From NCBI RefSeq assembly GCF_031456835.1, contig NZ_JAVDVK010000001.1:3100001-3164000 (forward strand): a stretch of DNA of 64,000 nucleotides. Direction: 5' to 3'. The position numbers and the translations under genes were made by a program. The DNA is from Leifsonia shinshuensis (GTDB lineage: Bacteria > Actinomycetota > Actinomycetes > Actinomycetales > Microbacteriaceae). Shown here piece after piece: positions 1 through 64,000 of this stretch. The notes below the pieces were generated by a model, which made no database searches, was not told where the DNA came from, and saw only the letters and a program-made list of their open reading frames with translations. Positions within the stretch are counted from its first letter, which is position 1. Each line of letters begins with the position of its first letter.

Positions 1-83
1 TTCGACTTAAGCCGTGGAAAAAGAATAGCATCTGCCAACGGCTAACATGGCCCAAAGGACAAATGATTTGTAGATCGGACAGT

Positions 84-1823
84 ATGACGACCTTCACCAT
101 CGGAGAAAGCGACTTCCTCCTCGACGGCTCTCCTTTCCGCATTCTCTCCGGGGCCATCCACTACTTCCGCGTCCACCCCGGCCAGTGGGAGGACCGGATC
201 GTCGCTGCGCGCGAAATGGGACTGAACACCATCGAGACCTACGTCGCGTGGAACGAGCACGCCCCCGAGCGCGGTCGATTCGACACCGACGGCCGGCTCG
301 ACCTGGTTGGCTTCCTCCGGCTCGTACAGGACGCCGGGATGCACGCCATCGTGCGGCCCGGCCCGTTCATCTGCGCCGAGTGGGACAACGGCGGTCTGCC
401 GGGCTGGCTCACGCGCGACTGCGGAGAGCACATCCGTCGATCCGACCCGGCCTACCTCGACGCGGTGGGGGAGTACTTCGCGCACGTTCTGCCGCTGCTT
501 GCGCCGCTGCAGGTGGACTCGGGCGGACCGATCATCCTGATGCAGGTCGAAAACGAATACGGCGCCTACGGGTCGGACAAGGGGTACCTGTCCACCCTCG
601 CTGACTGGATGCGTGCCGCGGGCATCACCGTCCCGCTCACCACGATCGACCAGCCGACCGATCAGATGCTCGCGGATGGCAGCCTTCCTGGACTGCATAA
701 AACCGCATCCTTCGGGTCGAATGGCAGGGACAGGCTCGCCCGTCTGCGGCGCCACCAGCCGGATGGTCCGTTGATGTGCGCCGAGTTCTGGGACGGCTGG
801 TTCGACCACTGGGGTGGCCGGCACAACACGACCGATCCGGAGGAGGCGGCGAGGCAGCTCGACGAGATCCTGTCGACCGGAGCCTCGGTGAACATCTACA
901 TGTTCCACGGAGGCACCAACTTCGGTCTCACGAACGGTGCGAACCACAAGGGGTACTACGAGCCGACGACCACCTCCTACGATTACGACGCCCCGCTCAG
1001 CGAGAACGGCGTGCGTACTCAGAAGTACGACGCCTTCCGCCGGGTGCTTTCCCGGTATACCGAGGTGCCGCCGCTGATGCGTCGCGACCCGGCGGCCTCG
1101 CCCGAGTTCGAGGTCGCGTTCGATACCGCGGCGCGGCTCCTATCCGTGCTGGCCGGGGACGCCGGGGAGTGTTTCGATACAGCGCCGACGATGGATGAGC
1201 TTGGCGCCTACCGGGGACTTGTGCTGTACCGCACGAACGTTCGAGGAGGAGTGCTGAGATTCGGCGAAATCCGCGACCGTGCCCACGTGCTGCTCGACGG
1301 TCGCAGTATCGCCGTACTCGAGCGCGAGCACAACGACCGCGCCGTCGATGTGCCAGATGGTGAAGGTGTACTGGAGATCCTCGTGGAGGATCAGGGGAGG
1401 GTGAACTACGGTCCGCGGATCGGTGAGGCGAAAGGACTTATCGGTCCGGTGACGCTGAACGGCGCCGAAGTGCGCGGGTGGGAAGTGCTGCGGGTGGACA
1501 CGCAGCATCCTGGTCAGTATCTCGAGCGTGGCGGTGGTGATCGTCCCTCGGTGGTCGGTCCGGTGGTCGCGCGCGCGGTGTTCGAGCTTGAGGAGGTCGC
1601 CGACCTCCACCTGTCGACGGCCGGGCTCGGCAAGGGCATGGCATGGCTCAACGGGTGGCCGCTCGGTCGCTTCTGGTCGCGGGGTCCGCAGCAGTCCCTG
1701 TATGCGCCGGAGCCAGCGACGAGAGCCGGGCGGAACGAGCTGGTGGTGCTGGCGCTCAACGGCGCCCTCCCATCCCGGGCACGCTTCCTCGCCCATCCCG
1801 ACCGTGGGCCACTGGAGGCGTGA
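84..1823 (+). CDS. Beta-galactosidase, glycoside hydrolase family 35
   Basis: Retaining GH35 enzyme that removes terminal beta-galactose. I start it at the ATG at 84, seven codons inside the longest frame, because MTTFTIGESDFLLDG is the usual GH35 N-terminus; this gives 579 residues. Seen: an early GAIHYFR motif, the VENEYGAYG block (acid/base Glu, near residue 160) and the CAEFWDGWFDHWGG block (nucleophile Glu, near residue 235), followed by beta-sandwich sequence to the end. There is no signal peptide, so it is probably cytoplasmic and acts on imported galactosides. A truncated LacI-type gene is convergent and only 7 nt away. GGCTAACA, half of a LacI-type operator, lies at 40-47 in the short leader. 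Confidence 0.93.
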   Translation: MTTFTIGESDFLLDGSPFRILSGAIHYFRVHPGQWEDRIVAAREMGLNTIETYVAWNEHAPERGRFDTDGRLDLVGFLRLVQDAGMHAIVRPGPFICAEWDNGGLPGWLTRDCGEHIRRSDPAYLDAVGEYFAHVLPLLAPLQVDSGGPIILMQVENEYGAYGSDKGYLSTLADWMRAAGITVPLTTIDQPTDQMLADGSLPGLHKTASFGSNGRDRLARLRRHQPDGPLMCAEFWDGWFDHWGGRHNTTDPEEAARQLDEILSTGASVNIYMFHGGTNFGLTNGANHKGYYEPTTTSYDYDAPLSENGVRTQKYDAFRRVLSRYTEVPPLMRRDPAASPEFEVAFDTAARLLSVLAGDAGECFDTAPTMDELGAYRGLVLYRTNVRGGVLRFGEIRDRAHVLLDGRSIAVLEREHNDRAVDVPDGEGVLEILVEDQGRVNYGPRIGEAKGLIGPVTLNGAEVRGWEVLRVDTQHPGQYLERGGGDRPSVVGPVVARAVFELEEVADLHLSTAGLGKGMAWLNGWPLGRFWSRGPQQSLYAPEPATRAGRNELVVLALNGALPSRARFLAHPDRGPLEA

Positions 1824-1830
1824 GCGCTGA

Positions 1831-2118
1831 TCACCGCATCCGGCGCGCCGCTTCGACCGCTGGGACAAACAAGCGCAGGTCGCCTCGGCGTTCCGCTTCC
1901 GCCAAGAGGGTGGATAGGTCGGGGTCGAGCCCATTGCGCAGTGCTCGCGCAGTCGAGTCCGGTTGATACCCGAGCTCCCGGATGGCTGTGAGTACGCGAT
2001 CGCGCGTGCTCGGGCTCACCGCGCGCGAACCGTTGACCACTCGAGAGACCGTCTGCGCCGACACGCCAGCGAGCGCAGCGACATCGCGGATCGTGGGCCG
2101 ACGGGCTGCAGGCGACAT
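1831..2118 (-). pseudogene. LacI-family regulator reduced to its DNA-binding domain
   Basis: The 95-residue frame begins with a complete LacI helix-turn-helix and hinge ([20 protein letters not shown], then [20 protein letters not shown]). After about residue 63 it has 30 unrelated residues and a stop, whereas family members run 330-350 residues with a sugar-binding domain. It converges on the GH35 gene and diverges from the epimerase at 2194. It may be a 3' deletion product. Alternatively it may be a mini-regulator that still binds DNA but cannot sense inducer. The start codon and HTH look intact. Confidence 0.6.
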
Positions 2119-2193
2119 GCGGGCATTTTATCCCCGTATGCAAGTTAAATGCGAGGGATGCATGGAATATGCGTTCTGTGGAAGGATCGTTAC

Positions 2194-3186
2194 ATGCGTC
2201 ACCAGAGGGTTCTGTTCATCGGCGGCACTGGCGTCATCAGTTCGCACTGCGTTAGCGCGGCGAACCGGGCTGGTCACGAAGTCACGGTTCTCACGCGTGG
2301 CGTGCGCGATGATCACGAGATCCCGGACGGAGTGCGGTCGCTGGTCGGTGACATCCGGGATCCCGAGCGCTCCCGTCTACTCACCGAGTCAGGTGGCTTT
2401 GACATCGTGGTCGACTTCCTCGCGTTCGACCCGGAGGACGTTCGCTCGCGGATTGATCTGCTGGACGGCTGCGTCGCCCAGTATGTCTTCATCAGCTCGG
2501 CGTCCACCTATCTCAAGCCTCCCGCGCGTCTGCCGGTCACCGAGTCCGCCCCGCTGCGCAACCCCCACTCCGCCTATGCCCGCGCGAAGATCGCGTGCGA
2601 GGACGTCCTCGTCGCCGCGTTCCGTGAGCGGTCGTTTCCCGCGACCATCGTCCGGCCGTCGCACACCTACGACCAGACGTCCATCCCGACCCTCGGCCGC
2701 TGGACCGACATCGCGCGCATGCGCGCCGGCAAGCCGGTGATCGTCCACGGCGACGGCACCACACCCTGGACGATCACGCACGCGAGGGATTTCGCGACCG
2801 CATTCTCTGGCCTGCTCCGCCACCCAGCCGCGATCGGAGACGTATTTCACATCACCGGCGACCACGCGCCCACCTGGGACCAGATCTACACGTGGCTCGC
2901 CGAGGCGGCAGGTGTGGAGCCGCGCCTGGTCCATGTCCCGTCCGAAACGCTGGGCGCTATACGGCCCGATTGGTCGGCGACCCTCGTCGGGGACAAAGCC
3001 CATGCGATGGTTTTCGACAACTCCAAGCTGAAGGCACTCGTTTCAGGGCTGGGCCCAGCGCAGACCTTCGACGAGGGTGCGCGGGAGATCGTCGCCTGGT
3101 ACAACGCGCATCCCGAACGGCAGATCGTCGACGCGGGGACCGATGCGGTCTTCGACGTTCTCGTCGAACGATTCGGGGGTCGGTGA
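2194..3186 (+). CDS. NAD-dependent epimerase/dehydratase (extended SDR)
   Basis: 330-residue Rossmann enzyme of the nucleotide-sugar epimerase/reductase superfamily. The start is the ATG at 2194 (MRHQRVLFIGGTGVISSH), preceded by GGAAGG; the longer frame from 2149 has no ribosome site. Seen: the N-terminal glycine-rich NAD motif FIGGTGVIS, a catalytic Tyr-x-x-x-Lys (YARAK, near residue 125) and the substrate-loop proline region VRPSHTYD. It is followed after one nucleotide by the Gfo/Idh/MocA gene, so the two are translationally linked. Together with the GH35 gene this suggests processing of a sugar or glycoside; the substrate is not evident. Confidence 0.85.
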   Translation: MRHQRVLFIGGTGVISSHCVSAANRAGHEVTVLTRGVRDDHEIPDGVRSLVGDIRDPERSRLLTESGGFDIVVDFLAFDPEDVRSRIDLLDGCVAQYVFISSASTYLKPPARLPVTESAPLRNPHSAYARAKIACEDVLVAAFRERSFPATIVRPSHTYDQTSIPTLGRWTDIARMRAGKPVIVHGDGTTPWTITHARDFATAFSGLLRHPAAIGDVFHITGDHAPTWDQIYTWLAEAAGVEPRLVHVPSETLGAIRPDWSATLVGDKAHAMVFDNSKLKALVSGLGPAQTFDEGAREIVAWYNAHPERQIVDAGTDAVFDVLVERFGGR

Positions 3187-3187
3187 G

Positions 3188-4177
3188 ATGATCCGGTCGG
3201 ACGGACTGCGTTGGGGGATCCTGGGAACCGGCGTCATCGCGAGTTTGATGGTCGGCGATTTGCAGAGGGATGGTCACGTCGTGGCCGCCGTCGGCTCCCG
3301 CCGGCCGGAAGTGGCGGCCGCGTTCGCGGAGAAACACGAGATCCCACAGTCGCATGGCAGCTACGAGGAGCTGGTCGGGAATCCCGCTGTCGACATCGTG
3401 TACGTCGCCACTCCCCATGTGCTGCACCTCCCGAACGCGCTTCTGGCGCTCTCCGCTGGGAAGCACGTGCTTGTGGAGAAGCCGTTCACGATGGACGCGG
3501 ACGAGGCTGGTCGGCTCGCCGCAGCGTCCCGCTCGGCGGGTCTTGTGGCGATGGAGGCCATGTGGACGCGGTGGTTGCCGCACATGAACCGCATCCGTGA
3601 GCTCGTGGCTGCCGGCGCCCTGGGGGAACTGCGTACGGTCGTCGCGCACCACGGCCGACGCGTCGTGGCGCCGCCGACGGACCGGATGTACGACGCACGC
3701 CTGGGCGGCGGCGCACTCCTGGACTCCGGCATCTATCCCGTCTCCTTCGCGTGGGACCTGCTGGGCGCGCCGATCGGCGTGGAAGCTGTGGCACATCTGA
3801 CGTCGACAGGGGTCGACCGCCAGACGTCAATGCTCCTCACCTACGAGACAGGGGCGACGGCCGCTCTGACGTGCGAACTGGACGCTGCGAATCTAAACAA
3901 CGCCGTGGTCGTCGGCACAGAGGCACGCATCGAGCTGGACGCTCCGTTCTTCGCACCGACGGGCTTCCGTCTGGTGGATGCGGGTGGGACGGTGATCGAG
4001 GAGTACCGGTCAGTGATCGAGGGTCGAGGAATGCAGTTCCAGGCACGTGCGATCGAGAGCGTCATCGCGAATGGGCAGGCGGGCGACCCGGTTCTCCCTC
4101 TGGATGAGAGCGTCGCCATCATGGGCACCGTGGACCTGATACGCGAGCGCATCGGCCTCACCTATCCCGCTCGCTGA
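3188..4177 (+). CDS. Gfo/Idh/MocA-family NAD(P)-dependent oxidoreductase
   Basis: 329 residues from the ATG at 3188, one base after the epimerase stop. The upstream in-frame extension lies inside the epimerase gene and is not used. Seen: Rossmann motif WGILGTGVIAS, the VATPHVLHLPNALLAL segment, the EKPF motif (HVLVEKPFTMD, near residue 100) that carries the conserved catalytic Lys, and a C-terminal alpha/beta domain with the GGGALLDSGIYPVSFAWDLLG dimer strand region. The family oxidises sugars, inositols or dihydrodiols. Its position as the last gene of the epimerase pair suggests sugar interconversion; the substrate is unknown. Confidence 0.88.
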   Translation: MIRSDGLRWGILGTGVIASLMVGDLQRDGHVVAAVGSRRPEVAAAFAEKHEIPQSHGSYEELVGNPAVDIVYVATPHVLHLPNALLALSAGKHVLVEKPFTMDADEAGRLAAASRSAGLVAMEAMWTRWLPHMNRIRELVAAGALGELRTVVAHHGRRVVAPPTDRMYDARLGGGALLDSGIYPVSFAWDLLGAPIGVEAVAHLTSTGVDRQTSMLLTYETGATAALTCELDAANLNNAVVVGTEARIELDAPFFAPTGFRLVDAGGTVIEEYRSVIEGRGMQFQARAIESVIANGQAGDPVLPLDESVAIMGTVDLIRERIGLTYPAR

Positions 4178-4282
4178 CTGCGAGCACTATGAACACAACG
4201 CGCGCCACCTGATCGTCCCTTCTTACGGTTGTCCCACCCGTTCCCGCGGGTCACCGTAGACATCACAGAAGGACGACCCATC

Positions 4283-6631
4283 ATGACCACGTGCACACCA
4301 CCTCCGACGGACCGGATCGGATCGAACCGTCCGGACGCCATTGCAGCGCCGCGTCGGCGCCGGCGTCGCGCTCTCGCGCTCGGCGTTACCTCTCTTCTCG
4401 CCGCGTCCGGCATCGTCGCCGTCGGCTCGGTTCCGGCGGGCGCCGCGACCGAACCGGCGCCGGCGCCCACGTATGTGGCCTTCGGTCACAGCGGTTCGGA
4501 CGCCGCGCTGAAGCGTGTGATCGTCGGCCATGGCGACACGGAGCCGACGGACGTCCGCTTCGATCAGTGGGTCGATCCGACCAGCGCTGCAATCGGCAAC
4601 GATGGCGACATCTACGTCTCCGACACCGGGGCACACACGTTGTACCGCATTGATGCGTCCCTCGACCCGCATGTCGTCCCGCTCCCCAGCGGTACCGTTC
4701 CCGGTGCGCTCGCGGTCGATGGGCAGGGCACCGTTTCGGTCTACGACTCCGCCAATCAGCGCATCGTGCGCGTGGGGGCTCAGGGCACCGTCGAGTTCCC
4801 CGTCACCGGTCCCCTCAACGACCTCGCGGTCGGCGCGGACGGCGACCTGTTCGGCTACCGCGCGCAGACCGGTTCGATCGTCCACGTCGATCTCACGACG
4901 GGGCAGGAGCAGCCGGTGGCATCCGCGGCGGGAGCGAAGGGTCTGGCGATCGACGCATCTGGCAACTTCTACACCACGGTCCCCGGCACGCCGTCGCAGG
5001 TTCTCAAGATCGGTCCTGGCAACACGAAGACGCCGATCTCCGGTGCCTGGTCGATGCCGAGCGGCGTCGCCGTGGGCGAGGACGGCAGCCTTTACGTCGC
5101 GAACACCGGTGCCGGGGCCATCCGCATCGTCGCGAAGGACGGATCCCAGCGTGTTACCCCGTTCGATGGCCTTGTCCCGCTAGGGGTCGCGGTCGCGCCT
5201 AGTGCGCCCGCCTTCACAAGCGAGGCTCCCACCGGCGCCCCGCTCGGCCAGTCCTTCCGATTCGCCTTCCATGCGAGCGGCGTGCCGGCGCCGGTGCTGT
5301 CGATCAGCAGCGACAGCGCGGTCCCCGGCCTGCAGTTCGACGCGACCACGGGGACGCTCGCGGGCACCCCGAGCGCGCCGGGCACGCATTCGTTCACCGT
5401 GACCGCCCGGAATGCATCTGGAACGGCGACGCAGCACGTCGACCTCACAGTGGGCAGCGCGCCGGTGTTCGGCACGATCACCTCCCCGCAGGAGGCGCGG
5501 GTCGGATCCGACTACAGCGCCTCGTTCCCGGCGACCGGTTCCCCGGCGCCGACCTACTCGGCCGCCGGTCTGCCCGAGGGCCTGAGCATCGACACCGCCA
5601 CTGGGATGGTCTCGGGTAAGCCCAAGACCGTCGGCGAGTACAGCTACACCGTCACGGCGACCAACGCCGTCGGCGCCGTGACGACCGCAGCCCAGAAGTT
5701 GACCGTCAGCACGGGCGAGCTCGTGGTCGACCGCGTCTCGGGGGCCGACCGGTACGACACCTCCGTCCAGGTCTCGCGGGAGGCGTTCGCAGACGACTCC
5801 GCCAAGGTGGTCTTCGTCGCCAGCGGGAACTCCTTCGCCGATGCCCTGTCGGCAGGTCCGGCCGCCGCCAAACTGGGAGGCCCCGTCCTCCTCACCGCTC
5901 CGGGCGCGCTGCCCGGCGGAGTCGCGGACGAGATCCGGCGCCTCGGTGCTAAGCGGGTCGTCGTCGTGGGCGGGAACGCCGTGGTGTCCGACTCGGTGCT
6001 GGCCTCGCTCGCGGCCATTGTGCCGGACACGGTGAGGGTCGGCGGTGCGGACCGGTTCGCCACCTCCCGCGCCATCGCCCAGTTCGGGTTCGGCTCGCAG
6101 GGGGCTTCCGATGCCGTCGTCGCCACCGGACTGAACTTCCCGGACGCCCTTTCGGCGGGTGCCGCCATCGGTGCACGCGGACCGGTCGTGCTCGTCAACG
6201 GCGGCGCTTCGGACATCGACACCGACACCCGGGCGCTGCTCGGGTCCAAGGGTCTGGGCGTCAAGAACATCTGGATCGCTGGCGGCACCGCTGTCGTCTC
6301 CCCGGGTATCCAGTCCGGGCTGGGAACGGTGGCGACGACCACCCGCCTCGCCGGAAGCGACCGCTACGGGACGTCGGAGGCGATCAACGCGGCCTTCTTC
6401 TCCAAGAGCGGAGCGGACCGGATGCTGCTGGCGACCGGTACGAACTTCCCGGACGCCCTGTCGGGCGGAGCATGGGCGGGCTCCTTCCACGGACCGCTGT
6501 CGCTCTCGCCGGGTGGATGCGTGCCGCAGGGGGTGCTCTCCTCGATCACGTCCCTCGGAGTGTCGCACGTCACGCTCCTGGGCGGCGAGGCCGCGCTCTC
6601 GCCCGCCGTCGAGAAGCTGACCGCCTGCTAG
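4283..6631 (+). CDS. Secreted NHL/propeller-Ig-CWB2 cell wall protein
   Basis: 782 residues from the ATG at 4283, preceded by AGAAGGA (4267-4273). The N-terminus has an Arg cluster, a hydrophobic core (ALALGVTSLLAASGIVAVG) and AGAA, giving an export signal. Residues about 40-310 are repeated NHL-like propeller blades (DGDIYVSDTGAHTLYRI; DGSLYVANTGAGAIRIV). About 315-480 holds two putative-Ig domains of He_PIG type (PGLQFDATTGTLAGTPSAPG; EGLSIDTATGMVSGKPKTVG). About 485-782 holds three CWB2 repeats (SGADRYDTSVQVSR, GGADRFATSRAIAQ, AGSDRYGTSEAINA), which anchor proteins to secondary wall polymers. It is probably a surface binding or adhesion protein. It has its own leader and a hairpin downstream. 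Confidence 0.88.
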   Translation: MTTCTPPPTDRIGSNRPDAIAAPRRRRRRALALGVTSLLAASGIVAVGSVPAGAATEPAPAPTYVAFGHSGSDAALKRVIVGHGDTEPTDVRFDQWVDPTSAAIGNDGDIYVSDTGAHTLYRIDASLDPHVVPLPSGTVPGALAVDGQGTVSVYDSANQRIVRVGAQGTVEFPVTGPLNDLAVGADGDLFGYRAQTGSIVHVDLTTGQEQPVASAAGAKGLAIDASGNFYTTVPGTPSQVLKIGPGNTKTPISGAWSMPSGVAVGEDGSLYVANTGAGAIRIVAKDGSQRVTPFDGLVPLGVAVAPSAPAFTSEAPTGAPLGQSFRFAFHASGVPAPVLSISSDSAVPGLQFDATTGTLAGTPSAPGTHSFTVTARNASGTATQHVDLTVGSAPVFGTITSPQEARVGSDYSASFPATGSPAPTYSAAGLPEGLSIDTATGMVSGKPKTVGEYSYTVTATNAVGAVTTAAQKLTVSTGELVVDRVSGADRYDTSVQVSREAFADDSAKVVFVASGNSFADALSAGPAAAKLGGPVLLTAPGALPGGVADEIRRLGAKRVVVVGGNAVVSDSVLASLAAIVPDTVRVGGADRFATSRAIAQFGFGSQGASDAVVATGLNFPDALSAGAAIGARGPVVLVNGGASDIDTDTRALLGSKGLGVKNIWIAGGTAVVSPGIQSGLGTVATTTRLAGSDRYGTSEAINAAFFSKSGADRMLLATGTNFPDALSGGAWAGSFHGPLSLSPGGCVPQGVLSSITSLGVSHVTLLGGEAALSPAVEKLTAC

Positions 6632-6650
6632 CGCGATCGCTTTCACCGCA

Positions 6651-6682
6651 GGCCGGCCGGTCCGTCAGATGACGGGCCGGCC
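6651..6682 (+). terminator. GC-rich hairpin after the CWB2 protein gene
   Basis: GGCCGGCC...CCGTCA pairs with TGACGG-GCCGGCC with a 2-nt loop and a small bulge on the left arm. It begins 20 nt after the stop codon. There is no T-run, which is common for actinobacterial terminators. It could also serve the leftward FAD gene ending at 6903. Confidence 0.55.
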
Positions 6683-6902
6683 GTTCGGCGTATGTGTGCC
6701 GCGGAGGTCGCGATCACTACGAGCAGAACCTGCGAGCGCGCCTCCCGGGGATCCAGGATGGAATCGCACCGGACAACGGTGGTGCTGGGATCCGGGTCCC
6801 CTTCTGTGTCTCATCGCCACCGTCGGGTGCTGACCGCGGCCGGATCGGGAAACGGCCGCGGTCATCAAGCGGGGTGCGCTCGTCGGGCGGGGGCACCCCG
6901 CC

Positions 6903-9161
6903 CTATGCATAGGCCCGGACGCTGACGACGCGGGCCAGCGGGTCGCCGTTCGTGCTCGTCACCACCACCCGCAGAGAAGATGTCTCGACAGGCCCGTCGA
7001 GGGTGTGGATGCGGTGACGGCGACGGTTCCCGGCGATGTCGGCGACGGTCTTCCATGCGCCATCGACGAGGGCTTCGATGCGGTAGTCGCGTACCAGTTG
7101 CGGGAAGACCCGGTGCGGGGTGCGGTGGTGGTGGAGCGTGTTGAGCTCGACATCCACGTCGTCGTCGAAAACGAGTCGAACGCTGCGGATGGTCTGCGGC
7201 TCCGCCCAGTCGAGCCGAAGCCACTCGGGCTCACCGTCGTTCATGGGTGTGGACGCCCAGATGTTCGGGCCTCCGTAGGGTCGCTGGTAGCCGCCCACCG
7301 CCCGAGCCGGAGCGTAGGCGTCGGTGGGCGGGTCGAGGCGTACGCGCAAGCCGTTGCCCCTGAGGATGTGGGCGGGCCACTGCACGAGCCGTTGGTCACC
7401 GTCGACAGCCACGTTCTCGTCGCCGTCGTCTTCCGTGCGATGGGTGAGAGCGAGCACCCCGGGAATGCTTGCCGCGACCCGGCGCACGGCCACTCCGTCA
7501 TGCGCGTGGAGCACCACGACGAGGTTCTCCGGTTGGGTGGGCGACCAGGTGAGCGGCAGTCGCAGCCACTGCTCGCCGGCAGACTCCATCAAGACGGAGA
7601 CCCGATCGAGCTCTGTGACGGGAACCGCATTCTGTCGCCGCCCGGTCGACCAGAGAGAGGCTGTGAAGCTCCCGGGGTTCTCGGCTCTGACGTAGACCTC
7701 AACGGCGTCCAGCCGAGGGTCCACCGGCACGAGCACGCCCAGGTCGAGGTCGAGGGGCAGCCACTCGCCCTCGTCGCAGCCGAGCGCATAAGGATCCACC
7801 TGGCGCAGCGAGGAAGACGCGGTCACGTTGGCGTTGCGGGCGAGGTCGGCCTCGTCGAGGTTGCGCACGCCGAACAGCGACGCATCCTGACGTAGCAGCA
7901 CCTGCTGGAGCTGATTGCTGTGAGTGGTCGCCAGCTCACGCGGTCGCACGCCCAGCTCGAGCGCGAGTGCGGCACCAGTGCCCGCTGCCTCTCCTCCCGC
8001 ACCGCAGGTTGCCATGACACGCGATGAACCGAAAGCCACGTGCGTCGCCGAGATGTCGCGTCCGGCGAGCAGCAGGTTCGCGACGTTCCGCGAGTAATAG
8101 CTGCGGAAGGGGATGCCGTAGATCCCGTCGGAGTAGCGCTGGTGCGCGCCTGAGGCGGTGGCGTACATGCCCTCGACGGGGTGAAGGTCGATCGACCAGC
8201 CGCCGAAGGCGACCGCGTCGGGGAAGTCGACCTGGTCCAGGATGTCGTTCTGCGTGAGCACATGGTCGCCGAGGAAGCGGCGGTACTCCCGCTTGCCTGG
8301 GAGGGCTCCCACCCACTCCAGGTCCAGGGTCGCGGCATCGAAACGGCCCGAGTTTTTGATGTAGTCCCAGATGCCGAAGATCACGGAGCGCAGTTCATCC
8401 CGGATGCGCTCGTTGTCGTGCACGATGTCGAGCTCACCGCCCCACTCGATCCACCAGTAGTGCGCGCCGCTGTCACCGCTGCGGATGATCCGTGATTCCG
8501 CGATAGGCGTGGTGCTGATGTCCTTCGCCGAGTCAGGAGCCACGAACTCGATGGGCTGGCCGACGTCCTTCGTATAGAAGAGGAGCGTCGAGCCCAGGAA
8601 TTCGTCGTCGGGAGTCTCCGGTGCCCAATCTTCGCCGAACTCATCCCGGCCCTCCCGGCCGAGCCGGTGTTCGGCACCGGCGAGGAACCCGACGAGTCCG
8701 TCGCCGGTGGCGTCGATCACGTAAGGTGCGATGAACTCCGTGTTGATTTCGGATCCCATCGTCCAGCCGTGGACGGCGGTCACGACTCGCTCTCCGTCGC
8801 GTGCTTCGGCGTCGACGCGCCGGACGTCGGTGTTGAGGAAGAGCTGGATGTTCGGTTCGGCGCGTACAGCATCCAGCACCACCTCGTCCCAATGGATGGG
8901 GTTGCCGCTGGGATTGCGGTACTGGTTCTCGACGTAGAGCTCGCCGATGACCCCGCTCTCCCGGGCGAATCGCTGCATGCCGTGCGCGGTCGCCCCGCAC
9001 ACCCAGACCCTCACTTCCGACGAGGAATTGCCTCCGAGCACCGGCCGGTTGTTGATCAATGCCACGGACCGGCCCAGCCGAGCCGCGGCGATCGCCGCGC
9101 AGACGCCGGCGAGTCCGCCGCCGACGACCACGATGTCGGTGTTCACTGTTCGTTCGAGCAT
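6903..9161 (-). CDS. FAD-dependent oxidoreductase (PF12831 type) with discoidin-like tail
   Basis: 752-residue flavoprotein. Seen: dinucleotide motif VVVGGGLAGVCAAIAAARLG at residues 9-28, then the family block PVLGGNSSSEVRVWVCG, and a later FAD motif YVIDATGDGLVGFLAGAEH. The last ~110 residues (WLRLDWAEPQTIRSVRLVFD onward) look like an F5/8-type beta-sandwich. The family includes oxidoreductases found beside sugar transporters in soil Actinobacteria; the substrates are mostly unassigned. It is the last gene of the leftward ABC operon, 53 nt after the binding-protein stop. No signal peptide is seen, so it is probably cytoplasmic and acts on whatever the transporter imports. Confidence 0.85.
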   Translation of the reverse strand: MLERTVNTDIVVVGGGLAGVCAAIAAARLGRSVALINNRPVLGGNSSSEVRVWVCGATAHGMQRFARESGVIGELYVENQYRNPSGNPIHWDEVVLDAVRAEPNIQLFLNTDVRRVDAEARDGERVVTAVHGWTMGSEINTEFIAPYVIDATGDGLVGFLAGAEHRLGREGRDEFGEDWAPETPDDEFLGSTLLFYTKDVGQPIEFVAPDSAKDISTTPIAESRIIRSGDSGAHYWWIEWGGELDIVHDNERIRDELRSVIFGIWDYIKNSGRFDAATLDLEWVGALPGKREYRRFLGDHVLTQNDILDQVDFPDAVAFGGWSIDLHPVEGMYATASGAHQRYSDGIYGIPFRSYYSRNVANLLLAGRDISATHVAFGSSRVMATCGAGGEAAGTGAALALELGVRPRELATTHSNQLQQVLLRQDASLFGVRNLDEADLARNANVTASSSLRQVDPYALGCDEGEWLPLDLDLGVLVPVDPRLDAVEVYVRAENPGSFTASLWSTGRRQNAVPVTELDRVSVLMESAGEQWLRLPLTWSPTQPENLVVVLHAHDGVAVRRVAASIPGVLALTHRTEDDGDENVAVDGDQRLVQWPAHILRGNGLRVRLDPPTDAYAPARAVGGYQRPYGGPNIWASTPMNDGEPEWLRLDWAEPQTIRSVRLVFDDDVDVELNTLHHHRTPHRVFPQLVRDYRIEALVDGAWKTVADIAGNRRRHRIHTLDGPVETSSLRVVVTSTNGDPLARVVSVRAYA

Positions 9162-9214
9162 GGGAGGGTGTCACGTCCTTCTTGACGGGTTCTGGGTGTG
9201 CGGGGGAGGCGGGA

Positions 9215-10513
9215 TCAGCCGATGAGGGATTGGACCTTCTGTCCGGCGACCTTCATCGCGTCGGCCGGCTTGGCCGAACCGATGAGAACCGCCTGCACTT
9301 GCTCGGCGATCGCGGTCTCCATTTGGCTGTACTGCACGTACTTCCAGAGGGGGGAGGCTGCCGCGTCCTTGGTGACCTTCTCCGTGAAGGCGTTGACGAA
9401 CGCGTTCCCGGTGACCGAGGACGACTCGAGCGCGTCCGAGGTGGTCGGCGGCAGGCCGAGGGCGGTGAAGTAGCTCACCGTCTGGGCCGGGTCGCTTGTC
9501 AGCCATTGGGCGAACTCGCCCGCAGTCCCCGCTCCGGTGCCGTTGACCACGACGACGAGGTGGCCCCAGAGCAGTTCGATGGGCGTGGACCCGCTCTTGA
9601 GGACAGGCCGGGCAAGCGGGGACATCTTGCTGCCGATGGACTTGTCCGGGCTGTTCGCGATGATGCCTGCGCGCCCCACGGGAGCGTCGTCGTAGACGGC
9701 GGTCTTGCCCTGCGCGAAGAGCGACCGGGCCGCTGCGCGGTCGACGTCGGCCGCGATCAGGCCGTCGTCGAACAGCTTCTTATACCAGGTGACCGCCTTC
9801 ACCGACGCGTCGTCGCCGATGGTGCACTTGCCCTTTTCGATGATCGGCGAACCGAAAGTCTGCATCCACGTCACGATGTCCTTCAGCTGGGCCGTCTTCG
9901 TGGACGCCGCGTAGGGCACCAGACCGCCGCCGAGCCCCTTGAGCGCGCGCAGGCCGTCCTCGAACTCCTCGATGGTGGCGGGGGCGGGGTTTGCTCCCGC
10001 CTTCTGGTAGAGCTCCGTGTTGGTGATGAGTCCGATCGCCGCGATGGTCCAGGGGAGCCCGAGCTGCTTCCCGTTGAAGCTGCCCGCCTTCAGCGCTGCG
10101 TCGGTGTAACCGCGGCCCTTGGTGAGCGAGCCCAGGTCGTTCAGCTTGCCCAGAGCGGCGAGGCTGGACAGCCACGCCACGTCCAGCTGTGCTGCGCCCG
10201 TGAACTGGCCTCCGCGCACCTGCAGCGTGAGTTGGTTGAAGTAGTCGTTGTAGGGATAGCTCGGCGTCTTGATCGAGACTCCGTCCTTCTTGGCGAAGGC
10301 GTCGATCGACGGAGCCAGTGCGAGCTTGGTCGCCGGCTCCGACATGCCCCAGGAGGCGAACGAGAAGTCGGTGGGCTTGCCGGGTGTGATGCTCGCGCCG
10401 GCACCGGCGCCAGCCGTGCCGGTCGAGCACGCGGTGAGGCTGGCCAGCGCGATGCCGCCGAGTCCGATGCCGGCGTAGCGGAACATGTCCCTGCGGGACA
10501 GCTGTGCAGTCAT
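9215..10513 (-). CDS. ABC sugar-binding lipoprotein with Tat signal
   Basis: 432 residues from the ATG at 10513, preceded by AAAGGAGAA. A longer in-frame reading runs back through the permease gene and is an artefact. The signal has a twin-arginine motif (SRRDMFRYAG), a hydrophobic stretch and a lipobox (SLTAC), so it should fold before Tat export and be lipid-anchored. The mature part is a family-1 extracellular solute-binding protein (for example LNDLGSLTKGRGY; KQLGLPWTIAAIGLITNTELY). It is the third gene of the permease-permease-binding protein-FAD operon. No ATPase gene is present locally, so a shared MsiK-like ATPase elsewhere is likely (inference). A tatBAC set lies 2.8 kb away. Confidence 0.92.
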   Translation of the reverse strand: MTAQLSRRDMFRYAGIGLGGIALASLTACSTGTAGAGAGASITPGKPTDFSFASWGMSEPATKLALAPSIDAFAKKDGVSIKTPSYPYNDYFNQLTLQVRGGQFTGAAQLDVAWLSSLAALGKLNDLGSLTKGRGYTDAALKAGSFNGKQLGLPWTIAAIGLITNTELYQKAGANPAPATIEEFEDGLRALKGLGGGLVPYAASTKTAQLKDIVTWMQTFGSPIIEKGKCTIGDDASVKAVTWYKKLFDDGLIAADVDRAAARSLFAQGKTAVYDDAPVGRAGIIANSPDKSIGSKMSPLARPVLKSGSTPIELLWGHLVVVVNGTGAGTAGEFAQWLTSDPAQTVSYFTALGLPPTTSDALESSSVTGNAFVNAFTEKVTKDAAASPLWKYVQYSQMETAIAEQVQAVLIGSAKPADAMKVAGQKVQSLIG

Positions 10514-10566
10514 GATTCTCCTTTGAAGTGCGGAATGGGTGGGTTTTGTGGTGGCTTGTGAGGGGA

Positions 10567-11466
10567 TCAGCCTTTGACAGCGCCGGCGGTGATTCCGCCG
10601 ACGAGGTAGCGCTGAAGCAGGATGAACGCCGCGGCGACGGGCACGGAGACGAGCAGGGACGCTGCCATCAGTTCGGGCCACGACGTCGACGCCTCGCTGA
10701 TGTACGTGTTGACGAGTCCTGGCGGAAGGGTCTGCTTCTCGGGACCGGCGAGCGTGAGCGCGAACATGAAGTCGTTCCACCCACGGACGAAGGCGAACAG
10801 GCCGGCGGCGACGAGGCCCGGGGCGGCCAGCGGGAGCACGACCGAATGGAAGGTGCGCCACGGGCCCGCGCCGTCGATCTTGGCCGCTTCGATCAGGTCG
10901 TCGGGCAGCGTGTCGAAGAACCCCTTGAGCATCCAGACGCACAGCGGCAGGGTGAACGTCGTGAACGAGATGATCAGCGCCTGGTAGGTGTTCAGCAGAC
11001 CGAACTGGGCGAAGACCACGTACAGGGTCACCAGCAGGAGCGCCTGCGGGAACATCTGGCTCGAGAGCACGAAGTACATCAGTGACTTGCGTCCCCGGAA
11101 GCGGAACTTCGAGAACGCGTATCCCATGTACATCGACACGACGACCGAGAGCACGGCCGTGATGATCGAGACGAGGATGCTGTTGCAGAGGTATCCGAAA
11201 ATGGCCGGGTTCGCCAGCACGCTCGCGTAGTGCTGGAACGTCACGGCGCTCGGCACCAGCTTCGGGGGGTAGGCGAACACCTGATCGGTGGGGGTCAGAG
11301 ACGTCACGGCGAGCCAGTAGATCGGCAGGAACGTGAAGAGCGCCAGAACGACGAGGGCGATCCAGAGAGCCCAGCGCGGGCGGCCCTTCCTGCCCCGCCG
11401 GGGTGCGGCGGCTTCCGGTGCCAGGGAGTCCGCGACAGCGGCTTCGGTGTCGAGCATCGTGGTCAT
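10567..11466 (-). CDS. ABC sugar permease, MalG type
   Basis: 299 residues with about six membrane segments. The first is ALWIALVVLALFTFLPIYWL near residue 33. The cytoplasmic EAA loop that docks the ATPase is present (LIEAAKIDGAGPWRTFHSVV, near residue 190). The C-terminus (ILLQRYLVGGITAGAVKG) is typical of MalG/UgpE-like permeases. It starts at an ATG 11 nt downstream of the MalF-type stop and leads into the binding-protein gene, so all are in one leftward transcript. Confidence 0.93.
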   Translation of the reverse strand: MTTMLDTEAAVADSLAPEAAAPRRGRKGRPRWALWIALVVLALFTFLPIYWLAVTSLTPTDQVFAYPPKLVPSAVTFQHYASVLANPAIFGYLCNSILVSIITAVLSVVVSMYMGYAFSKFRFRGRKSLMYFVLSSQMFPQALLLVTLYVVFAQFGLLNTYQALIISFTTFTLPLCVWMLKGFFDTLPDDLIEAAKIDGAGPWRTFHSVVLPLAAPGLVAAGLFAFVRGWNDFMFALTLAGPEKQTLPPGLVNTYISEASTSWPELMAASLLVSVPVAAAFILLQRYLVGGITAGAVKG

Positions 11467-11477
11467 GCTGGTCCCTC

Positions 11478-12386
11478 TCAGTTCTTCTCGCCGCGTTCGG
11501 AGAAGCGCACGTAGACCACGACGAGGATGAGCAGCAGCACCATCCAGAGCAGTCCGAGCGCGCCCGCGTGGCCGAGGTCGTACGCCTTAAAGGCGGTGTC
11601 GTAGACCTGGGTGGCGAAGGTCTGGGTGCTTCCGGCGGGACCGCCGCCGGTGAGTACGAAGATGGTGTCGAAGTGCTGGAAGTTCCAGATGAACTCAAGC
11701 AGGACGACGAGGCCCGCGACGCCGCGGATGTGCGGCCACGTGACGGTGAAGAAGCGGCGGACGGTGCCGGCGCCGTCCATCGAGGCGGCCTCATGCAGTT
11801 CGCCGGGAACGGTCTGCAGCCCGGCGAGGAGCATCACCATGATCCACGGAAACGAGTTCCACGACTTCGCGACGATCAGTGCGGTCCGTGCTGTGTCGGT
11901 GTTGAAGAGCCAGGCGACCGGGTGGTTGATCAGGTGCAGTTGCTGCAGCACTCCGTTCAGAACGCCGTAGTTGGCGTCGAAGATCCACATCCAGAGGAAG
12001 GACACCACGACGCTGGGCAGCAACCAGGGGATGAGGAAGGCGCCGCGGAGGAACCGCTGTCCGCGGAAGCGCTGGTTGAGCACCAGGGCGAGCGCCATTC
12101 CGAGCACGAATGGCACGATCGTCGATCCGACCGTGAAAATCAGGGTTTGGCCGAGGAGGCTCCAGAAGCCGTCGCGCAGGACATCAGCGATGTTCTTGAA
12201 TCCGACCCAGGTTGCGCCGGGGTAGACGAGGCTCTCGGAGAAGAAGGCCGAAGCAAGCGAGCGCAGGAGCGGGTAGAGGACGACGCCGACGAGGAGCGCG
12301 GTCCCGGGTAGAAGGAGCAGCGTCACGAAGCGGAGTTCTGATAGGCGACCCGGTCGTGCCGGGGCGTAGGCGGACTTGATCTGCAT
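11478..12386 (-). CDS. ABC sugar permease, MalF type
   Basis: 302 residues from the ATG at 12386 (MQIKSAYAPARPGRLSELRF), preceded by GGATGG. The longer frame back to 12458 would start inside the operator region. Six hydrophobic segments are visible, beginning with VTLLLLPGTALLVGVVLYPLL. The EAA loop reads LHEAASMDGAGTVRRFFTVT. It is the first gene of the leftward operon and diverges from the IclR gene at 12512. The intergenic segment holds a 13-bp perfect inverted repeat that probably controls both directions. Confidence 0.92.
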   Translation of the reverse strand: MQIKSAYAPARPGRLSELRFVTLLLLPGTALLVGVVLYPLLRSLASAFFSESLVYPGATWVGFKNIADVLRDGFWSLLGQTLIFTVGSTIVPFVLGMALALVLNQRFRGQRFLRGAFLIPWLLPSVVVSFLWMWIFDANYGVLNGVLQQLHLINHPVAWLFNTDTARTALIVAKSWNSFPWIMVMLLAGLQTVPGELHEAASMDGAGTVRRFFTVTWPHIRGVAGLVVLLEFIWNFQHFDTIFVLTGGGPAGSTQTFATQVYDTAFKAYDLGHAGALGLLWMVLLLILVVVYVRFSERGEKN

Positions 12387-12412
12387 TGACCATCCATATT
12401 CTGCTTGTGTTG

Positions 12413-12447
12413 ATGCGTACTGTGCATGACTATGGCACAGTACGCAT
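12413..12447. promoter_or_regulatory. Perfect 13-bp inverted repeat, probable IclR operator
   Basis: ATGCGTACTGTGC (12413-12425) and GCACAGTACGCAT (12435-12447) are exact reverse complements around the 9-nt spacer ATGACTATG. The element lies midway in the 125-bp gap between the divergent MalF-type and IclR genes, where an autoregulating IclR protein would act. Operator function is inferred from position and symmetry. Confidence 0.75.
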
Positions 12448-12511
12448 GCTACGCTCAAGCTTGGTCGCGAACTTCTGATGAGACGGGCGGCCCCACAAGG
12501 AGGTGATCTTC

Positions 12512-13279
12512 GTGTCGATGGTGCGCGGAAGCAACCACAGCGTCGAGAAGGCGGTCGCTGTGCTCGGCGTGCTCGCGGGGGGCCAGCCGCAGCGCGTCGG
12601 CGACATCTCGAATGCGACCCACCTCGGCCAGTCGACGGTTTCGCGACTACTCGCCACCCTCGAGTCGGCCGCTTTCATCGAGCGGGACGGAGGCTCTGGG
12701 CACTTCTCGCTCGGCCCCGACCTGATCACGCTCGCCGGCGTGGCCGCGAACCAGCACCCGCTGTTCCGCGCTTCCCGGCAGGTCGCTCAGAACCTTGCGT
12801 TCCGCCTAGGGGTTGGTGTTGCGGTGGCGGTGCGGCGTGGCGACGCCGCGTTCTACCTGCTGGATTTCGAAGGGCCGGACGCCCCGCGCAATCGCACGCT
12901 CGCCGGCCAGCGCGACCCGCTTCACGCCACGGCGGTCGGCAAATGTCTGCTGCTCGGGCTGCTGCCGGGCGAACGCGGGTCCCTGCTCGGGAACCTCCGA
13001 CCTCTGACGGCGCGGACGATCACCGACCATCGACGGCTCGACGCTGAGCTGTCGCTCGCGGAGCGACGTGGCTATGTCACAGAGATCGAGGAGCTCGGAC
13101 TGGGCCGCGCCGGTCTGGCGGCTCCCATCCGGGACGCCGGAGGAGCCGTTCGCGGAGCGCTCGGCATCTCCGGCCCGCTCTCTGTGCTGCGGCTGGATGA
13201 ACGTGAGAGCGAGTACGCAACTGCGGCGATCGAATCTGCCGAGCGCATCGGTTCGGCCGTCGGCTACGTCGGAGCTTAG
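12512..13279 (+). CDS. IclR-family transcriptional regulator
   Basis: 255 residues. The start is the GTG at 12512 because AAGGAGG at 12497-12503 is 8 nt upstream; an earlier GTG at 12503 overlaps that ribosome site. Winged helix at residues ~10-65 (HSVEKAVAVLGVLAGGQPQR; LGQSTVSRLLATLES). The effector domain follows, with the conserved DPLHATAVGKCLL motif and LGRAGLAAPI. It diverges from the ABC/FAD operon and is followed after 10 nt by tatB. About half its residues match the second IclR at 14680, so the two are paralogues with probably related ligands and operators. Confidence 0.92.
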   Translation: MSMVRGSNHSVEKAVAVLGVLAGGQPQRVGDISNATHLGQSTVSRLLATLESAAFIERDGGSGHFSLGPDLITLAGVAANQHPLFRASRQVAQNLAFRLGVGVAVAVRRGDAAFYLLDFEGPDAPRNRTLAGQRDPLHATAVGKCLLLGLLPGERGSLLGNLRPLTARTITDHRRLDAELSLAERRGYVTEIEELGLGRAGLAAPIRDAGGAVRGALGISGPLSVLRLDERESEYATAAIESAERIGSAVGYVGA

Positions 13280-13289
13280 GAGGGTGCAC

Positions 13290-13583
13290 ATGTTCGGACT
13301 CACGATGGACAAGCTCGTGGTGATCGGCGTAATCGCCGCGTTCGTCATCGGACCTCAGCGTCTCCCGCGAGCCGCAGCGGCTCTGGCCCAACTCACCAGG
13401 CGTGTGCGTGACTACACCGGTACCGCGCGCGAGCGGCTGAGCGATGAGCTCGGTCCTGAATTCCGGGAGATCGAGTGGGAGAAACTCGATCCCCGGCAGT
13501 ACGACCCACGACGCATCATCCAGGATGCGCTGCGGGACGATTCACACACCGATAAAACACCCGATCCGTCACGGAGGTCCTAA
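13290..13583 (+). CDS. tatB: Sec-independent translocase TatB-like subunit
   Basis: 97 residues from the ATG at 13290, 6 nt after AGGAGG, which itself begins one base before the end of the iclR stop. One N-terminal membrane helix (MDKLVVIGVIAAFVIGPQRL) is followed by the GPxRLP hinge and a long charged amphipathic helix (LAQLTRRVRDYTGTARERL), the TatB pattern. TatB with TatC forms the twin-arginine receptor. It lies between an IclR gene and tatA and shares the operon. Confidence 0.85.
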   Translation: MFGLTMDKLVVIGVIAAFVIGPQRLPRAAAALAQLTRRVRDYTGTARERLSDELGPEFREIEWEKLDPRQYDPRRIIQDALRDDSHTDKTPDPSRRS

Positions 13584-13584
13584 C

Positions 13585-13776
13585 ATGCTCGCGAATCTCA
13601 ACGGATGGCACGCCGTCCTCATCCTCGCTGTCGTCCTGCTACTCTTCGGCGCGCCGAAGATCCCGGCGCTCGCGCGGAGTCTCGGCCAGTCGATGCGCAT
13701 CTTCCGCTCGGAGGTCAAGAGCGCCGACGTGCCCGCAACCGAGGTCGGCGATGCCGACGCTTCGCCGCGCGCCTGA
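13585..13776 (+). CDS. tatA: Sec-independent translocase TatA-like subunit
   Basis: 63 residues from the ATG at 13585, preceded by GGAGG, starting one base after the tatB stop. A single helix (WHAVLILAVVLLLFGAPKIP) contains the Phe-Gly hinge. An amphipathic helix (ALARSLGQSMRIFRSEVKS) and a short acidic tail follow. TatA subunits form the transient translocation pore. The order tatB-tatA-tatC differs from the usual tatABC, and the tail is short. Confidence 0.88.
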   Translation: MLANLNGWHAVLILAVVLLLFGAPKIPALARSLGQSMRIFRSEVKSADVPATEVGDADASPRA

Positions 13777-13819
13777 GAGAGGGGTTCGGGCGGCGCGTTC
13801 CGTGCGCCGTGAGGCCGCG

Positions 13820-14569
13820 ATGCCGATTGCCTCGCATCTCGCGGAACTGCGCCGACGGCTGTTCGTGTCCGGCGCGGCGATCCTCGTCGGCGCCGTGATC
13901 GGCTGGCTCGTGTCCGAACCGGTCTGGGCCTTTCTCTCTTCGCCGATCCACGCGTTCGCGGCCGAGCACGGTCGCGTCGCCGCGATCAACTTCGACACCA
14001 TCACGGGTGCGTTCGATCTGCGTATGCAGCTGGCCATCCAGCTGGGCGTGATTCTCTCGGCGCCGGTCTGGCTGTACCAAGTGTTCGCGTTCGTCGTCCC
14101 CGGGCTCACGCGAGCGGAGACCCGGGCCGGCCTGCTCTTCGTCGGGTTGTCCGTGCCGCTGTTCGCGGCCGGCGCGTCGGCGGGGGTGTGGGTGCTGCCC
14201 CACATTGTCGAACTGATGGCCGGATTCGCGCCTGATTCATCCGCGACGCTGGTCACCGCAGGCGGCTACTACGACTTCGTCCTCAAGCTCGTGCTCGCCG
14301 TCGGCATAGCTTTCGTGCTGCCGGCGTTCCTGGTGATCCTCAACCGCATCGGCATCCTGTCAGGTTCCACCATCCTGCATGCGTGGCGCCTCGCGATCAT
14401 GGCGATCGCCCTGTTCACGGCGGTGGCCACACCTGCCGCCGACGTCTTTTCCATGCTTCTGCTCGCGGCGCCGATGGTGTGCCTCTATTTCGGCGCCGCG
14501 GGCGTATCGATTGTGCACGACCGCCGCCTCGAGCGGCGGCGCGCGAAAGAGTTCGCTCTCCTGCCGTGA
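13820..14569 (+). CDS. tatC: Sec-independent translocase TatC subunit
   Basis: 249 residues from the ATG at 13820 (GAGG 5 nt upstream). GTG 13802 and ATG 13751, which overlaps tatA, are alternatives. The N-terminus PIASHLAELRRRLF is the TatC signature that contacts the twin-arginine motif. Six membrane segments follow, including WLYQVFAFVVPGLTRAETRAG and VLAVGIAFVLPAFLVILNRIG. The C-terminus is short and basic. With the two genes before it this makes a complete translocase, directly beside an operon encoding a Tat-signal binding protein. Confidence 0.93.
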   Translation: MPIASHLAELRRRLFVSGAAILVGAVIGWLVSEPVWAFLSSPIHAFAAEHGRVAAINFDTITGAFDLRMQLAIQLGVILSAPVWLYQVFAFVVPGLTRAETRAGLLFVGLSVPLFAAGASAGVWVLPHIVELMAGFAPDSSATLVTAGGYYDFVLKLVLAVGIAFVLPAFLVILNRIGILSGSTILHAWRLAIMAIALFTAVATPAADVFSMLLLAAPMVCLYFGAAGVSIVHDRRLERRRAKEFALLP

Positions 14570-14578
14570 GCGGACGCA

Positions 14579-14614
14579 GGGGGCGCCGGCGGTGTGGTGG
14601 CCGTCGGAGCCCCC
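14579..14614 (+). terminator. Hairpin after tatC
   Basis: GGGGGC-CCGGCGG pairs with CCGTCGG-GCCCCC through an almost continuous 13-bp stem with one wobble and a small internal mismatch. It starts 9 nt after the tatC stop and ends 65 nt before the next iclR gene, so it probably closes the iclR-tatBAC transcript. Confidence 0.6.
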
Positions 14615-14635
14615 AGGCTCGATTTGCATTCCCTG

Positions 14636-14651
14636 TGCATAATATGCATAT
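14636..14651. promoter_or_regulatory. AT-rich palindrome upstream of second iclR
   Basis: TGCATA-A-TATGCA (14636-14648) overlaps the perfect palindrome ATATGCATAT (14642-14651) about 30 bp before the iclR ATG. The run stands out from the GC-rich surroundings. It is a candidate -10 region or operator for autoregulation. Confidence 0.4.
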
Positions 14652-14679
14652 TCCCTTCGAATTCCTCTAGGCTGGAGAC

Positions 14680-15453
14680 ATGCAGGCACCTCCCGGAAAC
14701 ATCCAGAGCGTTGGAAAAGCGGTCGCGATCCTGCGTGTCTTCGAAAACGGTCAGCCGCAGCGCGTCTCCGATGTCGCCCGCGCGGCGCAGATCGGCCAAT
14801 CCACCGCCTCGAGGCTGCTCAGCACGCTGGAAGCTGCCGGTCTTCTCGAGCGCGATCCGGTCGCAAACCTGTACAGGCTCGGGCCGGACATGATCACGCT
14901 GGGGGGAGTGGCGCTCAACCAGCACCCGCTGTTCCGAGGGTCGCGGCAAACACTGCAGAACCTCGCCGGCCGCCTCGGTTTGGGCGCCAATGTCGCGATC
15001 CGACGAGAAAACAGCGTTCTCTATCTGGCCAACTTCGAGGGCCCCGAAGCCCCCAGGAACCACACGATCGCCGGGCGCCGCGATCCGCTGCATGCGACCA
15101 GCATGGGCAAGTGCCTTCTTCTCAGCGTCCCGGTCGAAGAGCGAGCAGCGCTGCTCGGAGAACTGGTCCGCTACACATCGGCGACGATCACCGACCTGGA
15201 TGCTCTCAATGAGGCTGTCGACGAGGTCGAGCGGCGCGGCTTCGCAGTCGATGTCGACGAATTCGCGCTGGGCCGGGCGAGTGTCGCCGCCCCCATTCGG
15301 GATGCTCAGGGGGCGGTGATAGGGGCGATGTCGATCTCCGGCCCCGCCACCGCGCTCCGGCTGGATGAGCGACAGGGGGAGCTCGCGGCGATCGTCGTCG
15401 AGACCGCCGACCGCATCGGCTCCGGTCTGGGGTACACGGCCGCGATCGCCTGA
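14680..15453 (+). CDS. IclR-family transcriptional regulator (second copy)
   Basis: 257 residues from the ATG at 14680. Winged helix: IQSVGKAVAILRVFENGQPQ and IGQSTASRLLSTLEAAGLLE. The effector domain has FEGPEAPRNHTIAGRRDPLH and TSMGKCLLL. Its layout and roughly half its residues match the IclR at 12512, including GQPQRV, NQHPLFR and RDPLHAT, so it is a paralogue, not a chance neighbour. Its target could be the same ABC/FAD operon or the oxidase gene at 15817 (inference). Confidence 0.92.
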   Translation: MQAPPGNIQSVGKAVAILRVFENGQPQRVSDVARAAQIGQSTASRLLSTLEAAGLLERDPVANLYRLGPDMITLGGVALNQHPLFRGSRQTLQNLAGRLGLGANVAIRRENSVLYLANFEGPEAPRNHTIAGRRDPLHATSMGKCLLLSVPVEERAALLGELVRYTSATITDLDALNEAVDEVERRGFAVDVDEFALGRASVAAPIRDAQGAVIGAMSISGPATALRLDERQGELAAIVVETADRIGSGLGYTAAIA

Positions 15454-15474
15454 GCGCCACCGCCTCACTCGACG

Positions 15475-15612
15475 TCAGCGCATCTCGAGAATCTCGACCA
15501 TCTGCGTCGCACTCCAGGCATTGAGCAGCAGGAGATCGCCGGGGTTCAGCTGACGCTCGGTCGTTTTCTTCGCCTGGTGGGCGCGGGTTACGGCCAGAGC
15601 CGGCGTAGACAT
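15475..15612 (-). CDS. Possible 45-residue protein of unknown function
   Basis: An ATG-to-TGA frame on the minus strand encodes 45 residues ending GDLLLLNAWSATQMVEILEMR. It fills most of the gap between the second iclR and the oxidase gene. Residue content is balanced and the frame lacks the Arg/Pro bias of shadow ORFs. No good ribosome site is seen before the ATG, and I recognise no family. It could be a real microprotein or the end of a lost gene. Confidence 0.35.
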   Translation of the reverse strand: MSTPALAVTRAHQAKKTTERQLNPGDLLLLNAWSATQMVEILEMR

Positions 15613-15816
15613 CGGTGCTCAATTTCTGCGGTTAGGGGGAGGCCGTTCCGCGTAGGTCGCTCAAGCGACACCTCGCGCTTTGTGCGCATTCTGATCGCGG
15701 TGGCCGGCTTCGGCTGCGGACTAGGCATTGTGGCCAGTCGTAGCTGGGAGCGCCGATCCCAGACTGGAGCCACGGACAGAGGCTCTGTCCTTGACAAACT
15801 CGAAAGGACAGACTTC

Positions 15817-17229
15817 GTGAGCTCTGCACTGTCGCCGTCCGCCGTCGCCGACCTCCGGGACCGACTGACGGGCCACGCCTTCCTCCCCGGCGACCCGGGC
15901 TACCCGGCCGAGACGGCCCCGTGGGACGCATCCATCCGAATCGCCTCGCCAGTGACGGTCATCCCGGCGAGCACCGCCGACATTACGACCGCGGCGCAGT
16001 GGGCCCGTGACCACGGACTTCACGTCGGCGTCCTCAACACCGGTCACGGCATCCTCGACGATCAGCACGACTCGCTGCTCCTCCACACCGCAAGCCTCGG
16101 CGGGGTCCGGTTCGACCCGGCTTCTCGCACCGCGATGGTCCAGCCCGGCGCCCGATGGTCGGACGTGCAGGCCCTGGCCAACCCGCACGGTCAGACCGGC
16201 GTCTGTGGCGCGATGCCCGGTGTCGGAGTCGTCGGCTACACCCTTGGCGGCGGCCTGAGTCCCATCGGCCGCAGCTTCGGTATGGGCGCCGATCGCGTCC
16301 GTCGGATTCGGGTGCTCGACGCCGACTACACACCGATCGATGTGACCGCGGAAAGCGACCCGGAACTGTTCTGGGCGCTACGCGGCGGAGGCGGGTTCGG
16401 TCTCGTGACCGAACTCGAATTCGAGACCGTCGAGGTGCCCGCCCTCTTCGGCGGTGGAGTGTACTTCTCGGGCGCGCACGCAGAGCAGGTGCTGACGGCA
16501 TACCGGGAGTGGGTAGGCATCCTGGATGAGCGCACCAGCACCTCCATCGCTCTGCTGCACCTTCCTCCGGTACCCGCGCTGCCCGATCTCCTCCGCGGGC
16601 AGTACGTGGTGCACCTCCGCATCGCGCACATCGATCCGACAGTGTCCTCTCTGGAGGCGGCGGGACGAGCCATCCTCGCCCCGATGCTGGCTGCCGCGCC
16701 GGTGCTGAACGACTACACGCATCGCATGACCCCCGACCAGTTGCCGGACATCCACCGCGACCCCGTCGCGCCCATGCCGGTCGCATACCGCGGCGGGGGG
16801 AGGCACGACCTCGACGACGACGCGATCGCGTCGATCGTGGCCTCGGCATCTCCGCAGGACGGCCTCGCTCCCGCGGCGATCGAGATCCGTCACCTGGGCG
16901 GAGCGATGTCCCGGCCGACCGCCGCTCCCAACAGCGCGACGGCGCGCAGCACGACCTTCCACGTCTGGGCGAGCTCGCCCGTGGATCTGGCCGATCCTCA
17001 GCGGTACCGCCGGCTCGTCGACGACGTCGTCGAACGGGCGGGAGCCACGAGCGACGGCGCGCAGTTGAGCTTCTATGGACCGGACCCGGAGCCCGGTGCG
17101 TTCCAGCGTCTTTGGGGCGAGTCGGATGCCGGCCGGCTGCGGGCGGTCGTCCAGCGGATCGACCCGGACGGCCGGATCCGCACCGGTCGCTCGTACTCCG
17201 CCGCAGTCGAGTCGGCAGGTGCTCGATGA
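15817..17229 (+). CDS. FAD-linked oxidase, BBE (berberine bridge enzyme-like) family
   Basis: 470 residues from the GTG at 15817, with AAGGA 8 nt upstream; about 240 nt of longer frame lack coding character. FAD-binding domain at residues ~40-210. Both covalent flavin anchors look present: His in NTGHGILDD and Cys in TGVCGAMPGVGVVGYTLGGG, so bicovalent FAD is expected. The C-terminus has FYGPDPEPGAFQRLWG and no strict NYxD motif of plant BBEs. Such enzymes oxidise sugars or alcohols to acids with O2. No signal peptide is seen. The substrate is unknown; the nearby IclR and two-component genes suggest induced catabolism. Confidence 0.85.
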   Translation: MSSALSPSAVADLRDRLTGHAFLPGDPGYPAETAPWDASIRIASPVTVIPASTADITTAAQWARDHGLHVGVLNTGHGILDDQHDSLLLHTASLGGVRFDPASRTAMVQPGARWSDVQALANPHGQTGVCGAMPGVGVVGYTLGGGLSPIGRSFGMGADRVRRIRVLDADYTPIDVTAESDPELFWALRGGGGFGLVTELEFETVEVPALFGGGVYFSGAHAEQVLTAYREWVGILDERTSTSIALLHLPPVPALPDLLRGQYVVHLRIAHIDPTVSSLEAAGRAILAPMLAAAPVLNDYTHRMTPDQLPDIHRDPVAPMPVAYRGGGRHDLDDDAIASIVASASPQDGLAPAAIEIRHLGGAMSRPTAAPNSATARSTTFHVWASSPVDLADPQRYRRLVDDVVERAGATSDGAQLSFYGPDPEPGAFQRLWGESDAGRLRAVVQRIDPDGRIRTGRSYSAAVESAGAR

Positions 17230-17399
17230 GCACTACGACCAGAAGTCGAACCGAGCGGGGAAGGCATCGCAATCTGGAGTCACCCCGGCGGACGAAGACT
17301 CCGGCGGCGGTGGGAGAAACGGTTCTTCACCGGCGCTTCCCCGCCGCCGTCGGACAGCGGCCGGGCGCACACCGCCGTCACACCTTCCAGGAGCGCTCC

Positions 17400-17867
17400 G
17401 TGAACCACTCGACCGCCGACGACCGCGACTTCGACACCGCCCGACTGGCTTCGGCGATCCTGGTGCGGCACAACGAGCTCGCCGTCTCCCTCGCCGCTCA
17501 CGCGAACGGGCTCTTGCAGGCTGCCGAGATCTCCGACGAGGTGGCCGCTCGTCGACACCGTCGCGCCGTCGGCGAGTGGTTCCGCGACCGGCTGGATCCC
17601 GCTCTCGAGGAGGCCACCGGCGCGGCCATGGGCATGATCGCTTCGGGAGCGCCGGATTCTGGGGTCGCCATCCTCGGCCGCGTCGTCGCACTGCGCCACG
17701 CAGCGAGCGACCTGGAGAGCGCGACCTGCGCCCGGGACGCGGCGATGGAGGTCATCCAGCTCCGGGTGCAATTGCACCAGCTACTGCGCATCCTCGAAAT
17801 GGAATCGGTCACCCGGTTGCTGACGCAGCTGCGGCCTGGTCCGGTCCAACTCCGTCCGCCATGCTGA
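17400..17867 (+). CDS. Unknown helical protein preceding a sensor kinase
   Basis: 155 residues from the GTG at 17400, with AGGAG 6 nt upstream. No signal or membrane segment is seen. The sequence is almost wholly helix-forming (TARLASAILVRHNELAVSLA; CARDAAMEVIQLRVQLHQLL), with a probable coiled coil near the end. It overlaps the histidine kinase start by 7 nt, so translation is coupled and it may modulate that system. I do not recognise the family. Confidence 0.7.
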   Translation: MNHSTADDRDFDTARLASAILVRHNELAVSLAAHANGLLQAAEISDEVAARRHRRAVGEWFRDRLDPALEEATGAAMGMIASGAPDSGVAILGRVVALRHAASDLESATCARDAAMEVIQLRVQLHQLLRILEMESVTRLLTQLRPGPVQLRPPC

Positions 17868-19456
17868 AGCGACGGCGTGGCTCTGTGGCGACGCGGCTCT
17901 TCCTCTGGCAGGGGGTCGCGATCGTGGTCGTCACCGTCGTGGTCTTCCTCCTCACGTTGAACGGATCCGCGACGGACGCCGAACGCGCCGCCGCCGGCCG
18001 CTCCATGGCGGCGGCGAAGGCCATCGCACATAATCCGTACATCGACTCTGCGCTCTCGGGCACCGATCCCGGTGCGGTGCTCGGGCCGTACGGCAAGGAG
18101 CTGGTGCACGACTCGGACATCAGCTTTCTCAGCATGTTCGGGGCCGATGGGGAACTCTACAGTCACTCGGTTCCGGACGGCATCGGCACATCGTTCTCGG
18201 AGTATGGACCTGCGCTGCGCGGAGAGTCGTACAGCCAGGCCTACACCGGTCCCCTGGGTCCTGCAGTTCGTTCCGTCGTGCCGGTCCGCGACCCCGACGG
18301 CGCTGTCGCGGGGGTGGTGGTGGCCGGCGTGGACCTCGACGACGTCCAGTCCTCCCTCGGCTCACGCATCCTCGTGCTGAGCCTCTCCGCGCTGGCCTTC
18401 CTCCTCATCGCCGGCTTCGGGACATGGATACTCAGCCGCTACCTGCGCCGGGTCACCCATGGGCGCGGGGCCGAGGAGCTCAGCAGGATGTCCCAGTTCT
18501 ACGAGAGCGCCCTTCATGCCCTAGACGAGGGACTCCTCTTGCTGGACAGCCGGCACCGGGTCGTGCTCGCCAACGATCGCGCGGCGCGCCTGCTCGGGCT
18601 GCGGCACGCCCCGAGCATCGACAACCCCTCGAGCTTGGCCGAACTGGACGCCCCCGCCGCCCTGGTGGAGCTCGTCTCCCGCGAGGGGCGGCTGGACGAC
18701 GCGGCGATCGTCACGGACGATCGAGTCCTGCTCATCAACAGCGAGCCCGTCGCCGGACGCGGCCACGATCGTACCCGGATCGTGGGTGCCGTCGTGACAG
18801 TACGCGATCGCACTCGGCTTCAGGAGCTCACCGGTCAGCTGGAGAACAACGCCGTCCTCACCGACGCCCTGCGCGCCCAAGCCCACGAGTTCGCCAACCG
18901 CCTCCACACCATCATCGCCTTGATGGAACTCGGGCGGACGGACGACGCCATCGAGCTTGCCGGTTCCGAGGTCGGCATCGCGCAGGCGCTCGCGGACACG
19001 ATGGTCGACATCGCCGACGAGCCCGTCATCTCCGCGCTGCTGCTGGCGAAGTCAGCGCAGGCCAAAGAACGTGGCGTCACCCTGCAGATCGCGGCAACAG
19101 GCGCCCTGGACGAGCACACGATCGCACCGCGCGACCTCATCACCATCGTCGGGAATCTCATCGACAACGCGATCGACGCCGTCGCCCATCAGCCGCATGC
19201 CGAAGTGACGGTCGGGATCCGAGGAAACGAGCGCGAACTCGTCATCGCGGTGTCCGACTCAGGACCCGGGCCGGAACCGCGCGAGGTCGCCCAGCTGTTC
19301 GAACTCGGCGTCACGACCAAGGCAGAGGGCGGCACGCGCGGTATCGGTCTCGCTCTTGTGAGGCAGACCGTGAGGCGCCTCGGGGGCACCATCGAGGTGC
19401 ACGACGCCGTCTTCACCGTCACACTTCCCGTGAGAGAGGAGGCGATTGCTCGATGA
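17861..19456 (+). CDS. Sensor histidine kinase, CitA/DcuS type
   Basis: 531 residues. Two membrane segments (FLWQGVAIVVVTVVVFLLTL at ~13-32 and LVLSLSALAFLLIAGFGTWI near 175) flank a periplasmic PDC-like sensor domain. A PAS-like domain follows (SALHALDEGLLLLDSRHRVV). The phosphoacceptor lies in AHEFANRLHTIIALMELG, the SpoB/CitA-class H-box. ATPase N box is NLIDNAIDAV; G boxes are SDSGPGPEPRE and GGTRGIGLALVRQ. Family members sense extracellular di- or tricarboxylates. It overlaps the upstream unknown gene by 7 nt and the regulator by 4 nt (ATGA). No carboxylate transporter gene is visible nearby. Confidence 0.92.
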   Translation: MLKRRRGSVATRLFLWQGVAIVVVTVVVFLLTLNGSATDAERAAAGRSMAAAKAIAHNPYIDSALSGTDPGAVLGPYGKELVHDSDISFLSMFGADGELYSHSVPDGIGTSFSEYGPALRGESYSQAYTGPLGPAVRSVVPVRDPDGAVAGVVVAGVDLDDVQSSLGSRILVLSLSALAFLLIAGFGTWILSRYLRRVTHGRGAEELSRMSQFYESALHALDEGLLLLDSRHRVVLANDRAARLLGLRHAPSIDNPSSLAELDAPAALVELVSREGRLDDAAIVTDDRVLLINSEPVAGRGHDRTRIVGAVVTVRDRTRLQELTGQLENNAVLTDALRAQAHEFANRLHTIIALMELGRTDDAIELAGSEVGIAQALADTMVDIADEPVISALLLAKSAQAKERGVTLQIAATGALDEHTIAPRDLITIVGNLIDNAIDAVAHQPHAEVTVGIRGNERELVIAVSDSGPGPEPREVAQLFELGVTTKAEGGTRGIGLALVRQTVRRLGGTIEVHDAVFTVTLPVREEAIAR

Positions 19457-20196
19457 CCGACGACATCCAGGTCCTCATCGTCGAAGACGAGGCGATCACC
19501 GCCGACGCGCACGCCGCGTACGTCGAACGACTCGACGGCTTTTCTGTGTCCGCGATCGCGCGTACCGGAGGGGCCGCCATCCGTGTGCTCCGCGCAGCCA
19601 GAGAAGCCGGCCGGCGCATCGACCTCCTCCTGCTGGACGTGCATCTTCCGGACATGACCGGCATCGACCTCTGTCGCTCTATGAGGGCTGCCGGTGTGGA
19701 GACCGACGTCATAGCGATCACGGCGGCGCGAGATGCAGCTACTGTACGCTCAGCGGTCGCTCTGGGAGTGGTCCAGTACCTGATCAAGCCGTTCACCTTC
19801 GCCGCGTTCGCGGAAAAGCTCCGGGCGTACAAGGCCTACCGGGAGAGCGTCCCGGTCCGGTACGCCGATCAAGGCACCGTCGACGCGGCTTTCGCTCAGC
19901 TGCGCAGCAACGCGGGGAATGTGGCCCTGCCCAAAGGTCTGAGTTCGCAGACTTTGTCGCTCGTGCGACGGGTCCTCAGGGAGAGCGACGGCGGGCTGAG
20001 CGCCGTGCAGGTGGCGCAACGGGCCGAGCTGTCGCGCCCGACGGCCCGTCGCTATCTGGATCACCTCGCCGACATCGGCGACGCGACCCGCTGCAACCGC
20101 TACGGCACTCCTGGCAGGCCGGAGATCGAGTACCAGCTCAACGGCATCCACGACCACGCCGGTCGGACGAGCGGTGAAGATGTCAGCGGATTGTAG
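19453..20196 (+). CDS. Response regulator, CitB/DctR type
   Basis: 247 residues. Receiver domain: VLIVEDEAITADAH (acidic pocket), phosphoacceptor Asp in DLLLLDVHLPDMTG (near residue 58), Thr/Ser switch ITAARD and Lys in YLIKPF. The C-terminal winged-helix-like DNA-binding region has QVAQRAELSRPTARRYLDHL and the family ending RYGTPGRPEIEYQL. It starts inside the kinase stop (ATGA), so it is the kinase's partner. It probably activates uptake or catabolism of an organic acid (inference). A decayed piece of a second regulator of this family lies at 33242. Confidence 0.93.
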   Translation: MTDDIQVLIVEDEAITADAHAAYVERLDGFSVSAIARTGGAAIRVLRAAREAGRRIDLLLLDVHLPDMTGIDLCRSMRAAGVETDVIAITAARDAATVRSAVALGVVQYLIKPFTFAAFAEKLRAYKAYRESVPVRYADQGTVDAAFAQLRSNAGNVALPKGLSSQTLSLVRRVLRESDGGLSAVQVAQRAELSRPTARRYLDHLADIGDATRCNRYGTPGRPEIEYQLNGIHDHAGRTSGEDVSGL

Positions 20197-20296
20197 CCGC
20201 GACCAGCAGGCTGACCGCTACTGCGATCATCATGGCCGCGGTGATCGCGATCATGATCTGCGCCAGGGCGATCTGCTTTTCCTGTCGAGCCGACAT
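20183..20296 (-). CDS. 37-residue single-helix membrane peptide
   Basis: ATG at 20296, preceded by AAAGGA at a proper distance, encodes a short basic head (MSARQEKQIA) and one long hydrophobic helix (ITAAMMIAVAVSLLVAATIR). Its 3' end overlaps the response-regulator 3' end by 14 nt in antisense. Comparable tiny membrane proteins accompany transporters in Actinobacteria, but I cannot assign this one. The good ribosome site and amphipathic design support a real gene. Confidence 0.6.
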   Translation of the reverse strand: MSARQEKQIALAQIMIAITAAMMIAVAVSLLVAATIR

Positions 20297-20379
20297 GGGA
20301 ATCCTTTCGTTTCACTCAGTCTGCGCGTGAGCGGCGATCGTCTGACTGTGAGAAATGCCCAGTATGAGAGGCAGAGAAC

Positions 20380-21120
20380 ATGACGACTGTGTGCATCACG
20401 GGGTCCACGGATGGAATCGGCTTCGAGGCCGCCCGCATCCTTTCAGAGGACGGGCACCGCGTCATCGTCCACGCGCGCTCGCGAGAGCGCGGCGAGAATG
20501 CCCTGCGCCGCTTCTCCGGGGACGTCGGCCTGGTCGTCGCGGACCTCGCCGACGATGCTGCGGTGCGTGATCTACCGCGCCAAATCGGGAGCGTGGACGT
20601 CCTCGTCCACAATGCCGGGGTCTGGGCCCGCACGCCCCTCCCGCGCACCCCCTCCGGTCTCGAGCCCACCTTCGCGATCAACGTCATCGCTCCCCACCTG
20701 TTGACTACCCTGATGCACGATCAGGTGCGTAGCCGCATCCTCTTCCTAGGAAGCGGCCTCGCGGCCAACGGCCGGGTCGATCCTGCCGAGCTGGGGGCAG
20801 AGGTAGATCCCGAATCGGCGTACGCCAACAGCAAGGCCTTGGACGTGCTCCTCGCGGTGGCGTGGGCTCGCCGGCGTCCCGACCTGCGCGTCGGCGCAGT
20901 CGACCCAGGATGGGTCGTCACTAAGCTCGCCGGCCCGCTCGCTCCCGGCACGGCCGCCGAAGGCGGAGAGCGGATCGCCGCGGCAGCGACTGATCCGAGC
21001 TGGCACGGCGGTTACACCAAGGGCCTGCGCCCGATCGATTTACCGAAGGCGGTAACCGACCCGGATGTGCAGGAAACGGTGATACGGGCACTCGACCGCG
21101 TTGCGGGCGTCGTGGGCTAG
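20380..21120 (+). CDS. Short-chain dehydrogenase/reductase
   Basis: 246 residues. Cofactor motif CITGSTDGIGFEAARIL. Arg residues after beta-2 (HARSRERG) suggest NADP preference. HNAG replaces the usual NNAG. The active-site Ser lies in LFLGSGLA and Tyr-x-x-x-Lys is YANSK (near residue 148), followed by VDPGWVVTKL. It is monocistronic, with GAGAGG upstream. The substrate is unknown. This gene opens the accessory-like stretch. Confidence 0.87.
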   Translation: MTTVCITGSTDGIGFEAARILSEDGHRVIVHARSRERGENALRRFSGDVGLVVADLADDAAVRDLPRQIGSVDVLVHNAGVWARTPLPRTPSGLEPTFAINVIAPHLLTTLMHDQVRSRILFLGSGLAANGRVDPAELGAEVDPESAYANSKALDVLLAVAWARRRPDLRVGAVDPGWVVTKLAGPLAPGTAAEGGERIAAAATDPSWHGGYTKGLRPIDLPKAVTDPDVQETVIRALDRVAGVVG

Positions 21121-21254
21121 GTGCCTTCGGTAGAGAACTGTGCAATTCGAACAGTGATACCTGTCGAAAACGGGGCCACTCTAGTTCTACCGGTGCATGC
21201 AGCGTCGCACGCTTCCATACCTACGCGGCCGCACCTACAGGAGGGCATCCAGTC

Positions 21255-22118
21255 ATGACCGTATGGTTTGTCACCGGAGCCTCTCGAGGCTTCGGAGTCG
21301 AGATCGTCTCCCAGGCGCTAGCCGCCGGATACCAGGTCGTCGCAATCGCTCGCCATACTGACGGCATCCTTCAGCGATTCCCGGAGGCAACCGGTCTCCT
21401 CACCGTTGCCGCAGACATCACCGACGAAGCTCAGATCGGTACCGCCGTCGAAACCGCGATCGCCCGCTTCGGACGCATCGATGTCGTCGTCAATAACGCC
21501 GGACGCGGGCTCCTCGGTGCGGTCGAGGAAGCGACGGATGCCGCCGCGCGAGCCGTGTACGACACCAACGTCTTCGGCACCCTGAACGTCTTACGCGCCG
21601 TCCTGCCGACGTTACGCGGGCAACGTGCAGGGCGCATCATCAACGTCTCGTCGGTCGGCGGATTCGTCGGCTCGGCCGGCTGGGGAATCTACGCCTCGAC
21701 CAAGTTCGCCGTCGAAGGGTTCTCGGAGGCGCTGGCAGATGAGCTCGCGCCGCTGGGTATCACCGTTACGTTGATCGAACCCGGCTATTTCCGGACTGAC
21801 TTCCTGGACGCTGCACTGGATCACAGTGAGCCCACTGTGATCCAGGATTACGTCGACACCGCCGGCGCGATGCAGGCGGCTGCCGCGAAGATCAATCATT
21901 CGCAGCCGGGCGACCCCGTCAAGGCCGCTGCCGCAATCGTTCGAGTGGCAACCGTGGCCGAACCACCCAGGCGCATCCAGCTCGGCCGGGACTCCTTCAC
22001 GGCCATCGCCAACAAACTAGGCTGTGTCGCCCTCGAGCAGCGGAGATGGCACGATCTTGCCGTGTCAACCGACTATGACGGGGCCGCCAATGCTAGCTCG
22101 CCGGGCCCCCTAGCTTGA
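21255..22118 (+). CDS. Short-chain dehydrogenase/reductase
   Basis: 287 residues from the ATG at 21255 with AGGAGG upstream. TGASRGFGVEI cofactor motif, NNAGRG, catalytic Ser in INVSSVGGFVG, and YASTK (near residue 155). The long C-terminal part (PTVIQDYVDTAGAMQAAAAK) resembles the 'classical' SDRs often annotated as oxidoreductases of the ketoreductase type. It stands alone between short intergenic gaps; the substrate is not evident. Confidence 0.87.
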   Translation: MTVWFVTGASRGFGVEIVSQALAAGYQVVAIARHTDGILQRFPEATGLLTVAADITDEAQIGTAVETAIARFGRIDVVVNNAGRGLLGAVEEATDAAARAVYDTNVFGTLNVLRAVLPTLRGQRAGRIINVSSVGGFVGSAGWGIYASTKFAVEGFSEALADELAPLGITVTLIEPGYFRTDFLDAALDHSEPTVIQDYVDTAGAMQAAAAKINHSQPGDPVKAAAAIVRVATVAEPPRRIQLGRDSFTAIANKLGCVALEQRRWHDLAVSTDYDGAANASSPGPLA

Positions 22119-22283
22119 GGGGCAACCGCACGCAGAGAAACGACTAGACACGATACATAGTCGGCCTGTGCGCCCTCGCCCATAGCGTGAACGTGCCGCT
22201 TCACGCGGCGTCAGAAGGCCGCAGCTTGACGCGGTCACGAACATATTTTCGCTGTCTACGCGATCAATCACTAGGAGGACCCC

Positions 22284-22817
22284 ATGGGCATGCGCACGAG
22301 AACCCACAAGGCTGCGCTAGGACTGTTAGCTCTCATGCCGCTAGCGGCTCTGGCGGGATGCTCGCTGCAGCTTTCAGCCGGCACAAAGGATGATATTGGT
22401 AGCACTGCGTACTCCCTCACGCAGGTCATTCACAACTCGAGCACGCTTGACCTCACCGTAGTTAGCGTCACCGCGGATAACGGGGGCACCGTCCAGACCG
22501 GTTACCCCACGACCATCAAGGCCGGAACAGACGCCACCTTCGAAGCTACGAATTCGGGAAACGGCGTCCAAATGTGGGTGAAGCTCAGCGCACCGACAGG
22601 GTCTACGCTGCTCGTGGACAGTGACGTACCCAAGGTCAACCCGAACTGGTCGTCGGCTTCCATCGCGAGCAACATTGGGCTAAGCCTCAACTCCATTTCG
22701 ATCGGGAAAGGCGACACCCCCACCGCCGATGTCACCGTCGACACCTGTGCCGGCAACCAGAACTGCACCACCAGCACCTCGACCGACCCGCCGATTGTCC
22801 GGTCTACCGACGGTTGA
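22284..22817 (+). CDS. Putative lipoprotein of unknown function
   Basis: 177 residues, AGGAGG before the ATG. Signal with lipobox (LLALMPLAALAGC), so it is exported and lipid-anchored. The mature part is beta-rich with low charge (SLTQVIHNSSTLDLTVVSVT; GNGVQMWVKLSAPTGSTLLV) and two late cysteines. The 'N-N-S/D ... V' pattern after the signal recalls the small secreted proteins at 27774 and 35096, so it may belong to a divergent local set. I do not recognise a domain. Confidence 0.75.
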   Translation: MGMRTRTHKAALGLLALMPLAALAGCSLQLSAGTKDDIGSTAYSLTQVIHNSSTLDLTVVSVTADNGGTVQTGYPTTIKAGTDATFEATNSGNGVQMWVKLSAPTGSTLLVDSDVPKVNPNWSSASIASNIGLSLNSISIGKGDTPTADVTVDTCAGNQNCTTSTSTDPPIVRSTDG

Positions 22818-22894
22818 TGACCGTGAGGCGGCCGATCGCCGCGCTCGGCTCGGGTGCAGGGCACCGGTTGTCGCCTGAGCCTATTGAGTTCTGG

Positions 22895-25591
22895 TCAGGC
22901 GGGCTGGGGTGTCGAACGTGCCGCCTGCACCAGCTCATGGCGTGAGGTCGTGCCGGTCTTCGCGTAGATCCGGGTCAGGTGGAACGACACCGTCGAACGT
23001 GTGATGTACAGCTCCCTGCCGATCTGCGCGTAACTGAGCCCCTCGAGGAGCAGGGTCGCGATCTCGCGTTCCCGCTCCGAGAGGGGGGCCAACACGGACG
23101 GCGTCGGCTCCGGGCGAACCACAGCGCTTCCATCAATGTCCACGGTTTCCAACGAGCTGCCCGGGTCAGCCGGCGAGTCCGGGAAGAGCAACGGGACGAC
23201 CCGGTCTCCCCCGAAGGCGACGATGAGGGCTTCCGCACGGGCGGCGGCATCACGCCTGACCGCGCCCGTCGACCTCCGCGCCAACTCGAGTTCGAGGAGG
23301 GCTTGGAGGAACGGCGCGTCCGGCAGGCCGACACGGGTAATCGGAGCAATGCGCGCCGCGAACTCGGGATCGGGGGCGGGCATCGCTTCAAGCCAGGTCG
23401 CCACGCCGCCGGCCCAGCGGACGAAGGGCATACCGCGCAGCACCGGCGCCCACTCCGCGGCTGCCTCGGGTGATCCGGCCCACCCTGCCGCGATGGCCTG
23501 GGCGACGCACCAGATGGTCGGTGCGTCGGCCGCGAATTCGGGTCGCCCGAAGTTGCTCGTCCGACGCCCGAGCCATTCCGCGCGTTCCGCCGAAGTGCCG
23601 AGCAGCGCGAGCGTGAAGATCTCGATCATATCCAGCAGACGCACCGCCGCCAGTTGGGGGCTGGCAAGCAGGATTGCGCGAGAATCATCGAGGTCACGGA
23701 GGGTGCGCTCCCGGTCCCCCGCGATTAAGCCGGCAAGGGGGAGGACCGCCGCTGTCACCGGGGCGGGCCGCACGATAGTGAACGTACGTGCGAGCTCAAG
23801 TGTGATCGACGAGCGCCCCCACTGCCCGTCGATAAAGTAGGCCAGGCCTTGAAACCCGAAGAACGCGCCGTCGCCGAAATCGAAGATGCCGTCGCCGAGC
23901 CGCGAGCGGACCACGTCGAGGTCGGCGATCGCGGTGCGCTGCACTCCGACAACGGCCATTGATGTGCCGCGCCAGGCGAGCCGGGCGAGCCCCTCGGAGG
24001 TGGACGCCAGGTCCGACCGGTCGGCGTCGAGCAGACGGAGCAGTTCGTCGTAGTCGTCGGGCGGCTCAGCGGCGTAGGAAGCCTGGCCGTATGCGATGGA
24101 AAAATAGGCGCCCAGTGCGGGATCGGGATGCGCGGATCGCCGAGCGATCTCCAGATCTGCCAGAGCGGACGCTTCCGGCCGACCCGCCGAGATGGCCGCC
24201 CAAGCTCTGAGGACTCTCGCCCGGTACTCCGTGAGCTCGTCGAATTCCTCCAGCTCGTCATCGCTCAGGGTGTTCAGCAGCGACCACGCCTCGGGGTACT
24301 CGCGCTCGACTAACCGACGAGCCCCGAGGGTGAAGCGCGAGCGAGGGTCGGCTCCGGCAGCACTGCCGTCGAGGGCGACGTCGTCCAGATCGAGTGCGAG
24401 GATCGACTCGAAATCGGCGTCGCGTTCGCGCCGTGTCCTCGGTTGGAGCGACCCGCTGACGAAGGCGGCCTTGCGGCGGATCCGCGCGGCCTGTCGGAAT
24501 CGGCGCTCAGCGTGCAGTTCGTCGGCGAAGGCGTCAAGGTCGGCGGCCAAGCCGTCGTCCGCGGCTGTCGCTGCTGCCAGTCGGTGCTCGAGGCGCGCCC
24601 GGGGAGAGGGGACCCGCGCGGCCGCTCGTCCGTGCAATCGCTTCCTCACCGCGGGATCGATGTTGTCGTAGACGGCCGCCCTCAGTGCCCCGTGCGCGAT
24701 CCGCGCGGCTCGCACCGGGTCCGTCGTCAGCGATACGAGCAATTCTGAACGCAGGCTCACCAGGGTCCGGTCGATATCCTGGGCGTCGGCTACTGCCGCC
24801 ACGACGAAGACGTCGGCTCCGGCGTCTCCCAGTACCGCCAGAGCTTCGAGGACATCGACCAGCTCCGCGTCCATGGCGGCTAGTCGCTCGCGAAGGGAGA
24901 CGATCAAGTCGCTCGGAGCCGGCAGCGATCCGCGCTCGGCCATGCTCAGGAGCTCATCGGCGCGGTGCTCATGGAGCAGGGAGCGGATGAACAGCGGGCT
25001 TCCCGCGGTGTGCTCCCGAAGGATAGGAGCGACGGCCGGGTCGGCGTCGGGTTCGATCTCCACGACCGTCGCCAAAGTGGCGGCATCGTCCATACCGGTG
25101 AGCCCGACTCGAAAGACGCGCGGTGCCCGTTCGGCCGCCGCCAGCCAACGCTGGTGGGCACGGCCGGCAGCGCGATGTGTCGTCACCACGAGGACGCGGT
25201 CTCCTGCCATACGCTCAAGGAGCACGGCGAGAGTGTCGATCGACTCCGGGTCAGCCCATTGGATGTCGTCGATGATGAGCGCCACGGGACCGGTGAGCTG
25301 AAGCTCGTCGATCTTCCGCCCAAGACGCGCGGCCGTGCGCAGTGGGCTGGGATCGTTGTCCGCGATATCAGAGTCCAGCTGACGGATCACCCCCAACGTG
25401 TCGGCCTGGTCATTCTCGTAGCCTGTGGCACGGAGTACCCGCTCAGGCGGGAACTCGCGGGCCACCTGGCGTGCGAGGGTGCTCTTCCCATATCCGGTCT
25501 CGCCGGTGATGTCGAGGACAGTCGGAGTGCCGGAGACCGCGGATTCGACGGCGCTACGGACCACTCGTTCGACCGCATCAGGCCAGTGCAT
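22895..25591 (-). CDS. LuxR-family regulator with AAA ATPase (MalT/LAL type)
   Basis: 898 residues from the ATG at 25591; the frame extends to 25678 but without a convincing start. Walker A GETGYGKSTLARQ (near residue 32), Walker B VALIIDDIQWAD, then a long helical tetratricopeptide-like middle. The C-terminal LuxR helix-turn-helix is SEREREIATLLLEGLSYAQI and ITRSTVSFHLTRIYAKTG. These large ATP-dependent activators sense a ligand through the helical repeats. It diverges from the hydrolase/SDR pair at 25729 with a gap of about 140 bp, the likely target promoter. Confidence 0.9.
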   Translation of the reverse strand: MHWPDAVERVVRSAVESAVSGTPTVLDITGETGYGKSTLARQVAREFPPERVLRATGYENDQADTLGVIRQLDSDIADNDPSPLRTAARLGRKIDELQLTGPVALIIDDIQWADPESIDTLAVLLERMAGDRVLVVTTHRAAGRAHQRWLAAAERAPRVFRVGLTGMDDAATLATVVEIEPDADPAVAPILREHTAGSPLFIRSLLHEHRADELLSMAERGSLPAPSDLIVSLRERLAAMDAELVDVLEALAVLGDAGADVFVVAAVADAQDIDRTLVSLRSELLVSLTTDPVRAARIAHGALRAAVYDNIDPAVRKRLHGRAAARVPSPRARLEHRLAAATAADDGLAADLDAFADELHAERRFRQAARIRRKAAFVSGSLQPRTRRERDADFESILALDLDDVALDGSAAGADPRSRFTLGARRLVEREYPEAWSLLNTLSDDELEEFDELTEYRARVLRAWAAISAGRPEASALADLEIARRSAHPDPALGAYFSIAYGQASYAAEPPDDYDELLRLLDADRSDLASTSEGLARLAWRGTSMAVVGVQRTAIADLDVVRSRLGDGIFDFGDGAFFGFQGLAYFIDGQWGRSSITLELARTFTIVRPAPVTAAVLPLAGLIAGDRERTLRDLDDSRAILLASPQLAAVRLLDMIEIFTLALLGTSAERAEWLGRRTSNFGRPEFAADAPTIWCVAQAIAAGWAGSPEAAAEWAPVLRGMPFVRWAGGVATWLEAMPAPDPEFAARIAPITRVGLPDAPFLQALLELELARRSTGAVRRDAAARAEALIVAFGGDRVVPLLFPDSPADPGSSLETVDIDGSAVVRPEPTPSVLAPLSEREREIATLLLEGLSYAQIGRELYITRSTVSFHLTRIYAKTGTTSRHELVQAARSTPQPA

Positions 25592-25728
25592 CGACCCACC
25601 ACCCGCGCATCCCGCCTCCAACCCCCTGGTGACCGATCCGAGCAGGATTCTAGTCCCGAATCCTTCTCCCCCGACCACTAGGTGGAATGCACAGTCGCTG
25701 GCTCGCGTCGAACGTCGAAACTGTCAGC

Positions 25729-26961
25729 ATGCAGGAGAACAGCTCACCCATCGCACCCTTCTCGAAGAACCCCGACTTCGACTTCGAGATCCGCAACGTC
25801 CTCGGTCAAGCCGTCGGGGGTGCCTCCGACCTCGGCGAAGTGCTCGCCGCCGTGTCGGGTATCCGCGGGGAGGACCACACCGGGTGGTTCCGTGTCTGGC
25901 ACGAGCTCGGACAGCGCACCGCGGAGGCGGCTCAGGCGGCCGCATCCGCCGGGCATCGGCAAACCGCGGCCGGCCGGTTCCTGCGTGCCTCCAACTACTT
26001 CAGCGTCGCCGTCAACGCCGCCAGCGCTCTTAAGGACTCCTCCGAGTTGGTGCCCTCCTTCCGGGAGCAGCGCGATGCGTGGGAGTCGTTCGTCAGCTAC
26101 ACCTCGACCAGCGTCCAGCGCGTCGACATTCCCTACGAGGGCGCGTCCCTCCCTGGCTGGTTCTTCCGACCTGGCGGCTCGGGAAGCAGGGTCACGCTTG
26201 TCATGGTGAACGGAAGCGACGGTTGCCTCGCAGCTCTGTGGGGCTCTACAGGCGCGGCCGCGCTGAAGCGGGGATACAACATCCTCGTCTTCGATGGGCC
26301 GGGACAGCAGTCGCAGCTTTTCGAACGCAATGTTCCCTTCCGACCCGATTGGGAGCACGTGCTGACGCCGGTAGTCGATTTTCTCGGTGGGGTGGACGGT
26401 GTCGACGCCGACCGCATCGCGGTCTACGGCGTCAGCCAAGGCGGCTACTGGGTTGCCCGCGCACTCGCTTTCGAACACCGCTTCGTCGCGGCGATCGTCG
26501 ACCCCGGGGTCGTTGACGTCTCGGCCTCGTGGCTGTCGCAGCTTCCCCACAGCCTGAGCCGACTGCTCGATACAGGCGAGGACAAGAAGTTCGACGAGGA
26601 AATGGGAATCGGCATGCGATTCTCCCCCGAGATCGAGCGGACGTGGCTGTTCCGAGCCCGCCCATACGGCACGACAGGCTACGCCGAGACCATTCAGGCA
26701 GTGCGTCAGTATGACATGACCTCGGTCGCGGAGCAGATAACTACCCCGTTGCTGATCACCAGCCCGGACGGAGAAAAGTTTTGGCCCGGTCAGGCCGAGC
26801 GGCTGGCCGCCCTCACCCGGGACGTGTCGCAAGTGATCCGGTTCACCGGTGCCGAGGGGGCCGATGAGCACTGCCAGCCTCTGGCGCGTACCGTCACCTG
26901 CGAGCGCATCTTCGACTGGCTCGACGACCGCATGGTCGTTGGTGGTCAGGGCTCCAAGTGA
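25729..26961 (+). CDS. Alpha/beta hydrolase, FrsA/DHPON-hydrolase-like
   Basis: 410 residues from the ATG at 25729; ATG 25687, preceded by AGGTGGA but very close, is an alternative. The N-terminal ~130 residues form a helical cap (DHTGWFRVWHELGQRTAEAA; GRFLRASNYFSVAVNAAS). The hydrolase core has the nucleophile elbow YGVSQGGYW (Ser) and a late DEHCQ (His). This arrangement matches the esterase/2,6-dihydroxypseudooxynicotine hydrolase-like group acting on C-C or ester bonds. It overlaps or abuts the SDR gene at 26970. A LuxR-type regulator diverges. Confidence 0.82.
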   Translation: MQENSSPIAPFSKNPDFDFEIRNVLGQAVGGASDLGEVLAAVSGIRGEDHTGWFRVWHELGQRTAEAAQAAASAGHRQTAAGRFLRASNYFSVAVNAASALKDSSELVPSFREQRDAWESFVSYTSTSVQRVDIPYEGASLPGWFFRPGGSGSRVTLVMVNGSDGCLAALWGSTGAAALKRGYNILVFDGPGQQSQLFERNVPFRPDWEHVLTPVVDFLGGVDGVDADRIAVYGVSQGGYWVARALAFEHRFVAAIVDPGVVDVSASWLSQLPHSLSRLLDTGEDKKFDEEMGIGMRFSPEIERTWLFRARPYGTTGYAETIQAVRQYDMTSVAEQITTPLLITSPDGEKFWPGQAERLAALTRDVSQVIRFTGAEGADEHCQPLARTVTCERIFDWLDDRMVVGGQGSK

Positions 26962-26969
26962 GGGCAACG

Positions 26970-27743
26970 ATGGAGATCGACACGGCAACCCTGCCGTTCG
27001 ACCTCACCGGCCGAGTCGCGCTGGTCACGGGCGGCAGCCGGGGACTCGGGCATGCCATGGCCCGCGGTCTCGCCGCCGCAGGAGCGACCACGATACTCCT
27101 CGCACGCTCCGAGACCGAACTCACCCGGGCGAAGGCCGCGCTCGAAAAAGTCGGAGGTCCGATTTACACCCTCGTAAGCGATCTCTCGCATCGGTCAGCG
27201 GCTGCAGAAGCCATCGGCCGCGCTGCGGAACTCGCCGGACCGATCGACATCCTTCTGCACGACGCAGGATCGTCGCATCTGCAACCCGTCGACGCGATCG
27301 ACGACGCATCCTGGGACGGCATCCTCGAACTCGATCTGAGCGCAGCGATGGCCCTCACCAGGGCGGTCGTTCCCGGAATGCGCGCGAAGCGCGCCGGCCG
27401 CATCATTTACATTTCTTCCACGTTCGGCGAAGTCTCCCTGCCGGGCCGAGGCTCCTACTCGGCCGCGAAAGCCGGTCTACGCGGCTTCGCTCGCGGGGCG
27501 GCCCTCGACCTCGGCCCTGACGGGATCACCGTCAACTGCATCGCACCAGGTCCCTTCCGGACCGAGCTGACGGAAGCCGCCGGTGCCACCCACAATCTGC
27601 AAGCGTTCAGCGATGCGACGGCATTGGGCCGTTGGGGCCGACCTGAGGAGCTGGCGGGCGTCGTAGTGCTGCTGGCAAGCGACGCCGGTTCATACATCAC
27701 GGGGACGACGCTTTTCGTCGACGGTGGCTACACCGCCCGGTGA
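26970..27743 (+). CDS. Short-chain dehydrogenase/reductase
   Basis: 257 residues from the ATG at 26970, GAGGG 5 nt upstream; GTG 26958 overlapping the hydrolase stop is an alternative. VTGGSRGLGHAMARG cofactor motif, Arg after beta-2 (ARSETEL), HDAG in place of NNAG, catalytic Ser in IYISSTFGE, YSAAK (near residue 160) and the usual end ITGTTLFVDGGYTAR. Co-transcribed with the alpha/beta hydrolase, so the two probably act on one compound. Confidence 0.9.
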   Translation: MEIDTATLPFDLTGRVALVTGGSRGLGHAMARGLAAAGATTILLARSETELTRAKAALEKVGGPIYTLVSDLSHRSAAAEAIGRAAELAGPIDILLHDAGSSHLQPVDAIDDASWDGILELDLSAAMALTRAVVPGMRAKRAGRIIYISSTFGEVSLPGRGSYSAAKAGLRGFARGAALDLGPDGITVNCIAPGPFRTELTEAAGATHNLQAFSDATALGRWGRPEELAGVVVLLASDAGSYITGTTLFVDGGYTAR

Positions 27744-27773
27744 GTGGCGCCCGCTCCGAGCGGCGCTCACCAC

Positions 27774-28310
27774 TCATATTGGTCCGCCCAGGTAATACGC
27801 ATTGCGTCCCTGGGTCGCGCAGTTGCCGCCCACGCAGCCTGTGACTGACATCCGGAAGTCGGGTGCGGTCTTGTCCCTGGGGGCGCGTACGTCGCTCACC
27901 TGCATGATGATTCCGTCACCACCAAATGTCGAGTTCCAGGAGGCTACGTTCTCGCGACGATCCGTGTCCGCTTGAAGTTGGATAAGCGAACCGTTCTCGC
28001 CCATCCATTGGATCCAGAACCCGGGGTAATCCGAGCCGCTCTCGGCCGCCAAGAGGACGCTCTGACCCGGGTCGAGATGCGTCGGGAACCCGTTGACGAA
28101 GCGGGACCCCTTGAGGAGACCAGTCGCGTGCGGCTTGATTCGTTGGCCGGTGTTGTTGGTCACCGTCATGGAAACGTATCGCATCTGGTTGGCCTCGGAA
28201 GCATCGCCGATAGTGTCCGGTGCCGCTGCGGCGGCAGGATAGATCGCTCCACCGACGAGGGCGAACGCAAAGATGGTCGCGGCGGCAGCCTTGCCGAGAA
28301 AGTGTCGCAT
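27774..28310 (-). CDS. Secreted protein of unknown function
   Basis: 178 residues from the ATG at 28310, GAAGGAG upstream. Signal peptide (KAAAATIFAFALVGGAIYPA then AAAA). The mature part is beta-rich: YVSMTVTNNTGQRIKPHATG, LDPGQSVLLAAESGS, and two late cysteines. The pattern of a Val-rich strand, NNT and a proline-glycine 'xPGxS' turn recalls aegerolysin/ET79-like small secreted beta-sandwiches, but this is not certain. It is a single gene, with a comparable exported protein at 22284. Confidence 0.75.
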   Translation of the reverse strand: MRHFLGKAAAATIFAFALVGGAIYPAAAAAPDTIGDASEANQMRYVSMTVTNNTGQRIKPHATGLLKGSRFVNGFPTHLDPGQSVLLAAESGSDYPGFWIQWMGENGSLIQLQADTDRRENVASWNSTFGGDGIIMQVSDVRAPRDKTAPDFRMSVTGCVGGNCATQGRNAYYLGGPI

Positions 28311-28555
28311 GTCTTTGCTCCTTCTACGCAGTGCCCGGCCGTCCGGATCGTCGCGTGTATGCGTGACATGAGACTAGAAATCACCCCCGGAACGATGCGC
28401 GTTGTGGTCATAGTGGTCGCGCCCGCTGCGAGCCCACGAACTGTGAGTTACGCACAGGCGAGACGCTCGGCGTTTGCCCGAGGCTGGATACGAAGGCCAC
28501 ACCAGTGAGCCGACCATTCGAAGGCCAAAAGCAGCGAGAGGACTCACACACAGAA

Positions 28556-29137
28556 ATGGCGATCTCGAACACAAAGCCGGCGGCATGCGCCGCCCTCGCC
28601 GGAGCTGCACTGCTCCTGACAGGCTGTGCGGCCACAGCTCCGGCATCGACCCCGACATCCTCGTCCCACTCCAGCTCGACGCCGTCTGCAGAATCCGCTA
28701 AGGGAATCGACTGCAATAACCTGCAGCCGGAGGTGAACCCGGCGATCTCACAACTGGGGACGAGTCTGAAGCTAGCCAACGCATCGTCTCCGCAGGAGGG
28801 CACCTATCCGGCCAAAATTGGCTCGGCGGGCGGGATATTCTGCGACTGGTTCGGCGCGGACGGCTCGAGCGTCTCGGTAGCTCTCGTGCACCTCGCTCCC
28901 CAGCGTCTCGCCGGCGAGCAGAGCGCGGTCGCCGCGTCGTCGACACCGTCGACAATTCTCGGGACGTCGCCCAATGTGTCCGTCTACGTCGCCGACAGCG
29001 GCGGCACCGCCAGCGGCGACATCGAGGCTTTCACCGACTCGGGCTATTGGATCTCGGTCGTGTCACCGTCCTTCACGACTCCTGATCGCGCGACCGACCT
29101 CCTTCGAGCTGTCCTCCAGGCCCTGCCGTCCGGGTGA
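28556..29137 (+). CDS. Putative lipoprotein of unknown function
   Basis: 193 residues from the ATG at 28556, chosen because MAISNTKPAACAALAGAALL gives a proper signal; GTG 28505 has a better-placed GAAGG but would add a charged leader. Lipobox LLTGC. A Ser/Thr-rich linker (residues ~25-50) precedes a globular domain (GIDCNNLQPEVNPAIS; GGIFCDWFGADGSSVSVALV) with two cysteines. It resembles actinobacterial DUF3558-type lipoproteins in layout, but I do not claim membership. Its 3' end abuts a decayed gene on the other strand. Confidence 0.75.
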   Translation: MAISNTKPAACAALAGAALLLTGCAATAPASTPTSSSHSSSTPSAESAKGIDCNNLQPEVNPAISQLGTSLKLANASSPQEGTYPAKIGSAGGIFCDWFGADGSSVSVALVHLAPQRLAGEQSAVAASSTPSTILGTSPNVSVYVADSGGTASGDIEAFTDSGYWISVVSPSFTTPDRATDLLRAVLQALPSG

Positions 29138-29138
29138 C

Positions 29139-29301
29139 CTAGCGTTTCTCGACGTACGTCCCTTTCACGCGCGGGTTCGCGCCGAACATGCCCACCGTCT
29201 CCCAACCCGAGGAGAAGACGTTGCCGCGATCGTTGGGGCCCCGTCACGTTCACGACGTCGAACGACGTCGTGCCCGGGTGGTCGTCGTCGCCATGGGTCA
29301 A
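29139..29301 (-). pseudogene. Frameshifted paralogue of the secreted protein at 31800
   Basis: The last 33 codons before the TAG at 29139-29141 read GPNDRGNVFSSGWETVGMFG...YVEKR. They match the C-terminus of the 31800-32222 protein (GSNDYGYVFYSGWSTVGLYS...FIEQR) at 18 of 33 positions. Upstream, the sensible reading (TTSFDVVNVTG) is in another frame; the shift falls at a GGGG/CCCC run at 29235-29242. Further upstream no single frame holds the rest of the gene, though decayed sequence may reach about 29700. Exact boundaries are uncertain. Confidence 0.6.
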
Positions 29302-29723
29302 GTGCCCGCCGGCGCCTGGAAGCCGTCCGCTATCGGGCTTGCGTCAGTGGCGGCGGTGACGGAAAGGGCCCGCGCGACTGCCGCTGCGCCGGAGAGTGCG
29401 ACACGCTCGCCTTCAAGCATCGAAGCCCCACGTGGGTGCCCCTGACGGCGACCGGCGGGGTGCAAGGTGGTGGTGTACCGCCGCGCCGCCTGAGCCGTCG
29501 CAGCCGCGAAATCGATGGTGGGGGCGGCGGGTTCCGACGCTTCAGAGTCCAAGCCACTGTCGCGATCGGAGTTCGAGACCGTCTCTGGACGAGGACGGAC
29601 GAAGACGACCCGGTTCTCGAAAGACTCGCCGAACGATGAACCGGTGCTGCCGAGAATAGTTCGGCTATCGCCGGCGCGAGTTGCGGCGTAGAGTCCAACA
29701 ATTCCCGACAACCGAGGCTGATA

Positions 29724-29954
29724 ATGCACCAGATCGTCGCGTTTCTGATCTCTGGAGATCCCGACGGTGAGCCAGAGAGCCTGATCCTTCCGCCGTCCGC
29801 CGACTTAGCCGTGCCGCCGGTGACTATTCGTCGTCCTATCCGGGCTCCGGACGGTGACCTGGTCGAAGTGTGGGAGCGCTGCAGCTGGTGCGAACCATCC
29901 ACCGCAACCTACCTACTCACCCACATCGAGGACCGCTCCAGCCGTGCTGAATGA
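29724..29954 (+). CDS. Small protein of unknown function
   Basis: 76 residues (MHQIVAFLISGDPDGEPESL to the acidic end HIEDRSSRAE) with a Cys-x-x-Cys pair (RCSWC, about residue 52). GAGG lies upstream of the ATG. Its stop codon coincides with the first base pairs of a 16-bp perfect hairpin, as expected for a real transcribed gene. No family recognised. Confidence 0.5.
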   Translation: MHQIVAFLISGDPDGEPESLILPPSADLAVPPVTIRRPIRAPDGDLVEVWERCSWCEPSTATYLLTHIEDRSSRAE

Positions 29955-29990
29955 GGTCGTTCACCCCCTGAATCGGGGGTGAACGACCTC
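29953..29990. terminator. Perfect 16-bp stem terminator
   Basis: GAGGTCGTTCACCCCC (29953-29968) and GGGGGTGAACGACCTC (29975-29990) are exact reverse complements around a 6-nt loop. The structure begins inside the stop codon of the 29724 gene and precedes the 30035 gene. It lacks a T-run but is by far the strongest hairpin in this stretch, and could work on either strand. Confidence 0.85.
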
Positions 29991-30034
29991 ACTCTCTCCG
30001 GCATAAAGTGTTCTTCTTCGGCGAGAGGAACCCG

Positions 30035-30301
30035 ATGTCGAACTCCACGCTTGAAATCAACGGACACTGTTACCGTCTTCCCGATGAGAACCTGGAGGCG
30101 GCCCGCGACCAGATCGTCCAGCTGGTGCGCTCAGGCGGCGGATTTCTGACCGTTACGACGGGTGCCGGGATGGTGGATGTGCTCCTCTCACCAGGAATGG
30201 ACCTGCGAATCGTGCACCGCCAGGAAACGAGTGAATATGAAGCAGCGGGGGCGGTTGGAGCTGAGTTTGTGTTCCCGAGTTTCGACGAGTACGGGCTCTA
30301 A
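30035..30301 (+). CDS. Small protein of unknown function
   Basis: 88 residues from the ATG at 30035 with AGAGGA 6 nt upstream; GTG 30008 is an alternative lying close to the hairpin. The sequence is acidic and mixed alpha/beta (STLEINGHCYRLPDENLEAA; FLTVTTGAGMVDVLLSPGMD). No signal or membrane segment. It converges on the 30298 gene with a 4-nt overlap. Such small proteins sit beside DUF7882-like genes in Microbacteriaceae (recollection, not tested). Confidence 0.65.
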   Translation: MSNSTLEINGHCYRLPDENLEAARDQIVQLVRSGGGFLTVTTGAGMVDVLLSPGMDLRIVHRQETSEYEAAGAVGAEFVFPSFDEYGL

Positions 30302-30639
30302 CGCCCGGAGGCTCCTCTTAGCAGCACACTCGTTCCGGAGACCAGGTCGCCGTCCTCGTCGGTGACCAGCAGCCCGGTCGGAGAGGACGCCGATACCCGT
30401 AACCGCTCCACCCACTCGTGGGACAGCTCCGGCCACCGGGAACCATCGAAACGGAAGTACAGGGCATGGGCGGAATCCAACCAGATCGTGCTGCGACCGC
30501 CTCCGGTCGCGGCCGGCTCCCGCCAACTCATCGCAAAGGACTCATGACGCCGCAGCTTGGACAGGATGACGACTTGCAGGTGCGCGAGCTCACGGTCCGG
30601 GAACTCGATCCGCACCTGGTCGTACAACATGTAGCCCAC
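30298..30639 (-). CDS. DUF7882-like small protein
   Basis: 113 residues from the GTG at 30639 with GGGAGG 5 nt upstream. The pattern YDQVRIEFPDRELAHLQVVI, KLRRHESFAMSW, a Trp-Leu (IWLDSAHALYFRFDGSRWPE) and SSPTGLLVT matches the short actinobacterial family often found near regulatory or ligase-like genes. Function is unknown. The overlap of 4 nt with the 30035 gene is convergent. Confidence 0.7.
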   Translation of the reverse strand: MGYMLYDQVRIEFPDRELAHLQVVILSKLRRHESFAMSWREPAATGGGRSTIWLDSAHALYFRFDGSRWPELSHEWVERLRVSASSPTGLLVTDEDGDLVSGTSVLLRGASGR

Positions 30640-30874
30640 GGCACCTCCCGGATTGACTGGACCGGCGGCGTGCCGCCCGGCCGCCGGGGTTGGAGTGCCG
30701 CCTACCGGCGGCGCTGTTCTTGTCGCGCTTCGGCCTGAGCCTTCTTCTCTTCGGTGCCGTTGCGGGGACGGCGATGTTGGTTATGGCTCTCGCCCTCGGT
30801 GAACAACTGTTTCTTGTGCCTTCCGGCGAGAGTTCTTGATGTCTTGACCAGGTTCTTGAGCACGAGAGCGAGCG
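30640..30874. other. Gap between DUF7882-like and DUF4239 genes
   Basis: No confident gene. A minus-strand frame 30702-30863 would encode about 53 very basic residues (start GTG at 30863; GRHKKQLFTEGESH, ending EARQEQRRR) but has no ribosome site. It may be read-through sequence of the DUF4239 transcript. Confidence 0.3.
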
Positions 30875-31663
30875 TCAGGTTCGGGCGCCCCACTGCTGGA
30901 GCAGCCGAGAGAAGTCGCCCGGGTCGACAGCGATCGTGCCGGCGTATGGGTGGTCCATGTCGGCGGTGACAAACATCACGAGTCCGATGAACAGGGCGAG
31001 GAGGGCCGCCATCAAGAGGTGCAGGCGGACGCTTTTCACGTCGATGCACGCAATGAGTATGGCGTTGATGACCGCGCCAACCCAGATCACCAGCCAGAAC
31101 AGCGGCGGCAGTTGGAGGGTGGTGGCGTCCGTCCGGGCGCGGCGTGATTCGACGAAGCCGTCGAATGTTGCCAAGAGCTGGGTGAGCTGCGCCTGCTCGC
31201 GTGCGTTCTCCGGAGAGAACGAATAGATGCCTCGTTCCAGTTCATCGACGACCGGGGTGCTCTTGTCGGGGAGCTGGCCGCGGCTCTGCTGTGGCCAATC
31301 GCCGTCGATCACTGTGTGGACGTAGGTTTTCAGATCGTCTTGCAGTTCGCCACGTAGCGGCTGCGGTAGCGCGGCAACGCCGCGATACAGGGCGCCCAGC
31401 CGCGACGCTTCCTCGAGAGTCGCCGAGTGCGTGTCCGTGTAGTCGCTGTATACAGAAACCGCAACAAGCCCCAGAAGGATCCCGAAGAACACTCCAAAGG
31501 TGCCGGCGACGTAGCCGAGCACCCTGTCCCACTGGACGGGGTCCGTCGCGTTGCGTCGCACGAACGGTCGCAGCAGCAAAACGATCGCGCACGACCCGGC
31601 GACGAACAAAATGACGAAGGCAGGCAGGGCGATGACATCAGGCAGCTCGTAGAACCAGGTCAC
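30875..31663 (-). CDS. DUF4239 membrane protein (bestrophin-like)
   Basis: 262 residues from the GTG at 31663, GAGGAG upstream. Two N-terminal helices (PAFVILFVAGSCAIVLLLRP and VLGYVAGTFGVFFGILLGLV), a cytoplasmic helical domain with SATLEEASRLGALYRGVAAL, and two C-terminal helices (LFWLVIWVGAVINAILIACI; LHLLMAALLALFIGLVMFVT) followed by DMDHPYAGTIAVDP. This order is typical of DUF4239. Role unknown; a channel-like function is suggested only by fold relatives. Confidence 0.85.
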   Translation of the reverse strand: MTWFYELPDVIALPAFVILFVAGSCAIVLLLRPFVRRNATDPVQWDRVLGYVAGTFGVFFGILLGLVAVSVYSDYTDTHSATLEEASRLGALYRGVAALPQPLRGELQDDLKTYVHTVIDGDWPQQSRGQLPDKSTPVVDELERGIYSFSPENAREQAQLTQLLATFDGFVESRRARTDATTLQLPPLFWLVIWVGAVINAILIACIDVKSVRLHLLMAALLALFIGLVMFVTADMDHPYAGTIAVDPGDFSRLLQQWGART

Positions 31664-31799
31664 GGTCGCTCCTCGTAGTCTGACGACGTCATCCTAGATC
31701 GCGGGTCGTCCATCGGGGCGTACATCACCGCGCCCGCTTCCGGGGCGGTACGGAGGCTTCGGTCGGCCCTCCCTTTGCGCAGGAGGTCCGCTTCGGCGG

Positions 31800-32222
31800 T
31801 TACCGCTGCTCGATGAACGTGTTGAGCACGCCCGGGTTGCCGCTGTACAGGCCGACGGTGCTCCACCCGGAGTAGAACACGTACCCGTAGTCGTTCGAGC
31901 CGATCCACTTCGTGTGGGCGGTTGCGTAGTCCGGGACCGGGGTGCCCGGGCCGCTGTAGTTGAGCATCATCGCGGCCGCTCGCAGCTCAACGCCGGGGGC
32001 GATCCGGGAGCAGGAGAGCCGGGTGCGGATCTGCATGAACCCTGCATTGTTGTTGGTTTCGTAGGAGGTGGTGCAGCGGTAGTCGGGCGTGACGTGGGTG
32101 ATGAGTTGGTTCGGGGCTTGGAGCTCGCCGTTGGCGGGGGCAGCTGTGGCGCCAGAGGCTGCGGTGAGGGCAAGGGCGGCCGCGGCAGCTGCGGCGATCG
32201 CCGCCTGGTAGATCTTTTTCAC
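31800..32222 (-). CDS. Secreted protein of unknown function (paralogue family)
   Basis: 140 residues from the GTG at 32222, with GGAG 6 nt upstream; 13 further upstream codons lack a start context. The signal peptide is Ala-rich (KKIYQAAIAAAAAAALALTA; cleavage near ATAAPA). Two cysteines (YRCTTSYETNNNAG and LSCSRIAPG) probably form a disulphide. The C-terminal motif SNDYGYVFYSGWSTVGLY recurs in the frameshifted relic at 29139. The family is unknown to me. Predicted to act outside the cell. Confidence 0.75.
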   Translation of the reverse strand: MKKIYQAAIAAAAAAALALTAASGATAAPANGELQAPNQLITHVTPDYRCTTSYETNNNAGFMQIRTRLSCSRIAPGVELRAAAMMLNYSGPGTPVPDYATAHTKWIGSNDYGYVFYSGWSTVGLYSGNPGVLNTFIEQR

Positions 32223-32678
32223 GATGGTCTCCAATGACGTAGTCGAAGCTGAGGCGTCCACGGTGGTGCCTCTTCCTCAACGGTCACAGAGTTGTCCGGT
32301 CCGCCCGGTGTTGTGCTCATACTGATTACCGCAGCGAGTGCCGTTACTGGTACCGCCGAGCCCATGACCGGGACAGCCGGTGGCTGGTCAGATGCCGGGC
32401 CCCGCAGTCACCGCACCGGTACACCGCAACTGGGAGCCGGGCGCCGCGGCCACGCTGGCGGATACGCGAGACCGCTGCACGGGCAGCGCTGATCGTCGGA
32501 TGGGGGACCTCCGTTGAAAGACGGTGGTGATCACGAGGTCAGCGTAGCGTGACCGGTCCCGGACTGCCATGCCGTACCGGTCTCGCGGAGCCGTGAACAG
32601 TATGACCGCAACCCGGTCGGGGATGCGCGAGCCGACGAGCCTGAGAGGACAGCGAACCCCCACGGAAGGACACCGACT
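32223..32678. other. 456-bp gap without a convincing gene
   Basis: This gap carries the leaders of the secreted-protein gene (minus) and the MEKHLA gene (plus). GC-rich frames exist on both strands but are short or run antisense to the MEKHLA gene, and lack ribosome sites. No tRNA, repeat or strong hairpin was noticed. Confidence 0.5.
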
Positions 32679-33212
32679 ATGCAGGCGACCGCAGCTGACG
32701 AGCAGTTCCTCTCTCAACTCGTCTCCTCGTATGAGACGTTCACGGGCGGCCGGTTCCCCATCGACGGTCACGGTGCCGTTCCGCTCGGCCGGGCTCTCCA
32801 GGAGGCGCCGTTCGGACTGTTCGCCCACAACGCCGACGCCGACCCGCTGTTCGTCTTCGCGAACAACGCGGCGGCTGCCGAGTTCGGATACCAGCCCGCG
32901 GAGATGATCGGGATGCCGTCCCGGCTTTCCGCCGCGCCTGGAATCGACCAGGAAGAGCGGTCCCGGTTGTTCCGCGCGCTGGACGAGGCCGGTTACTTCG
33001 CGGGATACCAGGGCAGGCGGGTCCGCAAGGACGGGAGCGTCTTCTGGATCGCCGACGTGACCATCTGGAACATCGAGGACACCGGCCATCGCCGGATCGG
33101 TCAGGGCGCCCTCATCCGCAGCTTCATCGACCCCCTGCGCCGCAGCGGCCGCAGCACCTACGGGGCCGCGCAGCTCGCCCACTCGCAGGTGATTCCGATG
33201 GCCGGGGTCTGA
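32679..33212 (+). CDS. MEKHLA-domain (PAS-like) protein
   Basis: 177 residues from the ATG at 32679. The pattern matches the MEKHLA family: SYETFTGGRFP, ALQEAPFGLFAHNADADPLF, ANNAAAAEFGY, the diagnostic EMIGMPSRLSAAP, GYQGRRVRKDGSVFWIADVT and VTIWNI. MEKHLA is a PAS-related sensing domain also found at the end of plant HD-ZIP III proteins; bacterial stand-alone forms have no known role. It is followed by a decayed response-regulator tail on the same strand. Confidence 0.88.
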   Translation: MQATAADEQFLSQLVSSYETFTGGRFPIDGHGAVPLGRALQEAPFGLFAHNADADPLFVFANNAAAAEFGYQPAEMIGMPSRLSAAPGIDQEERSRLFRALDEAGYFAGYQGRRVRKDGSVFWIADVTIWNIEDTGHRRIGQGALIRSFIDPLRRSGRSTYGAAQLAHSQVIPMAGV

Positions 33213-33241
33213 GTGCCCGTTGCACCTCCCCCGAAGGCGCC

Positions 33242-33351
33242 CCAACGGCGATCAAACGCAACGACACCCATACCTCGAGCAGCTCGTCGCGGCCGGCAAA
33301 GCCGTCCGAGACCAGCGGTACGGCACCCTGGGGCGCCCCGAGCTGAAGTAG
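33242..33351 (+). pseudogene. Relic of a CitB/DctR-type response regulator C-terminus
   Basis: PTAIKR (33242-33259), then an 11-nt extra segment (33260-33270), then YLEQLVAAGKAVRDQRYGTL and GRPELK up to a TAG at 33349. This matches the end of the regulator at 19453 (PTARRYLDHLADIG; RYGTPGRPEIEYQL). Removing the 11 nt restores the frame, and the TAG sits where the functional gene has the Tyr of EYQL. Reading continues after it as RLSGRW. The receiver domain is absent. Confidence 0.7.
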
Positions 33352-33393
33352 CGGCTCTCCGGCCGCTGGCGCTTCGCCAGGGAGAAGATCCCG

Positions 33394-33963
33394 TCACGGA
33401 CCCGACGGCGGGCCTTCCCCGATGTGCGTCGGAACCCCCTCGAACAGCTGCAGCCTGCTGTCGAAGGTGCGGAGCCCAGTCGTTTGCAGCACCACGTCCG
33501 GCCAGCCGTCGTAGATTCTGTCGGCACCCGTGACTCCGTTGACGACGGGGAACACGACCACGCGATACCGGTCGACCAGGCCTGCCGACAGCAGGGAACG
33601 GCACAGGCTCGGGCTTCCCAGGGTCCGCAGCGGGACGTCGCCCTGTTTCAGCTGCCGCACCGCCTCCACGGCGTCGCCGTTGACGACGGCCGTGTTCTCC
33701 CAGCCGAGAGGCTCCGTCAGGGTCCGGGAGAAAACAATCTTCTGCCGGTCGGTCAGCGAGGACACGTCCTCCTCTCCTGTCTCCGCGAACCCCTGGAACA
33801 GCCGGTACGTGCGGGAACCCATCAGCAGCGTGTACCGCTCACGGGCGTCTTCTGCCAGGAACTCGAAGTACTCCGGGCCGCCCATACCCCACAGTCCTGG
33901 CCAGCCCTCCGCAGACCCGTACCCGTCGAGCGAGGTGATGTAGTCGATCATCAGCTCAGCCAT
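33394..33963 (-). CDS. RibD/dihydrofolate-reductase-family protein
   Basis: 189 residues from the ATG at 33963 with GGAGGG upstream. Typical strands: MIDYITSLDGYGSAEGWPGL, YTLLMGSRTYRLFQGF, QKIVFSRTLTEPLGWENTAV, VRQLKQGDVPLRTLGSPSLC and DRYRVVVFPVVNGVTGADRI. These proteins reduce pteridine- or pyrimidine-like substrates with NADPH; individual members are rarely characterised. A second, frameshifted relative is at 36796. Confidence 0.88.
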   Translation of the reverse strand: MAELMIDYITSLDGYGSAEGWPGLWGMGGPEYFEFLAEDARERYTLLMGSRTYRLFQGFAETGEEDVSSLTDRQKIVFSRTLTEPLGWENTAVVNGDAVEAVRQLKQGDVPLRTLGSPSLCRSLLSAGLVDRYRVVVFPVVNGVTGADRIYDGWPDVVLQTTGLRTFDSRLQLFEGVPTHIGEGPPSGP

Positions 33964-34149
33964 GCCACCCTCCGTTCCGGCTTCACAGTCCTGCGAACCA
34001 TACCCGGCGGCCGTGCCCGCGGGTAGACCCATCGGCTGTGCACAGTATGAGCAGAATGAGGCCACGACGGCCGGGGTCAGGCACCATGGAAGAGTCAAAA
34101 GGACACCGCCGGCGGTGAGAGCGGGTCCCCCTTTCGCAAGCCTCTCCAC

Positions 34150-34432
34150 CGCCGCCGGATCACCAGCCGCGGTGACGGGGGATGGGTCTAGGGTTCACCG
34201 TTCCGCGGCAGCATGGCGACGATTCACCCCCGACGTCGCCACCGGCGCACGCCAAGCGTGACGCCGCGGGATCCCGGCGACCATCTGACGGCGCTGGGAT
34301 CCCGCCCACCTCGTCGCCGCGCCAACCTCCGGGAGTACATTAATGGCTGACATCATCTGGCGCGTCGCTAGCGACCCCAGCTCGCACGCGTTCGCGCACG
34401 CCATCACCGCCCTCAATCATGCGCGCCGGCAG
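34150..34432. other. Gap with doubtful small ORF
   Basis: No confident gene. A plus-strand frame from 34343 (MADIIWRVASDPSSHAFAHA...) runs 84 codons with a weak GGGAG upstream, but its second half is Arg/Pro-rich. It could be a small gene or chance. The hairpin at 34266-34305 lies in this gap. Confidence 0.35.
34266..34305. repeat. Inverted repeat with 20-nt loop
   Basis: GCGGGATCCC (34266-34275) and GGGATCCCGC (34296-34305) are exact reverse complements. The structure precedes the doubtful ORF at 34343 and could be a terminator, a regulatory hairpin or the footprint of a lost element. Confidence 0.5.
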
Positions 34433-34859
34433 TCACCGCCGAACAGCCGGGCACCGTTCCGCCGCATCCGTACCCGCGCAGCTCGCATTCAAGCGACGGC
34501 AAGGGCTGGACGCCGCCTCATCGCCGAGTTCCTCACATCCAAGCCAAGTCGCCCAACTAGACCGTGCAGCCTCACTTTCGGCAGCCCCGGCAGGTGACCC
34601 CCCGCCCTGGACCCTCCTCACCGTCCCTTCGCCAGGCGCCGCGAGCGTCGCCGACCGTGTCTTCCTCGAGCTGCGTGAACGTGTCGACGACTTGATGTGC
34701 GAGCCTCCCCTTTCATGGAAGCGCGCCCGTGCCCGGCCGGCTCGATTTGTTCGAGCCGGCGTGTCGCGGTGCGTTCGTCGGCGATGTGCGACCGGCCTCA
34801 AACTTCGACGAGGGGTCGGCCAGGCGTCGGTCGGCCGGCGAATCCGATTCCGTGGTTCC

Positions 34860-35060
34860 GTGAATTCGTGGGGTGCGGGCAGGGCGAGGATCTCCGGCTC
34901 AATCTCCTCGTGGTCAATGGCGCAAGGCCCCACAACCTGGACCTCGTCGTACGCCACGACCTCCATCAGGTTGGCGCCGAGCACGGCACCGAACCGGAAT
35001 TCGAGGAAGTCCGTCCATCCCCACGCGACGCCGTGATGGTCTCAGCCAGTGCGAGACCAC
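34860..35060 (-). pseudogene. Possible fragment of an unrecognised gene
   Basis: The minus strand here reads as sensible protein, unlike its Arg-rich surroundings: HHGVAWGWTDFLEFRFGAVL followed by GANLMEVVAYDEVQVVGPCA and IDHEEIEPEILALPAPHEFT. A stop lies just upstream in this frame, and a further sensible piece (SVVSHWL) sits in a different frame before it. This suggests a decayed 3' gene part. I do not recognise the family. Confidence 0.35.
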
Positions 35061-35095
35061 GCTCGAGTCGATGGAGGGCTGTAGGGTGAACCGAT

Positions 35096-35644
35096 CTAGC
35101 CGAGCGGCTCGATCGTCTCGGTTGCGGTGGCCCAGTCGTAGGAGCTCGGCGTGGAGATGCTGGCGTCGATCCTGAGATCCTGCGCGGGGGACCCGTCGCG
35201 CTTCACGACACCCGTTCCGTTCGTGTGGTTGGCGCCGGTCGAGTCGTTCGCCTGAGCGGTGAACATCGCCGTCTCGCCCGATCCGGTGCGGTACTCGACG
35301 TACATCGACAACTCGGCGAACATGTTGTGGCTGTAGCCCGTGATGATCTCGCAGCCACCGGCGGGCACGGTCGCCTGCGGCTGGGCGTTCCAGTGCTTGA
35401 GGGAGCCGTTCAGGCCGTCACTGGCCAGGGTCAGCACCTGGTCGGTGTCGTTGTTGATGATCATCTGGATGTTCACCCCGCCCTCGGTGTAGTCCTTAGC
35501 TTCGCACTCCCCGACCTGGGCCGACGGCTCGTCGGCCGCCTGGTCGGCGATGCTGTCGTCGGCGCTCGTCCCGCGAAGCCCTGCACACCCGGACAGGAGG
35601 CCTATTTCGATTAGCGCCAGCGGCAGCAGCAACGCCTTCTTCAC
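35096..35644 (-). CDS. Putative lipoprotein of unknown function
   Basis: 182 residues from the GTG at 35644 (MKKALLLPLALIEIGLLSGC after initiation), GAGAG upstream; the ORF extends 10 codons further without a signal-like sequence. Lipobox LLSGC. The mature domain is beta-rich with NVQ-type strands (VNIQMIINNDTDQVLTLASD; GGCEIITGYSHNMFAELSMY) and two cysteines besides the lipidated one. The N-N-D/T-x-Q/L strand pattern recalls the secreted protein at 27774. Role unknown. Confidence 0.75.
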   Translation of the reverse strand: MKKALLLPLALIEIGLLSGCAGLRGTSADDSIADQAADEPSAQVGECEAKDYTEGGVNIQMIINNDTDQVLTLASDGLNGSLKHWNAQPQATVPAGGCEIITGYSHNMFAELSMYVEYRTGSGETAMFTAQANDSTGANHTNGTGVVKRDGSPAQDLRIDASISTPSSYDWATATETIEPLG

Positions 35645-35948
35645 TTGTTCTCTCACCCTTTCGCCGGGCCGCACCTATGGCGGCCTTCTGTCTCAGCTTT
35701 TCGGACGGGCCCCACCTGCGGGCTGTGCATTATTCCCAGTGAGCGGTGGGCTCACCTTTTCTCTCTGGGTAGAGTGCCGCTGTCCCGTCCGCTGGAATGA
35801 GCGCCTTCTGGCCGACCGCCGGGACCGGTCGGCGGAGCGCGTGCAGGACTTCGTTGCCTTCAACCGGGTGTCGGATCGGGGCGGCCCGGTAGTGACGCCG
35901 GAGCCGGCCGCAGAGATGATGCGCCAGCGCAGCTGAACTGCGGTTGGT

Positions 35949-36504
35949 TCAGTACTCCTCGGTGGGCGCCTCGCCCGGAGTCGTGGTGATGATTTCTTCG
36001 ACGTCGCTGAGCCTGTATCCCCAGGTGGCGAGTTGTGTGAGGTAGGCGGCGTCGGCGCTGGTGGTATCGCCAGGATGGTTCACTGGTGACGGATTCGCAG
36101 GCGCCGAGCACGATCGCCAGGGCGACGTCCTTCGCTTTCGCCGGGCTCTTTTCGATGAGGGCGGCGAGTTTGTCGGCTTCGAAGTACCCGGTCTTCTCGA
36201 TGCCCGGGAGGTGGTGGGCGAGTTCGTTGTCGTCGCGGGTGGCACTGCTGACCGCGTGCCGGTGGACCGTCAGCCCGGTCGCGATCATCACCGGGGTGTC
36301 CTTTGGGAGGGTCTTGCGGGACAGCGGTGTGGTCAGCCATTCGCGGCGGACGGTTTCGGCGGACGCCCAGGCTTTGTTGTTGGCAATGAGGGTACGGCGT
36401 TCCGCCTTCTGCTCCTCGGTCATCGGCTTACACCCATCGATGTCGGCCGATAACGAGGCTGCTAGACGCCGGCGGCGGAGCCGTATGCGATCGTGCCCGA
36501 TCAC
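35949..36504 (-). pseudogene. ParB-family partition protein, truncated and frameshifted
   Basis: Reading from 36504: EEQKAERRTLIANNKAWASA, ETVRREWLTTPLSRKTLPKD, then VMIATGLTVHRHAVSSATRD and FEADKLAALIEKSPAKAKDV. This is the helical C-terminal half of ParB/Spo0J-like proteins of actinobacterial plasmids and integrative elements. Near 36060-36075 the frame shifts by one base; the natural end continues in another frame as ADAAYLTQLATWGYRLSDVE to TPGEAPTEEY and a stop at 35949. The nuclease-like and HTH N-terminal domains are missing. Probably a relic of a lost mobile element. Confidence 0.7.
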
Positions 36505-36752
36505 GATTCGTCGGAGAATGAATCCTCGGTTGCCTCCTCGTGATCGGCTTTGGGATAGTTTCCGATGCGCTGATGTGCGCTGCGCACCAGCGGCACGCTG
36601 CCAGCTCGTTCGGCTCCGACGTAGGTGCCGACGATGTCCGGCTCGGGTCCTGCTCCTTCTTCTTCCGTGTATTGCCCGTGGACCTGGCGGGCGCCCGCCG
36701 TTTCCGGTTGTGCCTGTGTGTAGCGTCCCTCCAGGCTGTCGCGTTCACTCAT
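36501..36752 (-). CDS. Small acidic protein of unknown function
   Basis: 83 residues, ATG at 36752 with GAGGAGG 8 nt upstream, an excellent site. The sequence has short repeated acidic tracts around a 'GxYT/GQYT' unit: LEGRYTQAQPE, VHGQYTEEEG, IVGTYVGAERA. It is probably disordered or a tandem-motif protein, of a kind common in Microbacteriaceae (recollection). It overlaps the ParB relic by 4 nt. Confidence 0.65.
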   Translation of the reverse strand: MSERDSLEGRYTQAQPETAGARQVHGQYTEEEGAGPEPDIVGTYVGAERAGSVPLVRSAHQRIGNYPKADHEEATEDSFSDES

Positions 36753-36795
36753 CTGGATCGCCTCCTCAGTTGCGATGACGCAATTATCCCACTGA

Positions 36796-37378
36796 TCACC
36801 GCGGAGTGGGGCGGTAAGTCAGCTCCTGGATGTCATGGTCCAGCGTGCGGCTCTCCAGAAGTTCGAGATCGACGTCGCCGGCTCCGCGGAGGATGGGGCT
36901 GATCCCGTTGCTCCCGGTGATGACCGGGAAGATGGTCACCTGCAGGCGATCCACCAGTCCGGCGGCCATCAACGCCCAGTTCAGCGTCATGCTGGCCAGG
37001 GAGCGCAGCGGCACCGTGGACTCCTCCTTGAGCCTGCTGATGGTGTCGACAGCGTCGCCTCTGACGATCGTGGCGTCGTGCCAGCCCCGGGGAGTCGTGC
37101 AGTGTCGAGGAGATGACCGTCGCCGGCAACCGCATCAGGCGCACGTTCCACTCGTCCTGAGAGTTGGGGTCCTCGCCCGAGGTGAGGATCCCCGCCACCT
37201 CGCGGAAGGTGGTGGCTCCGAAGACGATCCGCTGTTCGGTGGCGAAGATCGCGGCGCGATGCTCGAGCAGTTCCGGGCCCTGCTTGCTCCAATAGCCGCC
37301 CCAGTCGATGCCGTGGTCGGCGTAGGAACCGTAGCCGTCGAGAGTCGAGAAGACGTCCCAGGTGTAGGTGGCGGACAT
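36796..37378 (-). pseudogene. RibD/dihydrofolate-reductase-family gene with a 1-nt frameshift
   Basis: From the ATG at 37378: TYTWDVFSTLDGYGSYADHG, IFATEQRIVFGATTFREVAG and ATVISSTLHDSPG. The frame is then lost at CCCCGGGG (about 37094-37101). The family sequence resumes one base over as WHDATIVRGDAVDTISRLKE, STVPLRSLASMTLNWALMAA and GLVDRLQVTIFPVITGSNG to the stop at 36796. The total length, 583 nt, is 3n+1, which fits a single inserted base. It is a paralogue of the gene at 33394. It could be true decay or a homopolymer sequencing error. Confidence 0.75.
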
Positions 37379-37502
37379 GCGAGGCTCTTTTCTGGGAAGG
37401 GCTGGCACGGGTCGATGTGGGCAACAAGGTAGCCGAAAGAGGAGCGCAAGCGGCATCCTGAGCCGTGTCGGCGGACGGGTGGCGAGGACTACCCTCGCGC
37501 TC

Positions 37503-38204
37503 ATGGGCGTCCGATTCCACTCCGTCACCTTCCTCTCCGGCGACCCTGCCCGAGACGCATCCTTCTGGGGAGCCGTGCTCGGCCGGTCGCCGCGCGACGA
37601 CCACGGTGGCATCCTGCTGCCCGGCGACGACACACAGGTCGGACTCCGCTTCGCCGTCGGCGAACCGCACGGCGCGCTGCGCAATCGGCTCCATCTCCAC
37701 CTCAGCCGCGCCGAGCGCCGGCAGAGCGAGTCGATCGCCGCATGCGTCGAGTACGGGGCGAGGCTGCGCGGCAACGGCCACGTGCCGGCGGGCAGCTACG
37801 CGGCCATGGCGGACGTCGTCGGAGACGAATTCTGCGTCATCGAGGACGACAACGCGTACCTGGCGGGATGCGGACCGCTCGGTGAAGTCACGTGCGAGGG
37901 TACGCAGGCGACCGGCCTGTTCTGGAGCCGCGCGCTCGCCTGGCCGGTCGTGTGGGATCGCGGCGAGGAAGTCGCCATCCAGGCGCCCTCAGGCGGAACC
38001 AAGCTCGCCTGGAGCGGCGAGCCCATCGAGGCGGGCAAGCCCATAGATCGTCAGTACTTCACCGTGACCGCACCGTCTGGCGATCTTGAGGACGAGGTGG
38101 CACGGCTGCTCGGGCTCGGAGCAACGGATCCGGTTACGGACCGCTCGGGTGCGATGACCCTCCGCGATCCCGACGGCGTCCCGTTCGTCGTGCGCGCCGC
38201 CTGA
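37503..38204 (+). CDS. Glyoxalase/bleomycin-resistance-like protein (VOC superfamily)
   Basis: 233 residues from the ATG at 37503. Two VOC modules: residues ~1-120 (FHSVTFLSGDPARDASFWGA; LHLHLSRAERRQSESI; GNGHVPAGSYAAMADVVGDE) and ~125-233 (GLFWSRALAWPVVWDRGEEV; AMTLRDPDGVPFVVRAA). Metal-binding His/Glu positions are partly retained. Fused double-VOC proteins often handle small toxic or aromatic compounds. No ribosome site is obvious. Single gene. Confidence 0.78.
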   Translation: MGVRFHSVTFLSGDPARDASFWGAVLGRSPRDDHGGILLPGDDTQVGLRFAVGEPHGALRNRLHLHLSRAERRQSESIAACVEYGARLRGNGHVPAGSYAAMADVVGDEFCVIEDDNAYLAGCGPLGEVTCEGTQATGLFWSRALAWPVVWDRGEEVAIQAPSGGTKLAWSGEPIEAGKPIDRQYFTVTAPSGDLEDEVARLLGLGATDPVTDRSGAMTLRDPDGVPFVVRAA

Positions 38205-38433
38205 GACCGGAAGGGATCGGAGATGAGGTCGGCGCGGGAGGAGGTCATCCGCGACTCGGTCGACGCCGTACGGCGGGCGATCGACTCGCAGGGTGAACCG
38301 GGTGTGAAATCGCGCCCGTTGGGCAAGACCACCGCTAGATTCAGCCCGGAGAGTCGACGAGTTCGTCTACTCCTCGTCAGGCCCAACGGGACCGCTGATC
38401 GCGATCGGTCCCGGACAGACCGGTTGGAGTTCC
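38205..38433. other. Gap with long-spaced inverted repeat
   Basis: CCCGTTGGGC (38315-38324) and GCCCAACGGG (38381-38390) are exact reverse complements 56 nt apart, upstream of the surface-protein GTG at 38434. A short frame from 38223 (MRSAREEVIRDSVDAVRRAI) with GGAAGG nearby looks coding for about 30 residues, then turns Arg-rich. It may be a gene stub. Confidence 0.35.
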
Positions 38434-41049
38434 GTGAGTCAGAACAGCGCCTCTTCGCCCGACCCCATCCGACGGCCCCCGATCCGACAGGACCGGGTCG
38501 TGCGCAACACGGGCGGGCTGCTCGCCGCAGCGGCCCTGGCACTCGGCATCGCCCTCGTGCCGGCCGCGCCGAGCCAGGCCGCCACCTTCACCGTGACGAC
38601 CACGGCCGACAGCGGGGCGGGGTCGCTCCGACAGGCCATGACCGACGCGAACAGCACGGCGGGGACGCACACGATCACCTTCGCCATTCCCGGAACCGGT
38701 CCGCACCTCATCGCTCCACTGACGGCCCTCCCGCAGCTCGGCACCATCACCGCCTCGGTCTCGATCGACGGATGCTCGCAGCCTGGCGCCGTCTGCGGAC
38801 CCGGCGTGACGCCCTCGCCGCGGATCCAGATCAAGGGCTCGACCTTCCTGGTCCCGAAGACGCCGGTGCCCGTCGCCGTCCGCGGCCTCTCGATCACCGG
38901 AACGTCGAGGGGTGTCGTCGGCAATCGGACCGCCGTCAGCGGCGCCTTCCGCTACCCGGACGGACTGACCGTGGAGGACAACCTCTTCGGTATCACGCCG
39001 GACGGCGCCATCGACCCCGACGGCAGCGGCGTGATCTGCCGCAACAACCTCTCGGCCGAGGCGGGCCCGTCCGACGTCACCATCCGTCGCAACGCGTTCG
39101 GTGGTAGCACCGTCGGCATCAACTGCAGCAACAACTACGCCTTCGGTGTCGGCGGATTGTCCAGCGGACTCGTCATCGCCGACAACCGATTCGGAGTGGA
39201 TGCCGCCGGGGGAGTCTCCGGGCCGAACGCGACGGCCATCGGCGTCGGTTCCACCACCGGTGCGCAGATCACCGGCAACATCATCGCCAACGGTACCGGC
39301 ACCGGCGTGACGGTCCAGCGGGGGAACAGCGGGCTCCTGATCGAGGGGAACGAGATACGCGACAACGGCACGGACGGCATCGCCCTTGTCGGCGGCACGG
39401 GCAACAGCATGTTCGCCGGACCGGTCGCCATCACCGGCAACACGATCACCGGTAACGGCCGGGACGGTGTCTCGACCGTCGGTGCGAGCGACGTGACCAT
39501 CGGGGGCGCGTCGGCGACCGACGCCAACACCATCACAGGCAACAGTGGCGACGGCGTGGCGATCGGCGTGAGCGGCGCAACCGACACCGGCTCCCGGGTG
39601 ACCGTCCGCGGCAACGCGATCGATGGCAACACGGGCCTGGGCATCGACCTGGCCGACGACGGCGTGACGCCCAACGGACCCGCCGGCGTGCTGCGGACGG
39701 GGCCCAACTCCCTGATCGACTATCCGGTGCTCGACCGGGTGCAGCGCGGTTCCACGCATGTGACCGGCGTCTACACGGGCGCGGCGAACGCGACCTACAC
39801 ACTCGACTTCTACCTGAGCCCCACCCGCGACACCAGCGGCCACGGCGAGGGCGCCGAGCCTCTCGGCTCCTCGCAGCTCACCACGGATGCGACCGGGGCC
39901 GCGGCCTTCGACGTCACCTTCCCCGCGACGATCGGTCCGCAGGCCGTCGTGACCGCGACGGCCACGGATGCGGCAGGCAGCACCTCCGAGTTCAGCGCGG
40001 CATTGTCGGTCGGGCCGACGGCCACCGACGACCGGCTCCGCGCGACAGCAGGCCAGGCCGTGACGGCTCAACCCGCCGCCGACGATGCGCCCGGCGATGC
40101 GCCCGTCGACGCATCCACTCTGCGCCTGATCGATCCCGCGACCGGCGCGCTGACCACCTCCGTCACCCTGGCCGAAGGCGACGCCACGGTCGCTGCCGAC
40201 GGCTCGGTCACCTTCACCCCGGCGGCGGGCAGGGTGGGAGCCTCGGCCGCGGTCCAGTACTCGGTGGCCGACACGACGGGAGCGCGCTCGGCGCCCGTGA
40301 CGCTCGCACTCGTGATCGGCCCGGCAGCGGCCGACGCAAACGTCACGACCGCCTACCGCCACCCGGTGGATGTCGACCTCTCATCCGGAACCGCGCCCGG
40401 CTCCGCCTTCGCCGTGACCACCCCGCCTAAGCACGGCGAGGTCACCTCTGTCGGTGGCGGCGTCCTCCGGTATACCCCGGATGCCGGGTTCGCCGGCGGC
40501 GACGAGTGGTCGTACCAGGTCTGCGCGCCGTCGCCCGACGAGGTGCTGTGCGACACCGGTCGTGTCCACGTGACGGTCTCCGCACCGGCGCTCGCCGCCT
40601 CGCCGCAGCACCTCAGTGGCACGCCGGCCGGAGGAGGTGTGGGCACCGTGATCGGATCGGGAACCGTCGACGGCCAGCCGAGCACCGCCGCCGATGTGCT
40701 CGCGTCCGCAGTGGATGCACCCGCCGGCATCGCCATCGAGCCGGGTGGTGATGTCCGGCTTGCGGCCGGGATCGCCGCAGGGCACTACGCGTTCGTGTAC
40801 CGGCTCTGCCTGGCCGCCGACCCGACGACGTGCGCGACCGCGTCCATCACCGTGCAGATCGACCCCGTCGCCGCAGCGCCGACCGTCGCATCCGGTGACG
40901 GAACGCCTGCCGGTCTCGCTACGACCGGCTCCGACCTTCTCCCGCCGCTGCTGGGAGCGCTGGCGGTCCTCCTTATCGGCGGCATGCTGGTCGGCATCCG
41001 CCGCCGCGCGGCCGTGAAGGCCCGAGGAGACACGGACGACTCGCGCTAG
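38434..41049 (+). CDS. Surface right-handed beta-helix protein with LAxTG sorting end
   Basis: 871 residues from the GTG at 38434, GGAG upstream. Signal: Arg-rich head then LLAAAALALGIALVPAAPSQ. Residues ~55-420 repeat the beta-helix 'NxI.GN' pattern (GNIIANGTGTGVTVQ; GNTITGNGRDGVSTVGASDV; TGNSGDGVAIGVSGA). About 420-740 has Ig/Big-like and cadherin-like repeats (TPAAGRVGASAAVQYSVADT; YTPDAGFAGGDEWSYQVC). The end shows LATTG, a hydrophobic helix (LLPPLLGALAVLLIGGML) and a basic tail, a sortase-type wall anchor. Likely a polysaccharide-binding adhesin or lyase-like surface protein. Confidence 0.88.
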   Translation: MSQNSASSPDPIRRPPIRQDRVVRNTGGLLAAAALALGIALVPAAPSQAATFTVTTTADSGAGSLRQAMTDANSTAGTHTITFAIPGTGPHLIAPLTALPQLGTITASVSIDGCSQPGAVCGPGVTPSPRIQIKGSTFLVPKTPVPVAVRGLSITGTSRGVVGNRTAVSGAFRYPDGLTVEDNLFGITPDGAIDPDGSGVICRNNLSAEAGPSDVTIRRNAFGGSTVGINCSNNYAFGVGGLSSGLVIADNRFGVDAAGGVSGPNATAIGVGSTTGAQITGNIIANGTGTGVTVQRGNSGLLIEGNEIRDNGTDGIALVGGTGNSMFAGPVAITGNTITGNGRDGVSTVGASDVTIGGASATDANTITGNSGDGVAIGVSGATDTGSRVTVRGNAIDGNTGLGIDLADDGVTPNGPAGVLRTGPNSLIDYPVLDRVQRGSTHVTGVYTGAANATYTLDFYLSPTRDTSGHGEGAEPLGSSQLTTDATGAAAFDVTFPATIGPQAVVTATATDAAGSTSEFSAALSVGPTATDDRLRATAGQAVTAQPAADDAPGDAPVDASTLRLIDPATGALTTSVTLAEGDATVAADGSVTFTPAAGRVGASAAVQYSVADTTGARSAPVTLALVIGPAAADANVTTAYRHPVDVDLSSGTAPGSAFAVTTPPKHGEVTSVGGGVLRYTPDAGFAGGDEWSYQVCAPSPDEVLCDTGRVHVTVSAPALAASPQHLSGTPAGGGVGTVIGSGTVDGQPSTAADVLASAVDAPAGIAIEPGGDVRLAAGIAAGHYAFVYRLCLAADPTTCATASITVQIDPVAAAPTVASGDGTPAGLATTGSDLLPPLLGALAVLLIGGMLVGIRRRAAVKARGDTDDSR

Positions 41050-41088
41050 GACAACGATCCCGACAGGTGGCTGAGGCGGAAACGATCG

Positions 41089-42072
41089 TCAGAAGCCCTC
41101 GGGCTCCCGGGGCGTGTACGCCGCCTCCAGCCGGGCCACCTCGTCTTCCGTCAGCTCGAGCTCGAGGGCTGCCACCGCGTCGTCGATGTGGTGCGGTTTC
41201 GTCGCACCGACGATGGGTGCCGTCACGGCGGGCCGGCCGGCGACCCAGGCCAGCGCCACCTGCGCCATCGGCACATTCCGCTCGGACGCGACCGCGGCGA
41301 CGGCGTCGACGATGGAGCGGTTCGACTCCTCGTGCGCACGGTATAGCGTCTTGCCGAACTCGTCGGTGTCGGCGCGGGTGCCGGAGCCGGAGGAGTCCCA
41401 CGGGCGGGTCAGCCGGCCGCGCGCCAGCGGGCTCCACGGCAGCACCCCGATGCCGGTGGCTCGGCAGTACGGGTGCATCTCGCGCTCCTCCTCGCGATCG
41501 AGCAGGTTGTACTGGTCCTGCATCGAGACGAATCGGGTCCAGTGGTTCACGTCGGCGACCCGTTGGAGTTCGGCGAACTGCCACGCCCACATGCTCGAGG
41601 CGCCGATATAGCGGGCCTTGCCCGCTTTGACGACATCATGGAGGGCCTCCATGGTCTCCTCCATGGGCACGGTCGGATCGAATCGGTGGATCTGGTACAA
41701 GTCCACGTAGTCGGTCCCGAGGCGCGTGAGGGAGGCGTCGATCTCGTGCATGATGGCGGCGCGCGAGAGTCCTGCGCCGTTGCGGCCGGGCCGCATCCGG
41801 CCGTTCACCTTGGTGAAGATCTGGACGTCCTCCCGCGAGCCGAGCTCGGCCAGCAGAGCACCGGTGATCTCCTCGCTGGAGCCCAGGGAGTACACGTTCG
41901 CCGTGTCGAAGGCGGTGATGCCGGCCTCGAAGGCTCGGCGGACGAAGGGCCGGGCCTCGTCGATGCCGACGCTCCACGGGTGGCTGCCGCGTTCCGGATC
42001 GCCGTACGACATCATCCCCAGCACGACACCGCTGATCTCGAGACCGCTGCTACCCAGGCGAACCGTTCGCAT
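41089..42072 (-). CDS. Aldo/keto reductase
   Basis: 327 residues from the ATG at 42072 with GAGGAG upstream. TIM-barrel NADPH enzyme: catalytic tetrad Asp (ITAFDTANVYSLG), Tyr (in the same motif), Lys (VQIFTKVNGRM) and His (VDLYQIHRFDP). The cofactor end is ITGALLAEL/TAPIVGATKPHHID. It resembles the yhdN/voltage-gated-K-channel-beta subgroup that reduces aldehydes. No partner gene is adjacent. Confidence 0.93.
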   Translation of the reverse strand: MRTVRLGSSGLEISGVVLGMMSYGDPERGSHPWSVGIDEARPFVRRAFEAGITAFDTANVYSLGSSEEITGALLAELGSREDVQIFTKVNGRMRPGRNGAGLSRAAIMHEIDASLTRLGTDYVDLYQIHRFDPTVPMEETMEALHDVVKAGKARYIGASSMWAWQFAELQRVADVNHWTRFVSMQDQYNLLDREEEREMHPYCRATGIGVLPWSPLARGRLTRPWDSSGSGTRADTDEFGKTLYRAHEESNRSIVDAVAAVASERNVPMAQVALAWVAGRPAVTAPIVGATKPHHIDDAVAALELELTEDEVARLEAAYTPREPEGF

Positions 42073-42251
42073 ACGAGGCTCCTCTGATCGTCAAAGAGTG
42101 TGGTCCAACTCTATTGACGTATGGGCCTGCGTACCGCAGCCGAAGCGTCTCGTTGAACGTCAGGCCCGCGATGCGGAGGTGCGAATGTGATGACGTCTCT
42201 CCCGCATGTACGGCCCCAGATCAGCCCCAGTTGACTATTGCGCGTGAAAAT

Positions 42252-42265
42252 TGTGAAGGCTAACA
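42252..42265. promoter_or_regulatory. Putative LacI-type operator upstream of ytfQ-like gene
   Basis: TGTGAAGGCTAACA matches the LacI/CcpA-type palindrome TGTTAGCGCTAACA in its right half (GCTAACA) and first three bases, about 90 bp before the binding-protein start. The LacI gene at 48605 is the last gene of the same operon and is the likely regulator. Confidence 0.45.
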
Positions 42266-42351
42266 TCATCACATCGGCCGCCGCCGCGGCCGGATGCAGT
42301 CACACTCACCAGAGGCATTGATGCCTCCCTGAACAAGGAGGTTTGGGAAGT

Positions 42352-43329
42352 ATGAAACGACGTCATTTCGGAGTCATCGCCCTCGCGGCCGGCGCAGCGC
42401 TCGCCCTCTCGGCATGCTCCAGCGGAGCGGGAGGCGCGTCCGGCGACTCCGGTTCCGGCCCGATCAAGATCGGATTCTCGCAGGTCGGCGCCGAGAGCGG
42501 CTGGCGCACCGCCAACACGAAGTCGCTGAAAGAGGCCCTGGCCTCCGACAACGGGTTCAAGCTCACGTTCTCCGACGCGCAGCAGAAGCAGGAGAACCAG
42601 ATCTCCGCCATCCGGAGCTTCATCACACAGGGTGTCGACGCGATCGTCTTCGCCCCCGTCGTCGAGACCGGGTGGGATGACGTGCTCAAGGAGGCGAAGG
42701 ACGCCGAGATCCCGGTGATTCTCGAAGACCGCTCGGTCGACTCCGACCCCAGCCTCTACACCTCCCGTGTCGGTGACGACTTCGAGAAGGAGGGCGAGAC
42801 CGCCGGCAAGTGGGTCGCCGACAACTTCGCGGGCAAGTCCGCCAACCTCGTCGTGCTCGAAGGCACCACGGGTTCCGCGGCGGCGAACGACCGCACCACC
42901 GGCTTCAACCAGGCCATCAAGGGCACCGACGTGAAGGTGCTCGACTCGCAGACCGGCAACTTCACCCGCTCCGAGGGCAAGACCGTGATGGAAGGGTTCC
43001 TGCAGAAGTACGGCAAGAGCATCAACGTGCTCTTCGCGCAGAACGACGACATGGGACTCGGTGCCCTCGACGCCATCAAGGCGGCCGGTCTGACCCCTGG
43101 CAAGGACATCCAGATCGTCACCATCGACGGCACCAAGGACGGTCTGACGGCGCTCGCCGACGGACAGTTCAACTACGTCGTCGAGTGCAACCCGCTGCTG
43201 GGCGACAAGGTCGCGGAGGTCGTGAAGGCCGCGGTCGCCGGCAAGAAGGTGGACAAGCTCTACCTGGCCAAGGACGAGGCGTTCGACCAGGCGGCCGCGG
43301 AGAAGGCCCTCCCCACCCGTCCCTACTGA
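42352..43329 (+). CDS. ytfQ: Sugar ABC binding lipoprotein, YtfQ-like
   Basis: 325 residues from the ATG at 42352; AAGGAGG lies 10 nt upstream, and a TTG at 42343 is an alternative. Lipoprotein signal (IALAAGAALALSAC). The mature part is a class-I periplasmic binding protein whose blocks follow E. coli YtfQ (galactofuranose binder): IGFSQVGAESGWRTANTKSL, AQQKQENQISAIRSFITQGV, VFAPVVETGWDDVLKEAKDA, NFTRSEGKTVMEGF and FAQNDDMGLGALDAI. First gene of a 7-kb operon ending in a LacI gene. Ligand may be a furanose hexose (family inference). Confidence 0.93.
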   Translation: MKRRHFGVIALAAGAALALSACSSGAGGASGDSGSGPIKIGFSQVGAESGWRTANTKSLKEALASDNGFKLTFSDAQQKQENQISAIRSFITQGVDAIVFAPVVETGWDDVLKEAKDAEIPVILEDRSVDSDPSLYTSRVGDDFEKEGETAGKWVADNFAGKSANLVVLEGTTGSAAANDRTTGFNQAIKGTDVKVLDSQTGNFTRSEGKTVMEGFLQKYGKSINVLFAQNDDMGLGALDAIKAAGLTPGKDIQIVTIDGTKDGLTALADGQFNYVVECNPLLGDKVAEVVKAAVAGKKVDKLYLAKDEAFDQAAAEKALPTRPY

Positions 43330-43337
43330 CCCACCCC

Positions 43338-43368
43338 GGTGGCCGCGGTCCGACGGGCCGCGGCCACC
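43338..43368 (+). repeat. Hairpin between binding-protein and ATPase genes
   Basis: GGTGGCCGCGG (43338-43348) and CCGCGGCCACC (43358-43368) are perfect complements around a 9-nt loop, directly after the binding-protein stop. Such hairpins usually act as 3' stabilisers or partial terminators, giving more binding protein than membrane components. Confidence 0.75.
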
Positions 43369-43399
43369 ATCCACCACGTCTGGAAACAGGAGGGTCGAC

Positions 43400-44929
43400 G
43401 TGACCACCGAAGCAACCGCTGTCGTCGAGATGCGCGACATCGAGATCGAGTTCCCCGGGGTCAAAGCCCTGCAGGAGGTGTCCTTCCGGCTGTTCCCGGG
43501 GGAGGTGCACTCCCTGATGGGGGAGAACGGGGCGGGGAAGTCCACCCTGATCAAAGCCCTCACCGGCGTCTATACGCCGGACTCCGGCAGCATCACGGTC
43601 CACCGGCGTCCCGTCGAGTTCGCCGGCACTGCCGACGCGCAGGCCGCGGGCATCGCCACCGTGTATCAGGAGGTCAACCTCTGCACCAACCTGACCGTGG
43701 GCGAGAACGTCATGCTGGGCGCCGAGGTGCGCAGGCCGTGGGGCGTCGACTGGAAGGCCACCCACCGCCGGGCCGCCGACCACCTCGCCGCGCTCAACCT
43801 CGACATCGACCCCCGGTCGCCGCTGTCGAGCCACTCCATCGCCGTCCAGCAGCTGGTCGCGATCTGCCGGGCCACCGTCATCGACAGCTCGGTGCTCATC
43901 CTCGACGAGCCCACCTCCAGCCTCGACAGTTCGGAGGTGCAGCGCCTGTTCGCGGTCATCCGCCAGCTGCGGGACCGCGGCGTCGCCATCCTCTTCGTCT
44001 CGCACTTCCTCGACCAGGTGTACGAGATCTCCGACCGGCTGACGGTGCTCCGCAACGGCCGGCTGGTCGGCGAATACCCCGTGTCGGAGCTGCCCCGCGA
44101 CCAGCTGATCGGCAAGATGCTGGGCCGCGAGCTCGCCGAGCTGGAACAGCTGGAGCATCGCGCGGCCGAGACTCGTATCGAGCGTGACACCGAACCCGCG
44201 CTCAAGGTGCTCGGCCTCGGCCGCCGCGGCCAGATCCAGCCCTTCGACCTCGAACTCTACGAGGGGGAGGTCGTCGGACTCGCGGGCCTGCTCGGCTCGG
44301 GCCGCACCGAGCTCGCCCGCATCCTCTACGGCGCCGACCGGCCCGACAGCGGTTCCACCTGGATCAACGGCAAGCCCGCGCACATCGGCAGCCCGCGCGC
44401 CGCAGTGGATCACCGCCTCGCGTTCTCGTCGGAGGACCGCCGCAGCGAGGGGATCGTCGGCGATCTGACCGTGCGCGAGAACATCGTGCTCGGTCTCCAG
44501 GCCAAACGCGGGTGGGCGCGGCCCTTGCCGCGCGGACTGCAGGACACCCTGGTCAGCGAGTACATCTCCATGCTCGACATCCGGCCGGCGAACCCGAACG
44601 CGCTCATCCGCAACCTCTCCGGCGGCAACCAGCAGAAGGTCCTCTTGGCTCGCTGGCTGGCCACCCAGCCCGAGATCCTCATCCTCGACGAGCCCACCCG
44701 CGGCATCGACATCGGGGCGAAGGCCGACATCCAGAAACTGGTGACGAAGCTCGCTGCCGACGGGATGGCTGTGCTATTCATCTCGTCAGAGCTCGAGGAA
44801 GTCGCCCGGTTGTCTCAGCGCATCTACGTGCTCCGCGATCGTCAGACGATCGCCGAGATCGAGAACCAGGAAGGCATCGACGTGGACGACATCGTCACCC
44901 TCATCGCGAACGGACCGGCACCCGCATGA
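43400..44929 (+). CDS. ytfR: Sugar ABC transporter ATPase, two NBDs (YtfR-like)
   Basis: 509 residues from the GTG at 43400 with AGGAGG upstream. Two fused nucleotide-binding domains: NBD1 Walker A GENGAGKSTLIKALTG and Walker B DSSVLILDEPTSSLD, with signature SHSIAVQQLV weak; NBD2 has GLLGSGRTELARIL (degenerate Walker A), signature LSGGNQQKVLLARWLA and Walker B ILILDEPTRG. This matches the RbsA/YtfR class. It overlaps the next permease by 4 nt (ATGA). A second gene of the same class lies at 47050 in the operon. Confidence 0.94.
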   Translation: MTTEATAVVEMRDIEIEFPGVKALQEVSFRLFPGEVHSLMGENGAGKSTLIKALTGVYTPDSGSITVHRRPVEFAGTADAQAAGIATVYQEVNLCTNLTVGENVMLGAEVRRPWGVDWKATHRRAADHLAALNLDIDPRSPLSSHSIAVQQLVAICRATVIDSSVLILDEPTSSLDSSEVQRLFAVIRQLRDRGVAILFVSHFLDQVYEISDRLTVLRNGRLVGEYPVSELPRDQLIGKMLGRELAELEQLEHRAAETRIERDTEPALKVLGLGRRGQIQPFDLELYEGEVVGLAGLLGSGRTELARILYGADRPDSGSTWINGKPAHIGSPRAAVDHRLAFSSEDRRSEGIVGDLTVRENIVLGLQAKRGWARPLPRGLQDTLVSEYISMLDIRPANPNALIRNLSGGNQQKVLLARWLATQPEILILDEPTRGIDIGAKADIQKLVTKLAADGMAVLFISSELEEVARLSQRIYVLRDRQTIAEIENQEGIDVDDIVTLIANGPAPA

Positions 44930-45972
44930 TCTCGCGCGCATTCCACCACCGGCTGTTCTGGCCGATCCTCGCGCTCATCGTGCTGGTCGCCATCAACACG
45001 ATCTCGCGACCCAGCTTCCTCAGCATCAGCGTCCAGAACGGGCAGCTGTACGGCTCGCTGATCGACATCCTCCGCAACAGCGCGCCGCTCATGCTGGTCG
45101 CCCTCGGGATGACCCTCGTCATCGCCACCCGCGGCATCGACCTGTCGGTCGGCGCGGTCATCGCCATCTCGGGAGCGGTCGCGCTGAGCATCATCGCCGA
45201 CTCGCCCGACCCGAATTCACCCGGCGTCGTCGCGGTCGCCGTGCTCACCGCGGTGGCGATCAGCCTGGTCTGCGGGCTGTGGAACGGCTTCCTCGTCGCC
45301 GGGCTCGGCATCCAGCCCATCATCGCCACCCTCGTGCTGATGCTCGCGGGCCGCGGCATCGCGATGCTGATCACCCAGGGGCAGATCACCACGATCACCA
45401 GCGCGCCGTACGCCTTCTTCGCGTCCGGATACGTCTTCGGCCTCCCCTTCGCCTTCTACGTCGCGGCCGCCGCGGTCGTGCTGGTGAGCGTGATCGTGCG
45501 GCGCAGCGCACTCGGGATGCTGCTGGAGTCGGTGGGCATCAACCCGCAGGCGAGCCGGCTCGCCGGCGTCCGCAGCCGCGGCATCGTCTGGGCGGTGTAC
45601 GGCGTGAGCGGGCTGATGGCGGGTGTCGCCGGCATCCTCTACAGCTCGAACATCATGGCCGCCGACGCCAACAACGCCGGGCTCAACACCGAAGTGGATG
45701 CGATCCTCGCGGTGGTCATCGGCGGCACCTCGCTGGCCGGCGGCAAGTTCCTGCTCTCCGGCACCGTGGTCGGCGTCTACATCATCCAGACGCTCACCTC
45801 CACGATCACCTTCCTCGGCGTACCGCCCGCGGTCACCCCGCTGTTCAAGGCGATCGTCGTGATCGCGGTCTGCCTCATCCAGTCCCGCCGGGTGCGCGAG
45901 TACCTGGCCACCCGCCGTCGAGCCCGTGCCGGTGCGCGGGTCAACGCAGAAAGGGTCCCGGTCGCACAATGA
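44926..45972 (+). CDS. ytfT: Sugar ABC permease, YtfT-like
   Basis: 348 residues from the ATG at 44926, overlapping the ATPase stop (ATGA). Branched-chain/ribose-type (BPD_transp_2) permease with about ten hydrophobic segments: FWPILALIVLVAINTISRPS, ALGMTLVIATRGIDLSVGAV, TLVLMLAGRGIAMLITQG and VVIGGTSLAGGKFLLSGTVV. The RGIDLSVG motif is typical of ribose/galactofuranose permeases. Coupled by ATGA to the next permease. Confidence 0.94.
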   Translation: MISRAFHHRLFWPILALIVLVAINTISRPSFLSISVQNGQLYGSLIDILRNSAPLMLVALGMTLVIATRGIDLSVGAVIAISGAVALSIIADSPDPNSPGVVAVAVLTAVAISLVCGLWNGFLVAGLGIQPIIATLVLMLAGRGIAMLITQGQITTITSAPYAFFASGYVFGLPFAFYVAAAAVVLVSVIVRRSALGMLLESVGINPQASRLAGVRSRGIVWAVYGVSGLMAGVAGILYSSNIMAADANNAGLNTEVDAILAVVIGGTSLAGGKFLLSGTVVGVYIIQTLTSTITFLGVPPAVTPLFKAIVVIAVCLIQSRRVREYLATRRRARAGARVNAERVPVAQ

Positions 45973-47000
45973 CAACCAGCATCACGGCCCCGCCCACCGA
46001 GGGCACGCCGAGGATCACCACGTACAGCCGCCGCCACCGCTGGCAGGTGCGGCTCGTCGCGTGGCTGCCCGTGCTGGCGACCGCGGGCATCCTCGTCGCG
46101 ATGTTCGTCGCCGGCGAGATCCTGTTCGGCAACTTCATCACACCGCGGCTGATCTCCTCCCTGCTGCTCGACAACGCCTACCTGATCGTCCTGGCGGTCG
46201 GGATGACCTTCGTCATCATCACCGGCGGCATCGACCTGTCGGTCGGCGCGGTGGTCGCGTTCAGCGGGATCCTCGGAGCCCAGCTCCTGCACACCGGTTG
46301 GCCGGCGTACGTCGTCATCCCGGTGATGGTGCTGAGCGGCTCGGTCATCGGACTGGTGATCGGGATCATGGTGCAGGTCTTCGACATCCAGCCGTTCATC
46401 GCCTCCCTCGCCGCCATGTTCCTGGCCCGCGGGCTCGCGTACGTCGTCAGCCTCCAGTCGCTGCCGATTACGGACCCGACGGTGCTGTGGTTGCAGTCCA
46501 CCCGGATCAAGCTCGGAGGCGGCTGGTACATCACGCCGACCGTCGTGCTCGCCCTGCTCACCGTCGCGGTCGCGTTCTGGGTGCTCCACTACACGCGTTT
46601 CGGCCGGACGGTCTATGCGATCGGCGGCAACGAGCAGTCCGCTCGTCTGATGGGTCTCCCGGTGCGCCGCGTGCGGCTGGCCGTGAACGTGATCAGCGGG
46701 ACGTGCGCCGGAGTCGCCGGCTGGATCTTCGCCTCGTACACCGGGTCGGGCTACAGCCTGACCGGCCTGGGCATGGAGCTCGACGCCATCGCCGCGGTCG
46801 TCATCGGCGGGACGGTGCTCACCGGCGGAAGCGGGTACGTGATCGGCTCGCTGCTCGGCGTCATGGTCTACGGGCTCATCGAGATCAGCATCACCTACAT
46901 CGGTGTCGACTCCTGGTGGACGAAGATCGTCATCGGCTCGCTGCTCCTGCTCTTCGTCGTGCTGCAGCGCTTCATCGTCTCCCGGCGACGGAGCAGGTGA
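45969..47000 (+). CDS. yjfF: Sugar ABC permease, YjfF-like
   Basis: 343 residues from the ATG at 45969 (ATGA overlap). Second BPD_transp_2 permease: VLATAGILVAMFVAGEILFG, LAVGMTFVIITGGIDLSVGA, IASLAAMFLARGLAYVVSLQ, TRFGRTVYAIGGNEQSARLM and VVIGGTVLTGGSGYVIGSLL. Together with the YtfT-like protein it forms the heterodimeric pore of a YtfQRT-YjfF importer. The second ATPase gene starts 49 nt later. Confidence 0.94.
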   Translation: MTTSITAPPTEGTPRITTYSRRHRWQVRLVAWLPVLATAGILVAMFVAGEILFGNFITPRLISSLLLDNAYLIVLAVGMTFVIITGGIDLSVGAVVAFSGILGAQLLHTGWPAYVVIPVMVLSGSVIGLVIGIMVQVFDIQPFIASLAAMFLARGLAYVVSLQSLPITDPTVLWLQSTRIKLGGGWYITPTVVLALLTVAVAFWVLHYTRFGRTVYAIGGNEQSARLMGLPVRRVRLAVNVISGTCAGVAGWIFASYTGSGYSLTGLGMELDAIAAVVIGGTVLTGGSGYVIGSLLGVMVYGLIEISITYIGVDSWWTKIVIGSLLLLFVVLQRFIVSRRRSR

Positions 47001-47049
47001 CCCGAACCGCTAGAGTGCAGTCGGCGGACGGTCCGACGTGTGAGGTGCG

Positions 47050-48612
47050 ATGACGCAGCAGAGCCCGGTGCTCGAGATGGAGGGCATCTCCGTCGCCTTC
47101 CCGGGCGTCAACGCACTCGACCGGGTGACGTTCCGCATGTTCCCGGGCGAGGTGCATTCGCTCCTCGGTGAGAACGGCGCAGGCAAGTCGACGCTGATCA
47201 AGGCGATGACGGGCGCCATCCGGTTCGACTCCGGCGAGCTGCGGCTGTTCGGCGAGCCGGTCCGGTTCGCCGGCCCGGTGGACGCGCAGCGCGCCGGGAT
47301 CAGCGCGGTCTACCAGGAGGTCGACCTCATCCCCACGCTCAGCGTGGGGGAGAACATCATGCTCGGCCGGGAAGCCCGCCGGGGCGGCTCGATCGATTGG
47401 AAGCGCACGCACCTCCTCGCGGCGGAGGCCCTGGAGGCGCTCAACGTCGACATCGACCCGCGCACGCCGCTCAGCTCGCACTCCTTCGCCGTGCAGCAGC
47501 TCGTGGCGATCGCGCGCACCGTCGCCGCCGACGCCCGGATCGTGGTGCTCGACGAGCCGACGTCCAGTCTCGACAACGACGAGGTCACCGACCTGTTCCG
47601 GGTGATCCGGGCGATGAAGGAGCAGGGAGTCGCCATCCTGTTCGTGTCGCACTTCCTCGAGCAGGTCTACGAGATCAGCGACCGACTCACGGTGCTGCGC
47701 GACGGCCAGCTGGTAGGGGAGTACCAGCCGGATCAGCTGCTGCGCATCGAGCTGGTGAAGAAGATCGTCGGACGCGACATCGACGAGCTGACCGGTCAGC
47801 ATCGCCGGCCGCTCGGCGAGGTCGACGGCGAGGAGGCGCCGCCCCTTCTGGAGGCGCACCAGCTCCGCCGCGCGAACGCGATCGAGCCGTTCGACCTGGA
47901 GGTTCACGAGGGCGAGGTGGTCGGCGTGGCCGGATTGCTCGGTTCCGGCCGGACCGAGCTCGCCCGGCTCCTCGGCGGGGCGGATCAGCCCGACGGCGGC
48001 GCATTGGTCGTCGAGAACAGGCGACGGCGCTTCGCCTCGCCACGGAACGCTATCCGGGCCGGGGTGATCTACTCGCCCGAGAACCGGGCGGCAGACGGCA
48101 TCCTGCCGGAGCTGACGATCCGCGAGAACATCGTGCTGTCGCTGCAGTCCGACCGCGGATGGTTCCGGCCGCTGTCGAAGAGCCGCCAGACGGAGCTGGC
48201 GCGCAGCTACATCGAGTCGCTCCACATCCGCCCGGCGGATCCCGAGGCGCTCGCCGGAACCCTGTCGGGAGGGAACCAGCAGAAAGTGCTCCTGGCGCGG
48301 TGGCTCGCCATGGCGCCGAAGCTGCTCATCCTGGACGAGCCCACCCGCGGGGTCGACATCGGCGCGAAGGTGGACCTCCAGCGCCTTGTCCTCGAACTGG
48401 CCGCCAACGGCATGGGCGTCATGTACATCTCGGCCGAGCTGGAGGAAGTGCTCCGGCTCGGCCGTCGCATCGTCGTGCTGCGGGATCGCGAACTCGTCGC
48501 CGACATCGCGAACGACGGGCTGACGATCGACAACGTCCTGGCGCTCATCGCGTACGCCGCGTCCCCCGACGGCATGGCGGGCGCCGTTCCGCCTGCCAGC
48601 CATAATGAGTAG
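47050..48612 (+). CDS. Second sugar ABC ATPase, two NBDs
   Basis: 520 residues from the ATG at 47050. It has the same architecture as the ATPase at 43400: NBD1 GENGAGKSTLIKAMTG, EPTSSLDNDEVTDLF; NBD2 GLLGSGRTELARLLGG, TLSGGNQQKVLLARWLAMAP, LLILDEPTRGVDIG. Many blocks are identical to the first copy, so it is a tandem paralogue with the permeases between. It ends overlapping the LacI gene by 8 nt. Whether it pairs with the same permeases or with another transporter is unknown. Confidence 0.92.
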   Translation: MTQQSPVLEMEGISVAFPGVNALDRVTFRMFPGEVHSLLGENGAGKSTLIKAMTGAIRFDSGELRLFGEPVRFAGPVDAQRAGISAVYQEVDLIPTLSVGENIMLGREARRGGSIDWKRTHLLAAEALEALNVDIDPRTPLSSHSFAVQQLVAIARTVAADARIVVLDEPTSSLDNDEVTDLFRVIRAMKEQGVAILFVSHFLEQVYEISDRLTVLRDGQLVGEYQPDQLLRIELVKKIVGRDIDELTGQHRRPLGEVDGEEAPPLLEAHQLRRANAIEPFDLEVHEGEVVGVAGLLGSGRTELARLLGGADQPDGGALVVENRRRRFASPRNAIRAGVIYSPENRAADGILPELTIRENIVLSLQSDRGWFRPLSKSRQTELARSYIESLHIRPADPEALAGTLSGGNQQKVLLARWLAMAPKLLILDEPTRGVDIGAKVDLQRLVLELAANGMGVMYISAELEEVLRLGRRIVVLRDRELVADIANDGLTIDNVLALIAYAASPDGMAGAVPPASHNE

Positions 48613-49699
48613 CAGGCTGACGGACGGACAAGTGGCGAAGCAACCGGATAACGCGCGGAAGGCGAACATCTTCGATGTCGCCCGGCTCGCCGGCGTGTCG
48701 CATCAGACGGTCTCGCGCGTGCTCAACGACCTCCCGAACGTGCGCCCGGCCACGCGCAAACGCGTGGAGGAGGCCATCCGGCAGCTGCACTACACGCCCT
48801 CGCCCGCAGCGCGCGCCCTCGTCACCAAGCGGTCGAGGATGGTCGGGCTGGTCCAGGCGTCGGCCGGCGAATACGGGCCGTCGCAGACCGTCGTCGCGTT
48901 CAACGAGGCGGCGCGGGCGGCGCAGTACGGCGTGCTCACGATCGAGATGGCGAGCGGGGAGGGCGGGGCCGTGCGTCAGGCGGTGGAGACCCTGGTGCGG
49001 CAGAACGTCGAGGGGGTCGTGCTCATCTGCGACAACCGGTACGTGCTCGACGCCATCTACGAGACGGAGGTCGGCATCCCGGTCGTCGCCATCGACACTG
49101 CTGCTCCCGGCCACGCCTTCTCGGTGGCGATCGACCAGGCCGCCGGGGCGCGGCAGGCCGTACGCCACCTCATCGACGCCGGGCACCGCGACATCGCCCA
49201 CCTGGCCGGCCCGACCCATTCGCCCGACGCGCAGGCGCGGATCGACGGGTGGCGGGCGGAGCTGGCCGACCACGGTCTGGTGGCGCGTCCGCACGGCCTC
49301 GGCGACTGGACGGCGGCCAGCGGATACCAGTTCGGCAGGACGTTCCCCGTAGGCGAGCCGTTCACCGCCGCTTTCATCGCGAACGACCAGATGGCCATCG
49401 GTTTCATCAGCGCACTGGCGGAGCGCGGCTACCGCATCCCGGAGGACATCAGCGTCGTCGGTTTCGACGACATCCCGGAGGCGCCGTACGTCCGCCCGGC
49501 GCTGACGACGGTCCGCCAGGACTTCGCGGCGGTCGGGCAGGCCGCGCTCGCGCTCATGCTCGAGGTGCTGGACGACGGTGAGAGCGCTCCGGACCCCGTG
49601 GTGCTTCCGCCGGTCCTCCAGGTGCGGGCATCCACTGCGCCGGCGAGCCCGGCTCGGGATGGCGCGACGGCGGAGGTGCCGTCCCGGCAAGCGGTCTGA
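48605..49699 (+). CDS. LacI-family transcriptional regulator
   Basis: 364 residues from the ATG at 48605, overlapping the ATPase stop by 8 nt; shorter starts are possible. HTH (ANIFDVARLAGVSHQTVSRV, then LNDLPNVRPATRKRVEEAIR), hinge and a full sugar-binding domain (VGLVQASAGEYGPSQTVVAF; HRDIAHLAGPTHSPDAQARI; ISVVGFDDIPEAPYVRPALT). As last gene of the ytf-like operon it probably represses it, with inducer from the imported sugar. The candidate operator is at 42252. Confidence 0.94.
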   Translation: MSSRLTDGQVAKQPDNARKANIFDVARLAGVSHQTVSRVLNDLPNVRPATRKRVEEAIRQLHYTPSPAARALVTKRSRMVGLVQASAGEYGPSQTVVAFNEAARAAQYGVLTIEMASGEGGAVRQAVETLVRQNVEGVVLICDNRYVLDAIYETEVGIPVVAIDTAAPGHAFSVAIDQAAGARQAVRHLIDAGHRDIAHLAGPTHSPDAQARIDGWRAELADHGLVARPHGLGDWTAASGYQFGRTFPVGEPFTAAFIANDQMAIGFISALAERGYRIPEDISVVGFDDIPEAPYVRPALTTVRQDFAAVGQAALALMLEVLDDGESAPDPVVLPPVLQVRASTAPASPARDGATAEVPSRQAV

Positions 49700-49791
49700 C
49701 GCGCTCGCGAGGACGGCCATCTAGCGGCGCCGCCCGGCCACGCGGCAGACTGATCCCATCCGGAGGCACACCGAGTGTTGGGAGCGTGGCC

Positions 49792-50010
49792 GTGACGAAC
49801 CGCACATACCGAGTGATCGAGATCGTGGGCACGTCGCCCGACGGGACGGATGCGGCGATACGCAACGGGATCGAGCGAGCGTCGAGGACCGTCCGCGAGA
49901 TCGACTGGTTCGAAGTGACCGAAACCCGCGGGGAAGTCGAGGGCGGACGTGTCGCCCACTTCCAAGTGACTCTGAAGGTGGGATTCCGGCTCGAGGAACT
50001 CGCCGACTGA
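49792..50010 (+). CDS. Dodecin-family flavin-binding protein
   Basis: 72 residues from the GTG at 49792, GGGAG 7 nt upstream; an earlier GTG at 49786 is too close to that site. Typical dodecin: YRVIEIVGTSPDGTDAAIRN, IERASRTVREIDWFEVTETR and VAHFQVTLKVGFRLEE. Twelve copies would form a hollow sphere storing flavin or similar ligands. The Trp (IDWFEV) that sandwiches the isoalloxazine ring is present. Confidence 0.93.
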   Translation: MTNRTYRVIEIVGTSPDGTDAAIRNGIERASRTVREIDWFEVTETRGEVEGGRVAHFQVTLKVGFRLEELAD

Positions 50011-50033
50011 CTCCCGCGCCGCAGTGCGCGGGC

Positions 50034-50582
50034 TCAGGAGCGACGGGTGAACTTCTCGAGGAATCCCGCCACCGGTCGCTGCTGCTCGCCCTGCTGCGCG
50101 CCGAGCACGATCAGAGCACCGGTGAGCGCCGGAAGCACCCATTGCAGGATGCGCTGCTTCTTCTGAGCAGCTGCGAGCTTCTCCGACGCCGTCGGGTCCG
50201 GCTCGGTCACGCCTTCGGCGCCCTGATCGGCGTTCTCGCCGATCGTCTTGCCGAGCATGGCCGAGTACAGGCTCGCAGCTCCGGCGAGCCCGGTGATCGC
50301 CAGCTTGACGACCGTGTTGCCGCGTGCTTCCGACTGGGCGGCCAGGCGTTCCTTGTTGCCGGCGATCAGGCCGACGCCACCGATTCCGTGAACGATGATC
50401 GCGCCGAGCTGCACGGGCGCCCATTTCGCCCATCCCGCCGACGAGAGCCGGAGCCGCTCCGACGGGTCCTTCGCTTTCGCGGTGCCACCATTGAGCCCGA
50501 CAGCTCCCATCAAGGTGCCGCCGAACCAGGCCGCCAACCCCAGATCGTGCATTGCTCGAACCACTGTGTTGCGTGCCGACAT
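50034..50582 (-). CDS. Unknown actinobacterial membrane protein
   Basis: 182 residues from the ATG at 50582; the frame extends to a GTG at 50639 (MGAQDQQEHVLLLDENGRN), so the longer form is possible. About three to four hydrophobic segments: LGLAAWFGGTLMGAVGLNGG, LGAIIVHGIGGVGLIAGN, VVKLAITGLAGAASLYSAML and LQWVLPALTGALIVLG. A proline-poor charged stretch (GAEGVTEPDPTASEKLAAAQ) separates the last two. Function unknown; the sequence is a recurring Microbacteriaceae type. Confidence 0.8.
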   Translation of the reverse strand: MSARNTVVRAMHDLGLAAWFGGTLMGAVGLNGGTAKAKDPSERLRLSSAGWAKWAPVQLGAIIVHGIGGVGLIAGNKERLAAQSEARGNTVVKLAITGLAGAASLYSAMLGKTIGENADQGAEGVTEPDPTASEKLAAAQKKQRILQWVLPALTGALIVLGAQQGEQQRPVAGFLEKFTRRS

Positions 50583-50708
50583 GTTGCGTCCGTTCTCGTC
50601 GAGCAGGAGCACGTGCTCCTGCTGATCCTGAGCGCCCACGCAATCACCCGCCTCGGGGATCAGCGAGAGGTTAACTTGTGCGGATTCGGTGGAGACGAGC
50701 GGGCGGCG

Positions 50709-51554
50709 TCAGCGCGCGACGTGACGCTGCACGAACTCGAGCGTCTCGTCGGCCACCTCCCGCCATCCCGAGTCGATGATCAGCGAATGCCCGCGACCCG
50801 GGATGACCACGAGCTCCGTCACCTCGGGGTTCTTCAGCTGGATGCGGTACTCGTTCTCGACCACGGACTGCGGCACCGTGTGGTCGTCCGCCCCTGCGAT
50901 GAGGAGCAGCGGCCCGCGGTCGTGGTTGTCGGTGATGACCTTGGTCTCGGCGAACGGGTTGAAGTTGGCGGTGGCGGCCTGGAAGATCGGCACCTTCGAC
51001 GCCGGCACGTGGTACTTCTCGTAGAGCGCCCGGCCCTCCTCCTCCGGCACGGCGTTGGTCCAGCCGTACGCGAACTGCTCGTAGGTGAGAGTGACGCCGT
51101 GCTTGGAATGGTTGAAGGTCAGGAGGGCGGGCGCACCTGCTTTGAGCGCCGACGCGGGCAGGGCCGTCACCCCCTTGAACTGGGCCGGGTCGATCGCCAC
51201 GGTGACCGCGTTCTTCCCCTCGCCGGCCAGCTTCTGCGCGATGAGACCGCCGAAGCTGTGGCCGACGACCACCGGCGCCTGATCCAGCGCGTCGATCGCC
51301 TCCGCGTAGTGGTCCGTGACCTGACGGACCATCTTGCCGGCGAATACATCCGGATCGGACTTCGCCTGCTCCACCGTCTCCGGATCGTCGGGCCAGCCCG
51401 GTGCGATCGCGGCGAACCCCTGCTCCTCGAACAGGTCGCGCCAGGGTTGCCAGCTGCTGGACAGCAGCCACAATCCGTGGACGAACACCACGGGGATCCG
51501 CCCGGAGGCGTTGGCGGCGTCGATCTCGTCCCGTTCGGCGGAGGTCAGGGGCAT
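50709..51554 (-). CDS. Alpha/beta hydrolase
   Basis: 281 residues from the ATG at 51554 with GAAGGAG 8 nt upstream. Oxyanion and nucleophile elements: PVVFVHGLWLLSSSWQPWRD and the elbow VVVGHSFGGLIAQK (Ser near residue 112). Late Asp (LLIAGADDHTVP) and His (VIPGRGHSLIID). It fits the generic esterase/haloalkane-like hydrolases. It lies downstream of the PIN gene on the same strand with a 124-nt gap. Confidence 0.9.
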   Translation of the reverse strand: MPLTSAERDEIDAANASGRIPVVFVHGLWLLSSSWQPWRDLFEEQGFAAIAPGWPDDPETVEQAKSDPDVFAGKMVRQVTDHYAEAIDALDQAPVVVGHSFGGLIAQKLAGEGKNAVTVAIDPAQFKGVTALPASALKAGAPALLTFNHSKHGVTLTYEQFAYGWTNAVPEEEGRALYEKYHVPASKVPIFQAATANFNPFAETKVITDNHDRGPLLLIAGADDHTVPQSVVENEYRIQLKNPEVTELVVIPGRGHSLIIDSGWREVADETLEFVQRHVAR

Positions 51555-51678
51555 GGTGCGACTCCTTCGGGTCGAGGAACCAGTCTGCGGGTGAAGGTAA
51601 CGCTGGGTCGCAGTCTGCTGGGTGGCGGGGCGGGGGCACAAGATGCAAGCCGCAGGAGTGCCTCTCTCGCTGAGTTCG

Positions 51679-52080
51679 TCAGCGCCGGGTGAGTGCGTCC
51701 CGGCCGGCGACAGGGGTGATCCCCCGCGCACCGTCGCGCAGTCGCGCGTCATCCGTCACCAGGAAGTCGGCCTGCAGGTGCGCCACGGCAAGGTATTCCG
51801 CGGGTCGCGGGTCGGCCCATCCGAGGTCATGGGCGATCTTCCACGCTGTCGCCCGTGAGACCCGGTCTCCGAGGAGCCGGATCTTCATCTCGGCGAACAG
51901 GTCCAGCTCACGGCGCCCCTCAGCCTCCGTCAGGTTCGTCTCCCGGACCTCGTCGAACAGCAGCGCGAGGACATCCGATCGCAGCGCAGCCGGTGCCACG
52001 AGCTGGTGCCCGGAGCTGAGGACGATGTCGCGCCGGAGGAGGGCGACGCACGTGGGCGCATCGATGGCGAATCGGGCCAC
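51679..52080 (-). CDS. PIN-domain protein (orphan, VapC-like)
   Basis: 133 residues from the GTG at 52080, GGGAGG about 10 nt upstream. PIN-fold acids: Asp-7 in FAIDAPTCVALL, Glu/Asp in ETNLTEAEGRRELDLFAEM and a late pair in FLVTDDARLRDGARGI. Such nucleases usually pair with a small antitoxin gene. None is present here; upstream lies only the divergent MerR promoter. It may be an orphan toxin or a housekeeping PIN. Confidence 0.78.
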   Translation of the reverse strand: MARFAIDAPTCVALLRRDIVLSSGHQLVAPAALRSDVLALLFDEVRETNLTEAEGRRELDLFAEMKIRLLGDRVSRATAWKIAHDLGWADPRPAEYLAVAHLQADFLVTDDARLRDGARGITPVAGRDALTRR

Positions 52081-52122
52081 ACGCCCATGGTCCTCCCGTC
52101 GCCCTGCCGCGCGCCATGGGGC

Positions 52123-52153
52123 TTGACCCTGACACCGTGTCAGGCTGGAGTGT
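52123..52153 (+). promoter_or_regulatory. MerR-type dyad promoter
   Basis: TTGACC (-35, 52123-52128) is followed by the palindrome CCTGACAC-C-GTGTCAGG (52128-52144) and a weak -10 GAGTGT (52148-52153) at 19-bp spacing. This over-long spacer with a centred dyad is the classical MerR regulated promoter. The -10 ends only 10 nt before the ATG at 52164, so the mRNA is probably leaderless. Confidence 0.8.
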
Positions 52154-52163
52154 GGCCTCCATC

Positions 52164-52988
52164 ATGTACACAATCGGGGAATTCGCGGCGATCGGGAGAA
52201 TCAGCGTGCGGATGCTGCGGCACTACGACGCGATCGGCCTGCTGCCACCGGCGCACGTCGACGAGAACAACGGGTACCGCTTCTATTCGGACGTGCAGCT
52301 TGCGAGCCTGCTCCTGATCGTCGAGCTGCGACAGCTCGGGAGCGGCCTGGACGCCATCGCCGCCGTGCTCGCCTCGACGGACCCGCGGCCCGCCCTGACG
52401 GCGGCGCTGCGGCAACGCCGGGCCGAGCTGGTGGCGGGAATCGCCCAGGACCGCGACCGGCTCGACCGGCTCGAGCGGCGCCTCGACATACTGGAAGGAA
52501 CACGAATCATGTCCACACTCGTCGAATACCGCCCCCTGGAGGCGGCCACCGTCTACGCTGTCAGCGGCACCGCGCCCGGGATGGGGCCGGAACTCGTGGG
52601 GCCGGTGGTCGGGCCGCTCATCGAATCGCTCGATCGGGCTCTGGAGGCGGCGGGGCGTCCGATCCTCGCGCCTTCCACGTTCTGGTACGAAGCCCGGGAC
52701 GACGAACGGCTCGAGGTGAACATCTCCTACCCTGCGGAGACACCTCCCCAGCCCGGCGAGGGCTACGACATCGTCGAGCTGCCTGCGGTGCCCCTGGCCG
52801 CGACGCTGATGCACCACGGCGACATGTCCGGCATCGGCGACTCGTGGATGGCGCTCATCGAGAGCCTCGTCGCCGACGGCTACCGCATCGTCGGCCCCAC
52901 CCGCGAGGTGTACGTACGGGCCACCGGCCACATCCCGGGCCCCGACTGGCTGACCGAACTCCAGGCGCCCGTCGAGCGGGCCTCCTGA
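52164..52988 (+). CDS. MerR-family transcriptional regulator with effector domain
   Basis: 274 residues from the ATG at 52164 (frame open from 52116; GTG 52152 possible). N-terminal MerR winged helix: YTIGEFAAIGRISVRMLRHY, LPPAHVDENNGYRFYSDVQL. Coiled dimer helix ~80-125 (LRQRRAELVAGIAQDRDRLD). C-terminal GyrI-like effector domain ~130-274 (EYRPLEAATVYAVSGTAPGM; GDMSGIGDSWMALIESLVAD; YVRATGHIPGPDWLTELQAP). Its own promoter has the 17-bp dyad, so it is autoregulated. Confidence 0.93.
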   Translation: MYTIGEFAAIGRISVRMLRHYDAIGLLPPAHVDENNGYRFYSDVQLASLLLIVELRQLGSGLDAIAAVLASTDPRPALTAALRQRRAELVAGIAQDRDRLDRLERRLDILEGTRIMSTLVEYRPLEAATVYAVSGTAPGMGPELVGPVVGPLIESLDRALEAAGRPILAPSTFWYEARDDERLEVNISYPAETPPQPGEGYDIVELPAVPLAATLMHHGDMSGIGDSWMALIESLVADGYRIVGPTREVYVRATGHIPGPDWLTELQAPVERAS

Positions 52989-52996
52989 ACAGAGCT

Positions 52997-53400
52997 TCAG
53001 GAGGGTGGACGGGATTCATCCGAGGGCGGTTGGGCATCGCCGTCGATGAGAGTGTCGCCGTGACGGTGGGCGACCCTCCACTGACCGTCCTCACGCCGGT
53101 ACACCTGCGTCGCCCGCAACGTGTAGGTGCGGGGTCGTCCGTCCACGGAGACGGAGGTGTGTTCAAGCGCCGCTGTGTAGGCCATGTCGCCGACCACATC
53201 GAAGGCGACCAGATCCATCGTCGACGATGTGCAGTCGGAGAAGCTCGCGGCGAGGTAGGCGAAGAGCTCGTCGATCTCCTCCTGACCCGTCGCGTTGCGC
53301 CAGGCGCCCAGAACGCTGACCGGCTCACGGCTCCTCTGCTCACCTGCCCGTGAGCAAGGGCTCGATGCATGCGATCGAGGCCGTGCCGGAAGGGATGTCG
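52997..53400 (-). pseudogene. NTF2/SnoaL-like protein, frameshifted
   Basis: The C-terminal half is intact: EPVSVLGAWRNATGQEEIDE, LFAYLAASFSDCTSS, MDLVAFDVVGDMAYTAALEH and TYTLRATQVYRREDGQWRVA to HRHGD. The N-terminal part FRHGLDRMHRALAHG is in a different frame upstream, with a likely short deletion plus frameshift around 53330-53360. Without it no start codon serves the C-terminal half. The family contains small polyketide-cyclase-like and limonene-epoxide-hydrolase-like proteins. Confidence 0.7.
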
Positions 53401-53491
53401 GGCTATCCCCGCCCCAACTCCCAGTGCTAGCTTCTCGACTGTTTGTGGGGGGAAGACGTGGCCGTATCGATGGAGATAAGGAGTCATGTCG

Positions 53492-54655
53492 ATGAGATCA
53501 CTTCACATCGCCATACGCGCGGGGATGCCCGCGCTGCTCGTCGCGGCGCTGGTCGCCGCCGGAGCCACCTCCGCTGAGGCCACCACCGTCACCGCCCCGA
53601 AGCCGCCGGCCGGGTCGGTGCAGGTGGTCGTCTCGGGGCTGGACAACCCACGTGGCCTGTCGTTCGGGACGGGCGGGCAGCTGTTCATCGCCGAAGCCGG
53701 GCACGGCGGGTCGTTGCCGTTGGGCGGCGGACCCGAAGGGGACCAGTACGCGGGCCTCACCGGCAAACTCGGGGTGTGGAAGAACGGCGTGCTGACGCAT
53801 CCCATCACCGGGTTCTTCTCGGCTGCCGACCAGTCCGGCGCAGCTGCCGAAGGCCTGGTGTCCGTCGACGCGCAGGGGAGGTGGGTGACCGGGCAGATCG
53901 CGCTGAACACCGCGCCGATCCCGCCGCTGCCGCCGGGCAACCCGATCGTGGACGCCGCGCGGGCGCAGCTCGGTCGCACGGTGGCGTTGGACCCGTCGTC
54001 AGGGACCTGGTCGTCGATCGCCTCCACGGGGGATGCCGACTACGCCTGGACCGCCGCGCACAAGGACCTGGTCCCGGACCAGTTCCCTGACGCCAACCCG
54101 AACTCGGTGATCACCGTCGGCAACACCCGCTACGTCGCGGACGCCGGCGCCAACATCCTCGCCAAGGTGGACAAGTACGGCGCCGTTTCGACGGTGGCGT
54201 TCATGCCCGCTCCGGCCGGGTCGGTCACGGACGGCGTGAGCACCTGCGTCGCCAAGGCTCCCGAAGGCTCGTTCTACGTGACGGAGCTGCTGGGCGGCAC
54301 GTACGCGCCGGGTGGCGCTCGCGTCTGGCAGGTCTGGCCGGACGGCACCGCACGCGTCAAGTGGACGGGCTTCAGCACCATCCAGGGCTGCGGCTTCGAC
54401 GGATCTGGCAACTTCTACGTCACGGAGTTCCAGATCAACGGACTGAACCCGAGCCCGACCGGCGACCCGACCGGGGCGCTCGTGAAGATCAGCCCGAGCG
54501 GGCAGCGCACCACCTACGGGGTCGGACAGCTGTTCTTCCCGTCGGGCTTCGCCTTCCGCGGCGGCAGCGCCTACGTGTCGAACTGGTCGATCATGCCGGC
54601 CACCGGGATGAACGGCCACAGCGGGCAGGTCGTCCGCATCAACGTGGGGGAGTGA
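53492..54655 (+). CDS. ScyD/ScyE-family secreted beta-propeller protein
   Basis: 387 residues from the ATG at 53492, which is 8 nt after AAGGAG; an ATG at 53486 is too close. Signal peptide (MPALLVAALVAAGATSAEAT). The mature part has SGLDNPRGLSFGTGGQLFIA, TGDADYAWTAAHKDLVPDQF, PNSVITVGNTRYVADAGANI and VGQLFFPSGFAFRGGSAYVS. This is the family named after cyanobacterial scytonemin cluster genes, common but uncharacterised in Actinobacteria. Probably extracellular. Confidence 0.88.
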   Translation: MRSLHIAIRAGMPALLVAALVAAGATSAEATTVTAPKPPAGSVQVVVSGLDNPRGLSFGTGGQLFIAEAGHGGSLPLGGGPEGDQYAGLTGKLGVWKNGVLTHPITGFFSAADQSGAAAEGLVSVDAQGRWVTGQIALNTAPIPPLPPGNPIVDAARAQLGRTVALDPSSGTWSSIASTGDADYAWTAAHKDLVPDQFPDANPNSVITVGNTRYVADAGANILAKVDKYGAVSTVAFMPAPAGSVTDGVSTCVAKAPEGSFYVTELLGGTYAPGGARVWQVWPDGTARVKWTGFSTIQGCGFDGSGNFYVTEFQINGLNPSPTGDPTGALVKISPSGQRTTYGVGQLFFPSGFAFRGGSAYVSNWSIMPATGMNGHSGQVVRINVGE

Positions 54656-54766
54656 GCGCGGAAGAGCATGTCGTCGGCCCGGGTGTCCATGTGGGCACCC
54701 GGGCCGCGACGTCGCGGGCGTAGTCTGAGACGACGGAGCCACCGTGGCGCCCATGAGGGAGCCACC

Positions 54767-55939
54767 ATGTCGGCCGATTCCCGTTCTTCCGTACCGTTGA
54801 CGCTCGGCGTCCTCGCCACCTCCGCGAAGCCGGACGAGCGGCGGCTGCCCCTGCATCCGGCACGCCTCGACCGCATCCCGGCCGAGCTACGTGAGCGCAT
54901 CGTGCTCGAGACCGGGTACGGCTCCCGGTTCGGCGCGACCGACGACGCGTTGCGTCCCTTGGTCGGACGCATCGCCTCCCGCGCCGACGTGATCGCGTCG
55001 AGCGATATCGTGCTGCTGCCCAAGCCGCAGCCCTCCGACCTGGACGACCTGCGCGACGGCCAGGTGCTCTGGGGGTGGCCGCACTGCGTGCAAGACACGC
55101 AGATCACGCAGCGGGCCATCGACAAGCGCCTGACGTTGATCGCCTTCGAGGCGATGAACCACTGGACGAGCAGCGGCAATTTCGCCCTGCACGTCTTCCA
55201 CGTCAACAACGAGCTCGCAGGGTACTGCTCGGTGGTCCATGCTCTCGGGCTGGTCGGCCGCACCGGCGACTACGGCCGGCGCCTCAACGCCGTCGTCATC
55301 GGATTCGGGGCGACCGCCCGCGGCGCGGTGACCGCGCTGAACGCCCACGGCATCCACGACGTGCAGGTCCTCACCAACCGGGAGGTCGCCGCGGTCGGCT
55401 CGCCCATCCACTCCGTCCGCATCGTGCAGTTCGACCACGATGACGACGCTCCGTTCCTCAGCCACGTCATCACCGACGCCGAGAGGGTGCCGCTCGCCCC
55501 GTTCCTCGCCCAGGCGGACATCGTCGTGAACTGCACCCTGCAGGATCCGAACGCGCCCCTCACCTACCTGACGGAGGACGATCTGGAGGCGTTCGCCCCC
55601 GGAAGCCTGATCGTCGACGTCTCCTGCGACGAGGGGATGGGGTTCAGCTGGGCGCGCTCGACCACCTTCGCCGACCCCATCTTCGAGGTCGGCGACCGTG
55701 TGCAGTACTACGCCGTCGACCACAGTCCGTCCTACCTCTGGGACTCGGCGACCTGGGAGATCGGAGAGGCGTTGACGCCGTTCCTGGAGGTCGTGATGGC
55801 CGGGCCCGACGCGTGGCAGGCCGACCCGACCATCCGTCGTGCGATCGAGATCCAGGACGGGCTCATCGTGAACCCGGCGATCCTCACCTTCCAGAACCGC
55901 GAGCCCCTGCCGCCGTACCGGGAGACCCTCCGCCGCTGA
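54767..55939 (+). CDS. N5-(carboxyethyl)ornithine synthase-like / alanine dehydrogenase family
   Basis: 390 residues from the ATG at 54767 with GAGGGAG upstream; longer in-frame sequence lacks coding character. N-terminal domain ERRLPLHPARLDRIPAELRE and the block DIVLLPKPQPSDLDDLRDGQ. NAD-binding domain VVIGFGATARGAVTALNAHG. C-terminal VDVSCDEGMGFSWARSTTF, VQYYAVDHSPSYLWDSATWE. Members reductively condense pyruvate with ornithine or lysine. Alanine dehydrogenase is the broader alternative. Confidence 0.78.
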   Translation: MSADSRSSVPLTLGVLATSAKPDERRLPLHPARLDRIPAELRERIVLETGYGSRFGATDDALRPLVGRIASRADVIASSDIVLLPKPQPSDLDDLRDGQVLWGWPHCVQDTQITQRAIDKRLTLIAFEAMNHWTSSGNFALHVFHVNNELAGYCSVVHALGLVGRTGDYGRRLNAVVIGFGATARGAVTALNAHGIHDVQVLTNREVAAVGSPIHSVRIVQFDHDDDAPFLSHVITDAERVPLAPFLAQADIVVNCTLQDPNAPLTYLTEDDLEAFAPGSLIVDVSCDEGMGFSWARSTTFADPIFEVGDRVQYYAVDHSPSYLWDSATWEIGEALTPFLEVVMAGPDAWQADPTIRRAIEIQDGLIVNPAILTFQNREPLPPYRETLRR

Positions 55940-55982
55940 CGGATGCGAGTCGTCAACTGGCTGGTGTTCTCGCACTAGTGGC

Positions 55983-57164
55983 TCACGGGTGGCCTGCTCG
56001 GCGGGGGAGCCTCGCGATCGCGATCGCGATCCTCCTGGCGTCGATTCCCAGCTGGCGGAGGTTGCCGGTCAGCGGATTCGAATACCCGAGGAAGAACAGG
56101 CCCGGGTGCGCGGGAAGCTGCGCGTCTGCGTTCACCAGCGGACGACCGTTCGGGGCGAGGACGCCGAGGTCGCCGACCAGCGGCTCGAGGCCGCGGCGGA
56201 ACCCGGTGGCGAGGACGACAGCCTCGGGGTGCAGCTCGGTGCCGTCGGAGAGCACCACGGCATCCGGGGTGAATCGCGAGACCGCCGGCACCACTGTCAC
56301 ACGGCCGGCTTTGAGCGCGCGCAGCAGGCCGACGTCGAGCGTCGGCGTCACGTCATCGCGGGCCTGCTGGGTGGCGATCCCGCGTGACGCTTTCGGGATG
56401 CCGTACGCGCGCAGGTCGCCCACGGCCACGCGTTGCAGCCCGCCCGCGAGCGCATCCTGCACCCTCAGCGGGAATGCCGCCATCGACAGGATGAGGGCCT
56501 GGCTGGGGATGCCGAGCACCGCGCGACGCACGATGTTCGGCGGGGTGCGGACCGCCAGCGACACCGTGACTCCCGCCTCGGCGAGGTCCGCCGCGATCTC
56601 CGCGCCGCTGTTGCCGGGTCCGACGACGAGCACGTCGCGGGCGCCGAGGGATCGCGGGTTACGGTACGCGCTCGAATGCAGCACCGTGCCGCGATAGGCG
56701 TCGAGTCCGGGCCAGTCGGAGACCTTGGGGCTGTGGTTGTAACCCGTCGCGATGACGACGGCGTCGGCCGCGATGGCGCCGCGCTCGTCTTCTCTGCTCC
56801 ACGCAACCCGCCAGTGGTCTCCGGCCCGCTCGACGAAGAGAGCGGTGACACCCAACCGGACGTCGAGCTCGTGCACGGCAGCGTACTGGGCGAGGTAGCG
56901 CAGAACGTCGTCGCGCGCGACCCAGCGACCGTAGTGGCGCGGGATGCGGAAGCCGGGCAGCCCGGAGAGCCGTCGCGACGTGTGCAGGTGCAGGCGGTCG
57001 TAGTGGCCGGCCCAGCTCGATCCCACCCGGTCGGCCTTGTCGATGACGACGGCCTCGATGCCCGCGCGTTTCAGCTCGGCGGCGGCGGAGAGCCCGGCGG
57101 GGCCGGCCCCGATGACCAGCGCCGGGATACGGGAAGGGAGAGCGGCGGCGCCCACGGGAGTCAC
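55983..57164 (-). CDS. Flavin-containing monooxygenase-like NAD(P)/FAD protein
   Basis: 393 residues from the GTG at 57164, GGAG 5 nt upstream; GTG 57191 overlaps the DUF389 3' end. FAD motif ALVIGAGPAGLSAAAELKRA. NADPH motif VLVVGPGNSGAEIAADLAEA. FMO-like blocks: WAGHYDRLHLHTSRRLSGLP, VVIATGYNHSPKVSDWPGLD and ELHPEAVVLATGFRRGLEPL. Such enzymes oxidise amines, sulphides or ketones, and many act in auxin or drug metabolism. It starts 1 nt after the DUF389 stop and is its operon partner. Confidence 0.88.
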   Translation of the reverse strand: MTPVGAAALPSRIPALVIGAGPAGLSAAAELKRAGIEAVVIDKADRVGSSWAGHYDRLHLHTSRRLSGLPGFRIPRHYGRWVARDDVLRYLAQYAAVHELDVRLGVTALFVERAGDHWRVAWSREDERGAIAADAVVIATGYNHSPKVSDWPGLDAYRGTVLHSSAYRNPRSLGARDVLVVGPGNSGAEIAADLAEAGVTVSLAVRTPPNIVRRAVLGIPSQALILSMAAFPLRVQDALAGGLQRVAVGDLRAYGIPKASRGIATQQARDDVTPTLDVGLLRALKAGRVTVVPAVSRFTPDAVVLSDGTELHPEAVVLATGFRRGLEPLVGDLGVLAPNGRPLVNADAQLPAHPGLFFLGYSNPLTGNLRQLGIDARRIAIAIARLPRRAGHP

Positions 57165-57165
57165 C

Positions 57166-58137
57166 CTAGCTCCGGATGCCGCGGCCCGCACCGCCCGTGC
57201 CGGCTTCCGGGGACCGAGCGGTACGCCGCCGCTGATTCACCCGCTGCACGACCAGGGTCGCCACCCCGCCGAGTGTGATCGCGGCGAGGTTGACGACCAG
57301 CTGGATGAGCGCACCGACGGCCTGCTCGGCGGCCCCGTACGCGAGGGCGACGGCGGCGTTCGCGGCGGCCGGGATCGTCGTCACCGAGATCAGCACCCCG
57401 ATGAGCGCACCCGACTTCGCCGTCGACAGTGAGAGCAGACCGGCGACGCCGGCGAGGAGGCCGACCACCCAGCTGAGCGCGTTCGGTCTCCAGATGAAAT
57501 CCGTCAGCGGCCGGGAGTGCAGCAGATCGGCCGGTGACATCAGGTGCAGCGCGGTGAGAAGCCAGGTGAACAGCATGGTGATCGCGATGGCGACGGCGAA
57601 CCCGACGGCGAGAGCGAGAACGGATTGCGCGATCATCCGGCCTCGCCACCGCACGAGCCCCACCGAGAGTGCGGCGAGCGGGCCGAAGTCCGGGCCGACG
57701 ACCATCGCGCCGACGATGAGGATCGGCTCGTCGAAGACCACGCCGATCGCGCCGATCATGGTGGCGACCGACATGAACGTGAGGAAGGTGGGGGAGAGGC
57801 TGGTCTCCTCGTGCGTGCGCTGCTCGATCTCCTGCCACACCACCGCGTCGGCGGCGTGGCCGGGGGCGGCTCGGCTTGCGCGCTTCGCCGCATCCGAGAT
57901 CTCGACGCCGATGTCGTCGACGGAGATCGAACCCTCGTGCTGCACACCGAGTTGCTGAAGCCGGTCGAGAAGGTCGCTCAAGCCTTCGCGGGCGACATCG
58001 CAGAGCACCAGGTCGCCGGCAGGCCGGGTGGCGGCCTTCGGGATGCGGACGATGCTGGTCGTCGCAACGCTGTCCTCGAGGGTGGTGAGCACCTGGTCGA
58101 CCAGGTCGGCGGGGGCGATGATTCGCAGATGCTGCAC
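57166..58137 (-). CDS. DUF389 membrane protein
   Basis: 323 residues from the GTG at 58137 (HLRIIAPADLVDQVLTTLED); earlier frame to 58329 is Arg/Pro-rich. A soluble N-terminal domain (residues ~1-110) is followed by about six hydrophobic segments: FLTFMSVATMIGAIGVVFDE, PILIVGAMVVGPDFGPLAAL, MIAQSVLALAVGFAVAIAIT, LSWVVGLLAGVAGLLSLS, ALIGVLISVTTIPAAANAAV and QLVVNLAAITLGGVATLVVQ. The GPDFGPLAALSVG motif is typical. Function unknown. Confidence 0.87.
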   Translation of the reverse strand: MQHLRIIAPADLVDQVLTTLEDSVATTSIVRIPKAATRPAGDLVLCDVAREGLSDLLDRLQQLGVQHEGSISVDDIGVEISDAAKRASRAAPGHAADAVVWQEIEQRTHEETSLSPTFLTFMSVATMIGAIGVVFDEPILIVGAMVVGPDFGPLAALSVGLVRWRGRMIAQSVLALAVGFAVAIAITMLFTWLLTALHLMSPADLLHSRPLTDFIWRPNALSWVVGLLAGVAGLLSLSTAKSGALIGVLISVTTIPAAANAAVALAYGAAEQAVGALIQLVVNLAAITLGGVATLVVQRVNQRRRTARSPEAGTGGAGRGIRS

Positions 58138-58258
58138 GTGGCCAGTGTCGCCGCAATCCAGCCGCGCGTCTCGCGATCGGGGGTGTGTCGGTGAAGGCCG
58201 CCGTTCAGGGGACGATGTTCGATCTCCGCCGGTACTACTCGGCGTATGACAGCGGCGC

Positions 58259-59107
58259 TCAGGACAGCGTCGGCGCCGGGGCGAACCGTTCGACCCCGGT
58301 GACCCGGAGCAGGTCGAGCTTGGCTGCATCGTCGGTGCCGGGCGCCGCGGTGTAGACGACGATGCGCAGGTCGCCGTCGGGCACGGTCAGGACGTCGCAG
58401 TCCACGGTGATCGCGCCCACGATCGTGTCCGTCATCGTCTTCCGGCTGGAGCGGTGCGCGGCCACGCGTGCTTCGCCCCAGCGGCGGTCGAAGTCGGGGG
58501 AGGCCGCCCGCAGCCGGGCGATAAGCCGGCCGAGGTCGGGGTCGGCGGCATAGCGGCCGTGGGCCTGACGGAGGTCGGCGACGAGGTCGGACGAGAACTC
58601 CTCGGCGTGCACGTCGTCGAACTCGACGCCCGGGTGGCCGTGGGTGAAGTGCCGCCACACCAGGTTGCGGTCGAGGCCCGTGACCTCGGACGGGTCCTTG
58701 AGCAGAGCCGCCCACAGGGGGTTCCAGACCAGGAAGTCCCAGGCGGCCGAGAACACGGCGAGGGGCACATCCCCGATCCGGTCCAGGATGCGCTGCACGC
58801 CCGGCGTGAGGTGCTTCGGCACGTTGCCTGCCGGCGACGACACCGCCCCGGCGACTCGGAACAGGTGGTCCCGCTCCTCGCCGGAGAGGCGGAGCGCCCG
58901 GGCCAGCGCGGTGAGGAGCTGAGGCGAAGGGTTCGTCGCGCGTCCCTGCTCCAGGCGGACGATGTAGTCGACGCTCACCCCGGCGAGCGCCGCGAGCTCT
59001 TCCCGGCGCAGGCCCGGGGTGCGTCTGCCGGGGCCTGCGGGCAGTCCGACTTCGACCGGGTCGACCCGGTCCCGCCAGGACCGCAGCACGACCGCGAACT
59101 CGCTCAT
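58259..59107 (-). CDS. MmyB-type HTH regulator
   Basis: 282 residues from the ATG at 59107. XRE helix-turn-helix at ~30-75 (RREELAALAGVSVDYIVRLE; QGRATNPSPQLLTALARALR). A long ligand domain follows (VFSAAWDFLVWNPLWAALLK; RHFTHGHPGVEFDDVHAEEF; DPDLGRLIARLRAASPDFDR), the MmyB fold thought to bind a fatty-acid-like ligand. It diverges from the SDR at 59209 and probably represses it; this pairing is common in Actinobacteria. Confidence 0.9.
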   Translation of the reverse strand: MSEFAVVLRSWRDRVDPVEVGLPAGPGRRTPGLRREELAALAGVSVDYIVRLEQGRATNPSPQLLTALARALRLSGEERDHLFRVAGAVSSPAGNVPKHLTPGVQRILDRIGDVPLAVFSAAWDFLVWNPLWAALLKDPSEVTGLDRNLVWRHFTHGHPGVEFDDVHAEEFSSDLVADLRQAHGRYAADPDLGRLIARLRAASPDFDRRWGEARVAAHRSSRKTMTDTIVGAITVDCDVLTVPDGDLRIVVYTAAPGTDDAAKLDLLRVTGVERFAPAPTLS

Positions 59108-59208
59108 GCGAACATCGTACGTCCGGGCGCCCGCGCCATCCTGGTACTGCCGGTACCCCCGACGAGCGGTGCCTGGGCATCCTCTCGGCGGGCGCGGAGG
59201 ATCGGAGC

Positions 59209-59892
59209 ATGACGACGACACTGATCACAGGATCCAACCGCGGCCTCGGCCTCGAAACCGCCCGCCGACTCATCGAGGCCGGGCACACCGTCTACGCCGG
59301 GATGCGCGACACCGATGGCGGGGAGGCGGCGCGATCGCTGGGCGCCATCCCCGTCGCCCTCGACGTGACCGACCAGGGCAGTGTGGATGCGGCGGTCGCC
59401 TCCCTGCCCGAGCTGGACGTGCTCGTCAACAACGCGGGCGTGCTCGGCCCGTCGCGTGGCGGGGCCGACGACCTGGACGCCGAGTCGATGCAGCAGACCC
59501 TCGACACGAATGTGGTCGGCCTCATCCGCGTCACTCAGGCGTGCCTGCCCCTGCTCCGCCGCTCGGCGGCGCCGGTCATCGTAAACGTCGCCTCGGGCGT
59601 GGGCTGGCCGCGATGGCTGTCCACGCCGGGGCACGACGAGTACCCCGTGCTGGGCATCCCCTACGCCGCGGCCAAAGCGGCGGTCATCGCGCTGACGGTG
59701 CAATACGCGAAGAGCCTGCCCGGGTTCCGCGTGAACGCCAGCGACCCGGGCTACACCGCCACAGAGTTCAACGGGTACAGCGGGCACCAGACCGTCCGGG
59801 AGGGGACGGATGCCACGGTGATGCTGGCCACGATCGGTCCGGACGGGCCGACCGGCGAGTTCCACAACCGGTCGGGGCGCATCGAGTACTGA
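59209..59892 (+). CDS. Short-chain dehydrogenase/reductase
   Basis: 227 residues. TGSNRGLGLETARRL cofactor motif, Asp-Thr after beta-2 (GMRDTDGGEA), NNAGVLGP, catalytic Ser in VNVASGVGWP and YAAAK (near residue 153), then ASDPGYTATEFNGYSGHQTV. It is divergently paired with the MmyB-type regulator across about 100 bp. The substrate is probably a small ketone or quinone. Confidence 0.92.
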   Translation: MTTTLITGSNRGLGLETARRLIEAGHTVYAGMRDTDGGEAARSLGAIPVALDVTDQGSVDAAVASLPELDVLVNNAGVLGPSRGGADDLDAESMQQTLDTNVVGLIRVTQACLPLLRRSAAPVIVNVASGVGWPRWLSTPGHDEYPVLGIPYAAAKAAVIALTVQYAKSLPGFRVNASDPGYTATEFNGYSGHQTVREGTDATVMLATIGPDGPTGEFHNRSGRIEY

Positions 59893-59988
59893 GCGCCGGT
59901 CAGGTCGGAACCGTTGGCCGGCGGCGGGGCCGCGGCGCAGAATAGGGCCACCCGGCTGCGGGGGCCGGGCGTCCATCCGGGAGGCGCA

Positions 59989-61239
59989 ATGTCCGAGAGC
60001 ACGCGAGACGACCTCGGTCACCGGATGCTGCGCATGACGGGGCGAGACCCCGGCGAGTCCCACCGCTCGGCGACACCGCTGGAGCTCCTGTTCGACCTGA
60101 CCTTCGTGATCGCGTTCGGTCAGGCGGGCGACCAGCTCGCGCACCTGCTCGCCGAGGGGCACGTGTGGCCGGGGATCGGCGCCTTCTCATTCGCGATGTT
60201 CGCGATCTGCTGGGCCTGGATCAACTTCTCCTGGTTCGCGTCGGCCTACGACACCGACGACTGGTTCTATCGCGTGACCACGATGGTGCAGATGGTCGGC
60301 GTGGTCGTGCTGGCGCTCGGGCTGCCCGAGCTGTTCGCGTCGGTCGACGCGGGGGAGGGGTTCGCGGTCGGTGTGCTCGTGGCGGGCTACGTCGTGATGC
60401 GCATCGCGCTGGTGGCCCAGTGGCTCCGGGCTGCCGCGCAGGACCCGCCCCGGCGCCGCGTCGCCCTCGTCTACGCGGCGTCGGTGACGACGGCCCAGGT
60501 CGGCTGGGTGCTGCTGGCGCTCGCGCGGCCGAGTTTCGAGACGGTGCTGCTGATCGCGCCGCTGCTGTACGTGATCGAGCTGGGCGGACCGGTCCTCGCC
60601 GAGGTGCGGCTCGGCGGGACGCCCTGGAACGCCGGCCACATCGCCGAACGCTACGGTCTGCTCACCATCATCGCGCTCGGCGAGGTGCTGTTCGGGACGG
60701 TCACGTCGGTCGCCGCGCTGGTCGAGAAGCAGGGGTGGAGCGTCCAGGCCGCCCTGGTCGCCCTGGCCGGTGTCGGGCTGACGTTCGGGCTCTGGTGGAC
60801 GTACTTCATCATCCCGTCGTCGGAGATCCTCCGCCGCCACCGCCGTCGGGCGGTGGCTTGGGGGTACAGCCACATCCTGCTCTTCGCCTCGATCGCAGCG
60901 ACCGGAGCCGGGCTGCATGTCGTCGCGTACGAGATCGAGGGGGTCGGCGAGCTCGGGGTGGCCGGCGCCGTGGCGAGCGCGGCGGTTCCGGTGCTCGTGT
61001 TCTCGGTGGTCCTGTTCCTGCTGTACACGTATCTCGTGCACGAAGGGGATCCGTTCCACCTCGGACTGTTCCTGGGCACCGTCGCTGCGCTCGTCGCGGC
61101 GGTGTGGCTGGCGGCGGCGGGCGCTCCGATCGGCGTGAGCCTCATCCTGATCGCCCTGTCGCCCGCGGTCGTCGTCGTCGGGTACGAGACGGTGGGGCAC
61201 CGGCACCAGGCGGCGGCGCTGGCGCGTCAGCTCGCGTGA
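59989..61239 (+). CDS. Low-temperature-requirement A (LtrA) membrane protein
   Basis: 416 residues from the ATG at 59989, GGGAGG upstream. The signature TPLELLFDLTFVIAFGQAGD is LtrA-specific. About twelve hydrophobic segments, including AIERYGLLTIIALGEVLFGT-like AERYGLLTIIALGEVLFGTV and LTFGLWWTYFIIPSSEILRR. LtrA proteins are linked to low-temperature growth in Listeria; biochemical role unknown. Its last 98 nt lie antisense to the end of the next minus-strand gene. Confidence 0.92.
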   Translation: MSESTRDDLGHRMLRMTGRDPGESHRSATPLELLFDLTFVIAFGQAGDQLAHLLAEGHVWPGIGAFSFAMFAICWAWINFSWFASAYDTDDWFYRVTTMVQMVGVVVLALGLPELFASVDAGEGFAVGVLVAGYVVMRIALVAQWLRAAAQDPPRRRVALVYAASVTTAQVGWVLLALARPSFETVLLIAPLLYVIELGGPVLAEVRLGGTPWNAGHIAERYGLLTIIALGEVLFGTVTSVAALVEKQGWSVQAALVALAGVGLTFGLWWTYFIIPSSEILRRHRRRAVAWGYSHILLFASIAATGAGLHVVAYEIEGVGELGVAGAVASAAVPVLVFSVVLFLLYTYLVHEGDPFHLGLFLGTVAALVAAVWLAAAGAPIGVSLILIALSPAVVVVGYETVGHRHQAAALARQLA

Positions 61240-61963
61240 GAGCGTCTGCCGAATGATCGGGCATCGGAAGGCCACGCCGGCTCGAACCCTCGCGCAGGAG
61301 CAGTCGGAGCAGGCTGGGCTTCTCGTCGAACGTGCCGACGGCGCAGACCTTCCGCACGAACTCGTCGGAGTCGAGCTGCTTCCGCATCGCGTCGGCGAGG
61401 TCCGCTCGGGAGGTGAACGACGCGTTCAGGTAGTCCTCCGCCGTTCGGTACTCCGTCACCTGCGTGGTCTCGAACAGGCCGCTCGGGCGCATGATGGTCC
61501 ACTCCGCATCGGAGGCCCGGACGAGCGCCTCCATCCGCGCCATGTCGGCGTACACCGTCCGGCCGAAGTACCGGACGAGCGGCCCGGCGACCTTGTCGAC
61601 CAGGAACCCGCCGTGGGGTCCCAGCTGCGGCTCGACCAGGCTCGCGCTCACGCAGACCAGCCTCCGGACCGCGTGACGCTCCATGGCTGAGAGGATGTGG
61701 GCGGCGCCCTCCGAGTAGACCGTGACGGGCCCGCGGCTGTACGGGACCCCGAGACTGGAGAGCACTGCATCGTGTCCAGCGACGGCCGTGCTCACGGCAT
61801 CCACGTCATGGACGTCGGCGGCCACCACCCGCAGTGCGGCGCCGAACCGGGGAAACGCATCCGGCCGACGGGTCACGGCGGTGACCGTGTGGCCCGCCTG
61901 CAGGGACTGGCTCACGAGCACGCGGCCGGTCGGCCCGTTCGCCCCGAATACGACGATCCTCAT
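61142..61963 (-). CDS. NAD(P)H-binding (NmrA/SDR-atypical) protein
   Basis: 273 residues from the ATG at 61963. Rossmann motif IVVFGANGPTGRVLVSQSL, then AVTRRPDAFPRFGAALRVVA, LVCVSASLVEPQLGPHGGFL, WTIMRPSGLFE and AEDYLNASFTSRADLADAMR. The family reduces quinones or senses NADP(H). The last ~35 residues (DAPAPPPGAGAPPSRTRRRR...) are low-complexity and read across the LtrA gene, so the natural stop may have been lost. It diverges from a MarR gene only 55 bp away. Confidence 0.85.
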   Translation of the reverse strand: MRIVVFGANGPTGRVLVSQSLQAGHTVTAVTRRPDAFPRFGAALRVVAADVHDVDAVSTAVAGHDAVLSSLGVPYSRGPVTVYSEGAAHILSAMERHAVRRLVCVSASLVEPQLGPHGGFLVDKVAGPLVRYFGRTVYADMARMEALVRASDAEWTIMRPSGLFETTQVTEYRTAEDYLNASFTSRADLADAMRKQLDSDEFVRKVCAVGTFDEKPSLLRLLLREGSSRRGLPMPDHSADALTRADAPAPPPGAGAPPSRTRRRRPRATGRSG

Positions 61964-62018
61964 TGCGGCAGCCCTTCCGGTATGCTTCAGACAACCGATT
62001 GTATGAGGACGATACCAT
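61964..62018. promoter_or_regulatory. Short divergent promoter (NAD(P)H-binding protein / MarR)
   Basis: 55 AT-richer bp between two divergent starts. GTAT (61997-62000) and ATAC (62008-62011) flank GAGGACG in GTATGAGGACGATAC, an imperfect dyad of the kind bound by MarR proteins; it can serve both promoters. This makes the MarR gene the probable regulator of the oxidoreductase. Exact box limits are not certain. Confidence 0.5.
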
Positions 62019-62519
62019 ATGAATCTCGTAATAAATAGTCCTGCCGATCGCACGGACGTGCTGCGCGGCGCGGTCCGGGATGTCCGCGTCCAGCTCTCGG
62101 TGCTCAATCACCACGTCGCCGCGCGGGCCGGCGTGAAGGATGCCGACTTCGACTGCCTGGACCTCATCTCCATCCACGGTCCGCTGAGTCCTGGAGCGCT
62201 CTCCAAGCTGGCGGAACTCCACCCCGCGACGTTGACGGGCATCCTGGACCGCTTGGAGAGCGGGGGATGGATCGCGCGCGAACGGGATCCGCAGGATCGG
62301 CGCGCCGTGGTCGTGCGCGTGCTCCCCGACCGGAACGCCGAAGTCTTCGCGCTCTACGCGGGCATGAACTCGCGCTTCGACGAGGTCTGCGCCGACTTCT
62401 CCGCCGACGAGCTGGATGTGATCGCCGGCTTCCTGGAGAGAGTGCGAGCCGCGGGAGCGGCGGCGGCTGCCGACCTGCGGGGAGCCGACTCGGAGGGTGC
62501 GTCTCAGCGATCGGTGTGA
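62019..62519 (+). CDS. MarR-family transcriptional regulator
   Basis: 166 residues. Winged helix: DFDCLDLISIHGPLSPGALS, LAELHPATLTGILDRLESGG and WIARERDPQDRRAVVVRVLP (the DRRA wing motif). It diverges from the NAD(P)H-binding oxidoreductase, so it probably represses that gene and itself. Its 3' end overlaps the convergent second MarR gene by 16 nt. Confidence 0.92.
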   Translation: MNLVINSPADRTDVLRGAVRDVRVQLSVLNHHVAARAGVKDADFDCLDLISIHGPLSPGALSKLAELHPATLTGILDRLESGGWIARERDPQDRRAVVVRVLPDRNAEVFALYAGMNSRFDEVCADFSADELDVIAGFLERVRAAGAAAAADLRGADSEGASQRSV

Positions 62520-63004
62520 GCGGAGCCCCCGCGGTAGTCCGGGTGGACGTCCCGATCGAGCCCCCGCGCATCCCCGAGCCGGAGGAGCAGTTCGTACAGG
62601 CGGTCGCGATCGTCCGCGCTCAGGCCTTCCGTCAGCTCCTCCTCCTGCGCTTCGGCGGCGCTCCTCAGCCGGGCGAGCAGTTCGCGCCCCGGGTCGGTGA
62701 CGTGCAGCACGAAGTTGCGCCGGTCGGTCGTGCTGCGCTCGCGAGTGATCAGCCCGGCCGCTTCGAGCGAGTCCACCAGCGCGACCACCCGGCTCTGGGC
62801 CACGCCGAGCTTCTCCGCGAGCTCGCGCTGGTTCATGTCCGCACCGCGGCCCAGGATGCGCATCGCGCCGGCTTCCGGCGGGGTGATGCCGAGCTCCCGA
62901 GCGCGCGCGGCGAAGCTCTCGGCGGCCAGCGAGCCCAGCTGGGTGAGGAGGAATCCGATGCGCGCGGGGCGTCTCGCCGGGGTCATGGGATCAGAATAGA
63001 GCAT
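62504..63004 (-). CDS. MarR-family transcriptional regulator
   Basis: 166 residues from the ATG at 63004; ATG 62986 (MTPARRPARIGFLL) is a good alternative, and the AT-rich leader could make it leaderless. Winged helix: LGITPPEAGAMRILGRGADM, NQRELAEKLGVAQSRVVALV, DSLEAAGLITRERSTTDRRN. It diverges from the membrane-protein gene at 63039. TTCAC-ATG-GTGAA at 63016-63028 may be its operator. Confidence 0.92.
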   Translation of the reverse strand: MLYSDPMTPARRPARIGFLLTQLGSLAAESFAARARELGITPPEAGAMRILGRGADMNQRELAEKLGVAQSRVVALVDSLEAAGLITRERSTTDRRNFVLHVTDPGRELLARLRSAAEAQEEELTEGLSADDRDRLYELLLRLGDARGLDRDVHPDYRGGSAHTDR

Positions 63005-63015
63005 TGACTTAATGA

Positions 63016-63028
63016 TTCACATGGTGAA
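63016..63028. promoter_or_regulatory. Dyad between MarR and membrane-protein genes
   Basis: TTCAC (63016-63020) and GTGAA (63024-63028) are complementary around ATG, in the 34-bp gap between the two divergent genes. Candidate MarR operator; the symmetry is short. Confidence 0.4.
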
Positions 63029-63038
63029 GCATTTGAGC

Positions 63039-63779
63039 ATGACCGAGACAACGACTTCCCGACGGCGCCGACCGGATGGGCCGAACGCCGGCGTGCTCGC
63101 CGTCGTCAGCCTCGCGCTGACGATCGCATCCGTCCTCGTGCCGCCGCTGCTGGCCTCGGGAACCCCCTTCCCGTCGCCCCTCGGATCGACGGCCGCCGTC
63201 AGCGGGTACTTCGTGCAGCACTCCGCGGCCGCTTCGGTCACCGGCTTCCTCGTGTTCGCCGCGTCCGTTCCGCTGGGCATCTACGCGGCGACCGTCTATG
63301 CACGGATGCAGCGCCTCGGCATCCGGGTTCCCGGGCCTACGATCGCCCTCGTCGGCGGGATCGCCGCATCCATCCTTCTCTCGATCTCCGGGCTCCTGGC
63401 CTGGGCGCTCGGCCAGCCGGTCGCCGGTCGCCCACCCGCGCTCCTGCACACCCTCGACTACGTCGTCTACGCGCTCGGCGGCGTCGGGTTCGTCACCGGC
63501 CTGGGGCTGCTGATCGCCGGGATCGCCGTACCGGCCCTCATCCTCGGGCTCGCCCCGCGGTGGCTGGCGTGGGCCGGTCTCATCCTGGCCGGTCTCAGCG
63601 AGCTCTCGTTCTTCGCCCTCCTCATCCCGCAGCTGGCGTTCCTGCTGCCGGTCTGCCGCTTCCTCGGGCTCGCGTGGCTGTCGGTCGTCGGATTCCTGCT
63701 GCCCCGCGACCGTCACGATGTCCCGCGGCGCGGAGACCGTGCCGGCACGGCGCCGAGCGCGTCGGAGGTCGGACGGTGA
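63039..63779 (+). CDS. Unknown membrane protein
   Basis: 246 residues from the ATG at 63039; ATG 63012 and 63021 are alternatives. About six membrane segments: VLAVVSLALTIASVLVPPLL, VTGFLVFAASVPLGIYAATV, IALVGGIAASILLSISGLLA, YALGGVGFVTGLGLLIAGIA, LAWAGLILAGLSELSFFALL and LPVCRFLGLAWLSVVGFLLP. No clear family. It ends in a GTGA overlap with the SDR start, and the divergent MarR probably regulates both. Confidence 0.8.
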   Translation: MTETTTSRRRRPDGPNAGVLAVVSLALTIASVLVPPLLASGTPFPSPLGSTAAVSGYFVQHSAAASVTGFLVFAASVPLGIYAATVYARMQRLGIRVPGPTIALVGGIAASILLSISGLLAWALGQPVAGRPPALLHTLDYVVYALGGVGFVTGLGLLIAGIAVPALILGLAPRWLAWAGLILAGLSELSFFALLIPQLAFLLPVCRFLGLAWLSVVGFLLPRDRHDVPRRGDRAGTAPSASEVGR

Positions 63780-64000
63780 ACCGCCTGGGCGGGCGGGTGG
63801 CCTGGGTCACCGGCAGCTCTCGCGGGATCGGCGAGTCGATCGCGGTGGCGTTCGCGCAGGCCGGGGCGGCCGTCGCGGTACACGGCCGGGACGAGCGCGC
63901 GGCGCAGGCGGTACAGGAGCGCATCACCGCCGCCGGGGGACGCGCGTCCGTCGTCCTCGGCGATGTCACGTCCGCGCCAGACCTCGAGGGGATGGTGGAG
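63776..64000 (+). CDS. Short-chain dehydrogenase/reductase (5' part; runs off the window)
   Basis: 75 residues visible from the GTG at 63776, overlapping the previous stop (GTGA). Cofactor motif VAWVTGSSRGIGESIAVAFA, Arg after beta-2 (VHGRDERAAQ), then ASVVLGDVT. The NNAG and catalytic Tyr-Lys lie beyond the window end. Operon with the membrane protein at 63039. Confidence 0.88.
   Translation, partial: MNRLGGRVAWVTGSSRGIGESIAVAFAQAGAAVAVHGRDERAAQAVQERITAAGGRASVVLGDVTSAPDLEGMVE

What the first reader, a model, noticed from the sequence alone, without database searches (positions are those of the whole stretch)
12512..15453. IclR-TatB-TatA-TatC-IclR block beside an ABC importer with a Tat-signal binding protein
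A complete Tat set with one-nucleotide tatB-tatA spacing sits inside a catabolic gene cluster, not in the usual chromosomal tat context, and is bracketed by two IclR paralogues (about half their residues the same). The divergent operon encodes a binding lipoprotein with SRRDMFRYAG and lipobox LTAC. A translocase carried and regulated with its own client would be a special-purpose Tat system. Subunit and signal identification follow family motifs; dedication to the client is inference.
Basis: partly seen in the sequence, partly recalled or inferred. Interest (0 to 1): 0.75.

Follow-up and report, generated by a model that had tools for sequence, protein, structure and literature searches.

The report
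Sugar-importer cluster carrying its own Tat
An actinobacterium carries a second, complete set of genes for a folded-protein export machine inside a sugar-import cluster, next to an import protein that bears the signal for that machine, and relatives show similar pairings with other secreted proteins.

Summary
IclR1-tatB-tatA-tatC-IclR2 lies at 12503-15453, divergent from permF-permG-SBP-FADox, and the SBP has a Tat-type lipoprotein signal. It is a second set: the genome also has tatA-tatC at 930 kb and tatB at 324 kb. A clade of window, L282 and own housekeeping TatC is rejected (AU p 2.8e-5).

The pairing recurs. Of 57 TatC loci with tatB nearby, 46 have a predicted Tat client within 5 kb, against 8 of 127 housekeeping-context loci; collapsed at 70% TatC identity, 25 of 32 against 4 of 25. 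The detector was tuned, not blind.

Strict dedication is not supported. Of 398 family genomes, 20 hold this SBP or a relative (34-100% identical); all 20 have an RR signal, and 18 have one TatC. One of those, G359, has a lone tatA at the same spot.

Best reading: a client-linked, probably inducible Tat set adding export capacity for its neighbour, a variant of the Bacillus TatAdCd-PhoD arrangement. The repeated pattern is the interesting part.

The parts
6903..9161 (-). FAD_oxidored (PF12831) protein with a C-terminal F5/8 type C domain; no signal peptide seen by eye
9215..10513 (-). SBP_bac_8 solute-binding lipoprotein with Tat-type signal MTAQLSRRDMFRYAG...LTAC; predicted Tat client
   Evidence: 3 of 23 SBP_bac_8 proteins of the genome have an RR lipoprotein signal by the rule
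10567..11466 (-). ABC importer permease (BPD_transp_1), permG
11478..12386 (-). ABC importer permease (BPD_transp_1), permF; longest ORF begins at TTG 12458, likely ATG 12386
12413..12447 (.). perfect 13-bp inverted repeat with 9-bp spacer in the divergent promoter; core GTGCATGACTAT.GCA conserved in L326 and L308; operator-like, untested
12503..13279 (+). IclR1 regulator (start 12503, 12512 or 12518)
13290..13583 (+). TatB, 97 aa; 10 nt after IclR1 with AGGAGG between
13585..13776 (+). TatA, 63 aa, 1 nt after TatB
13820..14569 (+). TatC (alternative starts 13802 and 13751, the last overlapping tatA)
14634..14648 (.). palindrome-like TGTGCATAATATGCA upstream of IclR2; operator-like, untested
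14680..15453 (+). IclR2 regulator; 79% identical to the IclR of the orthologous locus L326

Best explanation
A complete accessory Tat translocase (TatB, TatA, TatC) was acquired between the IclR gene and the divergent importer operon of a carbohydrate-type ABC cluster. When the cluster is induced, the cell makes the importer, its folded Tat-dependent binding lipoprotein, and extra Tat translocase together, so a surge of this client does not overload the housekeeping Tat. Shown: gene content, second copy, separate TatC lineage, conserved client pairing, conserved repeat in the promoter. Inferred: induction through IclR, export of the SBP by this set, and capacity rather than exclusive specificity as the benefit.
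For: Second set. Same client and similar layout in G151 (L282/L326): SBP 75% identical, IclR2 79%, permF 84%, and TatC sister to the window's, support 99/93. Family-wide association with a nearby Tat client: 46 of 57 loci against 8 of 127 within 5 kb, and 27 of 57 against 0 of 127 within 1.5 kb. Hand-assigned client type follows TatC lineage: 13 changes for 43 labelled rows and 9 states, 300 shuffles 22 to 28. RR lipoprotein signals are uncommon among this genome's SBP_bac_8 proteins, 3 of 23. Inverted repeat in the divergent promoter, core conserved in two other loci. Clusters without tatBAC still have RR-type SBPs, which fits a capacity role. A lone tatA at the same place in G359 fits benefit from dosage of one component. 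TatC keeps the HLxELR motif and a loop glutamate aligned with solved TatC chains.
Against: No expression or export data. 18 of 20 genomes with this SBP or a relative have only one TatC. The same genome has a second clear RR-type SBP, at 742 kb, with no TatC near it. The client detector was rebuilt twice after I had looked at accessory loci; the first version gave a weaker contrast, 28 of 57 against 31 of 142. 11 of 57 loci have no detected client within 5 kb. The group G000+G151+G359 has moderate support (82/97). IclR binding to the repeat is a guess.
Confidence: 0.6

Rival explanations
1. A truly orthogonal translocase: the accessory TatBC has diverged to recognise this SBP's signal or fold, and the housekeeping Tat of this strain no longer exports it well.
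For: TatC lineages track hand-assigned client types; accessory TatC of G000 and G151 are 58.7% identical while their housekeeping TatCs are 67.2%; client signal nearly unchanged between the two loci.
Against: RR-type SBP relatives occur in 18 genomes with a single TatC. Accessory TatA is the better conserved of the TatA pairs, 85% over 48 aa against 57% over 75 aa for housekeeping TatA, so not all subunits changed faster. Faster change of TatC also fits relaxed constraint. Whole loci are inherited together, so the label test does not separate co-evolution from co-inheritance.
Confidence: 0.2
2. Linkage without functional partnership: catabolic clusters are mobile and rich in Tat-signal proteins, and tat sets were inserted there for other reasons, serving as a general second Tat.
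For: Tat sets occur on plasmids; 11 of 57 have no detected client within 5 kb; gene order varies (ACB, BAC, ABC, divergent).
Against: Same client kept beside the set in another genus-level group; 27 of 57 loci have a client within 1.5 kb against 0 of 127; association survives collapsing similar TatCs at 65, 70 and 80%; 3 of 23 SBP_bac_8 proteins of this genome are RR lipoproteins.
Confidence: 0.15
3. Decaying or unexpressed remnant.
For: G359 keeps only a tatA at the orthologous place.
Against: All three window genes are intact with tight spacing and an AGGAGG before tatB; TatC relatives at 84-87% identity exist among JGI-sourced proteins.
Confidence: 0.05

Closest known systems
Bacillus subtilis TatAdCd with PhoD
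   Same: A second Tat set with a particular substrate, phoD near the tatC locus, tied to phosphate availability (PMC3827258, passages read).
   Different: Here three subunits including TatB, a binding lipoprotein as predicted client, IclR regulators, and the pairing recurs with several client types in one actinobacterial family.
Bacilli tatCy operons near efeB/ywbN
   Same: Tat genes near a known Tat substrate gene (PMC3827258, passages read).
   Different: Different phylum, client and subunit set.
Multiple tatC loci reported in Actinobacteria (Microbacterium testaceum, Xylanimonas and others)
   Same: Two TatC loci per genome in Table 2 of PMC3827258 (passage read).
   Different: In the passages and the one section I read, the mapping of substrate genes around tatC is described for Bacilli only.
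Curtobacterium sp. TC1 plasmid pTCL GH32 cluster
   Same: LacI, Tat-type SBP, two permeases, GH32, kinase, tatC, tatA, a TatB-like gene annotated as hypothetical, and a GH32 with an RR signal in a row.
   Different: Different client, regulator and gene order; on a plasmid. Whether its chromosome has another Tat set was not examined.

Membership tests
TatABC-type Tat translocase | TatC family protein | tested here: met
   PF00902 178.3 bits, full length; aligns with solved TatC chains 4b4a and 9dzz
TatABC-type Tat translocase | TatA family protein | tested here: met
   PF02416 61.3 bits
TatABC-type Tat translocase | TatB | tested here: met
   Under the Pfam cut-off (19.0 of 21), but 62% identical over 85 aa to the genome's other TatB, which is over it (23.3 bits)
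TatABC-type Tat translocase | Exports folded RR-signal proteins | not testable with these tools
   no experiment
Substrate-dedicated Tat system (TatAdCd type) | Second Tat set in the genome | tested here: met
Substrate-dedicated Tat system (TatAdCd type) | Predicted Tat substrate gene close by, conserved with the set | tested here: met
   window and L282/L326
Substrate-dedicated Tat system (TatAdCd type) | Co-regulation with the substrate | tested here: inconclusive
   shared divergent promoter with a conserved inverted repeat; no expression data
Substrate-dedicated Tat system (TatAdCd type) | Substrate needs this set | tested here: inconclusive
   18 of 20 genomes with the SBP or a relative have one TatC only, so presumably not needed there; unknown in this strain
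IclR regulator | HTH_IclR and IclR_C domains | tested here: met
   both proteins
Tat-exported solute-binding lipoprotein | RR motif, h-region, lipobox, SBP domain | tested here: met
   sequence, domain; export itself not tested

The most novel reading that the evidence does not exclude
In Microbacteriaceae, Tat is modular: catabolic and redox gene clusters repeatedly carry their own complete TatABC set, each lineage tuned to its cluster's client, and move with it between chromosomes and plasmids.
Probability: 0.3. Interest if true: 0.8.

Novelty: new variant of a known kind. Interest (0 to 1): 0.6.

Why it matters
Tat is usually treated as one general machine per cell. A family in which complete Tat sets repeatedly sit beside particular clients gives natural pairs for testing what sets Tat capacity and specificity. 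The series no Tat / tatA only / tatBAC at one orthologous cluster is a ready experiment on which subunit limits export.

Tried and rejected
Recent duplication of the genome's own tat genes: rejected. TatC is 54.6% identical to the own housekeeping TatC, and the best tree holding window, L282 and own TatC together has AU p 2.8e-5 (that group was chosen after a tree had been seen). FAD oxidoreductase as the client: no signal peptide seen by eye in the ORF. Gene 15577-17229 (FAD_binding_4) as client: no convincing signal by eye. Foreign composition: GC of 12.5-15.5 kb is 0.66-0.68, within the 0.63-0.71 around it. No tandem repeats at 6-22 kb. No sigma-70 promoter match at 9-16 kb; 5 terminator-like sites against 3.3 expected. 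TIGR01409 for finding clients is too weak here: 9 matches at E <= 10 in the genome, none at the window SBP. The base rate of RR signals among SBPs could not be extended beyond G000, because loci were not cut out.

Client detector history: the first version gave 28 of 57 against 31 of 142 within 5 kb and missed clients in merged ORFs such as the window SBP. The second had a faulty coding filter and found 0 of 57 against 5 of 142. The third is the one reported (46 of 57 against 18 of 142, before the housekeeping split). It still missed L054's melibiase (seen) and the clients of L202 and L209 (seen). Some of its hits look like false ones by eye. A first labelling of housekeeping context was contaminated by antisense ORFs and was replaced.

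Not done: no structure prediction, no RNA family search, no scan of metagenome or viral contigs.
Full report
OBSERVATION. The block is present as described. On the plus strand IclR1 (12503-13279), TatB (13290-13583), TatA (13585-13776), TatC (likely 13820-14569) and IclR2 (14680-15453) follow one another; TatB and TatA are one nucleotide apart and IclR1 is 10 nt before TatB. Pfam confirms both IclR proteins, TatA and TatC. TatB is under the Pfam cut-off but 62% identical over 85 residues to the genome's other TatB. The minus-strand operon is permF, permG, an SBP_bac_8 lipoprotein and a FAD oxidoreductase; the SBP starts MTAQLSRRDMFRYAGIGLGGIALASLTAC.

A SECOND SET. The genome is one contig of 3,788,128 bases. 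PF00902 finds two TatC genes, at 930 kb and in the window. PF02416 finds three proteins over its cut-off: TatA at 931 kb, the window TatA, and a TatB at 324 kb (sequence). So a housekeeping Tat exists elsewhere, split over two places, and the window set is extra. Accessory and housekeeping TatC are 54.6% identical, and holding window, L282 and own housekeeping TatC as a clade is rejected.

HOW COMMON. In the 28 genomes held for the genus, 12 have more than one TatC match. In 398 genomes drawn from the family, 53 list two or more matches by my count of the listing. Nine of these (G036, G104, G149, G173, G279, G280, G361, G372, G378) have as their extra only fragments, a match under the cut-off, or an equal-scoring copy near the other end of one contig, leaving 44. 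The family is Microbacteriaceae judging by the named relatives; no call named the window's own genus.

ANATOMY OF ACCESSORY SETS. I used 199 TatC loci, of 9-21 kb apart from the 64-kb window: window, L033-L072, L106-L176, L201-L287 (L177 dropped as a distant outlier). L106-L176 were picked by similarity to the window's TatC, and 87 others come from multi-TatC genomes, so this is not a random sample. Of the 199, 57 have a TatB profile hit within 3 kb (ACB 31, BAC 7, ABC 7 and others), 139 are AC and 3 are C alone. With a pafB/C-like or helicase neighbour as the housekeeping mark, 127 of the 142 without TatB are housekeeping and 15 are not; 2 of the 57 with TatB (L160, L266) also sit in that context. 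Some named and unnamed loci may be the same genome (L143 and L223 have identical TatC).

CLIENT LINKAGE. A rule for Tat signals (RR motif, uncharged hydrophobic stretch, cleavage site, coding-like GC3) was run on both sets. Loci with a predicted client within 1.5, 3 and 5 kb of tatC: 27, 37 and 46 of 57 with TatB; 0, 8 and 8 of 127 housekeeping; 9, 9 and 10 of the 15 others. Nine of those 15 have an RR protein 0.2-0.4 kb away whose signal resembles the ferritin-like clients of L057 and L228. Collapsed into clusters by TatC identity: at 65%, 15 of 19 against 1 of 9 (p 0.0012); at 70%, 25 of 32 against 4 of 25 (p 3.5e-6); at 80%, 35 of 44 against 4 of 36. The rule was revised after I had looked at accessory loci, so the contrast is not blind; the same rule was applied to both sets, and an earlier version gave a weaker contrast. 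Client families, from Pfam on one representative each or a few: Dioxygenase_C lipoprotein, Ferritin_2, GH32, GH127, Melibiase, SBP_bac_5, SBP_bac_8, DUF3502-type binding protein, short-chain dehydrogenase. On a TatC tree of 68 rows, 43 rows labelled with 9 client types need 13 changes; 300 shuffles gave 22 to 28. I assigned these labels by hand, many from resemblance of signal or locus only. Related species share loci, so this shows co-inheritance rather than co-evolution.

THE WINDOW'S OWN LOCUS IN RELATIVES. G151 (contig length 816,191 equals that of a Leifsonia flava TatC record, so probably that species) has tatB-tatA-tatC-IclR divergent from permF-permG-SBP-FADox. It lacks the IclR1 position upstream of tatB. 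Identities to the window: permF 84%, permG 82%, IclR2 79%, SBP 75%, FADox 71%, TatB 61%, TatC 59%, TatA 85% over 48 aa. The same two genomes' housekeeping TatCs are 67% and TatAs 57% identical. The two accessory TatCs are sisters (99/93). Among 398 genomes, 20 hold this SBP or a relative at E <= 1e-60: own, 14 at 56-75% and 5 at 34-41% identity. All 20 have an RR lipoprotein signal, and 18 have one TatC match in the genome. Of the 19 other genomes, 17 show no Tat profile hit in the fetched 20 kb, G151 has the trio, and G359 has one hit, a lone tatA-like ORF (GTG 7234 to 7040 of L308) between IclR and permF. A tree of SBP+permF+permG puts G000, G151 and G359 together (82/97). That fits one gain with tatB and tatC missing in G359, but gain and loss cannot be told apart firmly.

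REGULATION. The permF-IclR1 gap holds a perfect inverted repeat ATGCGTACTGTGC-9-GCACAGTACGCAT at 12413-12447, one of three such places (arms of 13, spacer up to 12) in the 64-kb window and none in five mononucleotide shuffles. GTGCATGACTAT.GCA occurs once in the window and at the same place in L326 and L308. A related palindrome lies before IclR2. That IclR binds these is inference.

MOBILITY. tblastn of this TatC finds 12 plasmid records; I looked at four of the 12. Curtobacterium sp. TC1 pTCL carries LacI, SBP, two permeases, GH32, kinase, tatC, tatA, a TatB-like protein annotated as hypothetical, and another GH32. The SBP and the last GH32 have RR signals (by eye); the GH32 before the kinase has none. 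Citricoccus and Kocuria plasmids carry tatA, tatC and tatB beside a polysaccharide deacetylase and an ABC importer whose SBP has an RR signal. A Streptomyces xanthophaeus plasmid has tatA-tatC next to mevalonate genes; no client was looked for there.

BASE RATE. Of the 23 SBP_bac_8 proteins in this genome, 3 have an RR lipoprotein signal by the rule: the window SBP, one at 742 kb with a clear motif, and L183 with a weak one. Two others (L188, L197) have RR that does not fit the rule; the rest read as Sec-type lipoprotein signals by eye.

LITERATURE. Simone et al. 2013 (PMC3827258; abstract, passages and one section read) list two TatC loci in Microbacterium testaceum and other Actinobacteria, describe PhoD as specific to TatAdCd, and describe mapping of genes around tatC for Bacilli. 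Seven searches for Tat sets beside clients listed no title or abstract start that describes this in Actinobacteria. The listings were partial: 20 of 76, 20 of 28, 0 of 0, 15 of 96, 6 of 6, 12 of 20 and 4 of 4. The library is open-access only, and I read no other paper.

JUDGEMENT. I favour an inducible capacity booster (0.6) over an orthogonal translocase (0.2), chance linkage (0.15) or a remnant (0.05).

Noticed in passing
L308 7040-7234 (G359): A lone intact tatA-like ORF (GTG start) sits between IclR and permF of the orthologous importer cluster, with no tatB or tatC beside it.
   Followed up: partly
L327 (Curtobacterium plasmid pTCL): A GH32 cluster with importer and tatC-tatA-tatB on a plasmid; the TatB-like gene is annotated as hypothetical protein.
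   Followed up: partly
L218 8793-9815 and about 17 loci with a similar signal: A roughly 300-340 aa lipoprotein with an FDIRTLVSRR-like signal (Dioxygenase_C in L218, the only one scanned) lies beside tat sets in many loci, the commonest client pairing seen.
   Followed up: partly
window 29953-29990: Perfect inverted repeat with 16-bp arms, GAGGTCGTTCACCCCC; function not examined.
   Followed up: no
window 17075-20196: Frames with a Cache-domain sensor kinase and a response regulator, like a two-component system, downstream of the block.
   Followed up: no
window 63-6631: GH35 beta-galactosidase-like, epimerase, Gfo/Idh/MocA oxidoreductase and a CWB2-repeat protein with a poly-arginine N-terminal signal, next to the importer operon.
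   Followed up: no
L285 (G422): Two adjacent RR-signal proteins (MSRRTLLKALAASSVAVGIGAAAAPAASA) 4-5 kb from an accessory tatA-tatC-tatB set; family not scanned.
   Followed up: no
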